Assembly (NCBI RefSeq): GCF_014356525.2
Contig: NC_052512.1
Coordinates: forward strand, 1,102,797 to 1,166,796
DNA: 64,000 bases
DNA from: Nilaparvata lugens
Lineage: Eukaryota > Arthropoda > Insecta > Hemiptera > Delphacidae
Reading direction: 5' to 3'
Shown here: piece after piece, positions 1 through 64,000 of the stretch
How positions within the stretch are numbered: the first letter of the stretch is position 1
Layout of the letters: each line of letters starts with the position of its first letter
Position numbers and translations under genes: made by a program
The notes under the pieces: model-generated
What the model was told of the DNA's origin: nothing
What the model saw: the letters and a program-made list of their open reading frames with translations, nothing else
Database searches by the model: none

Positions 1-487
1 GACTGGAAGTCATCCATAGTGATTCCCTTGAACAAGATCCCTAATCCTCTCTCTCCATCTGATTACAGGCCTATTAGCTTACTGTCTGTCATGTCTAAGG
101 TTCTGGAAATTATTGTACACTCCCAATTGAGCACTTTCATCCATGGTTCTGGATTGATTGGTGACTTTCAGTCGGGGTTCCGTGGCGGTCATAGCACCAC
201 CTCTGCGCTCCTGAGAGTCACTGACGACATCCGTAGAGCCATGGATAGTAGAGAGTTAACAGTTCTAGTCCTAATAGATTTAAGCAAGGCATTCGATAGC
301 ATTTTTCCATCCTACTTTACTATATGAACTCAGAAACTTAGGTTTTTCCAACTCCACTGTGGCATGGGTAAGGTCCTATCTTCAGGGTCGGCGTCAGCAT
401 GTGAGAGTTGGGGATGCCTCTTCACGGTGGCGTGAAGTGAACAGAGGAGTTCCTCAGGGTTCGGTATTGGGTCCTCTGCTGTTCAGC
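1..487 (+). pseudogene. LINE reverse transcriptase fragment (CR1/Jockey-like), cut by window edge
   Basis: Encodes the central reverse transcriptase of a non-LTR retrotransposon, the enzyme that copies element RNA at a nicked target. The frame is open from the first base to about 300 and shows RT blocks in order: RPISLLSVMSKVLE, the FQSGFRGGHSTTSALLRVTDD block and [10 protein letters not shown] (first catalytic aspartate). Reading then moves to another frame for [13 protein letters not shown] and [13 protein letters not shown] (block B), so there is a frameshift near 300. The YADD catalytic box is missing because the fragment stops at about 487, where a different LINE begins within its endonuclease. 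The 5' part lies outside the window. It resembles the neighbouring LINE at 489-2807 but is clearly a different copy. Dead fragment; assignment to the CR1/Jockey group rests on motif style. Confidence 0.88.
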
Positions 488-3423
488 AACTAATGAATCT
501 GACACACTCATTGACCTTCTCATTGTTAGTGATTGTAACGAGGTTGTTCAAGCAGGCAGAATCCCAGTCCCAGCTATTTCTGGACATGATTTGATCTACT
601 GTGTTCTTTCCCATAAGATACCTAAGCCAGAACAGAAAATTATCACTTATAGAGACTTCAAAAACTTCGATGAAGCCGCCTTCCTGACTGATGTGGCTCA
701 GACTCCATGGCATCAAATTGAAGCATGACCCTCAGTTGATGACATGGTCAAGACTTTCGAGAATTGGACTTTGACTCTGTATGACAAACATGCACCTTAT
801 GTGACAAGGAGGATTAATAGAAGACGACGAGTACCGTGGATGACTGAAGACATACTTAAGATGATGGGACGTAGAGACAAAGCACATAGAAAATTTAAAA
901 AGACATTTGACTTGGACAGTTTGATAGAGTATAGGAGCCTTAGAAATAGAGTTAAACAGGAATTACGGAACACAAAGATTAGGTACTTGAATTCGTTTAT
1001 GACAAACAATAGACAAGACTCTAAATCACTTTGGCAGGGAATAAAAGAATTCGGGCTTGGCAAACAGAAATCGAATCCACAAATTGACTTACCATTGAAC
1101 AATATAAATGACAATTTCGTTTCACACTCTAACCAACGTGACAAAGTTGTCATTGCTAATGATATAGATGATCTTGAAGAGCAGGTTACAAACTTAGATT
1201 TACCAATTACTGATCAATTTCATTTCCATCCAATCTCAGAAGAAGACACTTTCAGAGCAATTCAACATATTCATATTAATGCTACGGGTGTAGACAAAAT
1301 TCCTATTAAATTTATCAAGAAGATGTTATTTGCTGTTTTACCAACCATTACATATATTTTCAACAAGTCACTTGAAGAAGGCATTTTCCCTGAAAACTGG
1401 AAGTTTGCTCTGGTTCGCCCTCTAAATGAAGTTCCATCACCCAATAAAGTTGAGGATTTTAGACCAATCAGTATTCTACCTGCATTGTCCAAAGTGCTGG
1501 AGAGACTCATTCATGCTCAAGTTGTAAAATTTCTAGACAACAATAGTAAGCTTCATAACTTTCAATCAGGCTTTAGAAAATTCCATTCAACTGAGACAGC
1601 TCTGCTTCGTGTCACTGATGATATAAGGTTAGCTATGGACCAAAGAAAATGCACCATCCTCACCCTATTTGATTTTTCTAAAGCATTCGATACTGTTGAT
1701 CATACAGTCCTTCTGAATAAGTTGGCTATTCTTGGTTTCAGTCACAACTCGTTAGTTTGGTTCAAATCCTATCTATTAGGTAGGAAACAATGTGTATCAC
1801 AAATAGACAATAAGTCTATTTGGAAAAACGTTATGCATGGAGTACCACAAGGTTCAATTTTAGGCCCTCTCCTCTTCACTTTGTATGCTAATGACCTTTC
1901 TTCCATTATCAAATTCTCCAGTTTCCATACTTATGCAGACGACCTTCAAATATATTTGAGCTGTCCCATAACAAAAATTAATGAACCAGTTGGAATAATG
2001 AATTAGGATATCAATTTGATAGTGGAATGGACAAAGAAAAATGGCCTTAAGCTTAATCCCATCAAAACACAACCCATTATAATTGGATATTCTCGTCTTA
2101 TAAACAATATTGACCTTGAATCGATTCACAAAATTAGTGTAGATGGTAATGACATTCCTTACTGTAGCTCAGTTAAAAATTTAGGCATTATTATGAAAAA
2201 TACTCTTGACTGGTCAGAACAAGTGAACAAAACTTGTAAAAAGGTATTCTCAGCCATGTATGCATTGAAGAAAATGCACAATATTCTCCCTAGAAACATT
2301 AAATTATTATTGGTTCAATCTCTCATCTTCCCACATTTAATGTATTGTAATTCTGATCTTAACGATATGCAAGTCACTCTGAATGATAAACTACAGCGTT
2401 GCCAAAATTATTGTCTACGTTTCGTCTACTCTCTCCAACGCCATGATCATATCACCCCAGCCCACATTGCCAGTTCAACATTAAAGCTTCCCGATCAAAG
2501 GCTTTTTCGAATAGTCAAGCTTGTTAGAGATATCTTGAAATATGGTAATCCAAACTATTTTAAAGATGATTTTAAATTTGTCTCTGAAGGTAGGAGGATA
2601 GATGCTTCACATACTAGAACCGGAGAAAGTACTTTAAGGATACCCAATCATCGAACTACTATTTTCACAAAATCCTTCTTAGTCAGTGCCTGTCGTGCAT
2701 GGAATGCACTCCCTGTTTCTATCAGGTCCATCGAGAGCCGAGCGAGCTTCATCCTGACTTTAAAAACACATCTTTTGGAACAAATGACTGAAACTGTCCG
2801 GCCCTAGAACGATCACATGACAACCATGCCCCACCCATCCCACAAATACAAACCTTTAAACCTGTTATAGAATGAATTGTGTATATATATATTATATAAA
2901 CTCATGTTTTTTTTAATTATCCACTGCATACTGCTGTATATTACTGAAAGTTGATTACCCTTACTACTTTCAGCCTACTTCATTTTATTAATCAATAATT
3001 TGATCTTATCTATCTATATAATTATTTTACTCTATCAATTATCTGTTTTTTTCTCTTAAATATTTATATTAATTAAAACTTTTACAAAATTTCTATTAAT
3101 AAATAAATCCTTAGTTTAATTAATTAAATTAACGTTTTGGTAGAGAGTTAGTGGGGAGGATATTTTTAATATTCTTCCCGAAGAGTGGACATTGATATGT
3201 CCAAAGCTCCGCCAATTTATGTGGATGCATAACAATATAATTATCTATAGTTATTATATTACAAATTACTTTTTCATATCATATACTTTCATTAATTATT
3301 TTTTTAGTCTATATTATGTAAATTCATCTATAATTTTGCTGTATTGTAAGCTATTGTATATAAGTGTATAAGCCACAAGATGTGTATTGTAATCTACATA
3401 AATAAAGTACTCAATCAATCAAT
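488..3423 (+). mobile_element. CR1/Jockey-like LINE, 5'-truncated, with 3' end and CAAT tail
   Basis: The element begins inside the endonuclease domain, runs through reverse transcriptase, has an AT-rich 3' untranslated stretch of about 600 bases (2808-3400), and ends in AATAAAGTACT followed by tandem CAAT (about 3407-3423). Short tandem repeats instead of poly(A) are typical of CR1/L2-type LINE ends. The 5' truncation is the usual result of incomplete target-primed reverse transcription. No target duplication could be identified. The fragment at 1-487 does not resume after the tail, so this is probably not a simple insertion into that LINE. Confidence 0.8.
489..2807 (+). pseudogene. LINE ORF2: endonuclease C-terminus plus reverse transcriptase, two in-frame stops
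   Basis: One reading frame runs through this whole interval and is interrupted only by TGA at 726-728 and TAG at 2004-2006; there is no frameshift. The first 79 codons match the end of a LINE apurinic-like endonuclease (TLIDLLIVSDCNEVV, then ISGHDLIYCVLS, where SGHD is the conserved SDH-type motif, then ITYRDFKNFDEAAFL). A linker and the RT follow: RPISILPALSKVLERLIHAQ, FQSGFRKFHSTETALLRVTD, FDFSKAFDTVDH, GVPQGSILGPLLF, then YADDLQIYLS with the catalytic aspartate pair. After the second stop come KKNGLKLNPIKTQ, the block around VKNLGIIMKNTLDWSEQ and a C-terminal domain ending near HLLEQMTE. It would nick DNA and reverse-transcribe its RNA, but both stops and the missing N-terminus make this copy inactive. 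Confidence 0.9.
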
Positions 3424-3456
3424 CTCTCTCTCTGCCTCACACACACTCTCTCTCTT
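3424..3456. repeat. CT/CA microsatellite
   Basis: A short run of CT and CA dinucleotides (CTCTCTCTCTG, CACACACACT, CTCTCTCTCT) directly follows the CAAT tail of the LINE. It may have grown from the LINE tail by slippage. The DNA from here to 6250 is otherwise AT-rich with no convincing gene; the open frames at 3380-3586, 4417-4635 and 5983-6177 have no family features. Confidence 0.7.
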
Positions 3457-4264
3457 ACCCGGTTGTGTGCTAATGCTCTCCTTTCTTCAAAACCCCCCAG
3501 GGTTTTGTTATTATTTCATACAATGCTTCAGACATAATTATCTTCAACCTATCTTGAATTTGACTTTCCCATGCCTAGATTTGTAAATTTCTTTGTGTCA
3601 ATAATATGCATTACTATCAACTCTTGCTTGTAATATTGTGAATTCCCCCATTCCACAGAGTAGGATTGTATAATATAGTTGATGTAGCATCATACTGGAG
3701 GGTTGATGGTTGAATGTGAGAGAGGGCCGGCTGTGCAAAAAAGCTAAAACTGCAATTCAATGAAATCCTCACTTCTTCACTTTCTCACTATAGGCCTATA
3801 TTCCTCAGAAACACACTCTCTTGTCAAATACACAATCCCCTACACTGAAATAATTTGACTCCTTCAAGTTATGTGCTCCCAACTTGATAATACCGCCCGT
3901 TGTTCTCTCAATAGTATTTGTTGAACGAGCGTTAGCAAGTTCTTACTTTTTACTCAAGTTCAAAGTTGTTGCCAGTCTGTGGGTTTGCTTGTTTTTTTTT
4001 GAATGCACTACAATAACTTTAGAAAGAGTTGATTGATCAGCTTCAAATTTTGAACACGCACTCTTCGAACCTTTTTACAGGTCAAGTTCGTTGAACAACA
4101 ATATTCTACTCACTTCTTCGTCCTTTTTCAGGATATAAAAGTAACATTGAAAAAGTACTGCATGAGACAAAATAACTTGCTACTGTGTGTCTGCCTGACT
4201 ATTATACTTCAATAGCATACGTGTAATATTAATGATACAAATTGTGATGGCAGTTGCTATGTCG

Positions 4265-4350
4265 TTGGTATTATTGATTTAACAAAATTTGAATTCTGAT
4301 TCTGAATCATTTACCCATACGGAGAAACCTATGAAGTTCTATGGATTCAC
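4265..4350 (+). repeat. Dispersed repeat, copy A
   Basis: About 85 bases (TTGGTATTATTGATT, GAATTCTGATTCTGAATCAT, TTTACCCATACGGAG, AAGTTCTATGGATTCAC) recur with substitutions at 35307-35391 in the same orientation. Weaker similarity seems to extend upstream in both copies. The family is not recognised. It is probably the remnant of an element or a conserved repeat tail. Confidence 0.7.
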
Positions 4351-5540
4351 GTAGGCCTACAGCGTAATATTAATAGGAAAACAGCTTACTGTTCCTTTTC
4401 CAAATATAATTTAATAGTGGGCTCCACTGGGATTCCTATTCAAATTGAAAAAAAAAATTCTGTAGGTAGCTTCAAAATAATTTTGGTCTGCCATCTTCGT
4501 TCCGCCACATTGAAACAAAAATTTTCTATGGGAGGGTTTAGATACAAGATTCAAATAAAAAATCTCAAAGAGACAATGAATGGTGGAAATCGCTCATTAA
4601 TATATGAAACCGTTTCAAAGATATTCACATTTTAGTGTTGAAGTTTTTGGATATCTGTGATACAGAAATATTGCTCGCCTAGAACAGGATAGATTATTCA
4701 TCACATATTCTTATCATTATCGTTCCCTAGCAACCTATTTTAAGCGTTTATATAGTAGCTGCTGAGAGAGATTTATGTGATAGATAGGCTATATACCTGA
4801 ATAATACTATTAAATACTATATTCGACTAAACAACGATTGACCCAAATGAAGCGATTCAAATATAAAAATAATAAAAATGGGAATGCGAAAAATATAATA
4901 TTTGGAACTCCATAACTTATCATTCAATTAAGAGACATTTATGGGATTAATAATTTTCTGAAAAACACTAATAATTTAGCAATATTGCACTAATAGTTTT
5001 AATTTTAGATGACTCTCTCCTGGATTATTGAGTTATGTGTTGGAGATTCCTCAGTGATTGCTGCATCATCTGAGAATACTCTGTAAAAGTGATCCCTGTT
5101 CGAAATTAACAGAATGCTCAAGTATAGACATCATTAGATTTCATTTAATGTTCATTGAAATCAACCACATCAGTATTTACTCGTGAATTACCGGTAGTGT
5201 ATTGTTAATGTATTAAGATTTGAGAAGATAATATGAGCATCTTATTGGTGTTCTCTCAATGATTGAAATGAAGTGCTTAATTGCTTTTATATAATTATGA
5301 AAATATCACAGATTATTACATTCCAGTGCAATTATCTTGTTTCACAATCCATTTCTAAGTAGAGCCCATATTAGTATCTAAGCTAATAATTTTCTCTCGC
5401 TTCTCTCTTCTCATCGTTATCAGTAATTCTAAATGCATCTGTGAACGCTTAAAAGTATCGTAATCTTGCCATACAATTACCATACAACAATTGAAGTTGA
5501 TTTCATTCAACTTCAGTGGTGCCATTTCACCAAACTGCTA

Positions 5541-5580
5541 GGGGGGGGGGGCAAAAACCAAGAGGTATTGGGGGGGGGGG
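5541..5580 (+). repeat. Two G11 homopolymer runs
   Basis: Eleven consecutive G residues at 5541-5551 and another eleven at 5570-5580, 18 bases apart, with shorter G runs downstream (GGGGG near 5588). Such runs can stack into G-quadruplex structures and are prone to length errors in sequencing. Confidence 0.8.
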
Positions 5581-6250
5581 ATGAATAGGGGGTATTCTCT
5601 AAGGATAGAGGGACCTGGGTTTTTCCCCATAAATAATGTTACATTCGAAGATGTTATTATTATATACTTCATTTTTTCCAATTTTATACAAATGTGGTTG
5701 AAGTATCAATATAAACATATACATTATTAGTTATAAAATTCAATCATGGAATATTTATTAGAAATATGGGTCTACAGAGAGGCCCTAAAGTAGGAATACA
5801 CTGGAACAGATTTCTTAAAAATCATGGAAAAAGATAAATTTTTCTTTTACAATGACAATTTCAACAATTTTATTGGGGATCATATTCTAATTGAAAAATA
5901 ACTTTCAGTTAGAAAGCTAAAAATACATCAAGCTGTTCCCATAATTCTCAACAACTCTTTACATACATTTTTGATTGTCTGATTGTGCCCTTTCTTTTGC
6001 TTTCACTGTGACATCTTGCAACTTGTTAATTCTCACATTGAAATTTATCCAATAACTCACTTATTGTGCTCTGATCAAACATCATTCCATTCTGTAGTCA
6101 AACTATACCAGAAATTGACGAATATCATAATAGTTGAAATCATATTAATAGAAGTGAACATAATTACTAATAGTTAAAATAATGATTTATTGTGTATGGG
6201 AATTGGGAATAGAATGGAATAGAGGTTTTCCCAAATGAATAAATTATATA

Positions 6251-6316
6251 ATACTAGCCGTCAGGCTCGCTTCGCTCGCCATATCCGTCCAGCAAGGGGG
6301 CTCCGCCCCCTGGACC
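6251..6316 (+). repeat. Short repeat family, left half (split by LINE)
   Basis: Begins ATACTAGCCGTCAGGCTCGC and contains TTCGCTCGCCATATCCGTCC and the palindromic GGGGGCTCCGCCCCC, then TGGACC. The other half resumes at 28761 with CCCCCGACTGGATC. GC-rich CTAGCC(N)CAGGCTCGC starts with a GAGT-rich far end are, as I remember them, typical of abundant dispersed repeats in some insect genomes. The join lies at GGACC, which is present on both sides of the inserted LINE (6312-6316 and 28760-28764). Confidence 0.72.
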
Positions 6317-7211
6317 GCCCCCTCAAGGATCCGTCCTGGGTCCTCTATTATTCCTTATAAGTATCAATGATTTGCCTCACAATGTTTTGAGCAGAGCAGT
6401 ATTATATGCGGACGATACTACCTTTTTGAATGTCTCTAATGATATGGCTAAGCTCTCAAATGTTGTTAATAACTCACTTGATGAAGCAGGAGCCTGGTTC
6501 AGAGCAAATGGATAGCTTTTAAATGCTAATAAGACTGAAAATGTCATATTTAGTCTGAGACCATATATGATAATGAATATACTCAACAGGATATTGTAAA
6601 TGATGTTAAATTTTTAGGGGTACACATTGATCATCAACTGACCTGGGGAAAATACATTGATTATTTAAAAGCTATGCTTTCAAGAGTCATCTATCTCATT
6701 GGACGTCTGAAGCAATGTGTGACTCCACATAGTGTGAGAATGGCTTACTTTGCGTTTTTTCAGTCCCTTATCAAATACTGTCTTCTTGTATGGTGCAATT
6801 CTCTGAGGGTTGCAGAGATATTGAGGTTGCAAAAGAAAGTTGTCAGAAATATCAATGCTTCAGGTCCCTTGGATCACTGTAAGCCTATATTTATAAAATT
6901 AAATATTAAGACTGTCATCAATCTCTACATCTTTGAACTTGCTGCTTACTCTTTAAAAAAATTACCAGAAACAACTCTTAATGAACATGTCCACTCACAC
7001 AGCACACGTAATAGGGGTAAAATGAACTTCCAATATTGCAGATTAAGTAAATCTCTTAATAGTCACTGTATAGGTAATGTACAAAAAGGTTTACAATAGT
7101 TTGTTGGGGTCCATTAACAATTATGATAATATGACTTTTCTCAATAAATCGGATATTTGGCTGAGTGAAAATCCTTTCTATGACAATGAGGAATTCTTTG
7201 GGCATCCACAT
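6317..7211 (+). pseudogene. LINE reverse transcriptase C-terminal half, 5'-truncated, split by gypsy element
   Basis: The element starts in RT block B: the frame from 6318 reads [19 protein letters not shown] and then LYADDTTFLN with the catalytic YADD. A TAG stop follows at 6513-6515, in the frame of the next block LLNANKTENVIFS, and a frameshift near 6595 leads into DVKFLGVHIDHQLTWGKYID. After that ORF 6674-7099 carries the C-terminal LINE region (LIKYCLLVWCNSLR, LQKKVVRNI, NLYIFELAAYS, HSHSTRNRGKM). A last piece, ENPFYDNEEFFG, is readable just before 7200. The protein would reverse-transcribe LINE RNA, but the N-terminal half is missing, the frame is broken and a 21-kb gypsy sits in the 3' part. 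The 3' end resumes at 28503. Confidence 0.85.
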
Positions 7212-8441
7212 TGAAATGGCTCGTTTAAAAGACCGTTTGCCCCATTCTCCCAAAGACAAGACATCGGTTTTTGTTCAATTTGAAATCAGAGTTATTGGAA
7301 TAAGCACACATTCTTTAAATTGAAAAACAACAAGATTTATTGAAGTTCGTTCAATATTCATGTGAAAATTTTAGAATACAAAAGGATAATTGACACTCAC
7401 CTCTATTTAGTAACATACTTACAATACATTGCATATTATGCGAGTTCTTATTGATCAATTGGTAAAATAGCCATATGTATTCCATTTTTCATTTCAATTC
7501 TGAGCTCAATTTTGATAGCAATGGCCAAAAACTTGAAAATCCTCACCAAAAAAGTATCTAGCTCCTAACAATCAACCATTTTTTCCAAGAGAGCTTCTAG
7601 CTTCACCCGAAAACTTACAACTCATCCTAGATTTCATTGCCAACCTAACAAACTTTACTAGTGGATTTACTTATCAATGCAATAACCTTTCTACATTGTT
7701 TCAAAAACTTGTATAATTCAAAACATAAATTTATTTATGTTTATTTTGAAGTGATTTTTATTTACTTTAACCTGTTTCAATTTAGATTTAATTTATGATA
7801 TTTGGTAACTCAAACAGCTGTTTGTATGAATGTATTATCGATAATCGATAATGCCCAATTATAGTTCGATAGTCGATACTATCAGATAAACATCGATAAT
7901 TGATTCAAACATATTAACCCTACATTACACGCGGCTGATCTGAGAGATTAGAAAGGGATATTTTGCATTGCAAAATTCTGTGGAGTGGCAACACTGAGTT
8001 CAGCATTCCATTACCTTTCTAGCTATGATTGAGGAATGAGTCAGTCCACTTGTTATTGTTGTAAACCATATTGAAGTCTGCCTATACAACTTTTGAACTG
8101 TGAGATCACCGCGTTAAAAGAAGCCATGTGTGTAAGAAGCCACTATGCTTGGGACATTCTCGTATGAGATGTTAGAGTGATTGTACTGAGGATACTTTTT
8201 GACTTGATGACTTTTTGACAATACATACTCAGAAAAAATAAACATTGAATCATCTTTTATCAATCCAAGATCTCCAATATACCTGATCTGTCAAGAAATG
8301 AGAGAAAATGATGATTTTAGAAGGAGTGATCTGTCAGATCACTGCGAGTAACATACGATAGATACGGGCCGCGAGTAATGCAGGGTTAAAGATCAACTTT
8401 TTAGTTAGCGCCAAATTCAACTAATAATTCTGATTATTACA
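7212..8441 (-). repeat. Gypsy 3' LTR (contains a piggyBac-type MITE)
   Basis: Matches 27745-28502 almost base for base from TGAAATGGCTCG to GATTATTACA, apart from a 468-base insert at 7918-8385 and about nine substitutions. It lies at the low-coordinate end because the element is on the minus strand. The LTR contains a run of ATCGATAATCGATAAT and ATCGATAATTGATT near 7840-7905. Confidence 0.95.
7918..8385. mobile_element. piggyBac-type MITE with TTAA duplication
   Basis: Absent from the other LTR copy, so its ends are exact. The uninterrupted copy reads CATATTAAAGATC; here TTAA stands on both sides (7914-7917 and 8386-8389). The termini are inverted: CCCTACATTACACGCGGC at the left and the complement of CCCTGCATTACTCGCGGC at the right. 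CCC ends plus a TTAA duplication are diagnostic of the piggyBac superfamily. There is no coding capacity in 468 bases. It contains a perfect palindrome AGTGATCTG-T-CAGATCACT near 8323-8341. The tips differ from those of the piggyBac at 10237-12985 after CCC, so it belongs to another subfamily. Confidence 0.92.
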
Positions 8442-8457
8442 AATGCCCCCTCTTTGA
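8442..8457 (-). other. Gypsy polypurine tract
   Basis: On the minus strand the bases just before the 3' LTR read CAAAGAGGGGGCATT, a purine run suited to priming plus-strand DNA synthesis. Its position directly against the LTR edge supports the role. Confidence 0.75.
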
Positions 8458-9764
8458 ACTAGAAATTTCATATTTGGGTTTTGCAAATCATTAAAAAATT
8501 TTCTATCAATATACCTACTATGGAAAATTTTTAAATTGTTTGACTTCTTGTATTAATTTTATTATTTATAATTGTAAATTCTAGTTTATTTCCATTTGCA
8601 AAATATCAAATTTGAAATTTTGTCATATCAAAATATCAAAATCAAATAATCATAGAAATATGTTAATATGATGACTCCAAAATAATGTTATATAATTGTG
8701 AAAAAATTTTAAAATTGTAAAAACATCAAAATAAATTTTATATTGTTGATTGGATTCGAAGTTCTTGAAGAATACTGATAATTTAGTTACTCAGCATAGA
8801 AAAATGTATTCATGCTTGTAGATTCTTGTTGTCATCATCATAACAGGCTGTAGAACTCTTTTTTACATCTCCAGATGTTATATCAGCTTGGCAGTTTATC
8901 CAATAAAGTCGTGAATAAGTGTTGACAATGAAATAGCTTTGCACTTGCACCACAAGATTTGTAGAATGTTCAATCTAACTGGTTGAGCTATTTTATTTTC
9001 CGAAAATGGTTCATTTCGTCGTTTCACAAATTTATATCAAAGTTCAGGAACAACAAAAAACTGAATATTTGCAAAGTTCAAAGTTGTTGCAATTGTTTTT
9101 TTCACTTTGTCGCAATTTGCACAGTACTATTTATTGAAAGTCTTGTTTTTCCCTAATAGGCATGTGATTTGCAAAGTTCATTCACTTGGTTGTATATTTT
9201 TTTTTCGCAAAAATGTAATTGAAAGTCTTTTTTCTTCCCTAACAGATCATTTTCGTTGACACAGATTATTTTCATAGTTCATTTCACTAAACTGTTGATA
9301 AACTCGAAGCCTAGAGTAAGTTGGTAGCACTCATACACTCCCTCCAGCTTTTGGCTAAGTTAACAGTTTGAAGTTCTTGAAGATTATCCAATACAATCAA
9401 TATTTTAGAAATTCAAAATATTTTAAAGAGTCATCATTCAAGTTATAAAAAGGTACAACAAAATTTCATAATCAAATACATAATACAAACAAATTCTTAT
9501 CCTAAGGTGAGTGTTCAATTATTACTAAACTACATTTGGATTACAACCCAATCCAATACTAAAACTAATTTATTCAAAATTTGAAAATAAGCAGACTTCA
9601 ATTTATTCAGACATTATGGATTATGCAGACTTCAATAACTATATCAGTTTTATATCACTTTTATCATTAACAGAGTTACAATTCAATTTGATTTAGAATT
9701 ATTTCAATATTCAAACTGCATCAACACATTATTCAGAATTTCAATCAAAAATGCAAATTTTAAT
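8458..9764. other. Gypsy 3' region, no gene seen
   Basis: AT-rich DNA between the polypurine tract and the BEL solo LTR. There is no open frame of note on either strand and no envelope-like frame that I can recognise. A partial local duplication is visible: TATTGAAAGTCTTGTTTTTCC near 9130 and ATTGAAAGTCTTTTTTCTTCC near 9220, both near GCAAAGTTCA. Confidence 0.6.
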
Positions 9765-10241
9765 CAATATGTAAAATCTAACAAAGCATTTATTGGAACG
9801 GTTCCACTTGTTACTCGTTCCGCTACTACGTAGACATCACGTCGTCATTTTGTCCGTCTGCGCTGGCCAGTGACGTCACATCGGTTCTACGGCACTGCTT
9901 TAATAAAGTTGGTTTCCTATATTATTTGTATTATTCGTCGTGTTATTCGTCGTTTCAATTTTAATATTTTGTACTATTCGATTTTTTGGAATTTAATTTG
10001 TCTTTGAGCATCTTACTTTCTAGATATTTGCTACTTTTTCACCAAACGTTTGTAAACGTTTTCGTATGTGGCTGACATTTCCGCCTTCCCTTTTTGTTGC
10101 TAGCACATCTAGCTTGCTTCTTGTCTTTCAATGGAGTCTAGTCGGTGTGTGCACATTTCGCGCCCGGTCTAAACTTTTCATCCAAATTCATCTGATCTAC
10201 GGAACGTTTTTAAAAGTGAATTATTCTTCAAATTAACCCGT

Positions 10242-10283
10242 TTCTTCCCATTGTCGACATTTGTCTACACTGACATTGGGAAT
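10242..10283. repeat. piggyBac left subterminal repeat
   Basis: Directly inside the left tip, TTCCCATTGTCGACATTTGTC is followed by TACACTGACATTGGGAA. The TTCCCA(N)TGTCGACA motif recurs in the other subterminal regions at 10590-10620 and 12769-12860. Repeated motifs next to the tips are normally transposase binding sites in this superfamily; that role is inferred here. Confidence 0.6.
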
Positions 10284-10434
10284 TTTTTGTAGGGAATTTC
10301 CTCTGTATAGAAATTGTACAATAATTTCATGGTATTATATTGGCACTACTGCGTCGGCAAGCACGTACGGTATGGCAGTTTTGCCTCTGGTTTAGAAGCA
10401 TACATGATTTTTGTGAGTTGCTCCAGCGTTCATC

Positions 10435-12571
10435 ATGTCATGGACTGATAGGTAAGCCTAATATAAACTCATGAATATTTATTTATTGAAGTTATACACT
10501 GAATATTGTAAGTATAGGGTTCCTAAAATATGCTCATTTGCGTTTCACATGGAAATTACTGTTTTTTATCTATCAATACTAAGGTTAAATATTGATGTCC
10601 ACATATGTCGACGGTGGGAACGACTGGTAGGGGCGATAGTTGTTGCAATTATTTGTTTGTTTTCAGGCTAACGGTCGCTGAAATCGCCAGTATTTTAGAA
10701 GAAGATGAAGATATTGTCGATCCAACATTTTTCATAGATCCACCTGAAAATGCAGCCATCAGCGAGTGTGATTCCGATGATGATACTCCTACAGGCAACA
10801 TAAATCATTTATCTGGTAACCAACTCCGAGCTCGTGGTGAATTGATAGGAAGAAAGTTAACTGATGATGGGCTAGTTGAATTTAGAATCGGCGAAATAGA
10901 GGAAGAAGAAATAAGTCAAGAAAATACTGAAGAAGAAGGCAAATGTGAACAAGAAGTAAACGAAGAAGAGAGTGTATCAATAAGCACAAATAAAAATACT
11001 GAAGAACGAATTAGTGAAAATGTGACTGAGAAAAATTCGAAGAAGAGGAAACAAAAGAAAGATGTGAACAAAAAGAAGAAGAAGAAGAAGGTGAAAGTGC
11101 TCAAGAGAATTCGTAAATGGCAAGAAAATGACATTGCAGATAAGACTTCTATAGAGTTTACTCGGGCAAATTTCTTGGAAAAAGACTATTCTCCAGTAGA
11201 GCTATTTGAATTCTTTTTTGACAATGAAGTGGTTGAATACATCGTTTTTTGTACTAATCTATATGCTAGAGAAAAGGGGAATATGGATTTTTCTACCTCG
11301 AAAAATGAAATACATCAGTTTTTTTCTATTCTTTTTTTGTCTGGCTATAACACAATGGCACGTTACAGAATGTACTGGGAAACAGCAGAAGACACCCATC
11401 ATGAGGCAGTTTCAAGTGCTATGTCACGTAATTGTTTTGAAGATCTCCTACGTTACATCCACTTCTGTGAAAATGTAAAGATTGACAAAGATGACAAATT
11501 TGCTAAAGTCCGGCCAGTCATGTGTATGTTGAACGAACGATGGCTTCAGTACTTTCCTGGTGATGTCTATCTTTCAATCGATGAGTCCATGGTACCATAT
11601 TTTGGTAGACATGGCGCAAAACAACATATCCATGGGAAGCCTATTAGATTTGGCTACAAAGTTTGGATGCTTGCTACAAGGTTAGGATATGCAATTCAAA
11701 TGGAACCATATCAGGGCAAATCGACTGGTGCAACAAAAATCCAGAACTCGGTGTGGGAGGGTCAGTTGTAATGGACCTAATTTCCGAACTTCCATCGGAT
11801 AGGAAATACTGTTTCTTCTTTGACAACTTCTTCACATCTCTCAAACTACTGGAGGAATTGCGAAATAATGGACACTACGGAACAGGAACAATCAGAGTAG
11901 ACAGAGTACAGGGTGCCCCTCTCCGCCAGTCTCAAGATCTAAAAAAAGAGCCAAGAGGAACTTCCCATCAAGTCACTGATACAGACACTAATATAACCCT
12001 TGTAAGATACATGGATAATAGTGTCTTTACAATGGCATCAACAGCAACAGGTGTTCAGCCAATGGGAAAAGCAAAACGTTGGTCAAGTCATCAGAAAAAG
12101 CACATAATTATTCCTCAGCCTAATTGTGTGAACTGGTATAATTTGCATATCGGTGGGGTGGATAGATTAGACGAGAATGTTGCTGCATACCGGATAAACA
12201 TCCGTAATAAGAAGTGGTATTGGCCGATCATTGCATACCTCTTGAATTTTAGTATGAACAATGCTTGGTTATTGTACAGAATGACACAAAGAGGGGTGGA
12301 AAACAAACTTGATCTCCTTGGCTTTACAAGATACATTGTCCGCACTTATTTACAAACATGCACAACCCCTCGCCCTTCTTCAGGAAGACCAAGTATGAAA
12401 GTGTCTAATAGGGTTCTGCCGGAAGTTCGTTTCAGTGGTAAGGATCATTTTCTGGAAACCGTCGAAAAACAAGTACGCTGTGCATTGTGTTCCAAAGCAA
12501 CCAGAAAAAAATGCAAAATATGCAAAGTTGGTTGCCATGTGTTGTGTGCAGAGGCATTCCACACCCGCTAA
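10435..12571 (+). pseudogene. piggyBac transposase, one intron, one frameshift
   Basis: Cut-and-paste transposase that excises the element and inserts it at TTAA. Best start is ATG at 10435: a short exon encoding MSWTD ends at 10451 before GTAAGC, and the acceptor TTTTCAG ends at 10666; the codon completed across the junction is AGG and the frame then runs on as LTVAEIASILEEDED. The N-terminus is acidic, followed by a lysine-rich stretch (11030-11110) that could act as a nuclear localisation signal. The DDE-type core shows YLSIDESMVPYF, FFFDNFFTSL and the late acidic site LHIGGVDRLDENVAAYR. The C-terminus is a cysteine-rich zinc domain (CALCSKATRKKCKICKVGCH, then CAEAFH). Reading moves from frame 10605-11771 to frame 11663-12571 by an indel near 11725-11745, around an A5 run, so the copy is probably dead unless that base is a sequencing error. 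Confidence 0.93.
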
Positions 12572-12754
12572 TGATTTGTCAAGTACATAATTAACAATGT
12601 AATGATGCAATAAACCTTTTTAAAAATCAATTGTCAAGTAATTTGTAATGTAATGATGTAATAAAACGTTTTCATAATCAATTGTCAAGTAATTTGTAAT
12701 TTAATGATGAAATAAAACACATAAAAATAAATAATAGTACTTTTTCAACTACCA

Positions 12755-12862
12755 GAATACACCCCACCGTTCATTCCCACTGTTGACAAATGTAGACATG
12801 CATCTGTTTTATCTACCTGGGACCGATCATTCCCACTGTCGACATATGTCGACATGCTGTAT
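12755..12862. repeat. piggyBac right subterminal repeats
   Basis: Two direct copies: TTCATTCCCACTGTTGACAA and, about 58 bases on, ATCATTCCCACTGTCGACAT, each continuing to GACATGC. An inverted copy lies at about 10591-10623 (ATATGTCGACGGTGGGAACG). The core TGTCGACATATGTCGACA is itself palindromic. The spacing around both ends suggests transposase-binding arrays. Confidence 0.65.
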
Positions 12863-13594
12863 TTTGTATGTATCTACAAATTTTGCATATTTTATAGTAT
12901 ATCTATAGTGAATATGTAATACTAAAGTAAACTTTTCGTATAAACTAAGAAAAAATGAAAAAATAATAATTTGGGATGAAACGGGTTAATTCGTTTATTC
13001 TATTCTTCAATTGTGATTCAACTATTCATCGATTTCTTCGCATATTTACTCTGATAAACTTTGTCAAAATTGCAACCTCGTGTGGGCGTTTATCGCTATT
13101 TATCTGATCTACGGAACTTTTTTAAAGTGTGAATTACTTCTTCAAATTAATTCGTTTATTCTATTCTTCAATTGTGATTCAATTATTCATCGATTTCTTC
13201 GCATGTTTACACTGATAAACTTTGTCAAGTTCACAACCTTGTGTGGGCTTCAATTGCCATTCTTCTAACAATTGGCTTCACCTCATGTAACTCAAACTTT
13301 CAAGTTCATCATCTCTACCATTTGGAAATCAATCTAAAAATTCCACAACTTGAAGGTCGGATTATTCATTTGGAATTCTACATGCTCTTGCTTACATTTC
13401 CACTGGGGGATTTGCCTGCTGTGGTGGACGCTTCCATTCTTGTCATCGCATGGCCAGATCACATCGTCGCTTGCTGATGTCCTGTTCCCTTGGGTATTGC
13501 GGATTCATTGCCTGTCTGCCTGGCTGCATCTCCTCTTCAAGTTTTATTCAGGTTACGTAAATCGTTCTATTCAATTTTCATTTACGTATGTATT

Positions 13595-14725
13595 ACATAA
13601 TTGTTTTATTGATGTCTATCTTGACATTCAATTCACTGAGGCCACCGACGCCTATTAATTGATCTATTAATGTCTATCTTGACATTCAATTCACTGAGGC
13701 CACCGATGCCTATTAATTGATCTATTAATGTCTATCTTGACATTCAATTCACTGAGGCCACTGACGCCTATTAATGGTTTTATTGATGTCTATCTTGACA
13801 TTCAATTCACTAAGGCCACTGATGCCTATTAATTATTCTATTGATGTCTATCTTGACATTTAAATCACTGAAGGCCTATGCCACCTATATAATTATACTC
13901 AATATCAACAACTATTTTCATTGGATTTGACAGCTACCCTTGGCTTTACAAGTGATATTTTGAGGCCACTGACGCCTATTAATTGTTTTGTTGATGTCTA
14001 TCTTGACATTCAATTCACTGAGGCCACCGACGCCTATTAATTGATCTATTGATGTCTATCTTGACATTCAATTTACTGAGGCCACTGACGCCTATTAATT
14101 GTTCTATTGATGTCTATCTTGACATTCAATTCACTGAGGCAACCGACGCCTATTAATTGTTCAATTGATGTCTAACTTGACATTTAATTTACTGAAGGCC
14201 TATGCCGCCTATATTTTAATGTATTCTATTTGTTGAGCACTATCTACAGCTCATTGTCATTGTTATTATTCCTTTTGTACTATTGATGTCTGTCTTGACA
14301 TTCAATTCACTGAGGCCACCGACGCCTATTATTGTTCAATTGATGTCTAACTTGACATTTAATTTACTGAAGGCCTATGCCACCTATATTTTAATGTATT
14401 CTATTTGTTGAGCACTATCTACAGCTCATTGTCATTTGTTATTATTCCTTTTGTACTATTGATGTCTGTCTTGACATTCAATTCACTGAGGCCACTGACG
14501 CCTATTAATTGTTCAATTGATGTCTAACTTGACATTTAATTTACTGAAGGCCTATGCCGACTATATTTTAATGTATTCTATTTGTTGAGCACTATCTACA
14601 GCTTATTGTCATTTATTATTATTCCTTTTGTCAATTGATGTCTCACTTGACATTTAATTTACTGAAGGCCTATGCCGCCTATATTTTAATGTACTCTATT
14701 TGTTGAGCACTATCTACAGCTTGTC
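13595..14725 (+). repeat. Minisatellite inside the BEL solo LTR
   Basis: Many tandem, imperfect copies of a unit about 60 bases long with core GAGGCCACCGACGCCTATTA plus ATTGATGTCTATCTTGACATTCAATTCACT. A longer variant (~180 bases) in the second half adds AAGGCCTATGCCGCCTATAT and TTGAGCACTATCTACAGCT and repeats about four times. The same array type occurs in both LTRs at 37200-38230 and 44245-45455, so it is a fixed part of this LTR family. Confidence 0.88.
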
Positions 14726-15170
14726 ACTTATTATTATTATTCCTTTTGTAAATCATTAAGATTGAATTTTGCAGCAGTAGCTTTTTCATTATAGCACTCA
14801 ATTTATATTCGCGATTCAGGTATCATTAATATTACCTTTTCGATTATTGTCAGGCTTCAATGGTCATTAATGTCATTGACCTAATCTCATTTAAATTTTG
14901 TATTTCTCTAACGTTTTTTTATCACATGGTAATTATCCCAAGATTTCTCGACTCAATCTACTTACTATTGTTTTTGTATGTGGCCATCTGCCTATTATTA
15001 TTTTATTATTATTAAATCTTATCTTGTTGACTCATTTAGTCTTTTATTGGTACTTACCACACTTCAAGCTATCAGTATTTTTATGCACAGAATTCAAAGA
15101 TTTATTTGTAGATATTGATACCAACTATCATTCACAGTCCACTGCCCTGACCTTGGATTCTGTCACAATA

Positions 15171-16635
15171 TGTGCAAGAGAAAAATTTAATTCAATACTT
15201 TGATTGGAACTTTTAAATGATTGTACTATGTATCAGACTTAAAATTAATCTATCAAGTATCAGAAAAGTCACAGCCGAGTCTACAGTAATTATTTATATT
15301 CTTCATCAATCAGATGCATATGTCTTGAATGACCTACCTCCTATCCTCTTTACATTCTCACAAATATCCTCATAAAAAAAACTTCATATATCTGGTGTCC
15401 ATGCTCTTTTGGCTACGAGATTCCACCTTAATAATAATACTCATAAAATCCTCAATACTATCTTTCAATTAATGTAAAGTTTCATTCAACATACTTTTCT
15501 AATCTTTGAAAATTACTCATAATATGCAAACTGTTTATTCATTCTCTTTTACTATCCATTTTAATCATCTGTCCTAACATATTTCTAGCATTCTCAACTT
15601 CCTTTTCAAAACGTTCAAATTTTTTTTATATTTCAACAATTTAGTTTTCTAATCAATTATTTATTCCAAGTTCAGTATCAATTTCATGTTCTTTATTCAT
15701 CATCAAAATTTTATACTTGTTCAATTCTAATCTTAAAAAAAAATAAATTCAGTGAATAACTTTTATCAGATCAGTGAATAAGATGCATATACAATCATAC
15801 TAATGAGTCATTTTTACTCTATTATAACGTTCAAGAGAATATTAATCATGTAATTTTCAAATACTGTCACAGGTAAAATAGACCTGTTAATTCATAACTA
15901 TAGAAATTGTCTGCTATAATCATTGTTCATCTACTGGAATATGAATATTAATATGAAAATAATATACTATCAAAGGTAAGTATAGTCATTAATAATAATA
16001 AAAAATAAATATTTCAAATCTTATATTCAATTATTGAGAACATCATGTTCTTCATACTAAAATACTGCAATTAATCAAATTATTATTTACAATAGACAGC
16101 ATGTTTGCTAGTCTTCTACTATTTTTCACGAAATTGTCATCAAAATTAAGCAAAACTGAGTTGAATTCTCAAAGTTGAATATCTCTTCTGGAGATAGAAT
16201 TTAACTATACTAGACCAGAGTAAAAAAATTATATAAAAAAAATTTCTTGTCTGCAAAACAGCCAAGACTCATGGCCTTTTAAAAAAAATATATACAAGTG
16301 ATGCGTTCTTTTTGTATCTTGGATCAAGCCAATTTTGGTTACATAAAGAATACATACAAAGGTCAAAATCGGGAAGGATGTCTTGTCTCATTTTTGGGTA
16401 CCTTGAATATCATAATAATATTTTTTTTTTCATTGTCTGATGCTTACTTGCTGGATCCCAATACTTGAATCATTGTTTTCTTGAAACATGAACTGACTTA
16501 TAAATTAAAAGAATTAATGACTTACTATATGCATCCACCTAATTTAAATACTCAATAATAAAACAAGTTGTTATGCTACATCATTACTCTACAGTATAAA
16601 AAAGTTTCATCATGAATTGATTTACTTTCACGACC
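15171..16635. other. Gypsy 3' region continued, no gene seen
   Basis: AT-rich stretch between the BEL solo LTR and the end of the gypsy integrase. No open frame of note on either strand and no motif recognised. Together with 8458-9764 it forms about 2.7 kb of 3' untranslated gypsy DNA, where some gypsy relatives have an envelope-like gene; none is visible. Confidence 0.55.
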
Positions 16636-17936
16636 TTATTTTTTCTTAAAATCTTTTAAAAGATAACAGCCTTTATTTAGATCTTGCACAACTTCAAAAG
16701 GTCCTTTATATTTTGGGCACAGCTTAGCTGAAAACTTTTTTATTTTATTGGATAACACAAAATTTTTTATCAAAGCAAAATCTCCAACTTTATATTTATG
16801 ACATGGTTTATTTTGTGCATTATATTTGAATCTTCTAATAGTACTTTTATTGTGAATTCGAGCTCCAATTCTTTTATTTCTTATCAGTTCATCTTCCAAT
16901 TCAAACTTATTATCCACTGGAAATTTGATATAGACTAATTGAAGACTATATGGGACAATTTCTTGTTCTCCATAAGTTCGATTGGTATACACTCCGTTGT
17001 CTCATGAAAGTTGTGATTAATGATGTACTCTGCCTTGTCCAGATACCTGTACCATAAGTGATGTTTGCTTTCAGGAACATATGTTCTGAGAATCCTGTTC
17101 ACTTCTTTGAGTGGTCGTTCGCTCAAATTAGATTGCGGATGGAATATAGATATATAAAAATATTTCACTCCCAGATTCTGCATAGCCTCTTTCCAGACTT
17201 TACTAGCAAAACAAGTACCATTATCGCTTATAATCATGTCAAATTTACCATACTCAGCAATATACTGATTCACCTTATTAACCAATGATATAGCATTAGC
17301 TTTTGTCAATAACTTGACAAATTTTGTGAATGCATCCAAAATAATACAAACCCACTTATATTTACCACCTGGCAATTCACCATATACATCAATGAATACC
17401 TTATGACCTTTTCTGTTAGCCATAATTGTCGCCATTTCTAGAGTTTTCTTTTCATTTGTGGTTTTTACCAATTGACACAGCTTGCAACATCTCAATAATT
17501 TTACTATCTTTTTATAACAACCCTTTATGTAAAACGTTTCACTTATAATTTTATAAGTTTTTGAACAACCAACATGACCATTCCTAAGATGCATCTCCTC
17601 AATCAACCTGTCATGTAGCTCTGATGGAACACATACTTTCCAATACTTATTCTTATATGATTTGCGACAAAATAGTAGATTTTCATGAACTGCAAAATAT
17701 TTACAAATATTTATCTCACCTAACTCAACTTTTTCCTTAATTTTCTGTATCCATGGATCAGTCTTTTGCTTTTCTTTTATTTCTAAAATCAACTTTTTCA
17801 AATCAGAGTCATCTTTAATTAAATTCAATACTTTAAACTCATGTGAATTTCTTATATCAGCTCTATTTTCATAATCTGTACGAAAGATAATATCTGCAAC
17901 GATATTCTCCTTACCTGGCACATACTGCCCTGCCAT
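16636..17936 (-). pseudogene. Gypsy integrase, one frameshift
   Basis: Integrase inserts the reverse-transcribed DNA into the genome. From the N-terminus (high coordinate): the end of RNase H/linker (QYVPGKENIVADI), a zinc-binding HHCC domain (HLRNGHVGC and CCKLC), the catalytic core with first aspartate in VFIDVYGELPGG, second in IISDNGTCFAS and the glutamate in SERPLKEVNR. Reading moves from the frame of 16935-17936 to the frame of 16636-16992 within their 58-base overlap. The C-terminal part has the GPY/F-type module (KYKGPFEVVQDL), which is typical of Ty3/gypsy integrases. It ends in a lysine run at TAA near 16636. Inactive because of the frameshift and upstream breaks. Confidence 0.92.
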
Positions 17937-19227
17937 TCAATATTGAAGTTTTGTAATGCTAAGACCCAACCAGATAGCCTACTATCACCTATGACCTACA
18001 TTTTTTAATGAATGTCAACGCCTTATGATCAGTTCTCACTATAATTCTTCTATCACCAAAATAGTTATGCAATTTAGTCAGTCCAAACAGAACTGCAAGG
18101 CATTCCTACTCACAAATAGAATAATTTAATTCAGATTTACTCAAACTCCTACTTGCATAAGCTATAACTTGATGCTCATCACCTTCCTCATGAAATAGTT
18201 CGACTCCTAGACCAATATCACTAGCATCAGTTGACATTATAAAATCTTTATTAAAATCTGGATGTTTGAGTACAACACTTTCAATGAAACGTTCTCTAAT
18301 TTCTCTAAATGTTTCACTATCTTTACTTGTCCAAATAAATTTATTTTTCTTGCATAGAAGATGCTTAAATTTACTAGTCAATTCTGAATAATTTTTCTGG
18401 AATTTACGATAGAAGTTACAAAGGCCTAAAAATGACTGCAATTGTTTTAAATTTCGTGGTTTAGGAAATTTATTAATAGCATCAAGTTTGGAATTATCCG
18501 GTTGAATACCATTCTTATCAATAAGGTACCCTAAGTATTTAATTTGGTCTGCAATAAACTTGGATTTATTCAACTTTAATTTCATATTACCTTCTTTCAG
18601 TTTTTTAAATAATAATTTCAAACGATAAATATGCTCAGTAAGATTTTCACTGCTTATAGCAAGGTCATCTATGTAAGCTATAATGAATTTACAAACTTCT
18701 TCACCTAATGTTTTATACAAACATTTAATAAACTCAGAGCCACTGATGTTTAAGCCAAAAGGTAAATGGTTGAATTGATATCCTTGCCCACAAATATTAA
18801 ATGCTAAATATTTTTTACTATCTTCAGAAAGTTTTACTTGGTTGAAGCCTTGAGTCAAATCAAAACTACTTATATAATTACACTTGTTAAACCTTATTAA
18901 AATATTATCTATTGGTTCAGGCTCAGTATTTTTGTCAATGATTAAAAAAGAATTCAAATTCCTACCATCCAGGCATAATCTTATCTGGTTATCAGGTATT
19001 TTCACTACAACCATCGGATTTGTAAAAGGAGAGCTGGCAGGTTCAATAATTTTCTGATCAAGCATTTTATGAATTTCCTTATTTACTTGTTCCCTATAAA
19101 CGTATGGAATTGGGTAGCTCTTCTTATTTAATTGCACGTTTTCTTTAAATTTCAACTCGCACACATAATTTTTAGCGGATCCTGGCTGATCTGAAAAGAT
19201 TTCTTTATTTTCCTCAAACGTTATCAA
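17937..19227 (-). pseudogene. Gypsy reverse transcriptase and RNase H, nonsense codon and frameshift
   Basis: RT copies element RNA to DNA and RNase H removes the RNA. The open frame 18106-19227 contains the RT blocks in order: KSYPIPYVYREQVN, IRLCLDGRNLN, SSFDLTQGFNQVKL (first aspartate), LPFGLNISGSEF, the catalytic IAYIDDLAIS, and YLGYLIDKNGIQPD. The thumb follows, then RNase H begins at STDASDIGLGV. A TAG at 18106-18108 interrupts the motif that normally reads through this point; the frame then continues into LAVLFGLTKLHNYFG and VRTDHKALTF before another stop and a shift near 17990. The frame differs from protease and overlaps it by 14 bases (19214-19227), which could be a natural programmed shift or damage. 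Confidence 0.93.
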
Positions 19228-19930
19228 TTAATTCTTGCACAAGCTCAGGAGGCTCATCTATTAATGAATTTCGTATGTTTTCTATCTGACTACACCATAA
19301 ATTATTGAAAGTTTCCGGATCATTACCTATATTAATATTAAATAGCTTAGTATACTTAGCAGTATCTTTCTTGATAAACGGTATATTCAATTTTTTTATT
19401 GACAACACATTCTTATTAAAATCCATAACAGCACCTACATCTTTTAAAAATTCGCATCCTAACAAAATATCAACATTCAAATCATCTATGATCAAAAATA
19501 TAACAGGTATCTTCAACTGTCCAAAAGAAAGTTCAAGCATAGTCTGCTTATTTACTCTTTTGTGTTGTGCACCAGTTGCGGCCACTATACTAATGTTTGG
19601 AGCAGGAATAAAACTGATATTATTAATTTTCATTTCTGAAATTAACTTAGTACTGATCACATTTATCTCTGATCCTGAATCAAGAATTATTTGATATTGA
19701 TTCTCAAATATACCAACTGATATTTCCGCTAAGTCATAGCCTATATTAGGTGTGCTTTCTTTTTCCTCAAATAATTCATTAAAAATACAGTTTACTCTAT
19801 ACTCTTTGTCATATTGAAGATTTTCTATGTTATAGTTTGGTCGTAAAATACTTTCACAATTTCCATTTATTTCATCCACAATCCAATTATCACTTATGTC
19901 ACCTTCCTTGTATAAATCTTTAATGCTCAA
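19214..19930 (-). CDS. Gypsy aspartic protease region
   Basis: Processes the Gag-Pol polyprotein. The 238-residue frame has the retropepsin active-site motif IILDSGSEINVISTKLI at about residues 80-96, and the second conserved block VDILLGCEFLKDVGA further on, matching the I-L-G flap/partner motif. Upstream residues form an acidic linker after gag. It is in a different frame from gag (20011 end) and RT. The active site DSG is intact, and the frame itself shows no break, although the element as a whole is damaged. Confidence 0.85.
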   Translation of the reverse strand: MSIKDLYKEGDISDNWIVDEINGNCESILRPNYNIENLQYDKEYRVNCIFNELFEEKESTPNIGYDLAEISVGIFENQYQIILDSGSEINVISTKLISEMKINNISFIPAPNISIVAATGAQHKRVNKQTMLELSFGQLKIPVIFLIIDDLNVDILLGCEFLKDVGAVMDFNKNVLSIKKLNIPFIKKDTAKYTKLFNINIGNDPETFNNLWCSQIENIRNSLIDEPPELVQELIDNV

Positions 19931-20010
19931 CTGTATATCCTCTTCATTGGTGTTAGGGAACCTATTATCATTCGAACAATCAGGATAATCAATTTTTCAT
20001 TGTTCTCCAA

Positions 20011-20839
20011 TTAGTTTAAAGGTTGAACTGATTGTTGATTACCATTGGTTGATATGTCGGCAGTAGTAGTGATCAAGTTAACTGATGCATTAGTAGGCAT
20101 TTGATTTGCAACTTGTGAACTAGAATAGTTGACTGATTGGCCTTGCATAGGAGTGTCACTTTGATCATATGAATTATTCTGATTATATTGATTACCTTTA
20201 AAACCATTTTGATAATTAGAATAATTCATCTGATTCCTGTTTTGATACTGTGAAAAATTACCATTGTGAAACTTTCCAAAATTCCTATTTTGATGAAAAT
20301 CCTGTTGATTACTTCTGTTGTAATCATTTCTAAAATTTTGTCCATTGAAATGCTGATTATAATAATTATTGTGATGAGGTTTCTTGTGGAATTTCCCCAT
20401 ATTTCGATTGTTATGAAAACCTTTATCGTTATTCTCAAATTCATTGCCATGACCCTGTTGAAATGGAACAGTATTTTCTATCAGAAGTTTTTCATTTTCA
20501 TTTTTATTCGAACTTACCATTTTTTCGAGATTCTCTACCTGATTATCTCTACCTTTTTTGTTAACCTTATACTGATCCATACCAGCAAATTCATCCAGCA
20601 ATGCTATGAAATCTTCGGCACAAGTTATGTTTCTAACAACAGCAGCAGTAATGATTGTCTGATCATAATGACCTCTTAATAATTCGTAAATCATGTCATT
20701 TTCCATAGAAGGAATGAAATTTTTAGCAACATTAAACTTTCCAATGAAATATTCACTAGGACTTAAAGTACTGCTTACTCTGTACCTACCAAATTGTAAG
20801 TCTGACCTAGCTCCTTTCTGAATTTCCTTGGACCAATAC
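20011..20839 (-). pseudogene. Gypsy gag, C-terminal part (downstream of the inserted LTR element)
   Basis: The gag frame resumes at 20839 immediately after the inserted element with YWSKEIQKGARSDLQFGRYR and a capsid-like stretch (SPSEYFIGKFNVAKNFIP), then runs on through MENDMIYELLRGHYDQTIIT to a stop at 20011. The C-terminus is rich in Asn, Gln, His and Phe (repeated FHNNRNMGKFH, NFRNDYNRSNQQ, YQNRNQMNYSN), suitable for RNA binding. I see no CCHC zinc knuckle, which many gypsy Gags have. It forms the particle shell of the retrotransposon. Separated from its N-terminal part by 5.65 kb. Confidence 0.85.
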
Positions 20840-20843
20840 TTAT

Positions 20844-21633
20844 TGCCGTGCTACCAATTTCTCCTAAATCGGCTGGATAGCATTTTTCACCTATAAACCT
20901 AAGGATAGTTATCGGCTCCAACGTAATAGATTCTTGATAAACTATGAATGGATCTATCGCCTATGAATGAGAAATCCAGTTTTCAGAGCAAACCAACTTA
21001 TAATCTTGAGAAGGATTTTGACAATATACAAAACAATACCTTACACACTTAAGCATCTAAAATCATTACGAGCTAAATACTTATCCAGTTTATATAGTTG
21101 AAAACAATGGCTATAGGCTTGTATACACACAAATCAACTAATTATAGATAAAATAGAACACTATGAACTGTTCAAAACTCAATTTGAAACGTTAATAATT
21201 CACTTAAACAGAAAAATATTCAGAGAGCACAAAATTAGAACACACGCAGCCAGCCATCATTTTTAGAGAGAAAAAAAGCCTCCTCGTCAGAACAAAAACC
21301 ACATCTCAAAATCAGTGTCTACGTCATGGACATGTCACCAAAAATTTATAAATTACAAGTTTAGAATTCACATTTTATATTTGTTCTCAATAAAACTTTA
21401 TTTTGAAACTATTATTTTAAATTTTTATATATCATCTCTATTTAAATAATCCATTTATCTGTTGATTCTGTCAACTCAGCCTCGGTGACACCATGGAACA
21501 TGCAACACAATCATTTACGATAAATTCTCAGTCAAAAAGTTGTCTGTATATCGATTACTCTGATATTTACTATAAAGTTTTATAGATCTCGAATTGAAGA
21601 TTCGATTCCAATCAAGAAAAATGTAATATTACA
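20844..21633 (-). repeat. Inner LTR element, 3' LTR
   Basis: Starts TGCCGTGCTACCAATTTCTC and ends AATGTAATATTACA. It differs from 25704-26494 at about 14 positions plus one base of length, counted by eye. Confidence 0.95.
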
Positions 21634-21652
21634 AATACCCCCCTCTTGACAT
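21634..21652 (-). other. Inner LTR element polypurine tract
   Basis: On the minus strand the bases before the 3' LTR read CAAGAGGGGGGTATT. The host gypsy has CAAAGAGGGGGCATT at its own equivalent position, so the two elements have closely similar tracts. Confidence 0.75.
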
Positions 21653-22199
21653 AAAAAATTTTACTGTTTGAAAATTTAAAGAAAAAAATTACATTGACCC
21701 AAATGGAAATTGTTGAATTATAAATTCGAGAACAGTAACAACTTTTTCTATAAAAACATTACATGTTGTCCTATAATATTGAAAATTATTATAACAATTC
21801 ATCAATACCATTTGTTATATGTTTCCAAACAATATTTCAAAGTATAGAATATCAAAATTACTTTTGATTTAGCTTTATAATTTAAAGGAAAATATCTCAA
21901 CAGAAAGTTCAATATATAAAGAATAGTTTTTTGAAATTGCACATAAATTTAATAGATAGAAAAATTCAACTTTTATTGCATAAAAAAAATTTTAGTATGT
22001 TGAATAAAAATTTATTATTATTATTTTTTTTTAAATGAATTGATGAATTGTTACATTTAATTTTCACATAAAATTTCAATAAATCAAAAAATGTTCATTT
22101 CTTTCACTATTGATGCGGTTGATTTTATCGATGCAAATTTTGGAAAACAGTCCGTTAAGGCACTCAGTATAATTTTTAGTTAAGTGTGACTCCAGTGTG

Positions 22200-22442
22200 A
22201 TGACATCAGTGTTGGGCTGATCCAAATACTCATAGTGTTGGGCTGATCTGGATGCACATAGTGTTGGGCTGATACTTGTAGTTGACTGATGCATATCAAA
22301 CTCGATACAGGTGACATCTCAGTTAGCATTGCCTCATGCTTGTAGTAGACGGCTGCATACCAAACTCGATACAGGTGACATCTCATTTAGCATTGCCTCA
22401 TGCTTGTAGTAGACGGCTGCATACCAAACTCGATACAGAGTC
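22200..22442. repeat. Tandem repeats in the inner element
   Basis: Three copies of a ~32-base unit with GTGTTGGGCTGATC (22209-22275) followed by about 2.5 copies of a ~69-base unit containing GCATACCAAACTCGATACAG, GTGACATCTCA and CATTGCCTCATGCTTGTAGT. The open frames over this region are by-products of the repeats. Confidence 0.8.
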
Positions 22443-22751
22443 ACGTAAATTTTGTATCATATTTGTAATTATACAATGTACATTTCAGGCTTGAAATGAC
22501 AATGTAATTTGTTTTTCGGAAAAGAGATAGATGCTGCATACAGGATTAACTTAGGTGAGGATTAATTTAGGTAAGGTTTGGTTTTTTGATATTTTCAGCT
22601 TTCAAGGTTTAGAGTTCTGCATACAGGAATAATTTAGGAGAGGATTTTTGAATCAATTCTTTCATGATACTGTGACTGTTATTCTGAATTCAAAGTTGCA
22701 AACGTGAATATGGATGGCAATTACCTCCAGGTAATGTGGTAGTGTTGAAGT

Positions 22752-23130
22752 TTGAGTTACATGGTCAGCAATAGGCGTTGGCATTGTCATTGGCATATGC
22801 TTTGGTGTCGGCATTGGCATTGGCATTGGCATCAGCATTGGCGCAGGCATCAGTGTAGATATTGGCATTGGCATCAGCACAGGCATCGGCGTAGTTATTG
22901 GCGTAGATATTGGCATTGACATTGACATCAGAGCAGATATTGGCGTAGTTATTGGTGTAGATATTGACATCAGAGCAGATATTGGTGTTGATATTGGCAT
23001 AGGCATCAGTGTAGATATTGGTGTAGTTATTGGTGTAGATATTAGTGTAGATATTGGCATTGACATTGGTGTAGGCATCAGCGTAGATATTGGTGTAGAC
23101 ATCAGCGTAGATATTGGTGTAGATATTCAA
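22752..23130. repeat. Degenerate hexanucleotide array (GGCATT/GATATT type)
   Basis: About 63 consecutive 6-base words such as GGCATT, GGCATC, AGCGTA, GATATT, GTTATT, GACATT with strict period 6. Two overlapping minus-strand frames (22662-23102 and 22765-23163) stay open across it because none of the words gives a stop in them; they translate to Met/Pro/Ile/Ser/Thr and Asn/Ile/Tyr/Thr/Ala repeats. More likely a repeat than a protein gene. Confidence 0.85.
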
Positions 23131-24732
23131 TTGATGAGTCACACTAGTTCGAAAATCACCCAAATGTTCTTAACACTCTTCATAGCGTTCACTTGTTGTC
23201 GATTTCGAGATTCACGTGATAATTATTTCAATGTTAATGTCCATGCTGTACCTGTTATCTTAAAATGCTTATAAACTGAAAAGAAAATTTTGATTAGGCT
23301 ATCAATACAATCTAATACACATGAAAATTATTTCTAAGTATATAATCAATATAAAATGAAATTTGTTAACATCTTATTATACAGTCAGCAATACATATAT
23401 TGTGAAATTTGGAGACATCAATTACAAAATTTTAATAAAAAAATAATTTCATTTTCATTTATTCATTGTTCAAATATTTTATAAAAAGCAAATTATTCAA
23501 TATTATTAATCATCGTTTGTTGGATACTATAGTTTATTTCGACTTTTCAATGTTCTGAACACAAACTACATTTCATGACAAAACTTTACTATCAATCATT
23601 AAACAAGAAATCATTCAAAACATCAATAATATTTTGCTTCAAAGGCAATCAATATTCGTAAGTAATCTGCATCTATGGCAATCAACATTATTAATTATTA
23701 TTTTGCATCTATGGCAATCAACATAAGTAATCAACACAAAAAATATTATCTCATTACTGCCTCTCTAAGTCATAACCTCTGTTATTCCTTCTTTAGGCAA
23801 TAATGGGTTTCCATCTCAAAAAACAATCACATACCAGCAAAATTCTAATCAACAAACCCCACTAAAAATTCTACATACACTCCAGCATCCATTTCAAACG
23901 ATAATCAATCATTTCAAAATTTATAGAACAGTTTTCAAAATTTATAAAAAGACATCAATTACAAAAACATTAGAGAAATTTTAACCTTTAACTCATTTCA
24001 ATTAATAATATGACAAGACGTTTTTATTTAATGAAAACATTATTATTCAAGTTAACTTTCATTAATACATCTCATATATATGGTGACACAATTCATTAAT
24101 ACTTTCAAATTTTGAAGTTTTATTATTATAACAAAAGAATTTATACATAAGATTAAATTTCAGCATGTTCTAAATTAAACCATTTATTTTTTAAATAAAT
24201 TCAGAATTTGAAAACTGTATAATAAGTGCAAACATTTCAATATTACAATACAAAGACGATCAAGATGGATAATGGGTAAATAAGTTCCCTAAAAAATACA
24301 AACAAGAGAAAAAGAAAATTGAGTAAATAAATTCCCTAAAACAATATACACAAAATTGATACACTTCCCATAAGTGATACATGATGAAAAAATATATCAC
24401 AAGCACACAATTCTTTACACTACAATGGATAGATTTTAGAAAAGTTAAGTTTTATCAACAATTTAAAGATTAGGAAAATAAGCTACTATTTTAACTTCCA
24501 AAATTATTTCAGAAAAATACAAATTTAAATGACTATGGACAAGATTGGTTAAGATATGCATCATAGAAGAATTTTACTGAACATTACACAAAGACAGGAA
24601 AGAATCGAAATTTGAAAAGATTAAGGGCCAAGAAAAATAGGCTACAGGAAAGAAAAAAGTCACAATTATGGACTCTTACCATACACTGCGTAGCGATTAT
24701 GCTATTCTGAATCCTGGCATAACACAGGACTC
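23131..24732. other. Inner element internal region, no gene seen
   Basis: AT-rich, with no substantial open frame on either strand and no pol motif. Small local repeats occur (AAGTAATC and ATCTATGGCAATCAACAT near 23640-23720). Confidence 0.6.
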
Positions 24733-25536
24733 CTAATCATAACATAGTGCCGGGGAATACCCTTTCATCATGTGATTCACAGTCATCATCTTGTAAGTAA
24801 GCAACTTGAAACAACCTTTGAATACTAACACATCAATGGTGACTTTGTGCTTTGTTTTCTTCAAGAACCTGATTTTATTCATGGGTTCATTTGTTTCAAC
24901 AAAGCCATTTTGCTTACAAAAGTTAGTCATGTTTACTAAATAATGCTTTGCATACACCTTTTCAATTTTCAGTTGAAAGTTGAATTCATCAACTTGATTC
25001 AAAGCAAGATTCATTTTGTTTACATTGTTCCTAACCTCTACAGAAACCTGTCTCATGTAAACATTCACTTTACTTACTGTTTTCCTAACTATCAATTTGG
25101 CAATACTACTTTCTTTACTGTTGACTTTCAATAAAGACAACTCCCTACCTACTACATTACTCAATTCTACTATCTCACTACGATTTACTTTTTCAATAAC
25201 ATTAACTAGGCCTACATTATCTGAAACTTGAACTAATTGATCTTGTATCTCAACACTACTATCATCCTGCTTCAATTTGTTTTCATCTTCATGATTATCA
25301 ATCAATGTTTCATGTGCATCTTTCAATAGAAAGTCTATACTAACCTGCTCTAGTCTTATACTAGTAGATTCTTGCTTCATATCATCAAACCTAGCATTTT
25401 GATCTTGTTTCAAATTATCAATCTTAGCATTTTGCTCATCAAATCTAGCATTTAGCTCATCAAACCTAGCATTTTGCTCATCAAACTTTTGTGTTAAGAA
25501 CGCTATAAGATTCAGATCATTTTTAATGTTTGCCAT
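24733..25536 (-). CDS. Coiled-coil Gag-like protein of the pol-less LTR element
   Basis: A 267-residue intact open frame and the first gene after the 5' LTR, the position of gag. The N-terminus (MANIKNDLNLIAFLTQKFDE) leads into a heptad-like tandem repeat, FDEQNARFDELNARFDEQNAK and onwards to about residue 65, which would form a coiled coil. The remainder is charged (EIVELSNVVGRELSLLKV, MRQVSVEVRNNVNKMNLALN) and ends with MMTVNHMMKGYSPALCYD. No zinc knuckle or enzyme motif. It does not look homologous in detail to the gypsy Gag, though both start with long coiled coils. A structural or docking role is inferred from position only. Confidence 0.6.
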   Translation of the reverse strand: MANIKNDLNLIAFLTQKFDEQNARFDELNARFDEQNAKIDNLKQDQNARFDDMKQESTSIRLEQVSIDFLLKDAHETLIDNHEDENKLKQDDSSVEIQDQLVQVSDNVGLVNVIEKVNRSEIVELSNVVGRELSLLKVNSKESSIAKLIVRKTVSKVNVYMRQVSVEVRNNVNKMNLALNQVDEFNFQLKIEKVYAKHYLVNMTNFCKQNGFVETNEPMNKIRFLKKTKHKVTIDVLVFKGCFKLLTYKMMTVNHMMKGYSPALCYD

Positions 25537-25682
25537 TTTGTAATATGCACTGATATCTATTCATTAAAACTTGACCACTCCAGAACTGACCTCCCATTCA
25601 GCAGTATACCATTCATAACCTATCAAGACATCTATCCTAAACATAATTTTTTATAACCAGGGATATATTTTGTAGTTTGAGT

Positions 25683-25703
25683 CCCACACCAGGGCATACC
25701 ATT
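25683..25703 (-). other. Inner element primer binding site (probable)
   Basis: On the minus strand, directly after the 5' LTR and a two-base AA spacer, comes TGGTATGCCCTGGTGTGGGA. It starts TGG as required for pairing with a tRNA CCA end. The host gypsy has TGGTACCCCTGGTGGGAC in the same place; the two share most of the pattern. The tRNA species is not assigned. Confidence 0.6.
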
Positions 25704-26494
25704 TGCCGTGCTACCAATTTCTCCTAAATCGGCTGGATAGCATTTTTCACCTATTAACCTAAGGATAGTTATCGGCTCCAACGTAATAGATTCTTGATAA
25801 ACTATGAATGGATCTATCGCCTATGAATGGGAAATCCAGTTTTCAGAGCAAACCAACTTATAATCTTGAGAAGGATTTTGGCAATATACAAAACAATACC
25901 TTACACACTTAAGCATCTAAAATCATTACGAGCTAAATACTTATCCAGCTTATATAATTGAAAACAATGGCTATAGGCTTGTATACACACAAATCAACTA
26001 ATTATAGACAAAATAGAACACTATAAACTGTTCAAAACTCAATTTAAAACGTTAATAATTCACTTAAACAGAAAAATATTCAGAGAGCACAAAATTAGAA
26101 CACACGCAGCCAGCCATCATTTTTAGAGAGAAAAAAAGCCTCCTCGTCAGAACAAAAACCACATCTCAAAATCAGTGTCTACGTCATGGACATGTCACCA
26201 AAAATTTATAAATTACAAGTTTAGAATTCACATTTTATATTTGTTCTCAATAAAACTTTATTTTGAAACTACTATTTTAAATTTTTATATATCATCTCTA
26301 TCTAAATAATCCATTTATCTGTTAATCCTGTCAACTCAGCCTTGGTGACACCATGGAACATGCAACACAATCATTTACGATAAATTCTCAGTCAAAAAGT
26401 TGTCTGTATATCGATTACTCTGATATTTACTATAAAGTTTTATAGATCTCGAATTGAAGATTCGATTCCAATCGAGAAAAAATGTAATATTACA
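25704..26494 (-). repeat. Inner LTR element, 5' LTR
   Basis: Pair of 20844-21633; starts TGCCGTGCTACC and ends GTAATATTACA, followed by the TTAT target duplication and resumption of gypsy gag. Confidence 0.95.
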
Positions 26495-27447
26495 TTATTT
26501 ATGAATTTATTTTTGAACACATTAAAATCATCAATACTGCCTTTCACAAATTCCCACCAATCTTTCTGCGAGTAATTGTTACTACCATAAAAGTTATTCT
26601 CAATGATTGCTTTTACCTTGACCCAATCTTTTATACTGTTTCTCTGAAGATAATTTTCTAGTCCTTTAATGAACATCATTGGGTTTTTCTTATTGATATT
26701 CATTTGAAATTCATACTTGTCATAAAAAATTTGATTGTTACAATTAGTTTTAAGATTACTTTCATCTAATTTTCCTTGTACTTCTGACTTATGTTTATGA
26801 AACTTGAGTACTAAAGACGCAATTTGTGAAGCTTCATTATCAACTTTTTCATCAACCTTTTTCATTTGAGAAAGTACATTCTGTTCCTGTTTTTTAATAG
26901 TATTCATTAACTTCTGTTCGACTTCATGAACTTGTTCACTAAGTTTGCAACTTTCTTCTGTTACCTTTTCTTCAATTTCAACTACTCTAACATCCAAATC
27001 ATTAGCCCTTTTTTCAATCACTCCTATTTCATTATCTGACTTTTCAATGAAACTTTCTATTCTGTCATTAACCTGAGTACTTAGCAATTCAATTTCTCTT
27101 TTCAAATCCAAAGTATTTTGTTCTAGCCTATTGTCTCTATCTTTCATATACTTATTCATATCTGTCATATTCTTATTCATATCTGTAATCATGTTTGCTA
27201 ACATACTAAATGTATCCTGTTGCATAGGCTGAGAATTTTCATAAATCAATTGTTTTTCATTAGTTTTACTAACCATTCCAATATTTATATTATCACTCAA
27301 TGTGGTCTCTTCAGATGAATTAGGCAATGTCAAATTCAATTCTTGTGACTCTTGATCACTTAAAATAACTGTGTCCTCAGTTGAGGTTAGGCTAACATTA
27401 TCATCAGCCATTGTTGAACTTCTCAAAAAATATGGCATTCCAACCAC
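26495..27447 (-). pseudogene. Gypsy gag, N-terminal part (upstream of the inserted element)
   Basis: Open frame from about 27447 (or the inner Met of MADDNVSLTS at 27411) to the insertion point at 26495; the last residues of the raw frame (26440-26494) come from the inserted LTR. After an acidic Ser/Thr-rich start there is a long coiled coil, roughly residues 85-230 (ANMITDMNKNMTDMNKYMKD, ELLSTQVNDRIESFIEK and following), then a capsid-like segment (DKYEFQMNINKKNPMMFIKG, WVKVKAIIENNFYG, WWEFVKGSIDDF). Forms the retrotransposon particle. The frame is continuous with 20839 once the inserted element is ignored. Confidence 0.83.
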
Positions 27448-27744
27448 TCCAATTTCAAATTGATCATTAATAACATGAATAAACTTGCAAAATTAAGTTA
27501 CAAAATAGGAAAAAGTTAACTTTAATATCTGATTCAACAACGAGGTCCATGAACAAAGAAATGTAGCCTAAATCCAAAATTTTCAAAAACTAACAAGAAT
27601 TTCATAGGTTAAAAGAACCTCCAAAGTTAATAAACGTTCTCACCAGGGTGATAAATGCAATAATTGTGGGTTTAGTCCAAATAGCAGTTAACAAATGTAA
27701 ATTCCGTGGCCACAAATGAATTCTGTCCCACCAGGGGTACCAAT
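27448..27744 (-). other. Gypsy leader and primer binding site
   Basis: Untranslated leader between the 5' LTR and gag. At 27726-27743 the minus strand reads TGGTACCCCTGGTGGGAC after two bases following the LTR, a plausible tRNA primer site (begins TGG). The rest has no open frame. Confidence 0.65.
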
Positions 27745-28502
27745 TGAAATGGCTCGTTTAAAAGACCATTTGCCCCATTCTCCCAAAGACAAGACATCGG
27801 TTTTTGTTCAATTTGAAATCAGAGTTATTGGAATAAGCACACATCCTTTAAATTGAAAAACAACAAGATTTATTGAAGTTCGTTCAATATTCATGTGAAA
27901 ATTTAGGAATACAAAAGGATAATTGACACTCACCTCTATTTAGTAACATACTTACAATACATTGCATATTATGCGAGTTCTTATTGATCAATTGGTAAAA
28001 TAGCCATATGTATTCCATTTTTCATTTCAATTCTGAGCTCAATTTTGATAGCAATGGCCAAAAACTTGAAAATCCTCACCAAAAAAGCATCTAGCTCCTA
28101 ACAATCAACCATTTTTTCCAAGAGAGCTTCTAGCTTCACCCAAAAACTTACAACTCATCCTAGATTTCATTGCCAACCTAACAAACTTTACTAGTGGATT
28201 TACTTATCAATGCAATAAACTTTCTACATTGTTTCAAAAACTTGTATAATTCAAAACATAAATTTATTTATGTTTATTTTGAAGTGATTTTCATTTACTT
28301 TAACCTGTTTCAATTTAGATTTAATTTATGATATTTGGTAACTCAAACAGCTGTTTGTATGAATGTATTATCGATAATCGATAATGCCCAATTATAGTTC
28401 GATAGTCGATACTATCAGATAAACATCGATAATTGATTCAAACATATTAAAGATCGACTTTTTAGTTAGCGCCAAATTCAACTAATAATTCTGATTATTA
28501 CA
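27745..28502 (-). repeat. Gypsy 5' LTR
   Basis: 758 bases, TGAAATGG to ATTACA; pair of 7212-8441 without the MITE. Promoter and polyadenylation signals would lie here, but none is clear enough to mark. Confidence 0.95.
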
Positions 28503-28760
28503 ACATATAATTATTTAGTGTTAAGTATTAGAAGTGCTGAAGTGTTGTTTCAATAAATTCTGTTATTCAATTCCAAACTTTATTGTCTGTCCAGGTGTTA
28601 TTTTTATAGTTTTTTTATTTTTAATGTTTAAATTCTACATATATTACGTTTTTATTCACCTCGGCTTCAGACTAAGGACTATGCTCCGTTTTCATGACTT
28701 TGTCAATACAGCATGTATAATTGTGAACGACAATAAAAACATTTGATTTGATTTGATTTG
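28503..28760 (+). mobile_element. LINE 3' end with TTTGA tail (continuation of 6317-7211)
   Basis: After the ACAT duplication the split LINE resumes with its 3' untranslated region and ends ACAATAAAAACATTTGATTTGATTTGATTTG, tandem TTTGA units instead of poly(A). GGACC at 28760-28764 matches 6312-6316 and marks the LINE insertion point. The open frame 28534-28746 lies in this untranslated region and is not credible. Confidence 0.82.
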
Positions 28761-29299
28761 GACCCCCGACTGGATCATCCACAAATGAGATCAGTATGAA
28801 AACGCAAAAAACCGCTAATTTCGGGCGTATCTTTGGCGTTATTTCAAATTCCTTCTAACACAACATTATAACACCCTTGCTCAGCTTCTGTACTGAATTT
28901 GAAAAATTCCTGTTCATTTGTTCTCGATAAATCTGAGAAAAAGCAAAAAAAAAAAAAACGCTGGAAAAATGCTAATTTTGGGCGTATCTTTGACGTTATT
29001 GCAAATTCCTTCTAACACAGCATTATTAGGCTACACCCTAGCTGAGCTTCTGTACTGAATTTAAACATTTTCTGTTCATTTGTTCTCGGTAAAACTGAGA
29101 AAACACTAAAAAACACTGAAAAAACGCAGATTTTGGGCGTATATTTGGGAATTTTTCCAAATCCGTTCTTATATAGTGCGCCTCTAACATGCCTACCAAA
29201 TTTGAATGTTTTTGGTCCGGTAGATTTTTAGATCTGCGAGTGAGTGAGTGAGTGAGTTAGTCAGTCAGTGAGTGAGTGCCATTTCGCTTTTATATAGAT
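28761..29299 (+). repeat. Short repeat family, right half, with internal ~150-bp tandem units
   Basis: Continues the family begun at 6251. It holds about two and a half tandem copies of a ~150-base unit (TTTCGGGCGTATCTTTGGCG / TTTTGGGCGTATCTTTGACG / TTTTGGGCGTATATTTGGGA, and GAGCTTCTGTACTGAATTT twice). It then ends with GAGTGAGTGAGTGAGT and CATTTCGCTTTTATATAGAT. No coding capacity was found, so it is a non-autonomous repeat. Confidence 0.75.
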
Positions 29300-31082
29300 G
29301 AAGGTCTTCGAGTTTCTTCACATGGTATAAGGAAATCAACTACAGTAACATAACAATTCATGAAGGTACTGGAAACCTTCTTAGTTGTTTTAAACACAGG
29401 TGTGGGAAGATTAATATTGTGAATGAAACAGAACTAAACTGCAGTAGAGTTTCAAAATCATTAAAAATATTTACTAGGTATCAATTATAATTTTATATAT
29501 CTCAAAATATCCTTTTCCTACAATTACCTTGAAAAGTGGCCATTCCTGCACTGATTACAGAACGCAAAAAATCACTATTCTGCTCTAGTGCGGGAAAAAA
29601 ATTTTTCTGCACTCCAGATTTGCAACATGGCAACACAAAATAGTTGGTGGGTTATATGGAGGATTAGTACACGAAAACAAAAATTAAGTTGGTAACAATG
29701 ACTGTGGTTAGATTTAGATAAGAATCATTTCAATGGCTACCGTACCCTATATTTATGATAAAATCCCAATCTAGAAATCCAAAACAAGAATAATGTTCAT
29801 CTAAATCATAATTAAATAATAACTTCTCATCATTTAATAATAAATAATGTTTATTTTCCATTGACAGTAATAATTATTTCAACTCCAAGCAATGAGAAAT
29901 GTAGCAAACACACATTTTGAAATTCGAATTTTCAGGTTAAATAATTACCTTTCGAAATCCATGTCAATGAAATTAATAAAATAACATTAGAATATACTAT
30001 AATAAAATATTTTCTGTTGTCTATGTTATTTCATTAATATTTTTCAGTTTACTTATGGTATTTTTCGGTAATTCTAGTTAATCATAATTCTGAATATTAT
30101 CTGAATACTGTTTTAGAAACAAAGTTAGGTACGATTCTTCCCGCTAGGTCGCGCGCTTGTCGGTTCAGCCATTTTGCAGTCCAGCTGCTTGGCGTGTAGC
30201 CTATTATAAATGCGAATTTTTTGTTTTATCTGTATTTTTTTCTGATTCTTGAATGAATGAAAATGAGAACTTTGGCTGAGAATTTTCAACTTCAATTGGA
30301 TTATTAATTTTTAAAATGAATTAAGGTTTTTATTAATAACAGCATCACACACACAAACATTTGATGGATTTCAGTCATCATTTTATCCATAATTACCCAC
30401 TTTCTTATTCAATGGTAACTGTAGGAAAAATTTAATGTGAAATACGTGCGCAAAGTTCCTCTGCTGCACTCAAGAAGCCATTCTGCCCTTGCCTACGGCT
30501 CGGGCGTAAACGTTTCTTTTGGTGCAGCAAACTGTCACTTTGCGCACTAGTTGCACAAATAACTATTTCTTTCTATTAATGTCATATTTGTATCCATAAC
30601 CTATTAACTATTCAACTATATGTAAAATATCCTAACTATTCAAATGATCTGTTACTAATAAATATTATTTATTATATTCTATTTATTGTCTCTATGTTAT
30701 ATTCAGAGAATATTTATTTATTCATAGATTGATAGATACAACATTATTCTCAACTATGAATGATTGGAAAAGAAACAACAGGCTTAAGGCCCAAAACTGT
30801 TCCTTTCCCAAATTTAGATAGAAATTGACCAAAAATAGTCTATATGGTTATCACTTCATAAGCTTTGTCCAATTTTGAGTCTGAAATATAAACAAGGAGT
30901 TTAGAATTTAGAATATATATAGAATTTGATTATTGTATATTGAATATATATAGAGAGTATATTCCATATTCTCTGTTTATATAATTGACTTAAATCCGGT
31001 TTCTTCATTTCCAATCATTCAATGATTATGTGTTTTTTTTTGTCTCTGTTGAATGAATAAATAAGTGAATAATCTTTTGTAG
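29300..31082. other. Gene-free AT-rich stretch
   Basis: No open frame of note on either strand. It contains a short foldback at 30446-30547 and a repeat at about 30705-30890 that resembles 47035-47195 (AACAACAGGCTTAAGGCCCAAAACTG here, AACAACAGGCATTTGCCCAAAACTG there). That repeat looks like a reversed LINE tail because of the TATTTATTTATTC at its left edge. Confidence 0.55.
30446..30547. repeat. Short foldback (inverted repeat)
   Basis: GTGCGCAAAGT at the left pairs exactly with ACTTTGCGCAC at the right; the similarity continues inward with TGCTGCAC against GTGCAGCA. It may be a tiny MITE or the tip of a larger foldback element. Confidence 0.6.
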
Positions 31083-31430
31083 AGGGCCCCATACACTAGG
31101 GAGCTTGGATCGGCGAACTTGATTCTTGCGAACCAAGTTTCCCAGTGTATGTGGAAAATTGGCGAACCACGAACCACATTCGTGACAAACTTGGTCTTCA
31201 ATCTAGATTAAAAACTTTGTTCGGTTCGTCCGCCTGGGCAATATATTCTATCTTTATATATTATTTATATATATTCTCCCCACAGCAGCTGCAAACTTTG
31301 AAACACTCATCTCTAGACCCCGAAAGACACTGAAGTGATGAACGGTTGTTCGCTCTCCCCACTACAGTGTGTGGGCAAATCCTACACGAACTTGATTCCC
31401 TGAACCAAGTTCCCTAGTGTATGGAGCCCT
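31083..31430. mobile_element. MITE with 26-bp terminal inverted repeats
   Basis: The left end AGGGCCCCATACACTAGGGA continues GCTTGG, and the right end is the complement of AGGGCTCCATACACTAGGGA followed by ACTTGG. Near-identical inner motifs GAACTTGATTCTTGCGAACC and CGAACTTGATTCCCTGAACC follow. Length 348, no gene. Flanking TAG and TAA are close to a 3-base duplication but not identical, so the superfamily (PIF/Harbinger-like is possible) is open. Confidence 0.78.
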
Positions 31431-31576
31431 TAAGTCTTCACATTCAAGGCTGTATTTTTTATTCATCAAGGGAAGATCTTACTTGCAGTTTTATTCAATT
31501 ATCTACTGATTTATTCACTTCATAATCTACTGATTCATTCATACATTACTTGATGATTTGATTCATTTACTTAGGC

Positions 31577-32371
31577 CAGGGGTCTCCAACCTTTTTTATC
31601 CAAGGGCCACATTGTTAATTCTTGGGAAGCTTAGAGGGCCAATAACAAGGATGTACGTGGAATTCGACTTGTGGGGACACACACGACGGGGGATTTGGGG
31701 GGTGTAAAACTATTATATTTCCATTAAAATAATATGAGGAGTTTTAAGTGGGTTTGATTAAAACAAAGGAAAAAACAAACCAATTCATTCCATTTTAATA
31801 CAAAGTCCAATTTATTGGGTGTAAAAAGGTCATAAGAAAACTTGACAATGCATGAATTTAGCAAGTTAAACAAAATGCTTATAATTTTTAATAGTAATAA
31901 GACAACTTGACAATACACGATAGCTCATGACAGAAAGTTACAAAACTAAAAGAGAATACTTCTTTTTAGTGAGAAGATCGCATTTCTTTTCCACTTGAAA
32001 TGTCCGCCCATTTAGGATCAAACTGTGTGGTTCCGATCATTAAAATTATTGTTTTCAAATGATCATCTGACAAGGAAGATATGTATTTGGATTCAACAAA
32101 CTTCATTTTTGAAAATGTCTGCTCACACTTGTAGGTAGATCCAGAAAGAGAAGACAAAGCTCGAGCATGTTTTTTTAAAATGTTTTTAGAGACTTTTTCT
32201 GGGAGAGATATGTACAGTCCGTGCAGATCATTTGCTAATATCTCGCAATGGTTGGTCGCTGCTTGTTTACAGCTAATTTTACACTTATTAAGAAATGGAA
32301 TGGCTGGTAAGAGAAGAGTACTGAACTCACAGCTGTTTTCAAAAATGTGTATTATAATTTATACTTTAATA
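31577..32371 (-). mobile_element. hAT transposon (Charlie/ZBED5-like), 3' part
   Basis: Ends at CAGGGGTCTCCAACCTTTTT (31577 onward), a typical hAT terminal inverted repeat, followed by AAGGGCCACATTG. The body carries a minus-strand hAT transposase C-terminus. The other end is missing: at 32372 a gypsy LTR begins. Confidence 0.82.
31966..32345 (-). pseudogene. hAT transposase, C-terminal dimerisation domain
   Basis: The frame can be followed from about 32345 (IFENSCEFSTLLLPAIPFLN, then KQAATNHCEILANDLHGLYI) to the stop at 31966. It contains the hallmark of the hAT C-terminal domain, GSTYKCEQTFSKMKFVESKY, followed by SSLSDDHLKTIILM and FDPKWADISS. In hAT transposases this region mediates dimerisation and packs against the catalytic core; the upstream DDE part and BED finger are missing. 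A stop near 32362 (GTATAAATT on the minus strand) marks further decay. Inactive fragment. Confidence 0.85.
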
Positions 32372-32544
32372 TGATTATCTGGAGTACTCGTTGATAAAAG
32401 ACTGTTAGACACTTGATTCTTTATTGACTTATTACTTTTAACTCACAAAAAGACTTTACAAAACTAGACCGCCCGAACTGGCTTAATACAAAGACTTCAC
32501 TCCATTGCTTTTCTGACGTCATGAGCAGGATGCCCAAGACTACA
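32372..32544 (-). repeat. Short 3' LTR of a second gypsy element
   Basis: On the minus strand it begins TGTAGTCTTGGGCATCC and ends CTCCAGATAATCA, with AATAAAGAATC as a polyadenylation signal inside. Only 173 bases long. A polypurine tract (CAATTAAAGGGGGGAGCAG on the minus strand, 32545-32563) sits directly before it. No matching 5' LTR is seen. Confidence 0.78.
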
Positions 32545-32906
32545 CTGCTCCCCCCTTTAATTGACAAGACTTCAAAACTTTCAAGACTAAGACATTTTAA
32601 ATAATACATGTTTATAAGACTGAAACTTCACATAAGACAATTTCCAATAAAGACGTTATCGTAAATACTAGACTATACTCATGACAGACATTCATATACT
32701 CATAATAATTGATTATATGACAAACAAAACGACGTACTTAAGACATAACCGATAGTACAGTTTTTTTTATTGATATACAGACCAAATTGACTGACTAACT
32801 TGATTGACTTTCAACTAGACAAGACATATCAACTTATAACATAACATACCAATATTAAACAATGAAAAGACATTGCAACATTTTCGGTTGAGCAACAAAT
32901 CCATAA
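32545..32906 (-). other. Polypurine tract and 3' untranslated region of the second gypsy
   Basis: Starts (minus strand, at the LTR side) with the AAAGGGGGGAGCAG purine run. The rest is AT-rich with repeated GACAAGAC/TTCAAGACTAAGAC words. No gene seen. Confidence 0.6.
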
Positions 32907-34240
32907 TTACCAGAAATTCGAATCAGAGTATCTATTTGGCCTTCTGATCACTCTTTGTGACCTCCTGACTTGACCATCATTATCCACTCTATTATCATTG
33001 TTATCTACCACATTCCTTTCCTCATTATTCACACTATTTCTTTCTCCCCTTACACCCGTTTCAAGATCAATACTTGGCACTGTTGTCGCTAATGCTTTGC
33101 TCAACTTAGCATTCTCATAAAACTCCCTGAGTTGATTGACATGGACTTTGAAAACTACATTATTAGCTAGCTTGACCAAATACACAAAATTACTTATCCA
33201 CTCAACAACTCTACCTAGTTCATACTTGACACCATAACTATCATTTTTCTTATTACAATTAATCCATACAATTTGATCTCTATGATATTTTGGGACCGGT
33301 TTCTTGAACACATTATTTTTAATATTCTGATTTTCAATACTCCGACTTTCGACCAAATCATCTTTGAAAGTAACAGTCTTTTTCAAATTTGTCAGTGGTA
33401 GGCTACTTTTGTTTCAAAATTCAATATGACAGACATTGGTGATTTACCCGTAACAGAAGAAGGAGTACTTCTATACGCAAATAAACAATCAAACAGCAAA
33501 TCATGTGGGCTTATCTGCATCTTCTTTTTAATCTTGTCCAGATTAAACTTGGACAATAGAATTTTGAAGGTTTGCACACTACGCTCTGCCAGACCATTTG
33601 ATTGCGGCGAATAAGGAGGTGAATAAATCAATTTAATTCCCTTCCGTTGACAAAAATCTTTCATTCCATGTGAACTAAAAGGTGGTCCATTATCACAGAC
33701 CAAAGTACGTGGAAATGAAAATCTAGGAAACATTCCAGCTAATTTCGACAATACCGAGCGGAAATCACTTCTGTCTTTCAAAAGAAAACATTATTCTATC
33801 CATTTAGAATAGGAATCACAACATATCAAGTACTTATTAGTTTGAAAATCAAATAAATCAATGTGTACTCTTTCCCATGGACTCTTGGCAGACGGCCAAG
33901 GTTGACGGTATTGATTGTTTGACCTGTTTCTAGTTGACTGACAAATTTCGCAAGACTGAACTGTATGATAAATATCATTATCTAGACCTGGCCACCATAC
34001 ATATGAGCGAGCCAATAATTTAGATCGTACCACACCGGCATGACTGGAATGAATTACCCCTAATACTTTTTTCTCAAACTTCTTGGTACGACAATGCGAT
34101 CTCCAAAATAGAGACATTTATTTACCACAGATAATGAACATTGATTACTCTCAAAAACTTTCATATTAGCATCAATAGTATGTGGAAAACCATTTGTTAC
34201 ATATTCAATAACCTTACTCAACAACTCGTCTTTGCAAGTG
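32907..34240 (-). pseudogene. Gypsy integrase fragment (second element), two breaks
   Basis: From the N-terminal side: DELLSKVIEYVTNGFP and CLYFGDRIVVP (before the zinc domain, about 34240-34120), the HHCC region with HSSHAGVVRSKLLARSYVWW and CEICQ, the core starting VHIDLFDF (first aspartate), TLVCDNGPPFSS (second) and SPQSNGLAERSVQTFK (glutamate). The C-terminal domain is KYHRDQIVWINCNKK with FVYLVKLANNVVFKVHVNQL. Reading changes near 34110, near 33785 and at 33390, so it is broken. The style is that of Mag-like or K02A2.6-like gypsy integrases, which often have short LTRs. RT and gag are absent: the element is truncated at about 34240. Confidence 0.88.
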
Positions 34241-35706
34241 TGTTCATACGGGTACGCGCCACCTTAGTCCTCCGACACACCCAGAACCTGACAGGAGTGG
34301 ACAGCGACTATCTCATCCATCGACACCGTACGCCAGCGACAGAGAAAGACTGTTTTGAAAGAGTCTCGAATTGGCGTGTACGTTAGGCGCCAAAACCGGA
34401 CACTTTTACATCCGTACAGAAACGACTAAGTCAGACACATCGAATCTCTGACACTTCAAAAACAAGACGGTCAGGTTATGGACGGACTGTACTACGCAGA
34501 GCTGTCTAGTTTTCAAACAATGGTATTGTTCTGATGAATCCTCACATGTAGGCTATTCTTGACAAGACCATTGACAATTTATTTCTGAAACCTATCACTC
34601 TTTTCTATCCCTCTTCATTGTAGTAATATCAGGCGATGACTTATCTTGTAACTGTATAATTCCTATTTATCAGTCCTATATATCTATTTATAAGTCCTAT
34701 ATATCATTCCTATTTTGTGCAGTTGTCTCTCTTTTCTACAGTTATTTGGAGCTTAAATAATAGAACTATTAGTAAATTTCTTGACACAAAACAAAAATAA
34801 CTTCACTTAATAGGTCAATTGTCAAGATTAGTGAGTACACTGAAACTTCTCTATAATTCGTAGTTTTGTCATCAAAAACACTGTAATTAGTATTCCCATA
34901 AAGATAAATACACTAATATGCCATAGTAACTGATAACTCCAGTAATAAGTTGATCGAAAATTATGCTACAGTAACTAATAACTCCAGTGATGAGGAAACC
35001 GAAAATCACATCAACTGATGAAGTGAATTGGAAAAATGGTGTTGTGATTTATCATTAGTAAGCTGGAATATTAATTGCATGCAATTACCACAATTTACCC
35101 ATTTATTCATAACAGCTAATGCTATTTAAGAATAATCACATATACTGTCCTTAATGCCCTGAATTCAGCTGATTAATATACGAATTTTTCATCAACTCGC
35201 TTTCGTTAATGTCTGTCTGTCTGTCTAGGTATTGTTTGTTTCCAACATAGCCTATATGTATTAGATAATAGAACTAGTGATAGCAATACCTTTAACGTTA
35301 TAGTAATTGGTATTATTAGTTTAGGGATTTTGAATTCTGATTGTGAATTATTTACCCATACGGAGTGAACTTTAAAGTTCTATGGATTCACATATAATAA
35401 TATAACTAGAGACACCCTTGGTTGAAGAACTCGCTCATGAAGAGTTGTATTGATCTCTGAAATCTTTTACAAGTATGTCAAATTAATATTTAACAATATT
35501 TTCTAATATTCATTCATAGAGGATATATTATGAATTAATTATGGGCAATGATGGGATCAGTATCAATGATGTAATTTTCTCGTATTTTGTTTTATCAGCC
35601 TCGATATTGCAGAGCTTGATATATAATTCGTCACCCTCCAAAATTCGTATTAAATGCTTGGTCCCGTAAGCTACAAATTATATAGGTTCTACTGTGTTGA
35701 ATGTAA
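34241..35706. other. No recognised gene; GC-richer orphan block at its left edge
   Basis: 34241-34500 is richer in C and G than its surroundings and abuts the truncated integrase. On the minus strand it contains TGGCGCCTAACGTACACGCC (34373-34392), which looks like a tRNA-Lys-type primer site, but the next bases do not form an LTR end. It could be leader sequence joined to pol by deletion. The remainder is AT-rich; copy B of the dispersed repeat lies at 35307-35391. Confidence 0.45.
35307..35391 (+). repeat. Dispersed repeat, copy B
   Basis: Counterpart of 4265-4350 with shared GAATTCTGATTNTGAATNAT, TTTACCCATACGGAG and AAGTTCTATGGATTCAC. Confidence 0.7.
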
Positions 35707-36069
35707 TCTAGGCCTACTGGAGGGTTACACCCCATAATACACGTTCTAACAATAGATTTAACACAGAACTCATTAAGCTAACCATATGCAGGCATCAATT
35801 TACTTATTATTGCAGCTACATTATAAATAAAATTCCAAACGATTTTATAGATAAACAAATGACACGTAATTTAAGCAAAAGCATAGATTATTGGATTGAG
35901 CATAACATATTTTTCAAACTAGTTGTATAAAGTATAATATTGTATCCAACAAGCATTGTTACTAAAAACATTGAGCAAGGGTTTTTCCATTTTCACGTTC
36001 TCGAACCAGGTATTGTAAATGTTCCCACATCATCTTTTTTTATTATTGTATTGTTTTATGTATTCCATG
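35707..36069 (+). pseudogene. LINE C-terminal fragment, split by the BEL element
   Basis: An open stretch from about 35722 to the TAA at 35930 encodes HNTRSNNRFNTELIKL, CSYIINKIPNDFIDK and RNLSKSIDYWIEH, the pattern found at the very C-terminus of many LINE ORF2 proteins (a HN(Y)TR motif, then an IYNKLP-type motif). It is followed by AT-rich 3' untranslated DNA up to the CCATG target duplication. The rest of the untranslated region and the tail are at 45975-46377. No RT core remains. Confidence 0.72.
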
Positions 36070-38739
36070 TGTAAAATCTGACAAAGCATCTATTGGAACG
36101 GTTTCACTTGTTATTCGTTCCGCTACTACGTAGACTTCATGTCGTCATCATGTCTGTCTGTCTGCGCGCTGTGTCTTTTGTGCGTCTGCGCTGTTCAGTG
36201 ACGTCTCAATCGCGGTTTTTGCCACTGCCCTAATCAGCTGGTTTTCTATACTTCTATTCGTATTTTTTCGTCGGATTGTTTGCCGTTGCTATTTTAATAT
36301 TTGTGCTATTCGATTTTTTAGAATTTAATCTTGTCTTTTGGCATCTTACCTTTTAGTTATTTGCCACTTTTTCAACATACGTTTCCAAACGTTTTCGTAC
36401 GTGGCTACATTTCCGCTTTCCCCTTTTTCTTACTAGCGTCTTTGCCTTTTGCTGTTTGTCATTCAATGGGGATAGTCGATGGTGCATTTACGCCTTCGGT
36501 CTAAACCCTTCATCTGAATTCATCGGACTTACAAAACCTTTTTAAAGTGTGAATTATTCTTCAAATTAATTCGTTTGTTCCATTCTTCAGTGTGATTCAA
36601 TTAGTCATCGAGTTCTTCACTCAATTACTCTGTTAAAATTGGATAAACTTTGTCTAAAATTGCAACAGCGTGTGAGCGTTTCATCGCTATTTATTTGATC
36701 TACAAAACCTTTTTAAAGTGTGAATTATTCTTCAGATTAATTCGTTTGTTCTATTCTTCAGTGTGATTCAATTATTCATCGAGTTCTTCACTCAGTTACT
36801 TGGTTAAAATTGGATAAACTTTGTCTAAAAATTGCAACCTCATGTAAGCTTCAGTTGCCATTTTTTCTACAATTGGCTTCACCTCGTAAACTTCAAACTT
36901 TCAAGTGCATCATCTCTACTGTTTGGAAATCAATCCAAAAAATTCCAAAATTTGAAGATCGGATTATTCGTTTGGAATTCTACTCGCTCCAGCCTACTTT
37001 TCCATTGGGGGATTCGCCTACTGTAATGGACGTTTCCATGCTTGTCATCGCATGGCCTAATCACTTCATCGCTTGCTGATGTCCTGTTCCTGTTGGTATT
37101 GCGGAGTCGTTGCCTGTCTGCCTGGCCGCATCTCCTCTTCAAAATTTTATTCAGGTTATGTAAATCATTCTTTTCAATTTTCATTTACGTATGCATCATT
37201 ATTGTTTTATTAATGTCTATCTTGACATTTAATTCATTGAGGCCACTGACGCCTACTTATTGTTTTATTAATGTCTATCTTGACATTCAACTCATTGAGG
37301 CCACCGACGCCTATTAATTCATTGTATTTAACAGTTACCCTTGACTTCATAAGTGATTTTTTGAGGCCACTGACGCCTATATAATTGTATTCAATTGTAG
37401 CAATTATTCTTTGTATTTAACAGCTACCCTTGGCTTTACAAGTGATTCATTGAAGGCCACTGTCGCCTATTATTAATGTCTATCTTGACATTCTTTCACT
37501 GAGGCTACCGACGCCTACCTATTGTTTAGTTAATGTCTAGCTTGACATTCATTTCACTGAGGCCATCGACGCCTATTTATTTATTGGATTTGACAGCTAC
37601 CCTTGGCTTTACAAGTGATTCATTGAAGGCCACTGTCGCCTATTATTAATGTCTATCTTGACATTCTTTCACTGAGGCTACCGACGCCTACCTATTGTTT
37701 AGTTAATGTCTAGCTTGACATTCATTTCACTGAGGCCATCGACGCCTATTTATTTATTGGATTTGACAGTTACCCTTGACTTCACAAGTGATTTTTTTGA
37801 GGCCACTGACGCCTACTTATTGTTTTATTAATGTCTATCTTGACATTCAACTCATTGAGGCCACTGACGCCTATATAATTGTATTCAATAGTAGCAACTA
37901 TTTATTTATTGGATTTGACAGCTACCCTTGGCTTTACAAGTGATTCACTGAGGCTACCGACGCCTATTTATTTATTGGATTTGACAGCTACCCTGGCTTT
38001 ACAAGTGATTCATTGAAGGCCACTGTCGCCTATTACTCGTTCTAATGATGTCTGTCTTGACATTCAATTCATTGAAGGCCCATGTCGCCTACATTTACCT
38101 GGATAATCTTCATTATATTTATTAGCTACCCTTAGCTTTTAGGTGTTATTCTAAGGCCAGTGACGCCTATTAATTATTTGGTCGAAGTCTATTTTGACAT
38201 TCAAATCACTGAAGGCCTATGCCACATATATTTTTATACGTTACTTGCTGAGCATTTTTTTTACAGCTTATTGTCATTTTTAATCATTATTATTGTACCT
38301 TAGTAATAACCTTCATTATTGCCCTCAATTATATTCATTTCAGGTATCATTATTAATACCTTTGCATTTATTGCAATATCATTAATACCAATATCATTAA
38401 TAATTTAATATCATTAATACCTTTGCAGTTATTGTCAGACCTCAATGGTCATTAATGGTCATTGATCTAATTTCTTTTAAATGTTATAGTTCTCTACATT
38501 ATTTCACATGTTGTAATTTTCCCAAGATTTGACTCATTGTTTTTGTATGTGGCCATCTGCCTACTATTATCATCTTATTATTATTAAATCTTATATTGTT
38601 GATTCATTTAGTCTTTTATTGGCGTACTTACCACACTTCAAGCTATCAGTATTTTTATGCACAGAATTCAAAGATTTATTTGTAGGTATTTATACCAACT
38701 ATCATCCACAGTCCACTGCCCTGCCCTTGGATTCTGTCA
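36070..38739 (+). repeat. BEL 5' LTR (2.67 kb)
   Basis: Starts TGTAAAATCTGACAAAGC and ends CCTTGGATTCTGTCA. It includes a minisatellite (about 37200-38230). The open frames inside (36810-37079, 37042-37317, 38529-38867) recur in the other LTR and have no family features. Confidence 0.95.
37200..38230 (+). repeat. BEL 5' LTR minisatellite
   Basis: Alternation of two modules: TTAATGTCTATCTTGACATTCAA with GAGGCCACTGACGCCTA, and TTGGATTTGACAGCTACCCTTGGCTTTACAAGTGATTC with GAAGGCCACTGTCGCCTATT (each quoted in pieces). A ~155-base pair of modules is repeated exactly near 37410-37580 and 37585-37750. Confidence 0.88.
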
Positions 38740-39290
38740 TAAAAATTGGTCCTCCAAGCCGTTCATTTTTGAGCCAGTCTTCACCTAGGATAATTGTTAA
38801 TTTTTATTACCCATTTCTTGGTCCATTGAACCTTGGGGTTTCAGTGACCGTGTGCCTAATAGTCTAGCTTGACGCCAATGATTAGGTCCCACTCTAGTGT
38901 ATATTTTATTCATTGTACCTTGTATGTTTATATTGTTTAATATTAAGCATTCACACACTTGTTTCAAATTTTCAGTACTGGCTGCAACTCAAAGCACGCT
39001 GCGACGTGTATGCACCAGCTATCAACTATCTTGTACCCTGAGAGACTGAACCGCACTGAACTGGTCACAGACGGCTATTGCGCATTGAGAAAACAACACA
39101 CGGCATACCACACCGCCTTGCGAGCTCGCTACTTGACTCGCCGCACAGCAAGCTTGATACAACTTGCCTCAAACACAGGCGTGCCTCTCTGCGTACTGGA
39201 CCAGCGCCCAAGGTTGCTTATTGGCGCAGCAATCGCATTGCTACAGTGCCTACTTGTCATTCACTCAGGTTTTTCTGTTAACTTTTAAGC
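38740..39290 (+). other. BEL leader with primer binding site
   Basis: TGGTCCTCCAAGCCGTTC at 38747-38764, seven bases after the LTR, begins TGG and is a plausible tRNA primer site. The frame 38959-39288 ends just before gag and has no recognisable family; I treat the stretch as untranslated leader. Confidence 0.65.
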
Positions 39291-40397
39291 ATGTCTGATC
39301 ATGAGGAAGATTCACTTCCTGAGCCTTCTGCTCTTTTCAATACAAGAGACAATTTGCACCAGGAAATAGATTGGTTCATAACCAGCTATAACGATTATGT
39401 TGTGGACACTGAAGCCACTTATTATCAACTATTGACTGTAAAAAACGAACTAGGTTCACTTAGAATTAAGTATGATAAGATACATCAACAACTATGGAAT
39501 TCAGAGTTGCAAGTGCAGGACACTTCAATTCATTTTGAGATACTCAATAAGTTTATCTCCATTACCTCTAAGGCAAACGCTGCATTAACTGCCTTTGAAA
39601 GCAGACAACGCATCAATGAGGCCACTGCTGGTGCTTCCCAGCGGCCAACATCTCAAAACGCACCTTTGGCAAATTTTCAGTTGCCTCAGATACCGCTTCC
39701 ATGCTTCAATGGGGAGCTTTCAAAATGGCAAGCATTCTCAAGTGCTTTTACTAATATTATTGGTAATCAAGATAACATTAATGATTCATTGAAATTTTTC
39801 TATCTTCGTCAATCACTCAGTGGTGAAGCTCTTGCTAGAGTGGAACACATTGAAGCTGACGAAAATGGTTTTCAGCTTGCATGGAACCTCTTAAGGGAGA
39901 GGTATGACAACAAGAGATTAATTGCTGCCAGGCACGTCACGGCAATTGAATCTCCGCCTACCATAAAGCGTAACTGTCCGCAATCATTACGGGCATTCAT
40001 TGACTTTTGCAAGTCCCACATCACCGCGCTCGAAGCGCTTCAACTTGGAGTCCAAATCAAGGACTTGTTGTATATGCACAAAATGTTGTTGCAGTTGGAT
40101 ACTGCTACTGTTCGAGAATGGGAAAAGAGTGTTGGTATACACGACATTCCCACCATTGATAAATTCTGGAATTTTTTGGAATCACAATGCAAAATCATGG
40201 AAGCTGTTGCTTCAAGCTCAGCTAACCATCATCAAGGAAATGTACAGCAAAGTACATCCAACTCGGTTGGTGCTCATAGCAAGCCGAAGTTCAATCAAAT
40301 GCTCAAGCTAGGATGCAGGTTACTACCTCTTCTATGTCACCTTGTAGTTTTTGTAATTCTGTTGGTCATTTTCCAAATCGTTGTAATGAATTATTGA
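39291..40397 (+). pseudogene. BEL/Pao Gag (DUF1759-like), frameshifted before the zinc fingers
   Basis: Starts MSDHEEDSLPEPSALF at 39291. Helical N-terminal region (about residues 20-110), then the DUF1759-type Gag core: FQLPQIPLPCFNGELSKWQA, FYLRQSLSGEALARVEHIE, LAWNLLRERYDNKRLIAARH. It continues through LLQLDTATVREWEKSVG and a Ser/Asn-rich linker. The frame is lost near 40300: the last ~35 residues (RLLPLLCHLVVFVILLVIFQ) are out-of-frame translation of the zinc-finger region, which is read properly in the frame of 40313-40942. Gag forms the particle that carries element RNA. Confidence 0.88.
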
Positions 40398-40942
40398 AGT
40401 TACAGGTTACTGATCGTTGGAATGCTGTCCGTGACAAAAGGTTATGTTATAATTGCCTCAAGCCTTTTGCACACAATCATGTTTGTTCGGACAAATCGTG
40501 TACACTTTGTGGCAAGAGTCACCACACTGTTCTTCATAGGTCGTATCCTCAATCACGGGACACCCAACCTACTTCTAAGGATAAGGTAACTTCAAATGTT
40601 ATTCATTCTCAATCCTTTGCTCCCTCCAGGGGCAAGAATGCTGTTTTGAATTCCGTCATGGTTCAGAATGTGGAAACAACTAAGCAAGCTGTTTCTCATG
40701 CAGAACAGCCTCAGAAGAACTCTCATGTCACAATGAGCTCCACTTCGTCTCTGTGTTTGCAACAGCAATCAACTGTCGCCTTGTTACCTACTGCCGAAGT
40801 TTTGGTTCAATCTTCTAGTGGGGAATTTATTAAAGCAACCGCTCTTTTAGATTCTTGCTCTGATTGTAATTTGATGTCAACTAGGTTGGCTGAAAAATTG
40901 TCACTTGTTACTTTGTATTCTGACACTTTGATCATAGTGTAG
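40300..40942 (+). pseudogene. BEL/Pao zinc knuckles and start of protease
   Basis: Read in a frame shifted from gag. Contains the zinc knuckle CSFCNSVGHFPNRC, then CYNCLKPFAHNHVC and CTLCGKSHHTVLH, the cluster usual at the end of BEL/Pao Gag. After a linker the retropepsin-like domain begins: TALLDSCSDCNLMSTRLAEK. The catalytic aspartate is present but the usual glycine of D-S/T-G is cysteine. The frame ends at TAG 40940-40942; the protein sequence continues in the frame of 40984-42414 (GENKTKSSISH just upstream of 40984), a second frame change. Confidence 0.85.
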
Positions 40943-42950
40943 GTGAGAATAAGACCAAATCATCTATTTCTCATTCAGTTTGCTTGTCTTCATCTGATCG
41001 TTCGTGGTCGGTTGAAGAAAATTGTATTGTAGTTGATAGCATATCAGCTAATGTTCCTAGGGTGAACATCGATCTTTCCAAAATTTCAATTCCTGTTGAA
41101 CTCAAATTAGTGGATCCGTTGTTTGATCAGCCTAAGCCTGTAGATCTGTTACTTGGTGCTGGCATATTCGCATCGATACTTCAGCCTGGTAAATTGTATC
41201 TAGCTCAAAATGCTCCCATTCTTCAGAAAACCAGTCTAGGTTGGGTCATATTTGGTCCTTGTAAAGCTATTCGTCCTATTGCAGCACCTCGTTCGTGCCT
41301 CCCCGCTTCACCTGTGGCCGCTCCCCATAGGGTCACATCGAATGTCTTAACTTCAAATGATGTCTCTCATCAGTTAGAGAAATCAGTTCAGGAAATCAGT
41401 TCTCATTCAGTTCAGGTATCAGCTACCACTTCTTCTCATAATGTTATCTCAGGCATAATCAATAGTTGCTCAACTTATCACAAAATTGTTCGTACAACAG
41501 CATATGTTCTATGGTTCATTCATAATTGTAAAAAACAAAATTCAGTCGCTCCGCGCTTTGGTCAATTAGCTGTCTCTGAAATTTCAGAAGCTGAAAATTG
41601 TATCTTGAAATCTATTCAAGAAGAAGCTTTCTCTGCCGAACTTAAAGCATTGCGTCAAAATCAGGAGCTATTGCCTAATAGTTCTATTAAAGCCTTGTCA
41701 CCATTTGTTCATTCAGATTCTCTGCTCAGAGTTGGTGGACGTTTGCAAAATGCAAATGCTTCATTTGATTACAAACATCAAATATTGTTGCCTAGCAATC
41801 ATAAATTCACTCGTGCATTGATTGTTGCTCACCATCGTCATATAAGTCATGCTGGGGTGCAGGCCACCATGGCCAGTGTAAGACAACGATTTTGGTTTCC
41901 CTCCACCCGTCGCACCATCAAAAGTGTATTGCGGCATTGCATATTGTGTTTTTGCTTTTCGGCTCTTCGCTCTGAGCAAATCATGGGTAGTTTACCAGCG
42001 GCCCGCGTTCAGGCTAACTTTCCCTTTTATAATTGTGGTTTGGATTACGCCGGTCCTATTTCCATCCGTGTAGGCGGCCCCAAATCTCGTACTTTTTCTA
42101 AGGCATACTTGTCGCTGTTTGTGTGTATGGTAACTCGTGCCGTTCATATTGAAACTGTCTCGGAACTTACTTCCAAGGCATTTATTGCCGCTCTGATTTG
42201 TTTTTCTGCTCGTCGTGGCATCCCGCATTCCATTTTTCGGACAACGCCACAACTTTCATTGGTGCCAACAATGAGCTACGTGAGCTCCACGAATTTTTGT
42301 CCTCTGATCGTCTCAAATCAGATATTCATGACACTATGTCTGTACTCAACATCCAATGGCACTTCATTCCCCCGCGGGCTCCACACTTCGGTGGACTCTG
42401 GGAGAATGCGGTAAAAAATTTCAAACGCATATTCCGTGTAGTCACTTTCAACAAAGTATTTAACTTTGAAGAAACCTGTACGCTTGCTGCTCAGGTCGAG
42501 GCCATCTTGAATTCGCGCCCTCTTGTTCCCTTGTCGGAAGATCCACATGATTTTGCGTACTTATCTCCAGGTCATTTTTTGATTGGACGTCCACTTACGT
42601 CATTACCCTTCTTGCCGCCCAACACCAAACACATTGACCATCGTTCACATTGGTATCAACTTGCCGTTTCTATTCAGGAGCTCTGGGATAGGTGGTCTCG
42701 TGAATATTTAACCACTCTTCAGAAAAAAGGCAAATGGTTAAACAGTTGTGAAAATTTGAAGGTCGGTACAGTTGTCATCTTGAAGGATCCTGGTTCCGCG
42801 CAGTCCACTTGGAAGCTGGCACGCATTACTGAAGTTCATCCCAGTAAGGACGACAAGGTTCGAGTTGTCACTGTTCTCACTCCCTCCGGCACCTTTAAGA
42901 GAGCTATTTCGAGTTTAGCACCTCTTCCCATTGATGAGGATTCTAGTTAA
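40943..42950 (+). pseudogene. BEL/Pao protease end fused to integrase; RT and RNase H deleted
   Basis: The frame of 40984-42414 opens with the rest of the protease (KLVDPLFDQPKPVDLLLGAG, LGWVIFG) and within about 60 residues passes to pre-integrase sequence (YHKIVRTTAYVLWFIHNC). RT and RNase H are entirely missing; the join is near 41370-41440. Integrase follows: zinc domain (HHRHISHAG, then CILCFCF), core with GLDYAGPI (first aspartate) and a frame change at the T5 run near 42235 just before SDNATTFIG (second aspartate). The frame of 42198-42950 carries GGLWENAVKNFK (glutamate) and a DUF5641-type C-terminus (LWDRWSREYLTTLQ, WKLARI). This would integrate element DNA but is broken. Confidence 0.9.
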
Positions 42951-43098
42951 TCCCCTTGCTCTTGGTTCATGTTGTATTTTCAGGTTTCATTGTTTTTTTC
43001 CCCTGGTTCTCACATGGGGCCCAGTTTTCAATTTCCAATTGCCTTGCCAGATTTTACATATTTCTTACTTTTTCTTATTGTGCCATACCCCTGTATGA

Positions 43099-43116
43099 CA
43101 CAAGGGGCCCAGTTTA
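43099..43116 (+). other. BEL polypurine tract
   Basis: ACAAGGGGCCCAGTTTA directly precedes the 3' LTR. A similar motif, ACATGGGGCCCAG, occurs at about 43011-43023, possibly a duplicate tract. Confidence 0.6.
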
Positions 43117-45969
43117 TGTAAAATCTGACAAAGCATCTATTGGAACGGTTTCACTTGTTATTCGTTCCGCTACTACGTAGACTTCATGTCGTCATCATGT
43201 CTGTCTGTCTGCACGCTGTGTCTTTTGTGCGTCTGCGCTGTTCAGTGACGTCTCAATCGCGGTTTTTGCCACTGCCCTAATCAGCTGGTTTTCTATACTT
43301 CTATTCATATTTTTTCGTCGGATTGTTTGCCGTTGCTATTTTAATATTTGTGCTATTCGATTTTTTAGAATTTAATCTTGTCTTTTGGCATCTTACCTTT
43401 TAGTTATTTGCCACTTTTTCAACATACGTTTCCAAACGTTTTCGTACGTGGCTACATTTCCGCTTTCCCCTTTTTCTTACTAGCGTCTTTGCCTTTTGCT
43501 GTTTGTCGTTCAATGGGGATAGTCGATGGTGCATTTACGCCTTCGGTCTAAACCCTTCATCTGAATCATCGGACTTACAAAACCTTTTTAAAGTGTGAAT
43601 TATTCTTCAAATTAATTCGTTTGTTCCATTCTTCAGTGTGATTCAATTAGTCATCGAGTTCTTCACTCAATTACTCTGTTAAAATTGGATAAACTTTGTC
43701 TAAAATTGCAACAGCGTGTGAGCGTTTCATTGCTATTTATTTGATCTACAAAACCTTTTAAAGTGTGAATTATTCTTCAGATCAATTCGTTTGTTCTATT
43801 CTTCAGTGTGATTCAATTATTCATCGAGTTCTTCACTCAGTTACTCGGTTAAAATTGGATAAACTTTGTCTAAAAATTGCAACCTCATGTAAGCTTCAGT
43901 TGCCATTTTTTCTACAATTGGCTTCACCTCGTAAACTTCAAACTTTCAAGTGCATCATCTCTACTGTTTGGAAATCAATCCAAAAAATTCCAAAATTTGA
44001 AGATCGGATTATTCGTTTGGAATTCTACTCGCTCCAGCCTACTTTTCCATTGGGGGATTCGCCTACTGTAATGGACGTTTCCATGCTTGTCATCGCATGG
44101 CCTAATCACTTCATCGCTTGCTGATGTCCTGTTCCTGTTGGTATTGCGGAGTCGTTGCCTGTCTGCCTGGCCGCATCTCCTCTTCAAAATTTTATTCAGG
44201 TTATGTAAATCATTCTTTTCAATTTTCATTTACGTATGCATCATTATTGTTTTATTAATGTCTATCTTGACATTTAATTCATTGAGGCCACTGACGCCTA
44301 CTTATTTTTTTATTAATGTCTATCTTGACATTCAACTCATTGAGGCCACCGACGCCTATTAATTCATTGTATTTAACAGTTATCCTTGACTTCACAAGTG
44401 ATTTTTTTGAGGCCACTGACGCCTACTTATTATTTTATTAATGTCTATCTTGACATTCAACTCATTGAGGCCACTGACGCCTACTTATTATTTGATTAAT
44501 GTCTATCTTGACATTCAACTCATTGAGGCCACCGACGCCTATTAATTCATTGTATTTAACAGTTACCCTTGACTTCATAAGTGATTTTTTGAGGCCACTG
44601 ACGCCTATATAATTGTATTCAATTGTAGCAATTATTCTTTGTATTTAACAGCTACCCTTGGCTTTACAAGTGATTCATTGAAGGCCACTGTCGCCTATTA
44701 TTAATGTCTATCTTGACATTCTTTCACTGAGGCTACCGACGCCTACCTATTGTTTAGTTAATGTCTAGCTTGACATTCATTTCACTGAGGCCATCGACGC
44801 CTATTTATTTATTGGATTTGACAGCTACCCTTGGCTTTACAAGTGATTCATTGAAGGCCACTGTCGCCTATTATTAATGTCTATCTTGACATTCTTTCAC
44901 TGAGGCTACCGACGCCTACCTATTGTTTAGTTAATGTCTAGCTTGACATTCATTTCACTGAGGCCATCGACGCCTATTTATTTATTGGATTTGACAGTTA
45001 CCCTTGACTTCACAAGTGATTTTTTTGAGGCCACTGACGCCTACTTATTGTTTTATTAATGTCTATCTTGACATTCAACTCATTGAGGCCACTGACGCCT
45101 ATATAATTGTATTCAATAGTAGCAACTATTTATTTATTGGATTTGACAGCTACCCTTGGCTTTACAAGTGATTCACTGAGGCTACCGACGCCTATTTATT
45201 TATTGGATTTGACAGCTACCCTTGGCTTTACAAGTGATTCATTGAAGGCCACTGTCGCCTATTACTCGTTCTAATTGATGTCTGTCTTGACATTCAATTC
45301 ATTGAAGGCCCATGTCGCCTATATTTACCTGGATAATCTTCATTATATTTATTAGCTACCCTTAGCTTTTAAGTGTTATTCTAAGGCCAGTGACGCCTAT
45401 TAATTATTTGGTCGAAGTCTATTTTGACATTCAAATCACTGAAGGCCTATGCCACATATATTTTTATACGTTACTTGCTGAGCATTTTTTTTACAGCTTA
45501 TTGTCATTTTTAATCATTATTATTGTACCTTAGTAATAACCTTCATTATTGCCCTCAATTATATTCATTTCAGGTATCATTATTAATACCTTTGCATTTA
45601 TTGCAATATCATTAATACCAATATCATTAATAATTTAATATCATTAATACCTTTGCAGTTATTGTCAGACCTCAATGGTCATTAATGGTCATTGACCTAA
45701 TTTCTTTTAAATGTTATAGTTCTCTACATTATTTCACATGTTGTAATTTTCCCAAGATTTGACTCATTGTTTTTGTATGTGGCCATCTGCCTACTATTAT
45801 CATCTTATTATTATTAAATCTTATATTGTTGATTCATTTAGTCTTTTATTGGCGTACTTACCACACTTCAAGCTATCAGTATTTTTATGCACAGAATTCA
45901 AAGATTTATTTGTAGGTATTTATACCAACTATCATCCACAGTCCACTGCCCTGCCCTTGGATTCTGTCA
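43117..45969 (+). repeat. BEL 3' LTR (2.85 kb)
   Basis: Starts TGTAAAATCTGACAAAGC and ends GGATTCTGTCA. Nearly identical to 36070-38739 apart from about 185 extra bases of tandem units near 44345-44530 and scattered single differences (e.g. CTGCACGC for CTGCGCGC near 43210). Confidence 0.95.
44245..45455 (+). repeat. BEL 3' LTR minisatellite
   Basis: Same modules as 37200-38230 but with two or three more TTAATGTCTATCTTGACATT / GAGGCCACTGACGCCTACTT units at the left, which accounts for the length difference between the LTRs. Confidence 0.88.
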
Positions 45970-45974
45970 CCATG

Positions 45975-46377
45975 TGTGAAATATTCACTTCATGATGGCC
46001 TCAAGACGTCACAGTGGTTAATTGGATTCTACTTTGTCATATAGTATGTACTATTCTTAAGTTTTTAATTTTTTTCTGAGCCTTTGAGACTTTTGTATAT
46101 TGGTGTAATACTTTCTTTAGCTCTATTTAATTCAATTTGTATACATACATCTTCTTACTGACCAGAATTGAAGCAGAATAAGTCAACCGCAACTCACTAC
46201 CAACACACAAGGACTCTAATGTTGGCAGTGCCGAATATTACATTGATAATCAATGTTGTACAAGTTACAATCGATGTCTATTTGTAGCTAATTGTATATT
46301 GCATACTTTAGTGATTGTATTTTACAAACATTTGTATGTGATTTTTGGAAATAAATTCAATTCAATTCAATTCAATT
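45975..46377 (+). mobile_element. LINE 3' end with AATTC tail (continuation of 35707-36069)
   Basis: After the CCATG duplication comes AT-rich 3' untranslated DNA ending GGAAATAAATTCAATTCAATTCAATTCAATT, tandem AATTC units. It is the third LINE end in the window with a short tandem tail rather than poly(A). Confidence 0.75.
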
Positions 46378-47210
46378 ACTTGAACATTGAGAATTTTGAA
46401 TATGATAGAATTATCAGTATTGTTTTTCATCTTGAATGTCATTTTCAATACTGGAAGATATAGTTATCATTTCCCAAAATAGCGGGAAAATGTTATTTTT
46501 TCATGATAATATTTTGATAATTGATTTTTCTACGTTTCAATGACGGGATTTGCTTTTGTCTGTATATGTATGTTGGCATGTTTGTAAATTAGCTTTTGAT
46601 GATTACAGCTTGGCAATGCCCTCGGTTTTATTTATAACAGGTAATATTGTCATCGTCAATACACGCCAATCAGTCATTGGCCGTTTCAACACTTACGATT
46701 TCTCGTCACGGTACCGGTTTCTTTTTTCCGATGTCCGAGGGCTAATTGGGGTAACATATTGACAATGAGATCTGTTTATAAATGCTGTACGAGGTCTACT
46801 GTTCACAGAACTACTAGCTACAAGTATTCAACTGCAGAAGTCGGAAATAGACATTTCATTTTACTCATGGAAGACACCCACCCTCATCTATCTACTTCAC
46901 GTCTATGAAGATAACAATATCAAAGAAACAGAGTTGAAAGTACAAAGGCATAGAGATGGAAATTTAGAAGTAAATGAATTGTTATAATTCAATTACTCAG
47001 GTATATTAGAACTGACTACTTTAGCATTTACCTGATTAATATTTATATATTTATTTATTCATATGCAAATACAATTCAGGTAAAAACAACAGGCATTTGC
47101 CCAAAACTGCTTCAAACCTTAATTTGGAATACACAGTCTAAAGGTTATGCTACTTACGTAACTTAAATGATAATTTGTACACAATTTTGAGTCCAAAAAA
47201 TGGCAAAATT
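46378..47210. other. No gene recognised
   Basis: AT-rich. The frame 46550-46762 has no family features. 47035-47195 resembles 30705-30890 (see there). Confidence 0.5.
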
Positions 47211-47470
47211 CTAGCCGGCATGCTCCCCCTGTTATCTCAGTTATTATTGAAGATATCGACTCAAATTTTTTTTTAAATAAAAGAGGAGGAAAAAATAAAG
47301 CGCGCTAGCCTATTTTTATACAATTTAGTTAAATTTTAATATTAGAAATAGCTGTTTCAAAACTAACCTTATTTTGAAGAATGGACGATTCTAAATATAT
47401 TATTATCTCAACTATTTTTGAAGGTATCAACTCAATTTTTTTTTGATGAAAGAAGAAGGAAAAATAGGTG
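47211..47470 (+). repeat. Left arm of the long inverted repeat
   Basis: Pairs with 52290-52557. The arm itself contains two diverged copies of a ~75-base module, (TATCTCA)(G/A)(T/C)TATT(AT)TTGAAG followed by a T-run and GAAAGAGGAGGAAAAAATA-like purines, and a third copy lies at 47885-47960 (CTCAACTATTTTTTAAGATATC). Confidence 0.85.
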
Positions 47471-48711
47471 TTGCTTCTATGAATTTTATTTTGAAAGACG
47501 TTTTAAAACATTAAAAAAACAGTTTGAATTTCTGAAGTGAGACTCAACAATGAAGAATGATGTTATGTAAACATGAAGAATGAACTGTGATTAATGAAGC
47601 CAATAGCACAGCTGACTCATATTTTATGGCCGAATTAAAGATTTCAAAATAAGCGATTGCTCGAATGAATGTTCGCATCAATTCAACTTCTTCGAAAGTG
47701 ATTGAAGAGGTAACTACAGGCAAGCATGGACATTGGAATACAATATAATTGATTAATCGATGAATTGAATAGAAATTAGATATTATTCTGGGGAGTTTTT
47801 CATTAAATTAACATTAACTTTCTAAAGCTGACCCTGAAACAGAACAGAAATTGGTAATTTTTGGTTTATGTGACTAACAATAATTGTATCTCAACTATTT
47901 TTTAAGATATCAATCAATTTTTTTTAAATTGAAGAGGAAGAAAAAATAGGTGTCGGTAATATAAATTCTATCCTAAAATACTAATTTAAACATTAAAAAA
48001 ACAATTAGGTTTTGGTCAATTTATGTCAGGTTCAAGTCATTTATATTTATAGTAATTAAGATGATTGAATAGAACAATTGAACATTGAGATAGGATTCAA
48101 GAGTTAAGATAAAGAGATTTTTCAATAGTGGAGACTCTTTGAGTATGGAAAGAACTATAATGTTAAGAACTAGGAGTTGAAGAAGTGGTGGACAATGTAC
48201 AAACCTTTACTCTTAATCACATTTTCTTATGACAATGATACATTTTAATTGAATGAACTTGTTATATATATATTTGAACTACCGCCTAAACAGAGTAGTC
48301 AACATAAAATATTGCACAGAAATGAAGAAAACACTGATTCAATTTATTACCAACACATTTATTTTACATGAATATGATATGAATATTACAAACATTTGCA
48401 TTATAATCTAAATTATTATCCATTGTACATTTCTACACTACAACATTCAAAAAGATCAGACAGGCATTGAATTTGAAACACAAAGACAGACACATTCATA
48501 AGGCGCTGTTCACCTGTTCTAGTATTTTCTATTCTGTATCGTATTCGACTTAACAATAATATAAAGTGTTCAATAAAGATCATTGAAATAATTCTACTGA
48601 GAGTTCTTATTCTTTCAAAAATACACAACAGAACTCTTGAATCAAGTCAAATAATTACTAACCTGAACAAGTATGACCAAAGCTTACTGAGCCTGGGCCA
48701 AGAACAGATCT

Positions 48712-51290
48712 CTCCTAAACTTAACTTTTTCTAATCTGAGATTTTCCTAAAATTAGCTTCACCTAACTAGAGTTTTTCCCAACCTAAAGCTTTTCCTAAC
48801 CTGAGCTTTAACTAACCAAAGCTTTTCCTAACATAAGCTTTACCTAACCTTAGCTTCTCCTAACCTTAGCTTCTTCTAACCTAAGCTTTTCCTAACCTAA
48901 CCTAACCTTTTCCTAACCTAAGCTTTTCCTAACCTAAGCTTTACCTAACCTTAACTTTTCCCAACCAAAGCTTTTCCTAACCCATGCTTTTCTCAACCTA
49001 AGCTTTTCCTAACCTAAGCTTTTCCTAACCTAAGCTTTCACTAACCAAAGCTTTTCCTAACCTAAGCTTTTCCTAACCTAAGCTTTACCTAACCTTAACT
49101 TTTCCCAACCAAAGCTTTTCCTAACCTAAGCTTTTCCTAACCTAAGCTTTTCCTAACCTAAGCTTTTCCTAACCTAAGCTTTTCCTAACCTAAGCTTTTC
49201 CTAACCTAAGCTTTTCCTAACCTAACCTAAGCTTTTCCTAACCTAAGCTTTTCCTAACCCATGCTTTTCTCAACCTAAGCTTTTCCTAACCTAAGCTTTC
49301 CCTAACCTAAAGCTTTTCCTAACCTAAGCTTTCACTAACCAAAGCTTTCCCCAACCCTAGCTTTTCCTAACCTAAGCTTTACCTAACGTTAGCTTCTCCT
49401 AACCTAAGTTTTACCTAACCCAAGCTTTACCTAACCTTAACTTTTCCCAACCAAAGCTTTTCCTAACCCATGCTTTTCTCAACCTAAGCTTTTCCTAACC
49501 TAAGCTTTTCCTAACCTAACCCAACCTAACCTAACCTAAGCTTTTCCTAACCTAACCTAACCTAACCTAAGCTTTTCCTAACCTAACCTAACCTAACCTA
49601 ACCTAACCCAACCTAACCTAACCTTTTCCTAACCTAACCTAACCTAACCTAAGCTTTTCCTAACCTAACCTAACCTAACCTAAGCTTTTCCTAACCTATC
49701 CTAACCTAACCTAACCTAACCTAACCCAACCTAACCTAAGCTTTTCCTAACCTAACCTAACCTAACCCAACCTAACCTAACCTAACCTTTTCCTAACCTA
49801 ACCTTACCTAACCTTACCTAACCTAAGCTTTTCCTAACCTAACCTAACCTAACCTAACCTAACCCAACCTAACCTAAGCTTTTCCTAACCTAACTAACCT
49901 AACCTAACCTAACCTAACCTAACCAACCTAACCTACCTAACCTAACCTAGCTTTTCCTAACCTAACCTAACCTAACCTAAGCTTTTCCCAACCTAACCTA
50001 ACCTAACCAAACCTAACCTAACCTAAGCTTTTCCTAACCTAACCTAACCTAACCTAACCCAACCCAACCTAACCTAACCTAAGCTTTTCCTAACCTAACC
50101 TAACCTAAGCTTTTCTAACCTAACCTAACCTAACCTAACCTAACCTAACCTAAGCTTTTCCTAACCTAACCTAACCTAACCTAAGCTTTTCCCAACCTAA
50201 CCTAACCTAACCAAACCTAACCTAACCTAAGCTTTTCCTAACCTAACCTAACCTAACCTAACCCAACCCAACCTAACCTAACCTAAGCTTTTCCTAACCT
50301 AACCTAACCTAAGCTTTTCCTAACCTAACCTAACCTAACCTAACCTAACCTAAGCTTTTCCTAACCTAACCTAACCTAACCGAAGCTTTTCCTAACCTAA
50401 CCTTACCTAACCTAAGCTTTTCCTAACCTAACCCAACCTAACCTAACCTAACCTAACCTAACCTAACCCAACCTAACCTAACCTAAGCTTTTCCTAACCT
50501 AACCTAACCTAACCCAACCTAACCCAACCTAACCTAACCTAACCTAACCTAACCTAAGCTTTTCCTAACCTAACCTAACCTAACCCAACCTAACCTAAGT
50601 TTCTCCTAACTTAAAGCTTTTCCTCACCTAAGCTTTCACTAACCAAAGCTTTCCCTAACCTAAGCTTCACTCAACCTTAGATTCTCCCAACCTTAGCTTC
50701 TCCTAACCTAAGCTTTCCTAACCAGAGCTTTTCCCAACTTAAGCTTATTCCTCACCCAAGGTTTTCTTAACCTAAGCTTTCCCCAACCAAAGCTTTTCCT
50801 TACCTTAGCTTCTCCTAACCTTATCTTTTCCTAACATAGGCTTTCCCTAACCTTAGATTTTTCCAACCTTAGCTTTTCCTCACCAATTTTTCCCCAACCT
50901 AAGCTTTCCCTAATTTGTGCTTTTTTTAACCTAAGCATTTCTCAATCGAAGCTTTCCCCAACCAAAGCTTTTCATAACCTAAGCTTTCACAAACCAAAGC
51001 TTTTTCTAACCTAATTTTTCCCAACCCACAGTTTCCTAGCCTAAGTATCTCCTAACCTAAGATTTTCTCAACCTAAGTGTTTCTAAGCTAATGCCTCCTA
51101 ACCAAATCCTTTCTATGCAAAATCTTTCCAACCTAACCTCCCCTAACCTAACCTTTTTCAACCCAAACCTTTGTAACCTGAGTTTTTTATTATCCCCAAC
51201 CCAACAAAGCCTAACTCGAACTAACAAATGCAGTCCAGCCCAACCATTGAGCTCCCCTCTAACCAAGCATTTTCCAACCTAATATAACAA
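48712..51290. repeat. Telomere-like array: CCTAA pentamers interleaved with GCTTTT
   Basis: Built of CCTAA (complement of the insect telomeric TTAGG) in blocks of two to nine, separated by GCTTTT. The commonest period is 16 bases: CCTAACCTAAGCTTTT, creating an AAGCTT site in each unit. The left third (48712-49500) is mainly the 16-base unit with variants (CCCAACCAAAGC, CCATGCTTTTCTCAA). The centre (49500-50600) is nearly pure CCTAA runs with occasional CCCAA. The right edge (50600-51290) decays. The G-rich strand is the minus strand. Confidence 0.93.
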
Positions 51291-51305
51291 AGCCTTACCA
51301 GATAA

Positions 51306-51336
51306 AGACTGAGCAACCCTCAGACTTGCTCAGTCT
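51306..51336. repeat. Perfect hairpin
   Basis: AGACTGAGCAA and TTGCTCAGTCT pair perfectly (11 bp) across a 9-base loop, immediately beyond the array. Confidence 0.75.
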
Positions 51337-51388
51337 TCATCACTTAAGGTTTGATAGTCACATCAAACTTTGGTAGGTAGGGTTTCAT

Positions 51389-51571
51389 CAATATCGTTAG
51401 ATACAGGAGAAAATGTGGTCAGCAGTAATTATGGTTAGCTCCATTTAAAAATATTCTCAACATTTTTCAGGCAAACAACTGGCACATTTTTGATATTTTC
51501 CAGATTTCCTATCAACTTCATCAATAGCATTAAATACAGAAGAAAATGTGGTCAGCAGTAATGGTTAGCTC
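51389..51571 (+). repeat. Direct repeat pair of ~50 bases
   Basis: ATACAGGAGAAAATGTGGTC / AGCAGTAATTATGGTTAGCTC near 51400-51440 and ATACAGAAGAAAATGTGGTC / AGCAGTAATGGTTAGCTC near 51535-51571, about 130 bases apart. The remaining DNA to 52283 is AT-rich without a gene. Confidence 0.75.
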
Positions 51572-52289
51572 TTTGATGGAATTGGAATTTTTATTCAAAT
51601 TTGATACATTTGAGTTCTAATTCAAAATTATTTTTTTCCCAAAATTGGATTTTTTTTTTGAAAAAATTGAAGATAGGTAGTGAAAATTATAACTGGAACC
51701 GTTTTAAGCATAAGTTAGCCTGTGGTACTTTTCTGTAAGTTGTATAATTCTGAATGATTGAATAAATAAATAAACTTTAATTATTAATACCTAAATGAGA
51801 CTTTACAAATTTAGTACCCATTGGGGTTTCCAATTTTTTCAAAAAAAGTTTGAATTGGTTTGTTTTTTCAGATTGGTTTCTACAAGGATGCACGTTTGAT
51901 GCCTAGTGAGATCGGACTCCCCGATTATGTATTGAGTATTCCAATAATGGGAAAAAATGTAGAACAAATTATAATTTAAATATATCAAATTGAAGTTTGT
52001 AAAACAATAACAATAAAAAAACAATAAAATAAATATTGAACTCTTGAATCATTAATCGAACAAGTTGAAATCGGAATCTTTCTTATCGAGCAATTTCAAA
52101 AACCGATGACAACTCTATTTAGCATGCTTCAAATTTGTGACCTGTAGAGAATAGAGCAGCAACTCTATAACTCTACAACTCTATGGTGCTAGTAAAAACA
52201 TGATAGTATTATAGGTTGGACAAAATTCAAAATTTGCTGTTAATATTAATAACATTAAATTTCATTGATTAGAATTGTTATTCAGTTAC

Positions 52290-52557
52290 CGACACGTATT
52301 TTTTCTTCTTCTTTCATTAAAAAAATTTAGTCCCATAATATCTTTAATAATAGTTGATACAAATCATTATAATTTAGAATCGTCCATTCTATAGAATAAG
52401 GTTAGTTTTGAAACAGCTATTTCTAATATTAAAATTAAATCAAATGGTATAAAAATATGCTAGCGCGCTTTATTTTGTCTTCCTCTTTCATTTTAAAAAA
52501 AAATTGAGTCGATATCTTCAATAATAACTGAGATAGCAGGGGGAGCAGGCCGGCTAG
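52290..52557 (-). repeat. Right arm of the long inverted repeat
   Basis: Inverted counterpart of 47211-47470; I estimate 85-90% identity by eye. Confidence 0.85.
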
Positions 52558-52789
52558 AGCTTAGCCCAAAAAATGTATCTACTACAATTTTGAATCTATT
52601 AGATTGATCAATTTCCAAATACGAATCCAAACAAAACTCTTCCTTCACAATTGCAAAAAAATATTGAAAATTTCACTCAAATCCACAAACTCATGTTTTA
52701 TTACCGCAATCATTATGTTTCAAATTCAAATTTGCGTTGCGTTGCTGTTACTCAGCTGCTCTCTGCACCTATTTTCTCACGTGCATGTC

Positions 52790-53960
52790 GCTGGCCCGGC
52801 TATAATCGAATTACAACATACTAACCATGTCAATATTTAGTACCTATTTCGTACTATTTAGTACCTCCAATGAAAAAATTTGTACCTCACCCCTAACTGA
52901 GTTATTGATTTTTCTAAAGTGCCGGGCCAGAGACATGGTTGCCCGGGCTATCTTCAAATTTGAACTCAAGCTGTGCACCAATATTTAGTACCTATTTAGT
53001 ACTATTTAGTACCTCCAATGGAAAAATTTGTACCTTAAAGGTGGCGGAAATACAGCATGAAAATAGGGTCAATGACCTCTCAGCCCGGCTATGTCTGAAT
53101 TTCACCAATCTAACTATGCCAATATTTAGTTATAATTTAGTACTATTTAGTACCTACAATAAAAAATTTTTTATCTCAAAGGTTACAGAGTTATTGCATG
53201 AAAATAGTTAGGGTCAATGACCTCTCAGCCCGGCTATGTCTGAATTTCATGAATCCAATTATGCCATTAAATAGTACCTATTTCGTACTATTTGGTACCT
53301 TCAATAAAAAAAATTTCACCTCAAAGGTAACAGAGGAAATACAGCATGAATGTGGCAAATGTCTGTGACCTCTCAGCCCGGCTATGTCTGAATTTCATCA
53401 AACTAATTAAGCCAATATAATAGTTCCCATTTAGTACTATTTAGTACCTACAATAAAAAATTTTTCATCTCAAAGGTTACAGAGTTATTGCATGAAAATA
53501 GTTAGGGTCAATGACCTCTCAGCCCGGCTATGTCTGAATTTCATCAATCCAATTATGCCAATATTTAGTACCTATTTCATACTATTTAGTACCAATAATA
53601 AAAATTTTCTTTTCTGAAAGGTTACAGAGTTATTGCATGTAATAGCAGGGGTCAATGACCTCTGCACATGGGCATGTCACTGGCCCGGCTATGTCTGAAT
53701 TTCAACAAAATAATTTTGCCAATATCTAGCACCTATTTCGTACTATTCAGTACCACCATTAAAAACATTTGTCCCTTCAAGTAGTGCTTGCACTACGTCG
53801 GTGGAGCGGCGCGACGCGGCGCGGCTATGTCTGAATTTCAACAAACTAATGATGCCAATATTTAGTATCCATTTTTTACCATTATTAAAAACATTTGCAC
53901 CTTCAAGTAGAGCGTGCACTACGAAGGTGGAGCGGCGCGACGCGGCGCGGCGTATCAAGT
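52790..53960 (+). repeat. Satellite with ~147-bp unit, about eight copies
   Basis: GCCCGGCTATGTCTGAATTTCA recurs (in diverged form at 52795 and 52944) at about 53083, 53230, 53377, 53524, 53686 and 53820. Each unit also has AATATTTAGTACCTATTTCG, TACTATTTAGTACC, AAAGGTTACAGAGTTATTGC and GGGTCAATGACCTCTCAGCC (containing the palindrome GGTCA-ATGACC). The last two units change into CpG-rich sequence. Open frames 52939-53211 and 53743-53958 are by-products. Confidence 0.9.
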
Positions 53961-54115
53961 GATCAAGTTTACCTCCTTCACAGAGAAGAAAGAATTCCTT
54001 CTACTTTGTGACCTCCATGCATTGGACCGCGGCGCGGCGCAGATCTCGAAGAGTCTCTGAACTTTTCGGGATCGGAACCGCGTCGCGCCGCGCCGCGCTC
54101 GCAGTGCACGGGCTT
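53780..54115. repeat. CpG-rich blocks with inverted arrangement
   Basis: GGTGGAGCGGCGCGACGCGG plus CGCGG occurs at about 53800 and again at about 53925 after GTAG(T/A)GC(T/G)TGCACTACG. A reversed version, GGAACCGCGTCGCGCCGCGC plus CGCGCTCG, lies at about 54075-54102. The blocks are strikingly GC-rich in an AT-rich setting. They could be terminal repeats of a small element inserted at the satellite edge. Confidence 0.6.
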
Positions 54116-54539
54116 TCCATTTTCCGCTCTTCTTCAGGCCGGGCATTGCTGAAATGAGTACATTGAGGAGAAAGATAATTTTTGGCACTTATAGGAACTA
54201 TTTTCCAATTACAGTAGATGAAATATAATAGTATTTACAATTACTATGGGAAAAGAATTATAATTTATAATTTGGGATTTGAATTTATCAATTATTTTAT
54301 TACATGTTTAGTTTCAGTATTAGTATTAAGTTTAGGTTTTTCTGTATTGATTTTGCGGCATTCCCTCCGTCGTCTTGGCGGCTGCGGCGCTTTCCCACAG
54401 TGGCACCTTCTCCACTGTACCGACGGCGTCGGGGGTGGTGCTTTCCCATAGCGGTACTTTCTCCGTCATCTCAGGGGTGGTGGCACTTCCACGCGGTGAC
54501 AGTATTTTCAATGAATTTAATGTTTTGACAGTTGAGTAG

Positions 54540-54803
54540 CTGTATATAAAGAATTCAATTATTTACATCAATGAACACAGAGAACTTTTCAACCTTCGTA
54601 TATCACCTTTCAATCTTCATCCCTCAACCATTACATTTGAATCACACAATGCAGTTCTATCCATTTGTAGAAGACAGTTTGATTATAAGCTTATAAATGT
54701 GATACCTGCTCTTTTCATAACCGATCATTTGAATGGAAGACTTCTGAGAGAGATAGATTTATGGATAGCTTTTTCACATCCTAGGATAAGTGATTTCTTG
54801 TAA
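54540..54803 (+). pseudogene. Unidentified 87-codon open stretch
   Basis: Open between TAG (54537) and TAA (54801) without a convincing start codon. The translation looks protein-like: FNLRISPFNLHPSTITFESH, RRQFDYKLINVIPALFITDH, RLLREIDLWIAFSHPRISDF. I do not recognise it. It could be the C-terminus of a degraded transposon protein; upstream lies a GC-rich stretch (54340-54510) with repeated GGTGG/GCACC and TTTCCCA(C/T)A words. Confidence 0.3.
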
Positions 54804-55119
54804 TAATTATTTTAATTAGGATAAGTTCATAATCATTCAAGAATATATGCCTATTTTATTTCATTTTTATTTTCTTATCTTGTATTCTCTTACTATTTTT
54901 ATTTTCCTTCTTTATGAATTTCCTCAAATGGAGATGTTTGTAGGGGTTATGTCCAATGAGCGATTTTAGTAGAAATTCATACACATTTATGAGTATATTT
55001 CAAAATGATTCCAATCCATTAAATACAAGTTCATCTAGGAGAAACATTATTGCTCCCAAAACATATGAAATTCCAATCAACAGAAATGCAAAAATAATAA
55101 TTTTGAAAATAGCTGTACC
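54804..55119. other. No gene recognised
   Basis: AT-rich. The small frame 54956-55150 runs into the next transposable element and has no family features. Confidence 0.5.
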
Positions 55120-55122
55120 GTA

Positions 55123-56100
55123 TGCCCGGTCTACACGACAACGATATTAGCGCAAACCTGCCAAGTTTGCGCTAAGTTTGCGTCGTGTAGACGGGAGATC
55201 GTTGTAAATTTCTGAGGTTTGAAGGTTTCTGCTTTCTTCGATCAATCTCAGCCAGGTTTGCGTCAATTTTTCTAGGAAACGATTATGTCTCCTCTATCCA
55301 TCAAAACCTAAATCGCTTCAAAATGAAGATAGAGAATTCGCGATTTCAGATTCGGATTCAGCACCCTCAAATCAAAGATGTGCGAGGTCATTCTCAAAAA
55401 CAAGGATGGATAAAATTATCTTATTATACTATAGTAATGTAATAGATATAGTTATATCTTTTACTTGATAAGCAGTATTCTTGATGAGAAGGAGGAGGAG
55501 TAGTTGGAGGAGGTGGTGGAGGAGGAGGAGTATTTGGAGGAGGTGGTGGAGGAGGAGGAGGAGGAGGAGGAGAAGGTGGAGGAGGAAGAAGAGGAGGTGG
55601 AGTAGTTCAGGAGGAGGAGGAATAGTTGGAGAAGGAGAAAGAGTAGGGTGAGGAGGAGTAGGTGGGCGAGGAGGAGGAGTAGGTGGAGGAGGAGTAAGAG
55701 GAGGAGGAGGAGGCAAAGAAGAAGGTGGAGGAGGAGGATGAGTGGGGTGAGGAGAATGAGTGGGGTGAGGAGGAAAAGGAAGAGTAGGGTGAGGAGAAGA
55801 AGGAGGAGTAGATGAGGAGGTGGAAGAGGAGTATTTGATTGAGGAGGAGGAGCGGTGGAGGGATGAGGAGGTCGAGGAGGAGGAGGAGGAGGAAGAGGAG
55901 GCTTGAGGATTCATCTCAAGTTTATAAACACTTCAAAGACTTTGTATAGAATTTTTTATGGTTTAGTTTATAATACAGGTTTGTGTTAAAGTTGGTGTCG
56001 TGTAAACAGAGGTTTGAGCAAACTTGGCTCAAAGCCAGATTTGCGTAAACCTGGATTTGAGCCAAGTTTGCGCAAATATCGTTGTCGTGTAGACCCGGCA
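55123..56100. mobile_element. Terminal-inverted-repeat element with GTA duplication and GGA-rich core
   Basis: The left end TGCCCGGTCTACACGACAAC continues GATATTAGCGCAAAC, and the right end is the complement of TGCCGGGTCTACACGACAAC then GATATTTGCGCAAAC. GTA flanks both sides (55120-55122 and 56101-56103). Subterminal repeats of GTTTGCG/CAAACTTGG occur at both ends. No transposase, so non-autonomous. A 3-base duplication fits PIF/Harbinger-like elements, but the preferred TTA/TAA is not seen, so the class is open. Confidence 0.82.
55480..55915. repeat. GGA/GGAGGTGGA purine tract
   Basis: More than 400 bases almost free of C on the plus strand (GGAGGAGGAGG, GGTGGAGGAG, GGGTGAGGAG). The minus-strand frame 55429-55914 reads as Ser, Pro, Leu and His runs and is a by-product. 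Strong strand asymmetry can favour triplex or G-quadruplex structure. Confidence 0.9.
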
Positions 56101-56103
56101 GTA

Positions 56104-57111
56104 GAAAAATTATTAATGGCTTCTGAAGTCATTATTATTGAAGCATTCATAATTAAAAACTTTACAACTAGAATTGGTGTAGGGAAATATTTATAGGTGT
56201 TATTGTAATGCTTCTGGAAATTTCCATTCTACACGGAACAAATAAGATATTAAATTTCAGAAGCAAACTCTGGGGTATTCTCAGTTCTAAGTTTATAAAT
56301 GAACTATGAAAAGTAAAATAGGTGTTTCAAAATGAACACAAATAGAAACAATTATTGTCCACCAGGTAAAATCATACGTATATTATGGTGAACCTGTAGT
56401 TCTGCATTTAGCTTCAGCTGCTTCTGGATAACCGTGTTTGAAGGTTCTAAAGTACCCTACTCTCATCATACATCATGCCATCAGATATCAACATGGATAA
56501 AAATGATAAATAGGGCGCTCTTTTAAAATAAATGCAGTCGCACAAGCTATCTCTTCGAAATCCATTTTTTTTAACAGGTGGTGAGTTATACCTTCCACCC
56601 AGCTCACAGCTGTCAAACATGCTGTTCCACAGACTTGTGAAACAATAGGCAGAAAGATGTTAGACATAAGAATCCATTCTCGGAATTATATTGTTTCGAA
56701 AATTTGCTGGGTCTAAGAATCAACAATGTGAAAACCCAGAGCTATTTCTCCTATTCTCTACTAGCAAAAGAAGGTTGTCTGCCTCCACTGTCAAAGTTTG
56801 TCTTCTCAAACAAGTTCTCCTTTACCTGCTAGAGCTATATTCATACTGGAGTTCCCTAAAATTCTATTCATTATTGTTAAGTGAAAATCCTCCTGCTAAA
56901 AGTCCCTTCTTTTTGTCCTTTCGCAGTTTTTTTCTTGCCTGGGACAGTTCAGTGTTCAGTCTCCAGTATACGTTCGTCGAGCAAGCATTCAGCATAATTT
57001 GGCAATTGAGTGAAGTGAGCCCTTATATCAGTAATGACGCTGATATGCTAATGTAAGGTACATAACTCCAAATGCGCGAATTTTGTCTAGGTAGCTTGAA
57101 TCAAACTTAAA
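56104..57111. other. No gene recognised
   Basis: Mixed composition; the frame 56691-57056 (121 codons) has no features I can assign. Nothing else seen. Confidence 0.45.
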
Positions 57112-57395
57112 ATGGTGCGCGGTAGACGTCCAAAAGTGTGTAATGAGGAGGTATGTGAAGTGGTTTCGCTCTTTAAAACAAGAGTTTTTGAAAACGGGAA
57201 AATCGTGCCCCCGACAAACAGTGTTTTTATTGAAATGTCGAATAGTTGAATGCGCGGATGACACCGAAAGCGATCTATCTTTTCATTTGTACCAGTCAAT
57301 GTACAATGAGTGGGGACTTCAACGTGTTCTAGAAGAAGAGGATCAACAGATGAAAGAGACAGATGAAACATCAGAGGCATCTTCTGCCAAAGGTA
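57112..57395 (+). pseudogene. Possible broken N-terminal domain of an unidentified protein
   Basis: ATG at 57112 opens MVRGRRPKVCNEEVCEVV, then RVFENGKIVPPTNSVFIEMS and a stop at 57247. In the next frame over (same strand) comes LNARMTPKAIYLFICTSQ. The combined pattern (basic start, GKIVPPTN, then a T-P-K-A-I-Y box) reminds me of small DNA-binding domains at the start of some hemipteran transposon proteins, but this is from memory only. A third frame (57143-57427) is open and acidic at its end (LEEEDQQMKETDETSEASSA) and runs to a possible splice donor AAAG/GTATGT at 57392. Function unknown. Confidence 0.35.
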
Positions 57396-57429
57396 TGTTT
57401 AAGATGAGTTCATTCATTTTTTATTAGAG

Positions 57430-58285
57430 GAAATAATCGTTATAATGAAGGAATAATAATAGGAAATCTTCAAACATCTTTATAATCTTTCCACATTTTT
57501 TTCAATAATATACAAACATGCTATTAAAAAAATTGCATTCTATGGTGTAGATTCTCTGGTAATGAATTTCAAAGTTTTGTATTCTTTTTTGGCCACTTTG
57601 TGGTCTTCTTCAAGTTTTTCACACTAAAACAATGATTTCGGAGTGAGGAATTTAAATCTCTATACATCCTCTATAATTTAATTTCTTATAGGCTGTACAT
57701 AATCAAATAATAAAGAGCTTCAACCTTTAAATCACTCCATAGTCCATCAAATTGCTCCAAATCTTGTTTTACTTTTCTAAAGACTTCAAAAGTGTTGTGA
57801 AATCTCCATCAAGATTTGATGGAAATTGAAGCGAATTGGTAACATTTCATTGTGCGAGATGGACCAATGTAATTAAAGCCAATCTACCTTCCAATATTTG
57901 ACAAAACTTTAAAAGTATACTTGACAAGTGAGATTTCTTTCAATCCTAACAAATTCTGTCCAAGATTTGAAGCTCTTTTATCATATTGTGTAACAGTTTT
58001 ATTTATTTATCTATTCTACTGTTTTATTGATTGTGTACATGTGAGGCCAGGCAAACACTCTTTCAACTTTTTTATTGATGCCCGGTTTCTAGGACTTCAT
58101 TAAATAGTTTAGTAGGTAATGGACTATCAAAGTGAATGCAGCATTAAGCTGGGCAGGGCAAGAGGGGGATCATGTCGAATTAATATTTCGAAGTGTAATG
58201 TTGATTGGGATTCCATATAACTCGGTTGATTTTCATCCGAACGTTCCTGTTAATATCTCATTTTGAAGGTCTGTTAATTCTCTAT
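57430..58285. other. No gene recognised
   Basis: AT-rich with no convincing open frame; 57921-58103 is short and featureless. Confidence 0.45.
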
Positions 58286-58287
58286 TA

Positions 58288-59502
58288 GTCCAGTCAACGA
58301 AAGATTATAGAGGGAAAAGTTTGGAACACAATTTTTGACCCCGCAGCTCTTTTAAGGATAGTTAGGGGGTGAACATATCAAAAGTCCTCACATTTGTGAG
58401 GACTCACACAGTCCTCACCCATACCCACTGTTCTAAGGGGGTGGGGGTAGTTGAAAGTACCATATATTTTGGTTTTTGCTTATATCTCGAACAATATGCG
58501 TCTTTCGAAAATTCTTCTTGAATACAAAATTAAAGCTTACAAATTAGCCTACAAGTCTTATCTGTAACATTTTTCCATATCTATATAGTTTCTAGACATG
58601 AGAATTCACCACTCAACACTAAAGCTGCTATAACAATATATATGGAAAGCTTAAAATGGTGAAAAAATAATCAAATCGAAGAGAATTGAATCTTCCACTA
58701 CACAACGTTCAGTACTTATTTTTGGATGCATTGTTGTTGAGTAATAAGTCCTGAAAGTTCGAAAAGTTGGGAGAGAAGCTTTCTTTACACTTTTAAAAGT
58801 GGATATCTCGGAAAATAAAGGAGCTATCACAAAACTGTACTGAACAAAATTTGTAGGAAATTTATCTAGCTTCATTTTTGTTCTGTTAGTCATGTCGCTG
58901 GAATGCATTGTTTCCTAGATAGATGCGTGTAAGCCAGAAATGAAAAGACGCAACTTTCAAACCACACTCATCCCTTAATCACAAGGGGTAGGGATGAAGA
59001 CTTTTGATATGTTTACCTTCTAAGTAGTCCAAACAATGCAAGTCAAATATTGTGTTCCAAACGTTCCCTCCAAATTTCTCTGTCAATTGATCTATTGTTG
59101 TTAAACTGAAGATTTCACACTCATCACTATAACGGCTGCAACAATCGTAGGGAGATGCGTAATATAATGAAATAATAAATTGAAGAAATATGATGCTATA
59201 TGAGCTCATGATTAGCACTGATTTTTTCAATCAATCGTTAAAAAGTTATAAGGACAAAGAGATGAAAATTCGGAGCCGGAAGGGTTTCTCTTCAAATGTT
59301 GACACCTTCAAGAGCTCATATCTAGAAAACTATGACAGATATGGAAAATTGTTACAGACGAAACTTGTAGGTTAATTTGTAATCTTCAATTGTGTATTCG
59401 AGAAAAATTTCCGAAAGACGCATATTGTTCGAGCTGCGGGGTCAAACATTGTGTTCCATACTTCTCCCTCTATACCTTCTTTTTAGCATTCGTTGCCTGG
59501 AC
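58288..59502. mobile_element. Terminal-inverted-repeat element flanked by TA
   Basis: The left end GTCCAGTCAACGAAAG and the right end (complement of GTCCAGGCAACGAATG) are flanked by TA (58286-58287 and 59503-59504). Inverted similarity extends far inward in blocks: TATAGAGGGA(A/G)AAGT(T/A)TGGAACACAAT, TGACCCCGCAGCTC, AACAATATGCGTCTTTCG, TACAAATTA(G/A)CCTACAAGT and TTTTCCATATCT. An inner pair, AACATATCAAAAGTC, is inverted at 58373 and about 59005. No transposase found; probably a non-autonomous Tc1/mariner-like foldback unit. Confidence 0.8.
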
Positions 59503-59504
59503 TA

Positions 59505-60303
59505 TATTCAATTTGCAAGGTGGAAAAGTAATATTTCTTGAGAAGACTTTTATACTCACGTATTAAGTGGGAAACTGTTATAGTTTTTGATGAATATTTT
59601 GGAAATTTATCTCGCAACATGAATTAGTTTTTATGAGTTCTGTTGAAATCAATTTCTTTATAACAATCGACACATATGTACGGTTTTTAATGGAATCTAG
59701 TTAAGGAATTTCTCGTTTGCAAGCCACTGAAAGTTGACAAACCTCACACGCACGCACAAGCGGTGGCGTGACCCCTTCAGTTGCCAAGCGGGGTTCCCTG
59801 CAAAAAATAGTTCTTACACTTCCACTTCCTTTTGAAAGTACTCACAAAAAGAATTCATAAGTAAAGGGATTTATTGACCTGATGGTGGACAACATATAAT
59901 CGGTATATATTAAATGTGATTAGAATCAATCTATTGTTATCAAACTTTAATAATTGAATTTAAATAATAGTGGAAAATCATGTTACAGTACTTTTTGAAT
60001 TAAGTAGTTAATCAATTTTTTTAACTCCTTATATATGTATTTTCAATACATCTATTTACTGGTATTTTTGTAAATTCACTATACCGTATTGTGTTTGCAT
60101 AAGACTTGTTAAGTATTTCGAATTTTGTAATTACATTCTATACTCACTGGGTATCTATCGAAGGTAAGAAGTTTCATGAGATTTATCTTCCCATGGAAAA
60201 ATATGAACGTGAAGTAGGTGACCTATTCCTTTTCAAAAATCGGTTGAATACTCTTATAATATATTAGAATTTTTAGAATTCTAATATATTTCTTAGAATT
60301 TTT
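59505..60303. other. No gene recognised
   Basis: AT-rich; probably includes the 3' untranslated end of the LINE relic to the right. Confidence 0.4.
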
Positions 60304-62230
60304 TTATTGGAAAAAGGTTTTTAATATGGGTATCGAAAGTCCCACAAAACCATATCGCATTAGGGACCCTACTAGTGCCGTATATACATATTTGCATTCT
60401 GAGGAAGATAGCACATTTTTCAGATTTTTAAATTTATATGATAGGTATTCTAGTGTTTTACATAGTAAGTTAACATTGATGTCCCATTTGAGACACTCAT
60501 CGACCCGCATATACCAAGATATTTGAGGTTGATTTCCTATTAATAACAGGACAAGAGCATCTATCAATGTTTGGTTTGTTGATTGAAGAACAGTTTGAAT
60601 AGTTGTAACTTATATTGGTTGTCAGGTTTACCCTCTCTATTTGCTGTGAAAGGTATGTAATTGTTTTTTTCTAAGTTTCAACTCAAAGCATTAGAGTCCA
60701 TCCAATTCTTCACAATAGTCATATCATGCTCTGCAACAATGAAAGTACCTATCATTCCAATTATTTTCTGAGAATATAATAACTGAATCATCAGCAAAAG
60801 ATGGAAATCTCACATATTTTAGCAAATTATTTACATAAAGTATGAAAAAAAATTGGTGAAAGTACAGTACAGTTACCTGGGGCAGGCCTTAAAATGACAG
60901 TTTCTCTATACTTTTATTTTAAAATTTGGGATCTACCTTACAAGTAACTTCTTATGAATTTTAATGAATGACCTCTAAAATCGTACTTCTCCAATTTGTT
61001 GCAAATTTTATCATGTGGTATGGTATCGTAAGCCTTGTATAAATCCATGAAGACTGCAAGTGTTTTTTCTTGGAATTTAACCTATCTGTTACATTGTTAC
61101 AAAATATACTAGCGCATCCTCAGTACTTTTATTAGAAAGGGAACCATATTGGTTACATTAATAATGTTATTATTTGTGTGAACTCATTATTCGTATGTTG
61201 AATAATTTTTGCAATATTTTGGCAATGTTGCCAATTAAGCTTATTAGGTCTATAGTTACTTGGATTATTTTTATCAACTTTTTCAGGAAACGATTTGATG
61301 TTAGCTATTTTAAATGAATCAGGAAATACGGTACAGCGGTTTCAAAACATTTATTTAAAATGTAAGAGAGGGGTTCAGCTATTAGATCTGATATCTGCTT
61401 CAGTGTTCTATTATGAATATTATCAGGACCCGGACAAGAGTTATTTTTCAGAGTTTTTATAGTTTCTACCACCTCCGGTGGACTTACGGGACTGAGAGAA
61501 AAGATGCATTTAATTCATCGGTTCTCTTATATGTGAAATCTGTTGTAGTGATATTTTGTTCAATTTGAGCAGCCAAGTTTTCACCAACTTGCAAAAATAT
61601 CTATCTAATTCAGCTGAATCTATTCCTGGTTCATCATTTTAATTGAATGATTTCATTATGTAATTCCATAGTTTACGTTTATCACTCCTAAATTCCTCTA
61701 TTTTTGATCGATAATAGTTTGTTTTTATTTCATGAATCAATCTTTTTAATAAATTTTTATATGTTTTAAGATCATGTTCAGTTTTGTGTTGAAAGGTTCT
61801 TCTATTGATCTCTTATATAATTATCTGTAGTTCTCATTGATTCTATTAATCCAGAAGTATTACATGGCTTCAAAGGTTTATATCTGTGTGGTATTTTTAT
61901 TTCCTGACTAGAATTTTCTATACACTAAGTCAAACCGAAAAGAATATTTTTAGCAAATCGTTAACATCATTGGATAGATTTTCATAAATACTATCCCATT
62001 TTTTATTACTCAATAAATCTTTTAATTTTTTATAGTTAATTGTTATTGTTTATATAGTGATTTTTTGACTTGTTAAAATTACTCCTTAATGTAAAGTACC
62101 TAACTGAGTAATGATCAATTTTTTTAAATATGTTTTCTACCGCACTGTCAAATACTTTATCAGTTGTTTTAAGAAATATATGGTTTATAGACAACTCTGA
62201 AGGAATTGAAATAATTTTTTGCTAATAAAT
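60304..62230 (-). pseudogene. Decayed LINE reverse transcriptase, minus strand
   Basis: Successive RT blocks can be read on the minus strand in changing frames: SPVSPPEVVETIKTLKNNSC with PGPDNIHNRTLKQISD (near 61500-61400), a block around SNYRPNKLIGNIAKILQKLF (near 61240), MDLYKAYDTIPHDKICNKLE and KYDFRGHSLKF (near 61050-60960), the catalytic FADDSVIIFS (near 60800), and the C-terminal DECLKWDINVNLLCKTLEYL, YKFKNLKNVLSSSECKYVYT, VGSLMRYG (ORF 60304-60567). Upstream to 62230 there are traces of the preceding domain (IPSELSINHIFLKTTDKVF). Many stops and indels: an old copy. Confidence 0.8.
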
Positions 62231-63825
62231 AATATTATATAGAATATTGAAGATTGAGGTTAAGCATAAACATTCAGTGATCGGCGACCTAACGATCGAC
62301 CGAGCCATGCAACGTAGAATCTGACCAAACCCCTTGGCAGAGATCTATTGCGGCAAAACGGTATGCAATTTGGAAGAACAAAAGGTCACGTGGCTAACTA
62401 TTATGATGCATGAAATAAATAGTAATATATAGAAATTAACTAGCATGTAGAGGGCATACTTAAAAACCTAATAAAATAATTAAATGTATCCAGGAAATAG
62501 GAGGTTACCAAGCGCATGAATACTGAAACAATTTGCATGCACCAATCACATAATGGCAGTTGATAGGCGGCAATAGTATGCCAATTCAAAAATATTTATA
62601 TATATTTCTATAAATGATTAGAATTTGTATAAAATTGTTATATAGTCTATGTTATGGATATGGCCCGAAGGCTAAGAAATTATTAAACATACAACATAAG
62701 TAATAATTTAATATTTTAGTACGGTCTATTTGAACCTTAAATGGCGGAGGACTAGGATATTCAAATTTTATGTAAATTTGAAAGTCGGAAGTAAGAATTG
62801 TAAAATTGAGAAAGGAGAACCAACACTCGCCTGCCAAATGCCACCATGAGAGGTCCCTAAATATTATAGAGCGTAATACCTTGCTATAACTTGTAAAAGC
62901 TAAAAGTTAGTTTGAATTATTCAATTTCTTATAAGACTTTGTGATGCTCTTATAAAGCAGAAGTCATTTTCATTTTTAAATAATTTTTGTAACCCCTTGG
63001 GAGAGACGATTCCGGCTACCATAGTCCAGGACCACCAGGAGTTGGATCGACATCAGCGGCTCATAAGAAGATTTCAACACGTGAGTGAGAAATATTGAAT
63101 TAGTGATGGGCGCCCTCAGTGCTTCGAAATTACATAATAATCAAAGCTAGCTTGTCGAAAGGGTTTTCTTATAAATTAAGAATTTAATAAAAAATACTTG
63201 CGCAAGTAAAGATAGTATTAAAGGTATTTTATTAGAGGAATAATGAGTCAGTACATTTCAGAAAATTCTAATAAATCAAGAAGTAAAACTAGGCTGTTGA
63301 TACATGTTCATGATCTTTAATTTTTGCAATATAATTTGCGATAGTTTGTTGTAGCTCTGATTCACTAGATGAATTGCTCTACTTATTCCGTCAGGTGCCG
63401 AATCTTGCACCCTGAGATGAAATATATATTCATTACAAAGAAATCTATTAGATACTAGAGAATTTAATATATTTATTTGGATTATTGGTTGCCAATTTAT
63501 CAAGTTGATTTTAAGGAAACTATTTTTAATGAAATTGTCCAAGTCGACAAGTATTAGCAAGCTTATATCGCAGCTACATACAAAAGGATGCATATGATTA
63601 AAAAATAAAAGCACATGGTAACGTTTCGTGCTATAAATTTAGAGAATAGTATTTAGCCTGTGATAATTTACTGATTTCGATTATTGTTCTATTTTTATAT
63701 AATATATTTTTATCGCTCTTTATATTTTTGCCCTGATCTATTTTTTGCAATATTTGTTAATATATGTATCAAATTGTTTATGGTGTGCATTTTATTTTAA
63801 TTCCTCACACTGTAGGATAAGTACC

Positions 63826-63861
<36 letters not shown>

Positions 63862-64000
63862 TTTAATGAATTACAAGAATTATAGGGGAAGCTCATACCT
63901 GGGCCTATAAAGATTTTTATGAAACTGTATCCTATTAAGGCGAATCAGCATGGAAAAAATTGTGATTCTAGCCCTATAGATGCAGCACTGTTCGGTCAAA
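62231..64000. other. No gene recognised
   Basis: AT-rich. The minus-strand frame 63276-63614 (112 codons, containing NEYIFHLRVQDSAPDGISRA) has no family features. Somewhat GC-richer bits lie at 62275-62350 and 62990-63065, sharing ACCCCTTGG(C/G)AGAGA and similar words. Confidence 0.4.
63825..63864. repeat. TA microsatellite and T run
   Basis: About 14 tandem TA units followed by a run of twelve T residues. Confidence 0.9.

Follow-up and report, generated by a model that had tools for sequence, protein, structure and literature searches.

Organization of the array

Positions 48712-51290 of the window (the whole 64-kb stretch of DNA analyzed) are occupied by a tandem array of two short words, CCTAA and GCTTTT, and the whole of this array is enclosed by two long inverted repeats (Table 1). 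TRF detects a 16-base-period array at 48713-51077, with 152.8 copies, and a 5-base-period array at 49494-50598. On the + strand of 48712-51290, CCTAA is found 252 times, GCTTTT 56 times, and the exact 16-mer CCTAACCTAAGCTTTT 32 times, against 8.96, 0.34, and 0 expected, respectively, from 50 single-base shuffles. These arrays and word counts agree with the original prediction, which had proposed a hybrid array of ~2.6 kb with a 16-base unit at this place. In the rest of the 64-kb window, neither the 16-mer nor the 10-mer AACCTAACCT is present on either strand.

A grammar of two words, (CCTAA)n GCTTTT, in which mismatches and indels were permitted, was used to parse the stretch 48700-51300 and gave 385 pentamers and 114 six-base words. 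For the description by zones, 104 of the latter were counted, with the left zone, the core, and the right zone contributing 49, 25, and 30, respectively, the excluded ones being one word before 48713 and nine in the degenerate stretch after 51080. When both outer zones are counted together, 77 of their 79 GCTTTT-type words come after exactly two pentamers and the remaining two after three, whereas the 25 blocks of the core all have between 4 and 14 pentamers, with a mean of 7.6; the number of pentamers per block shows no overlap between the counted outer zones and the core. Then, the insertion of GCTTTT at regular places, as originally described, holds for the outer zones, where it recurs every 16 bases, and not for the core, where its spacing is irregular and mostly 16+5k.

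Table 1. Features of the inverted-repeat unit and of the array within it (positions in the window)
Feature	Positions	Strand	Remarks
Left CCAAAAAATG, candidate target-site duplication	47193-47202	+	Adjoins outer TIR end; 8-bp reading, CAAAAAAT, at 47194-47201
Left terminal inverted repeat (TIR)	47202-47472	+	271 bp; starts GGC; aligned to right arm
Subterminal repeat module, copy 1	47391-47524	+	78% identical to 47874-48006
Subterminal repeat module, copy 2	47874-48006	+	78% identical to 47391-47524
Left outer zone, 16-mer CCTAACCTAAGCTTTT minisatellite	48713-49504	+	49 GCTTTT-type words, 27 exact; 47 after two pentamers, 2 after three
Core, (CCTAA)4-14 blocks split by GCTTTT-type words	49505-50599	+	Exact: 162/190 pentamers, 22/25 six-base words
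Right outer zone, more diverged 16-mer minisatellite	50600-51077	+	30/30 words after two pentamers; exact: 20/60 pentamers, 7/30 six-base words
Degenerate right array margin	51078-51290	+	9 six-base words, each after 1 to 8 pentamer-like words
Imperfect palindrome, right array edge	51290-51352		27-base arms, 81%
Right terminal inverted repeat (TIR)	52291-52566	-	276 bp; aligned to left arm
Right CCAAAAAATG, candidate target-site duplication	52566-52575	+	Adjoins outer TIR end; 8-bp reading at 52567-52574

Departure from the grammar was followed in 200-base bins. The five core bins (49500-50500) show a mismatch of 2-3%, the bins of the left zone 3.6-15.8%, and the three bins covering 50500-51100, the first of which takes in the end of the core, 10.6-17.8%. 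In the last, degenerate bin, the mismatch reaches 24%, with 16 indels. The nearly pure pentamer center and the decay of both edges noticed originally are therefore recovered (outside the five central bins, the mismatch is 3.6-17.8% as far as 51100). Within the left zone, the stretch around 49100-49300 comes close to the core in uniformity, with 3.6% mismatch, which counts against the explanation preferred below. The palindrome adjoining the right edge is possibly a fork-stalling site.

Duplications are also observed inside the array. The core segments 49946-50115 and 50150-50319, offset by 204 bases and spanning five GCTTTT words, are 170 bases long and differ at no more than two positions; in the left zone, runs of four and five units are repeated at offsets of 144 and 486. 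Moreover, the 25 long blocks of the core are contiguous, an arrangement with a chance of ~1e-22 under random order; therefore, these blocks did not originate separately along the array.

The inverted-repeat container and its surroundings

The inverted repeats that enclose the array were absent from the original prediction. Arm against arm, 238 matches are found in 278 aligned columns, corresponding to 88.5% of the ungapped columns, that is, a difference of 11.5%. Outside the arms, the identity in the inverted sense drops to 23% over 70 bases, and the homology ends at the flanking word. This A-rich word, CCAAAAAATG, has two occurrences in the 64-kb window, each abutting one of the inverted repeats on its outer side, and its reverse complement has none. 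The length of the duplication depends on how the ends are read, being 8 bp (CAAAAAAT) for GGC...GCC and 10 bp for GC...GC. A reading of 9 bp implies uneven element ends, the symmetric readings being those of 8 or 10 bp.

Among 400,000 random flank pairs, 177 were alike over at least 8 bases and 12 over at least 10. These pairs were drawn from repeat-poor parts of the window with a boundary shift of up to 3, and those less than 300 bases apart were skipped yet counted in the total. An earlier version of the test, with duplicated stretches included, gave 212 of 200,000 pairs at 8 bases or more and 104 at 10 or more, values that we read as inflated by the duplicated elements of the window itself and by nearby draws. 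The CCAAAAAATG pair thus resembles a target-site duplication. Another short direct match, ACAATTTTGA, is present outside both ends of the unit (47181-47190 and 52584-52593) at unequal distances from them, and it is probably due to chance.

With the 8-bp reading, the unit has a length of 5,365 bp and the array corresponds to its central 48%, leaving 1,511 bases of the unit on the left side and 1,276 on the right side. Within and beside the arms, diverged modules of ~65-130 bases recur, and for part of copy 1 (47404-47466) an inverted relative is found in the right arm. Thus, what is found is a single copy with the array inside the element boundaries and the duplication outside them, as for a transposon-borne tandem repeat, and this arrangement makes it likely that a mobile DNA element carries the array as its cargo. 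We infer mobility from this one copy, as the flanks of the unit are not found a second time in the 64-kb window; the 11.5% difference between the arms and the A-rich composition of the flanking word also weigh against the transposon reading.

A different reading would be that of a free-standing ordinary satellite, the inverted repeats then being a small element that was inserted twice, independently, or a chance arrangement. Tandem repeats are indeed common in the window (60 TRF rows), and one copy of the unit is what is in hand, both of which are in agreement with this possibility. Nonetheless, a single flanking word is common to the outer ends of both arms, and the arm homology ends at that word, which makes a free-standing satellite improbable in comparison with an array carried by a transposon.

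Regarding the coding content of the unit, no closed ORF of at least 110 aa is present in it, and a Pfam scan of 9 of the 27 stop-to-stop frames that overlap it (at least 40 aa) gave no match reaching the curated cut-off, the weak matches in these nine frames having E values of 0.021 (the best) and 0.18. Because of this lack of a sizeable ORF or Pfam match (9 of 27 frames), the unit is read as nonautonomous. A MULE transposase was not found in the nine frames scanned, an absence that is expected of a nonautonomous copy. Assignment to a Mutator-like family is accordingly a prediction and not a proof, a likeness and not membership, because no transposase was found and the superfamily rests on the length of the duplication and the form of the TIRs. 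In the 64-kb window, no Rfam family reached the gathering score and no tRNA was detected; a coding or RNA function was rejected on these Pfam (9 of 27 frames), Rfam, and tRNA results. An exact 23-mer of the array had no occurrence in viral_contigs and genome_contigs, nor had the TIR pattern in viral_contigs, although a zero in these virus/prokaryote collections says little.

Other elements are present in the same window. An LTR-type element with DUF1759 and DUF5641 domains, both typical of BEL/Pao elements, spans 36061-45981 and has a diverged relative near 9761-15177. Direct repeats of ~2.7 kb or more are found at both of its ends, and each repeat contains a 58-base and a 173-base minisatellite of its own, this being a second mobile element of the window that carries tandem arrays. 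Also, an ORF at 10605-11771 matches DDE_Tnp_1_7, a domain typical of piggyBac, and an overlapping ORF in another frame (11663-12571) may be its continuation. The mobile-element domains of the window (DDE_Tnp_1_7, DUF1759, and DUF5641) are suggestive of an insect source. Immediately beyond the right end of the unit, a ~145-base tandem repeat extends over 52794-53883 (4.7 copies by TRF at 52978-53663). Finally, the segments 58486-58582 and 59337-59433 form an inverted pair of 97 bases, 89% complementary and 754 bases apart, which is a candidate small inverted-repeat element.

Origin of the telomere-like core

We hold, with moderate confidence, that the array is the internal minisatellite of a nonautonomous Mutator-like DNA transposon in which the 16-mer came first and the pentamer core was expanded later. 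This order is the simplest one because both margins are made of two-pentamer units and are mostly more decayed, and long runs are found only in the center. The 16-mer in its regular form seems to have come before the pentamer core, which looks like an expansion that took place within it at a later time. According to this explanation, the element would at first have carried a 16-bp tandem repeat with two CCTAA words, and transposition of the unit would depend on the transposase of another element. At the center, the pentamer run of a single unit, or of a few units, would have exceeded about four copies, becoming prone to replication slippage, a threshold that is suggested by the block counts. 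Then, the enlarged blocks would have been copied locally via unequal exchange. Such a late and central expansion would account for a young, uniform center between old, decayed edges.

If the margins were once a single array, variant units are expected to be common to both. For example, the variant GCTTTCACTAACCAAA is found in both outer zones (49034, 49328, and 50632), as are GCTTCTCCTAACCTTA (48853 and 50808) and GCTTCTCCTAACCTAA (49392 and 50696). Exact variant 16-mers of the left and right zones were compared against a column shuffle, with 14 indel units dropped. Right units with at least three differences were found in the left zone in 1 of 13 cases (P 0.04), those with at least two in 2 of 19 (P 0.09), and those with at least one in 3 of 24 (P 0.45). 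The excess of variants common to both margins over the column shuffle is modest, which counts against the explanation we prefer, and for this reason we infer, rather than prove, the 16-mer-first polarity. A seed for the 16-mer was also searched in the element's own flanks, where the best match of 12/16, against 13/16 in the larger stretch 1-47200, gives no evidence of one.

On the other hand, the transposon or its ancestor could have inserted in or beside telomeric DNA and taken up a stretch of TTAGG repeats, with GCTTTT added or mutated in and then co-amplified. The pentamer is of the exact insect telomere class, and mobile-element carriage of telomeric repeats has been proposed as one origin of interstitial sites (PMC9693754, PMC6410037). 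Moreover, the chance that a tandem pentamer pair belongs to the CCTAA/TTAGG class, one of 102 classes, is ~0.7% at the given base composition, which favors a telomeric source, although the locus was chosen for its telomere likeness and this value is not a fair probability. Against a telomeric seed, the long pentamer runs are restricted to the low-divergence core, and both counted margins consist of two-pentamer 16-mers. We regard a telomere-seeded origin as the less likely of the two, the array having probably grown out of a 16-base repeat and not out of a chromosome end. The likeness to TTAGG needs no chromosome-end origin and no telomeric seed, although the first two pentamers may have come from a telomere.

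A true telomere remnant, left by chromosome fusion or by break repair, is far less credible. The words are indeed head-to-tail, with CCTAA on one strand only and no TTAGG within the array, as would be expected from such a remnant. However, if an interstitial telomeric sequence is taken as pure head-to-tail telomere repeats, here the pentamer runs are broken by GCTTTT-type words every 2-14 pentamers in the counted zones. These interruptions, the single orientation, the decay of both margins, and the inverted-repeat enclosure make a remnant very unlikely, in line with the original view that the array is not a simple telomere-repair scar. A chromosome-fusion scar was rejected on the interruptions, the single orientation, and the enclosure. 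The same original view had proposed a satellite seeded from, or imitating, telomeres. Its satellite-like character and hybrid unit stand, but with the inverted repeats and the candidate duplication that bound the array, the best reading is that it forms the inner part of a transposon. Since the 16-mer would be older and the core later, imitation is favored over seeding.

It could also be considered that the core acts as a functional telomere mimic, with a (TTAGG)n tract held long by the binding of telomere proteins or by exchange with chromosome ends. We find this unlikely; if true, every transposition would leave an additional telomere-like site at an internal position, and telomeres could be seeded or fed by the element.

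Significance and comparison with known systems

Interstitial telomeric DNA is often taken as the scar of a chromosome fusion, and this locus points to a different route, in which a minisatellite with two telomere-like words resides in an inverted-repeat element and its center has apparently been expanded to telomere-like DNA. We consider that the locus is a real, tidy structure, likely a minisatellite borne by a transposon, with an expanded core that resembles telomeric repeats. If several copies of the element exist, they would generate scattered false telomeric signals, misleading for in situ hybridization and for assembly checks of chromosome ends. Also, the abrupt step from blocks of two or three pentamers to blocks of 4-14 makes a slippage threshold testable within one locus. 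Tandem repeats riding on inverted-repeat elements are an already known kind. The telomere-motif core, together with the sharp split between two or three and four or more pentamers, is a variant of it that is not seen among the literature matches listed. In the titles and opening abstract lines of the same matches, no telomere-motif array inside an inverted-repeat element was recognized, and no title on such a repeat was found with the sequence words of the unit. The present locus adds a concrete container to the proposed carriage of telomeric DNA by mobile elements.

By its title, a work of Hikosaka and Kawahara from 2004 reportedly deals with tandem repeats that travel with a Xenopus MITE, an inverted-repeat element. 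We know of no telomere-like motif in those repeats, and the host differs from the present one. In addition, one catfish study is said, by its title, to co-locate a hAT element with an interstitial telomeric sequence.

For interstitial telomeric DNA in general, two reviews (PMC9693754, PMC6410037) propose slippage, unequal exchange, and mobile-element carriage as origins. Our locus resembles the sequences treated there in being internal telomere-motif DNA, and it differs from them in the second word GCTTTT, the strict 16-base margins, and the defined inverted-repeat container.

Mutator-like elements have duplications of 8-11 bp and TIRs commonly of hundreds of bp (PMC6446971). The 8-bp CAAAAAAT or the 10-bp CCAAAAAATG falls within that range. 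For arthropod MULEs, PMC13359780 indicates that G/C predominates in the first three terminal positions and that the TIRs are mostly 20-95 bp, the longest given being 1,193 bp. The TIRs of the unit (271 and 276 bp, starting with GGC) fit the length in the former source (PMC6446971) and the G/C start in the latter (PMC13359780), but they are longer than the usual arthropod 20-95 bp (PMC13359780). Rehavkus, placed in or beside the Mutator superfamily and present in arthropods and annelids, is similar in its TIRs of 26-400 bp and its element-borne minisatellite (PMC6446971). However, Rehavkus has a 9-bp duplication and a PHD-finger transposase, and its minisatellite precedes the 3' TIR (PMC6446971), whereas for the unit the symmetric readings give a duplication of 8 or 10 bp, no transposase was found in the frames scanned, and the array is near-central.

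Finally, the nearest system in behavior is Tetris, a foldback element of Drosophila virilis (PMC4079207), which is apparently nonautonomous and has long TIRs, duplications of 8-10 bp, and tandem repeats that vary in number, a change for which its authors suggested unequal crossing-over. In this case, the difference is that the ~220-bp repeats of Tetris are inside the TIRs (PMC4079207), whereas here an array of 16- and 5-base periods, with a telomere-like core, lies between them.
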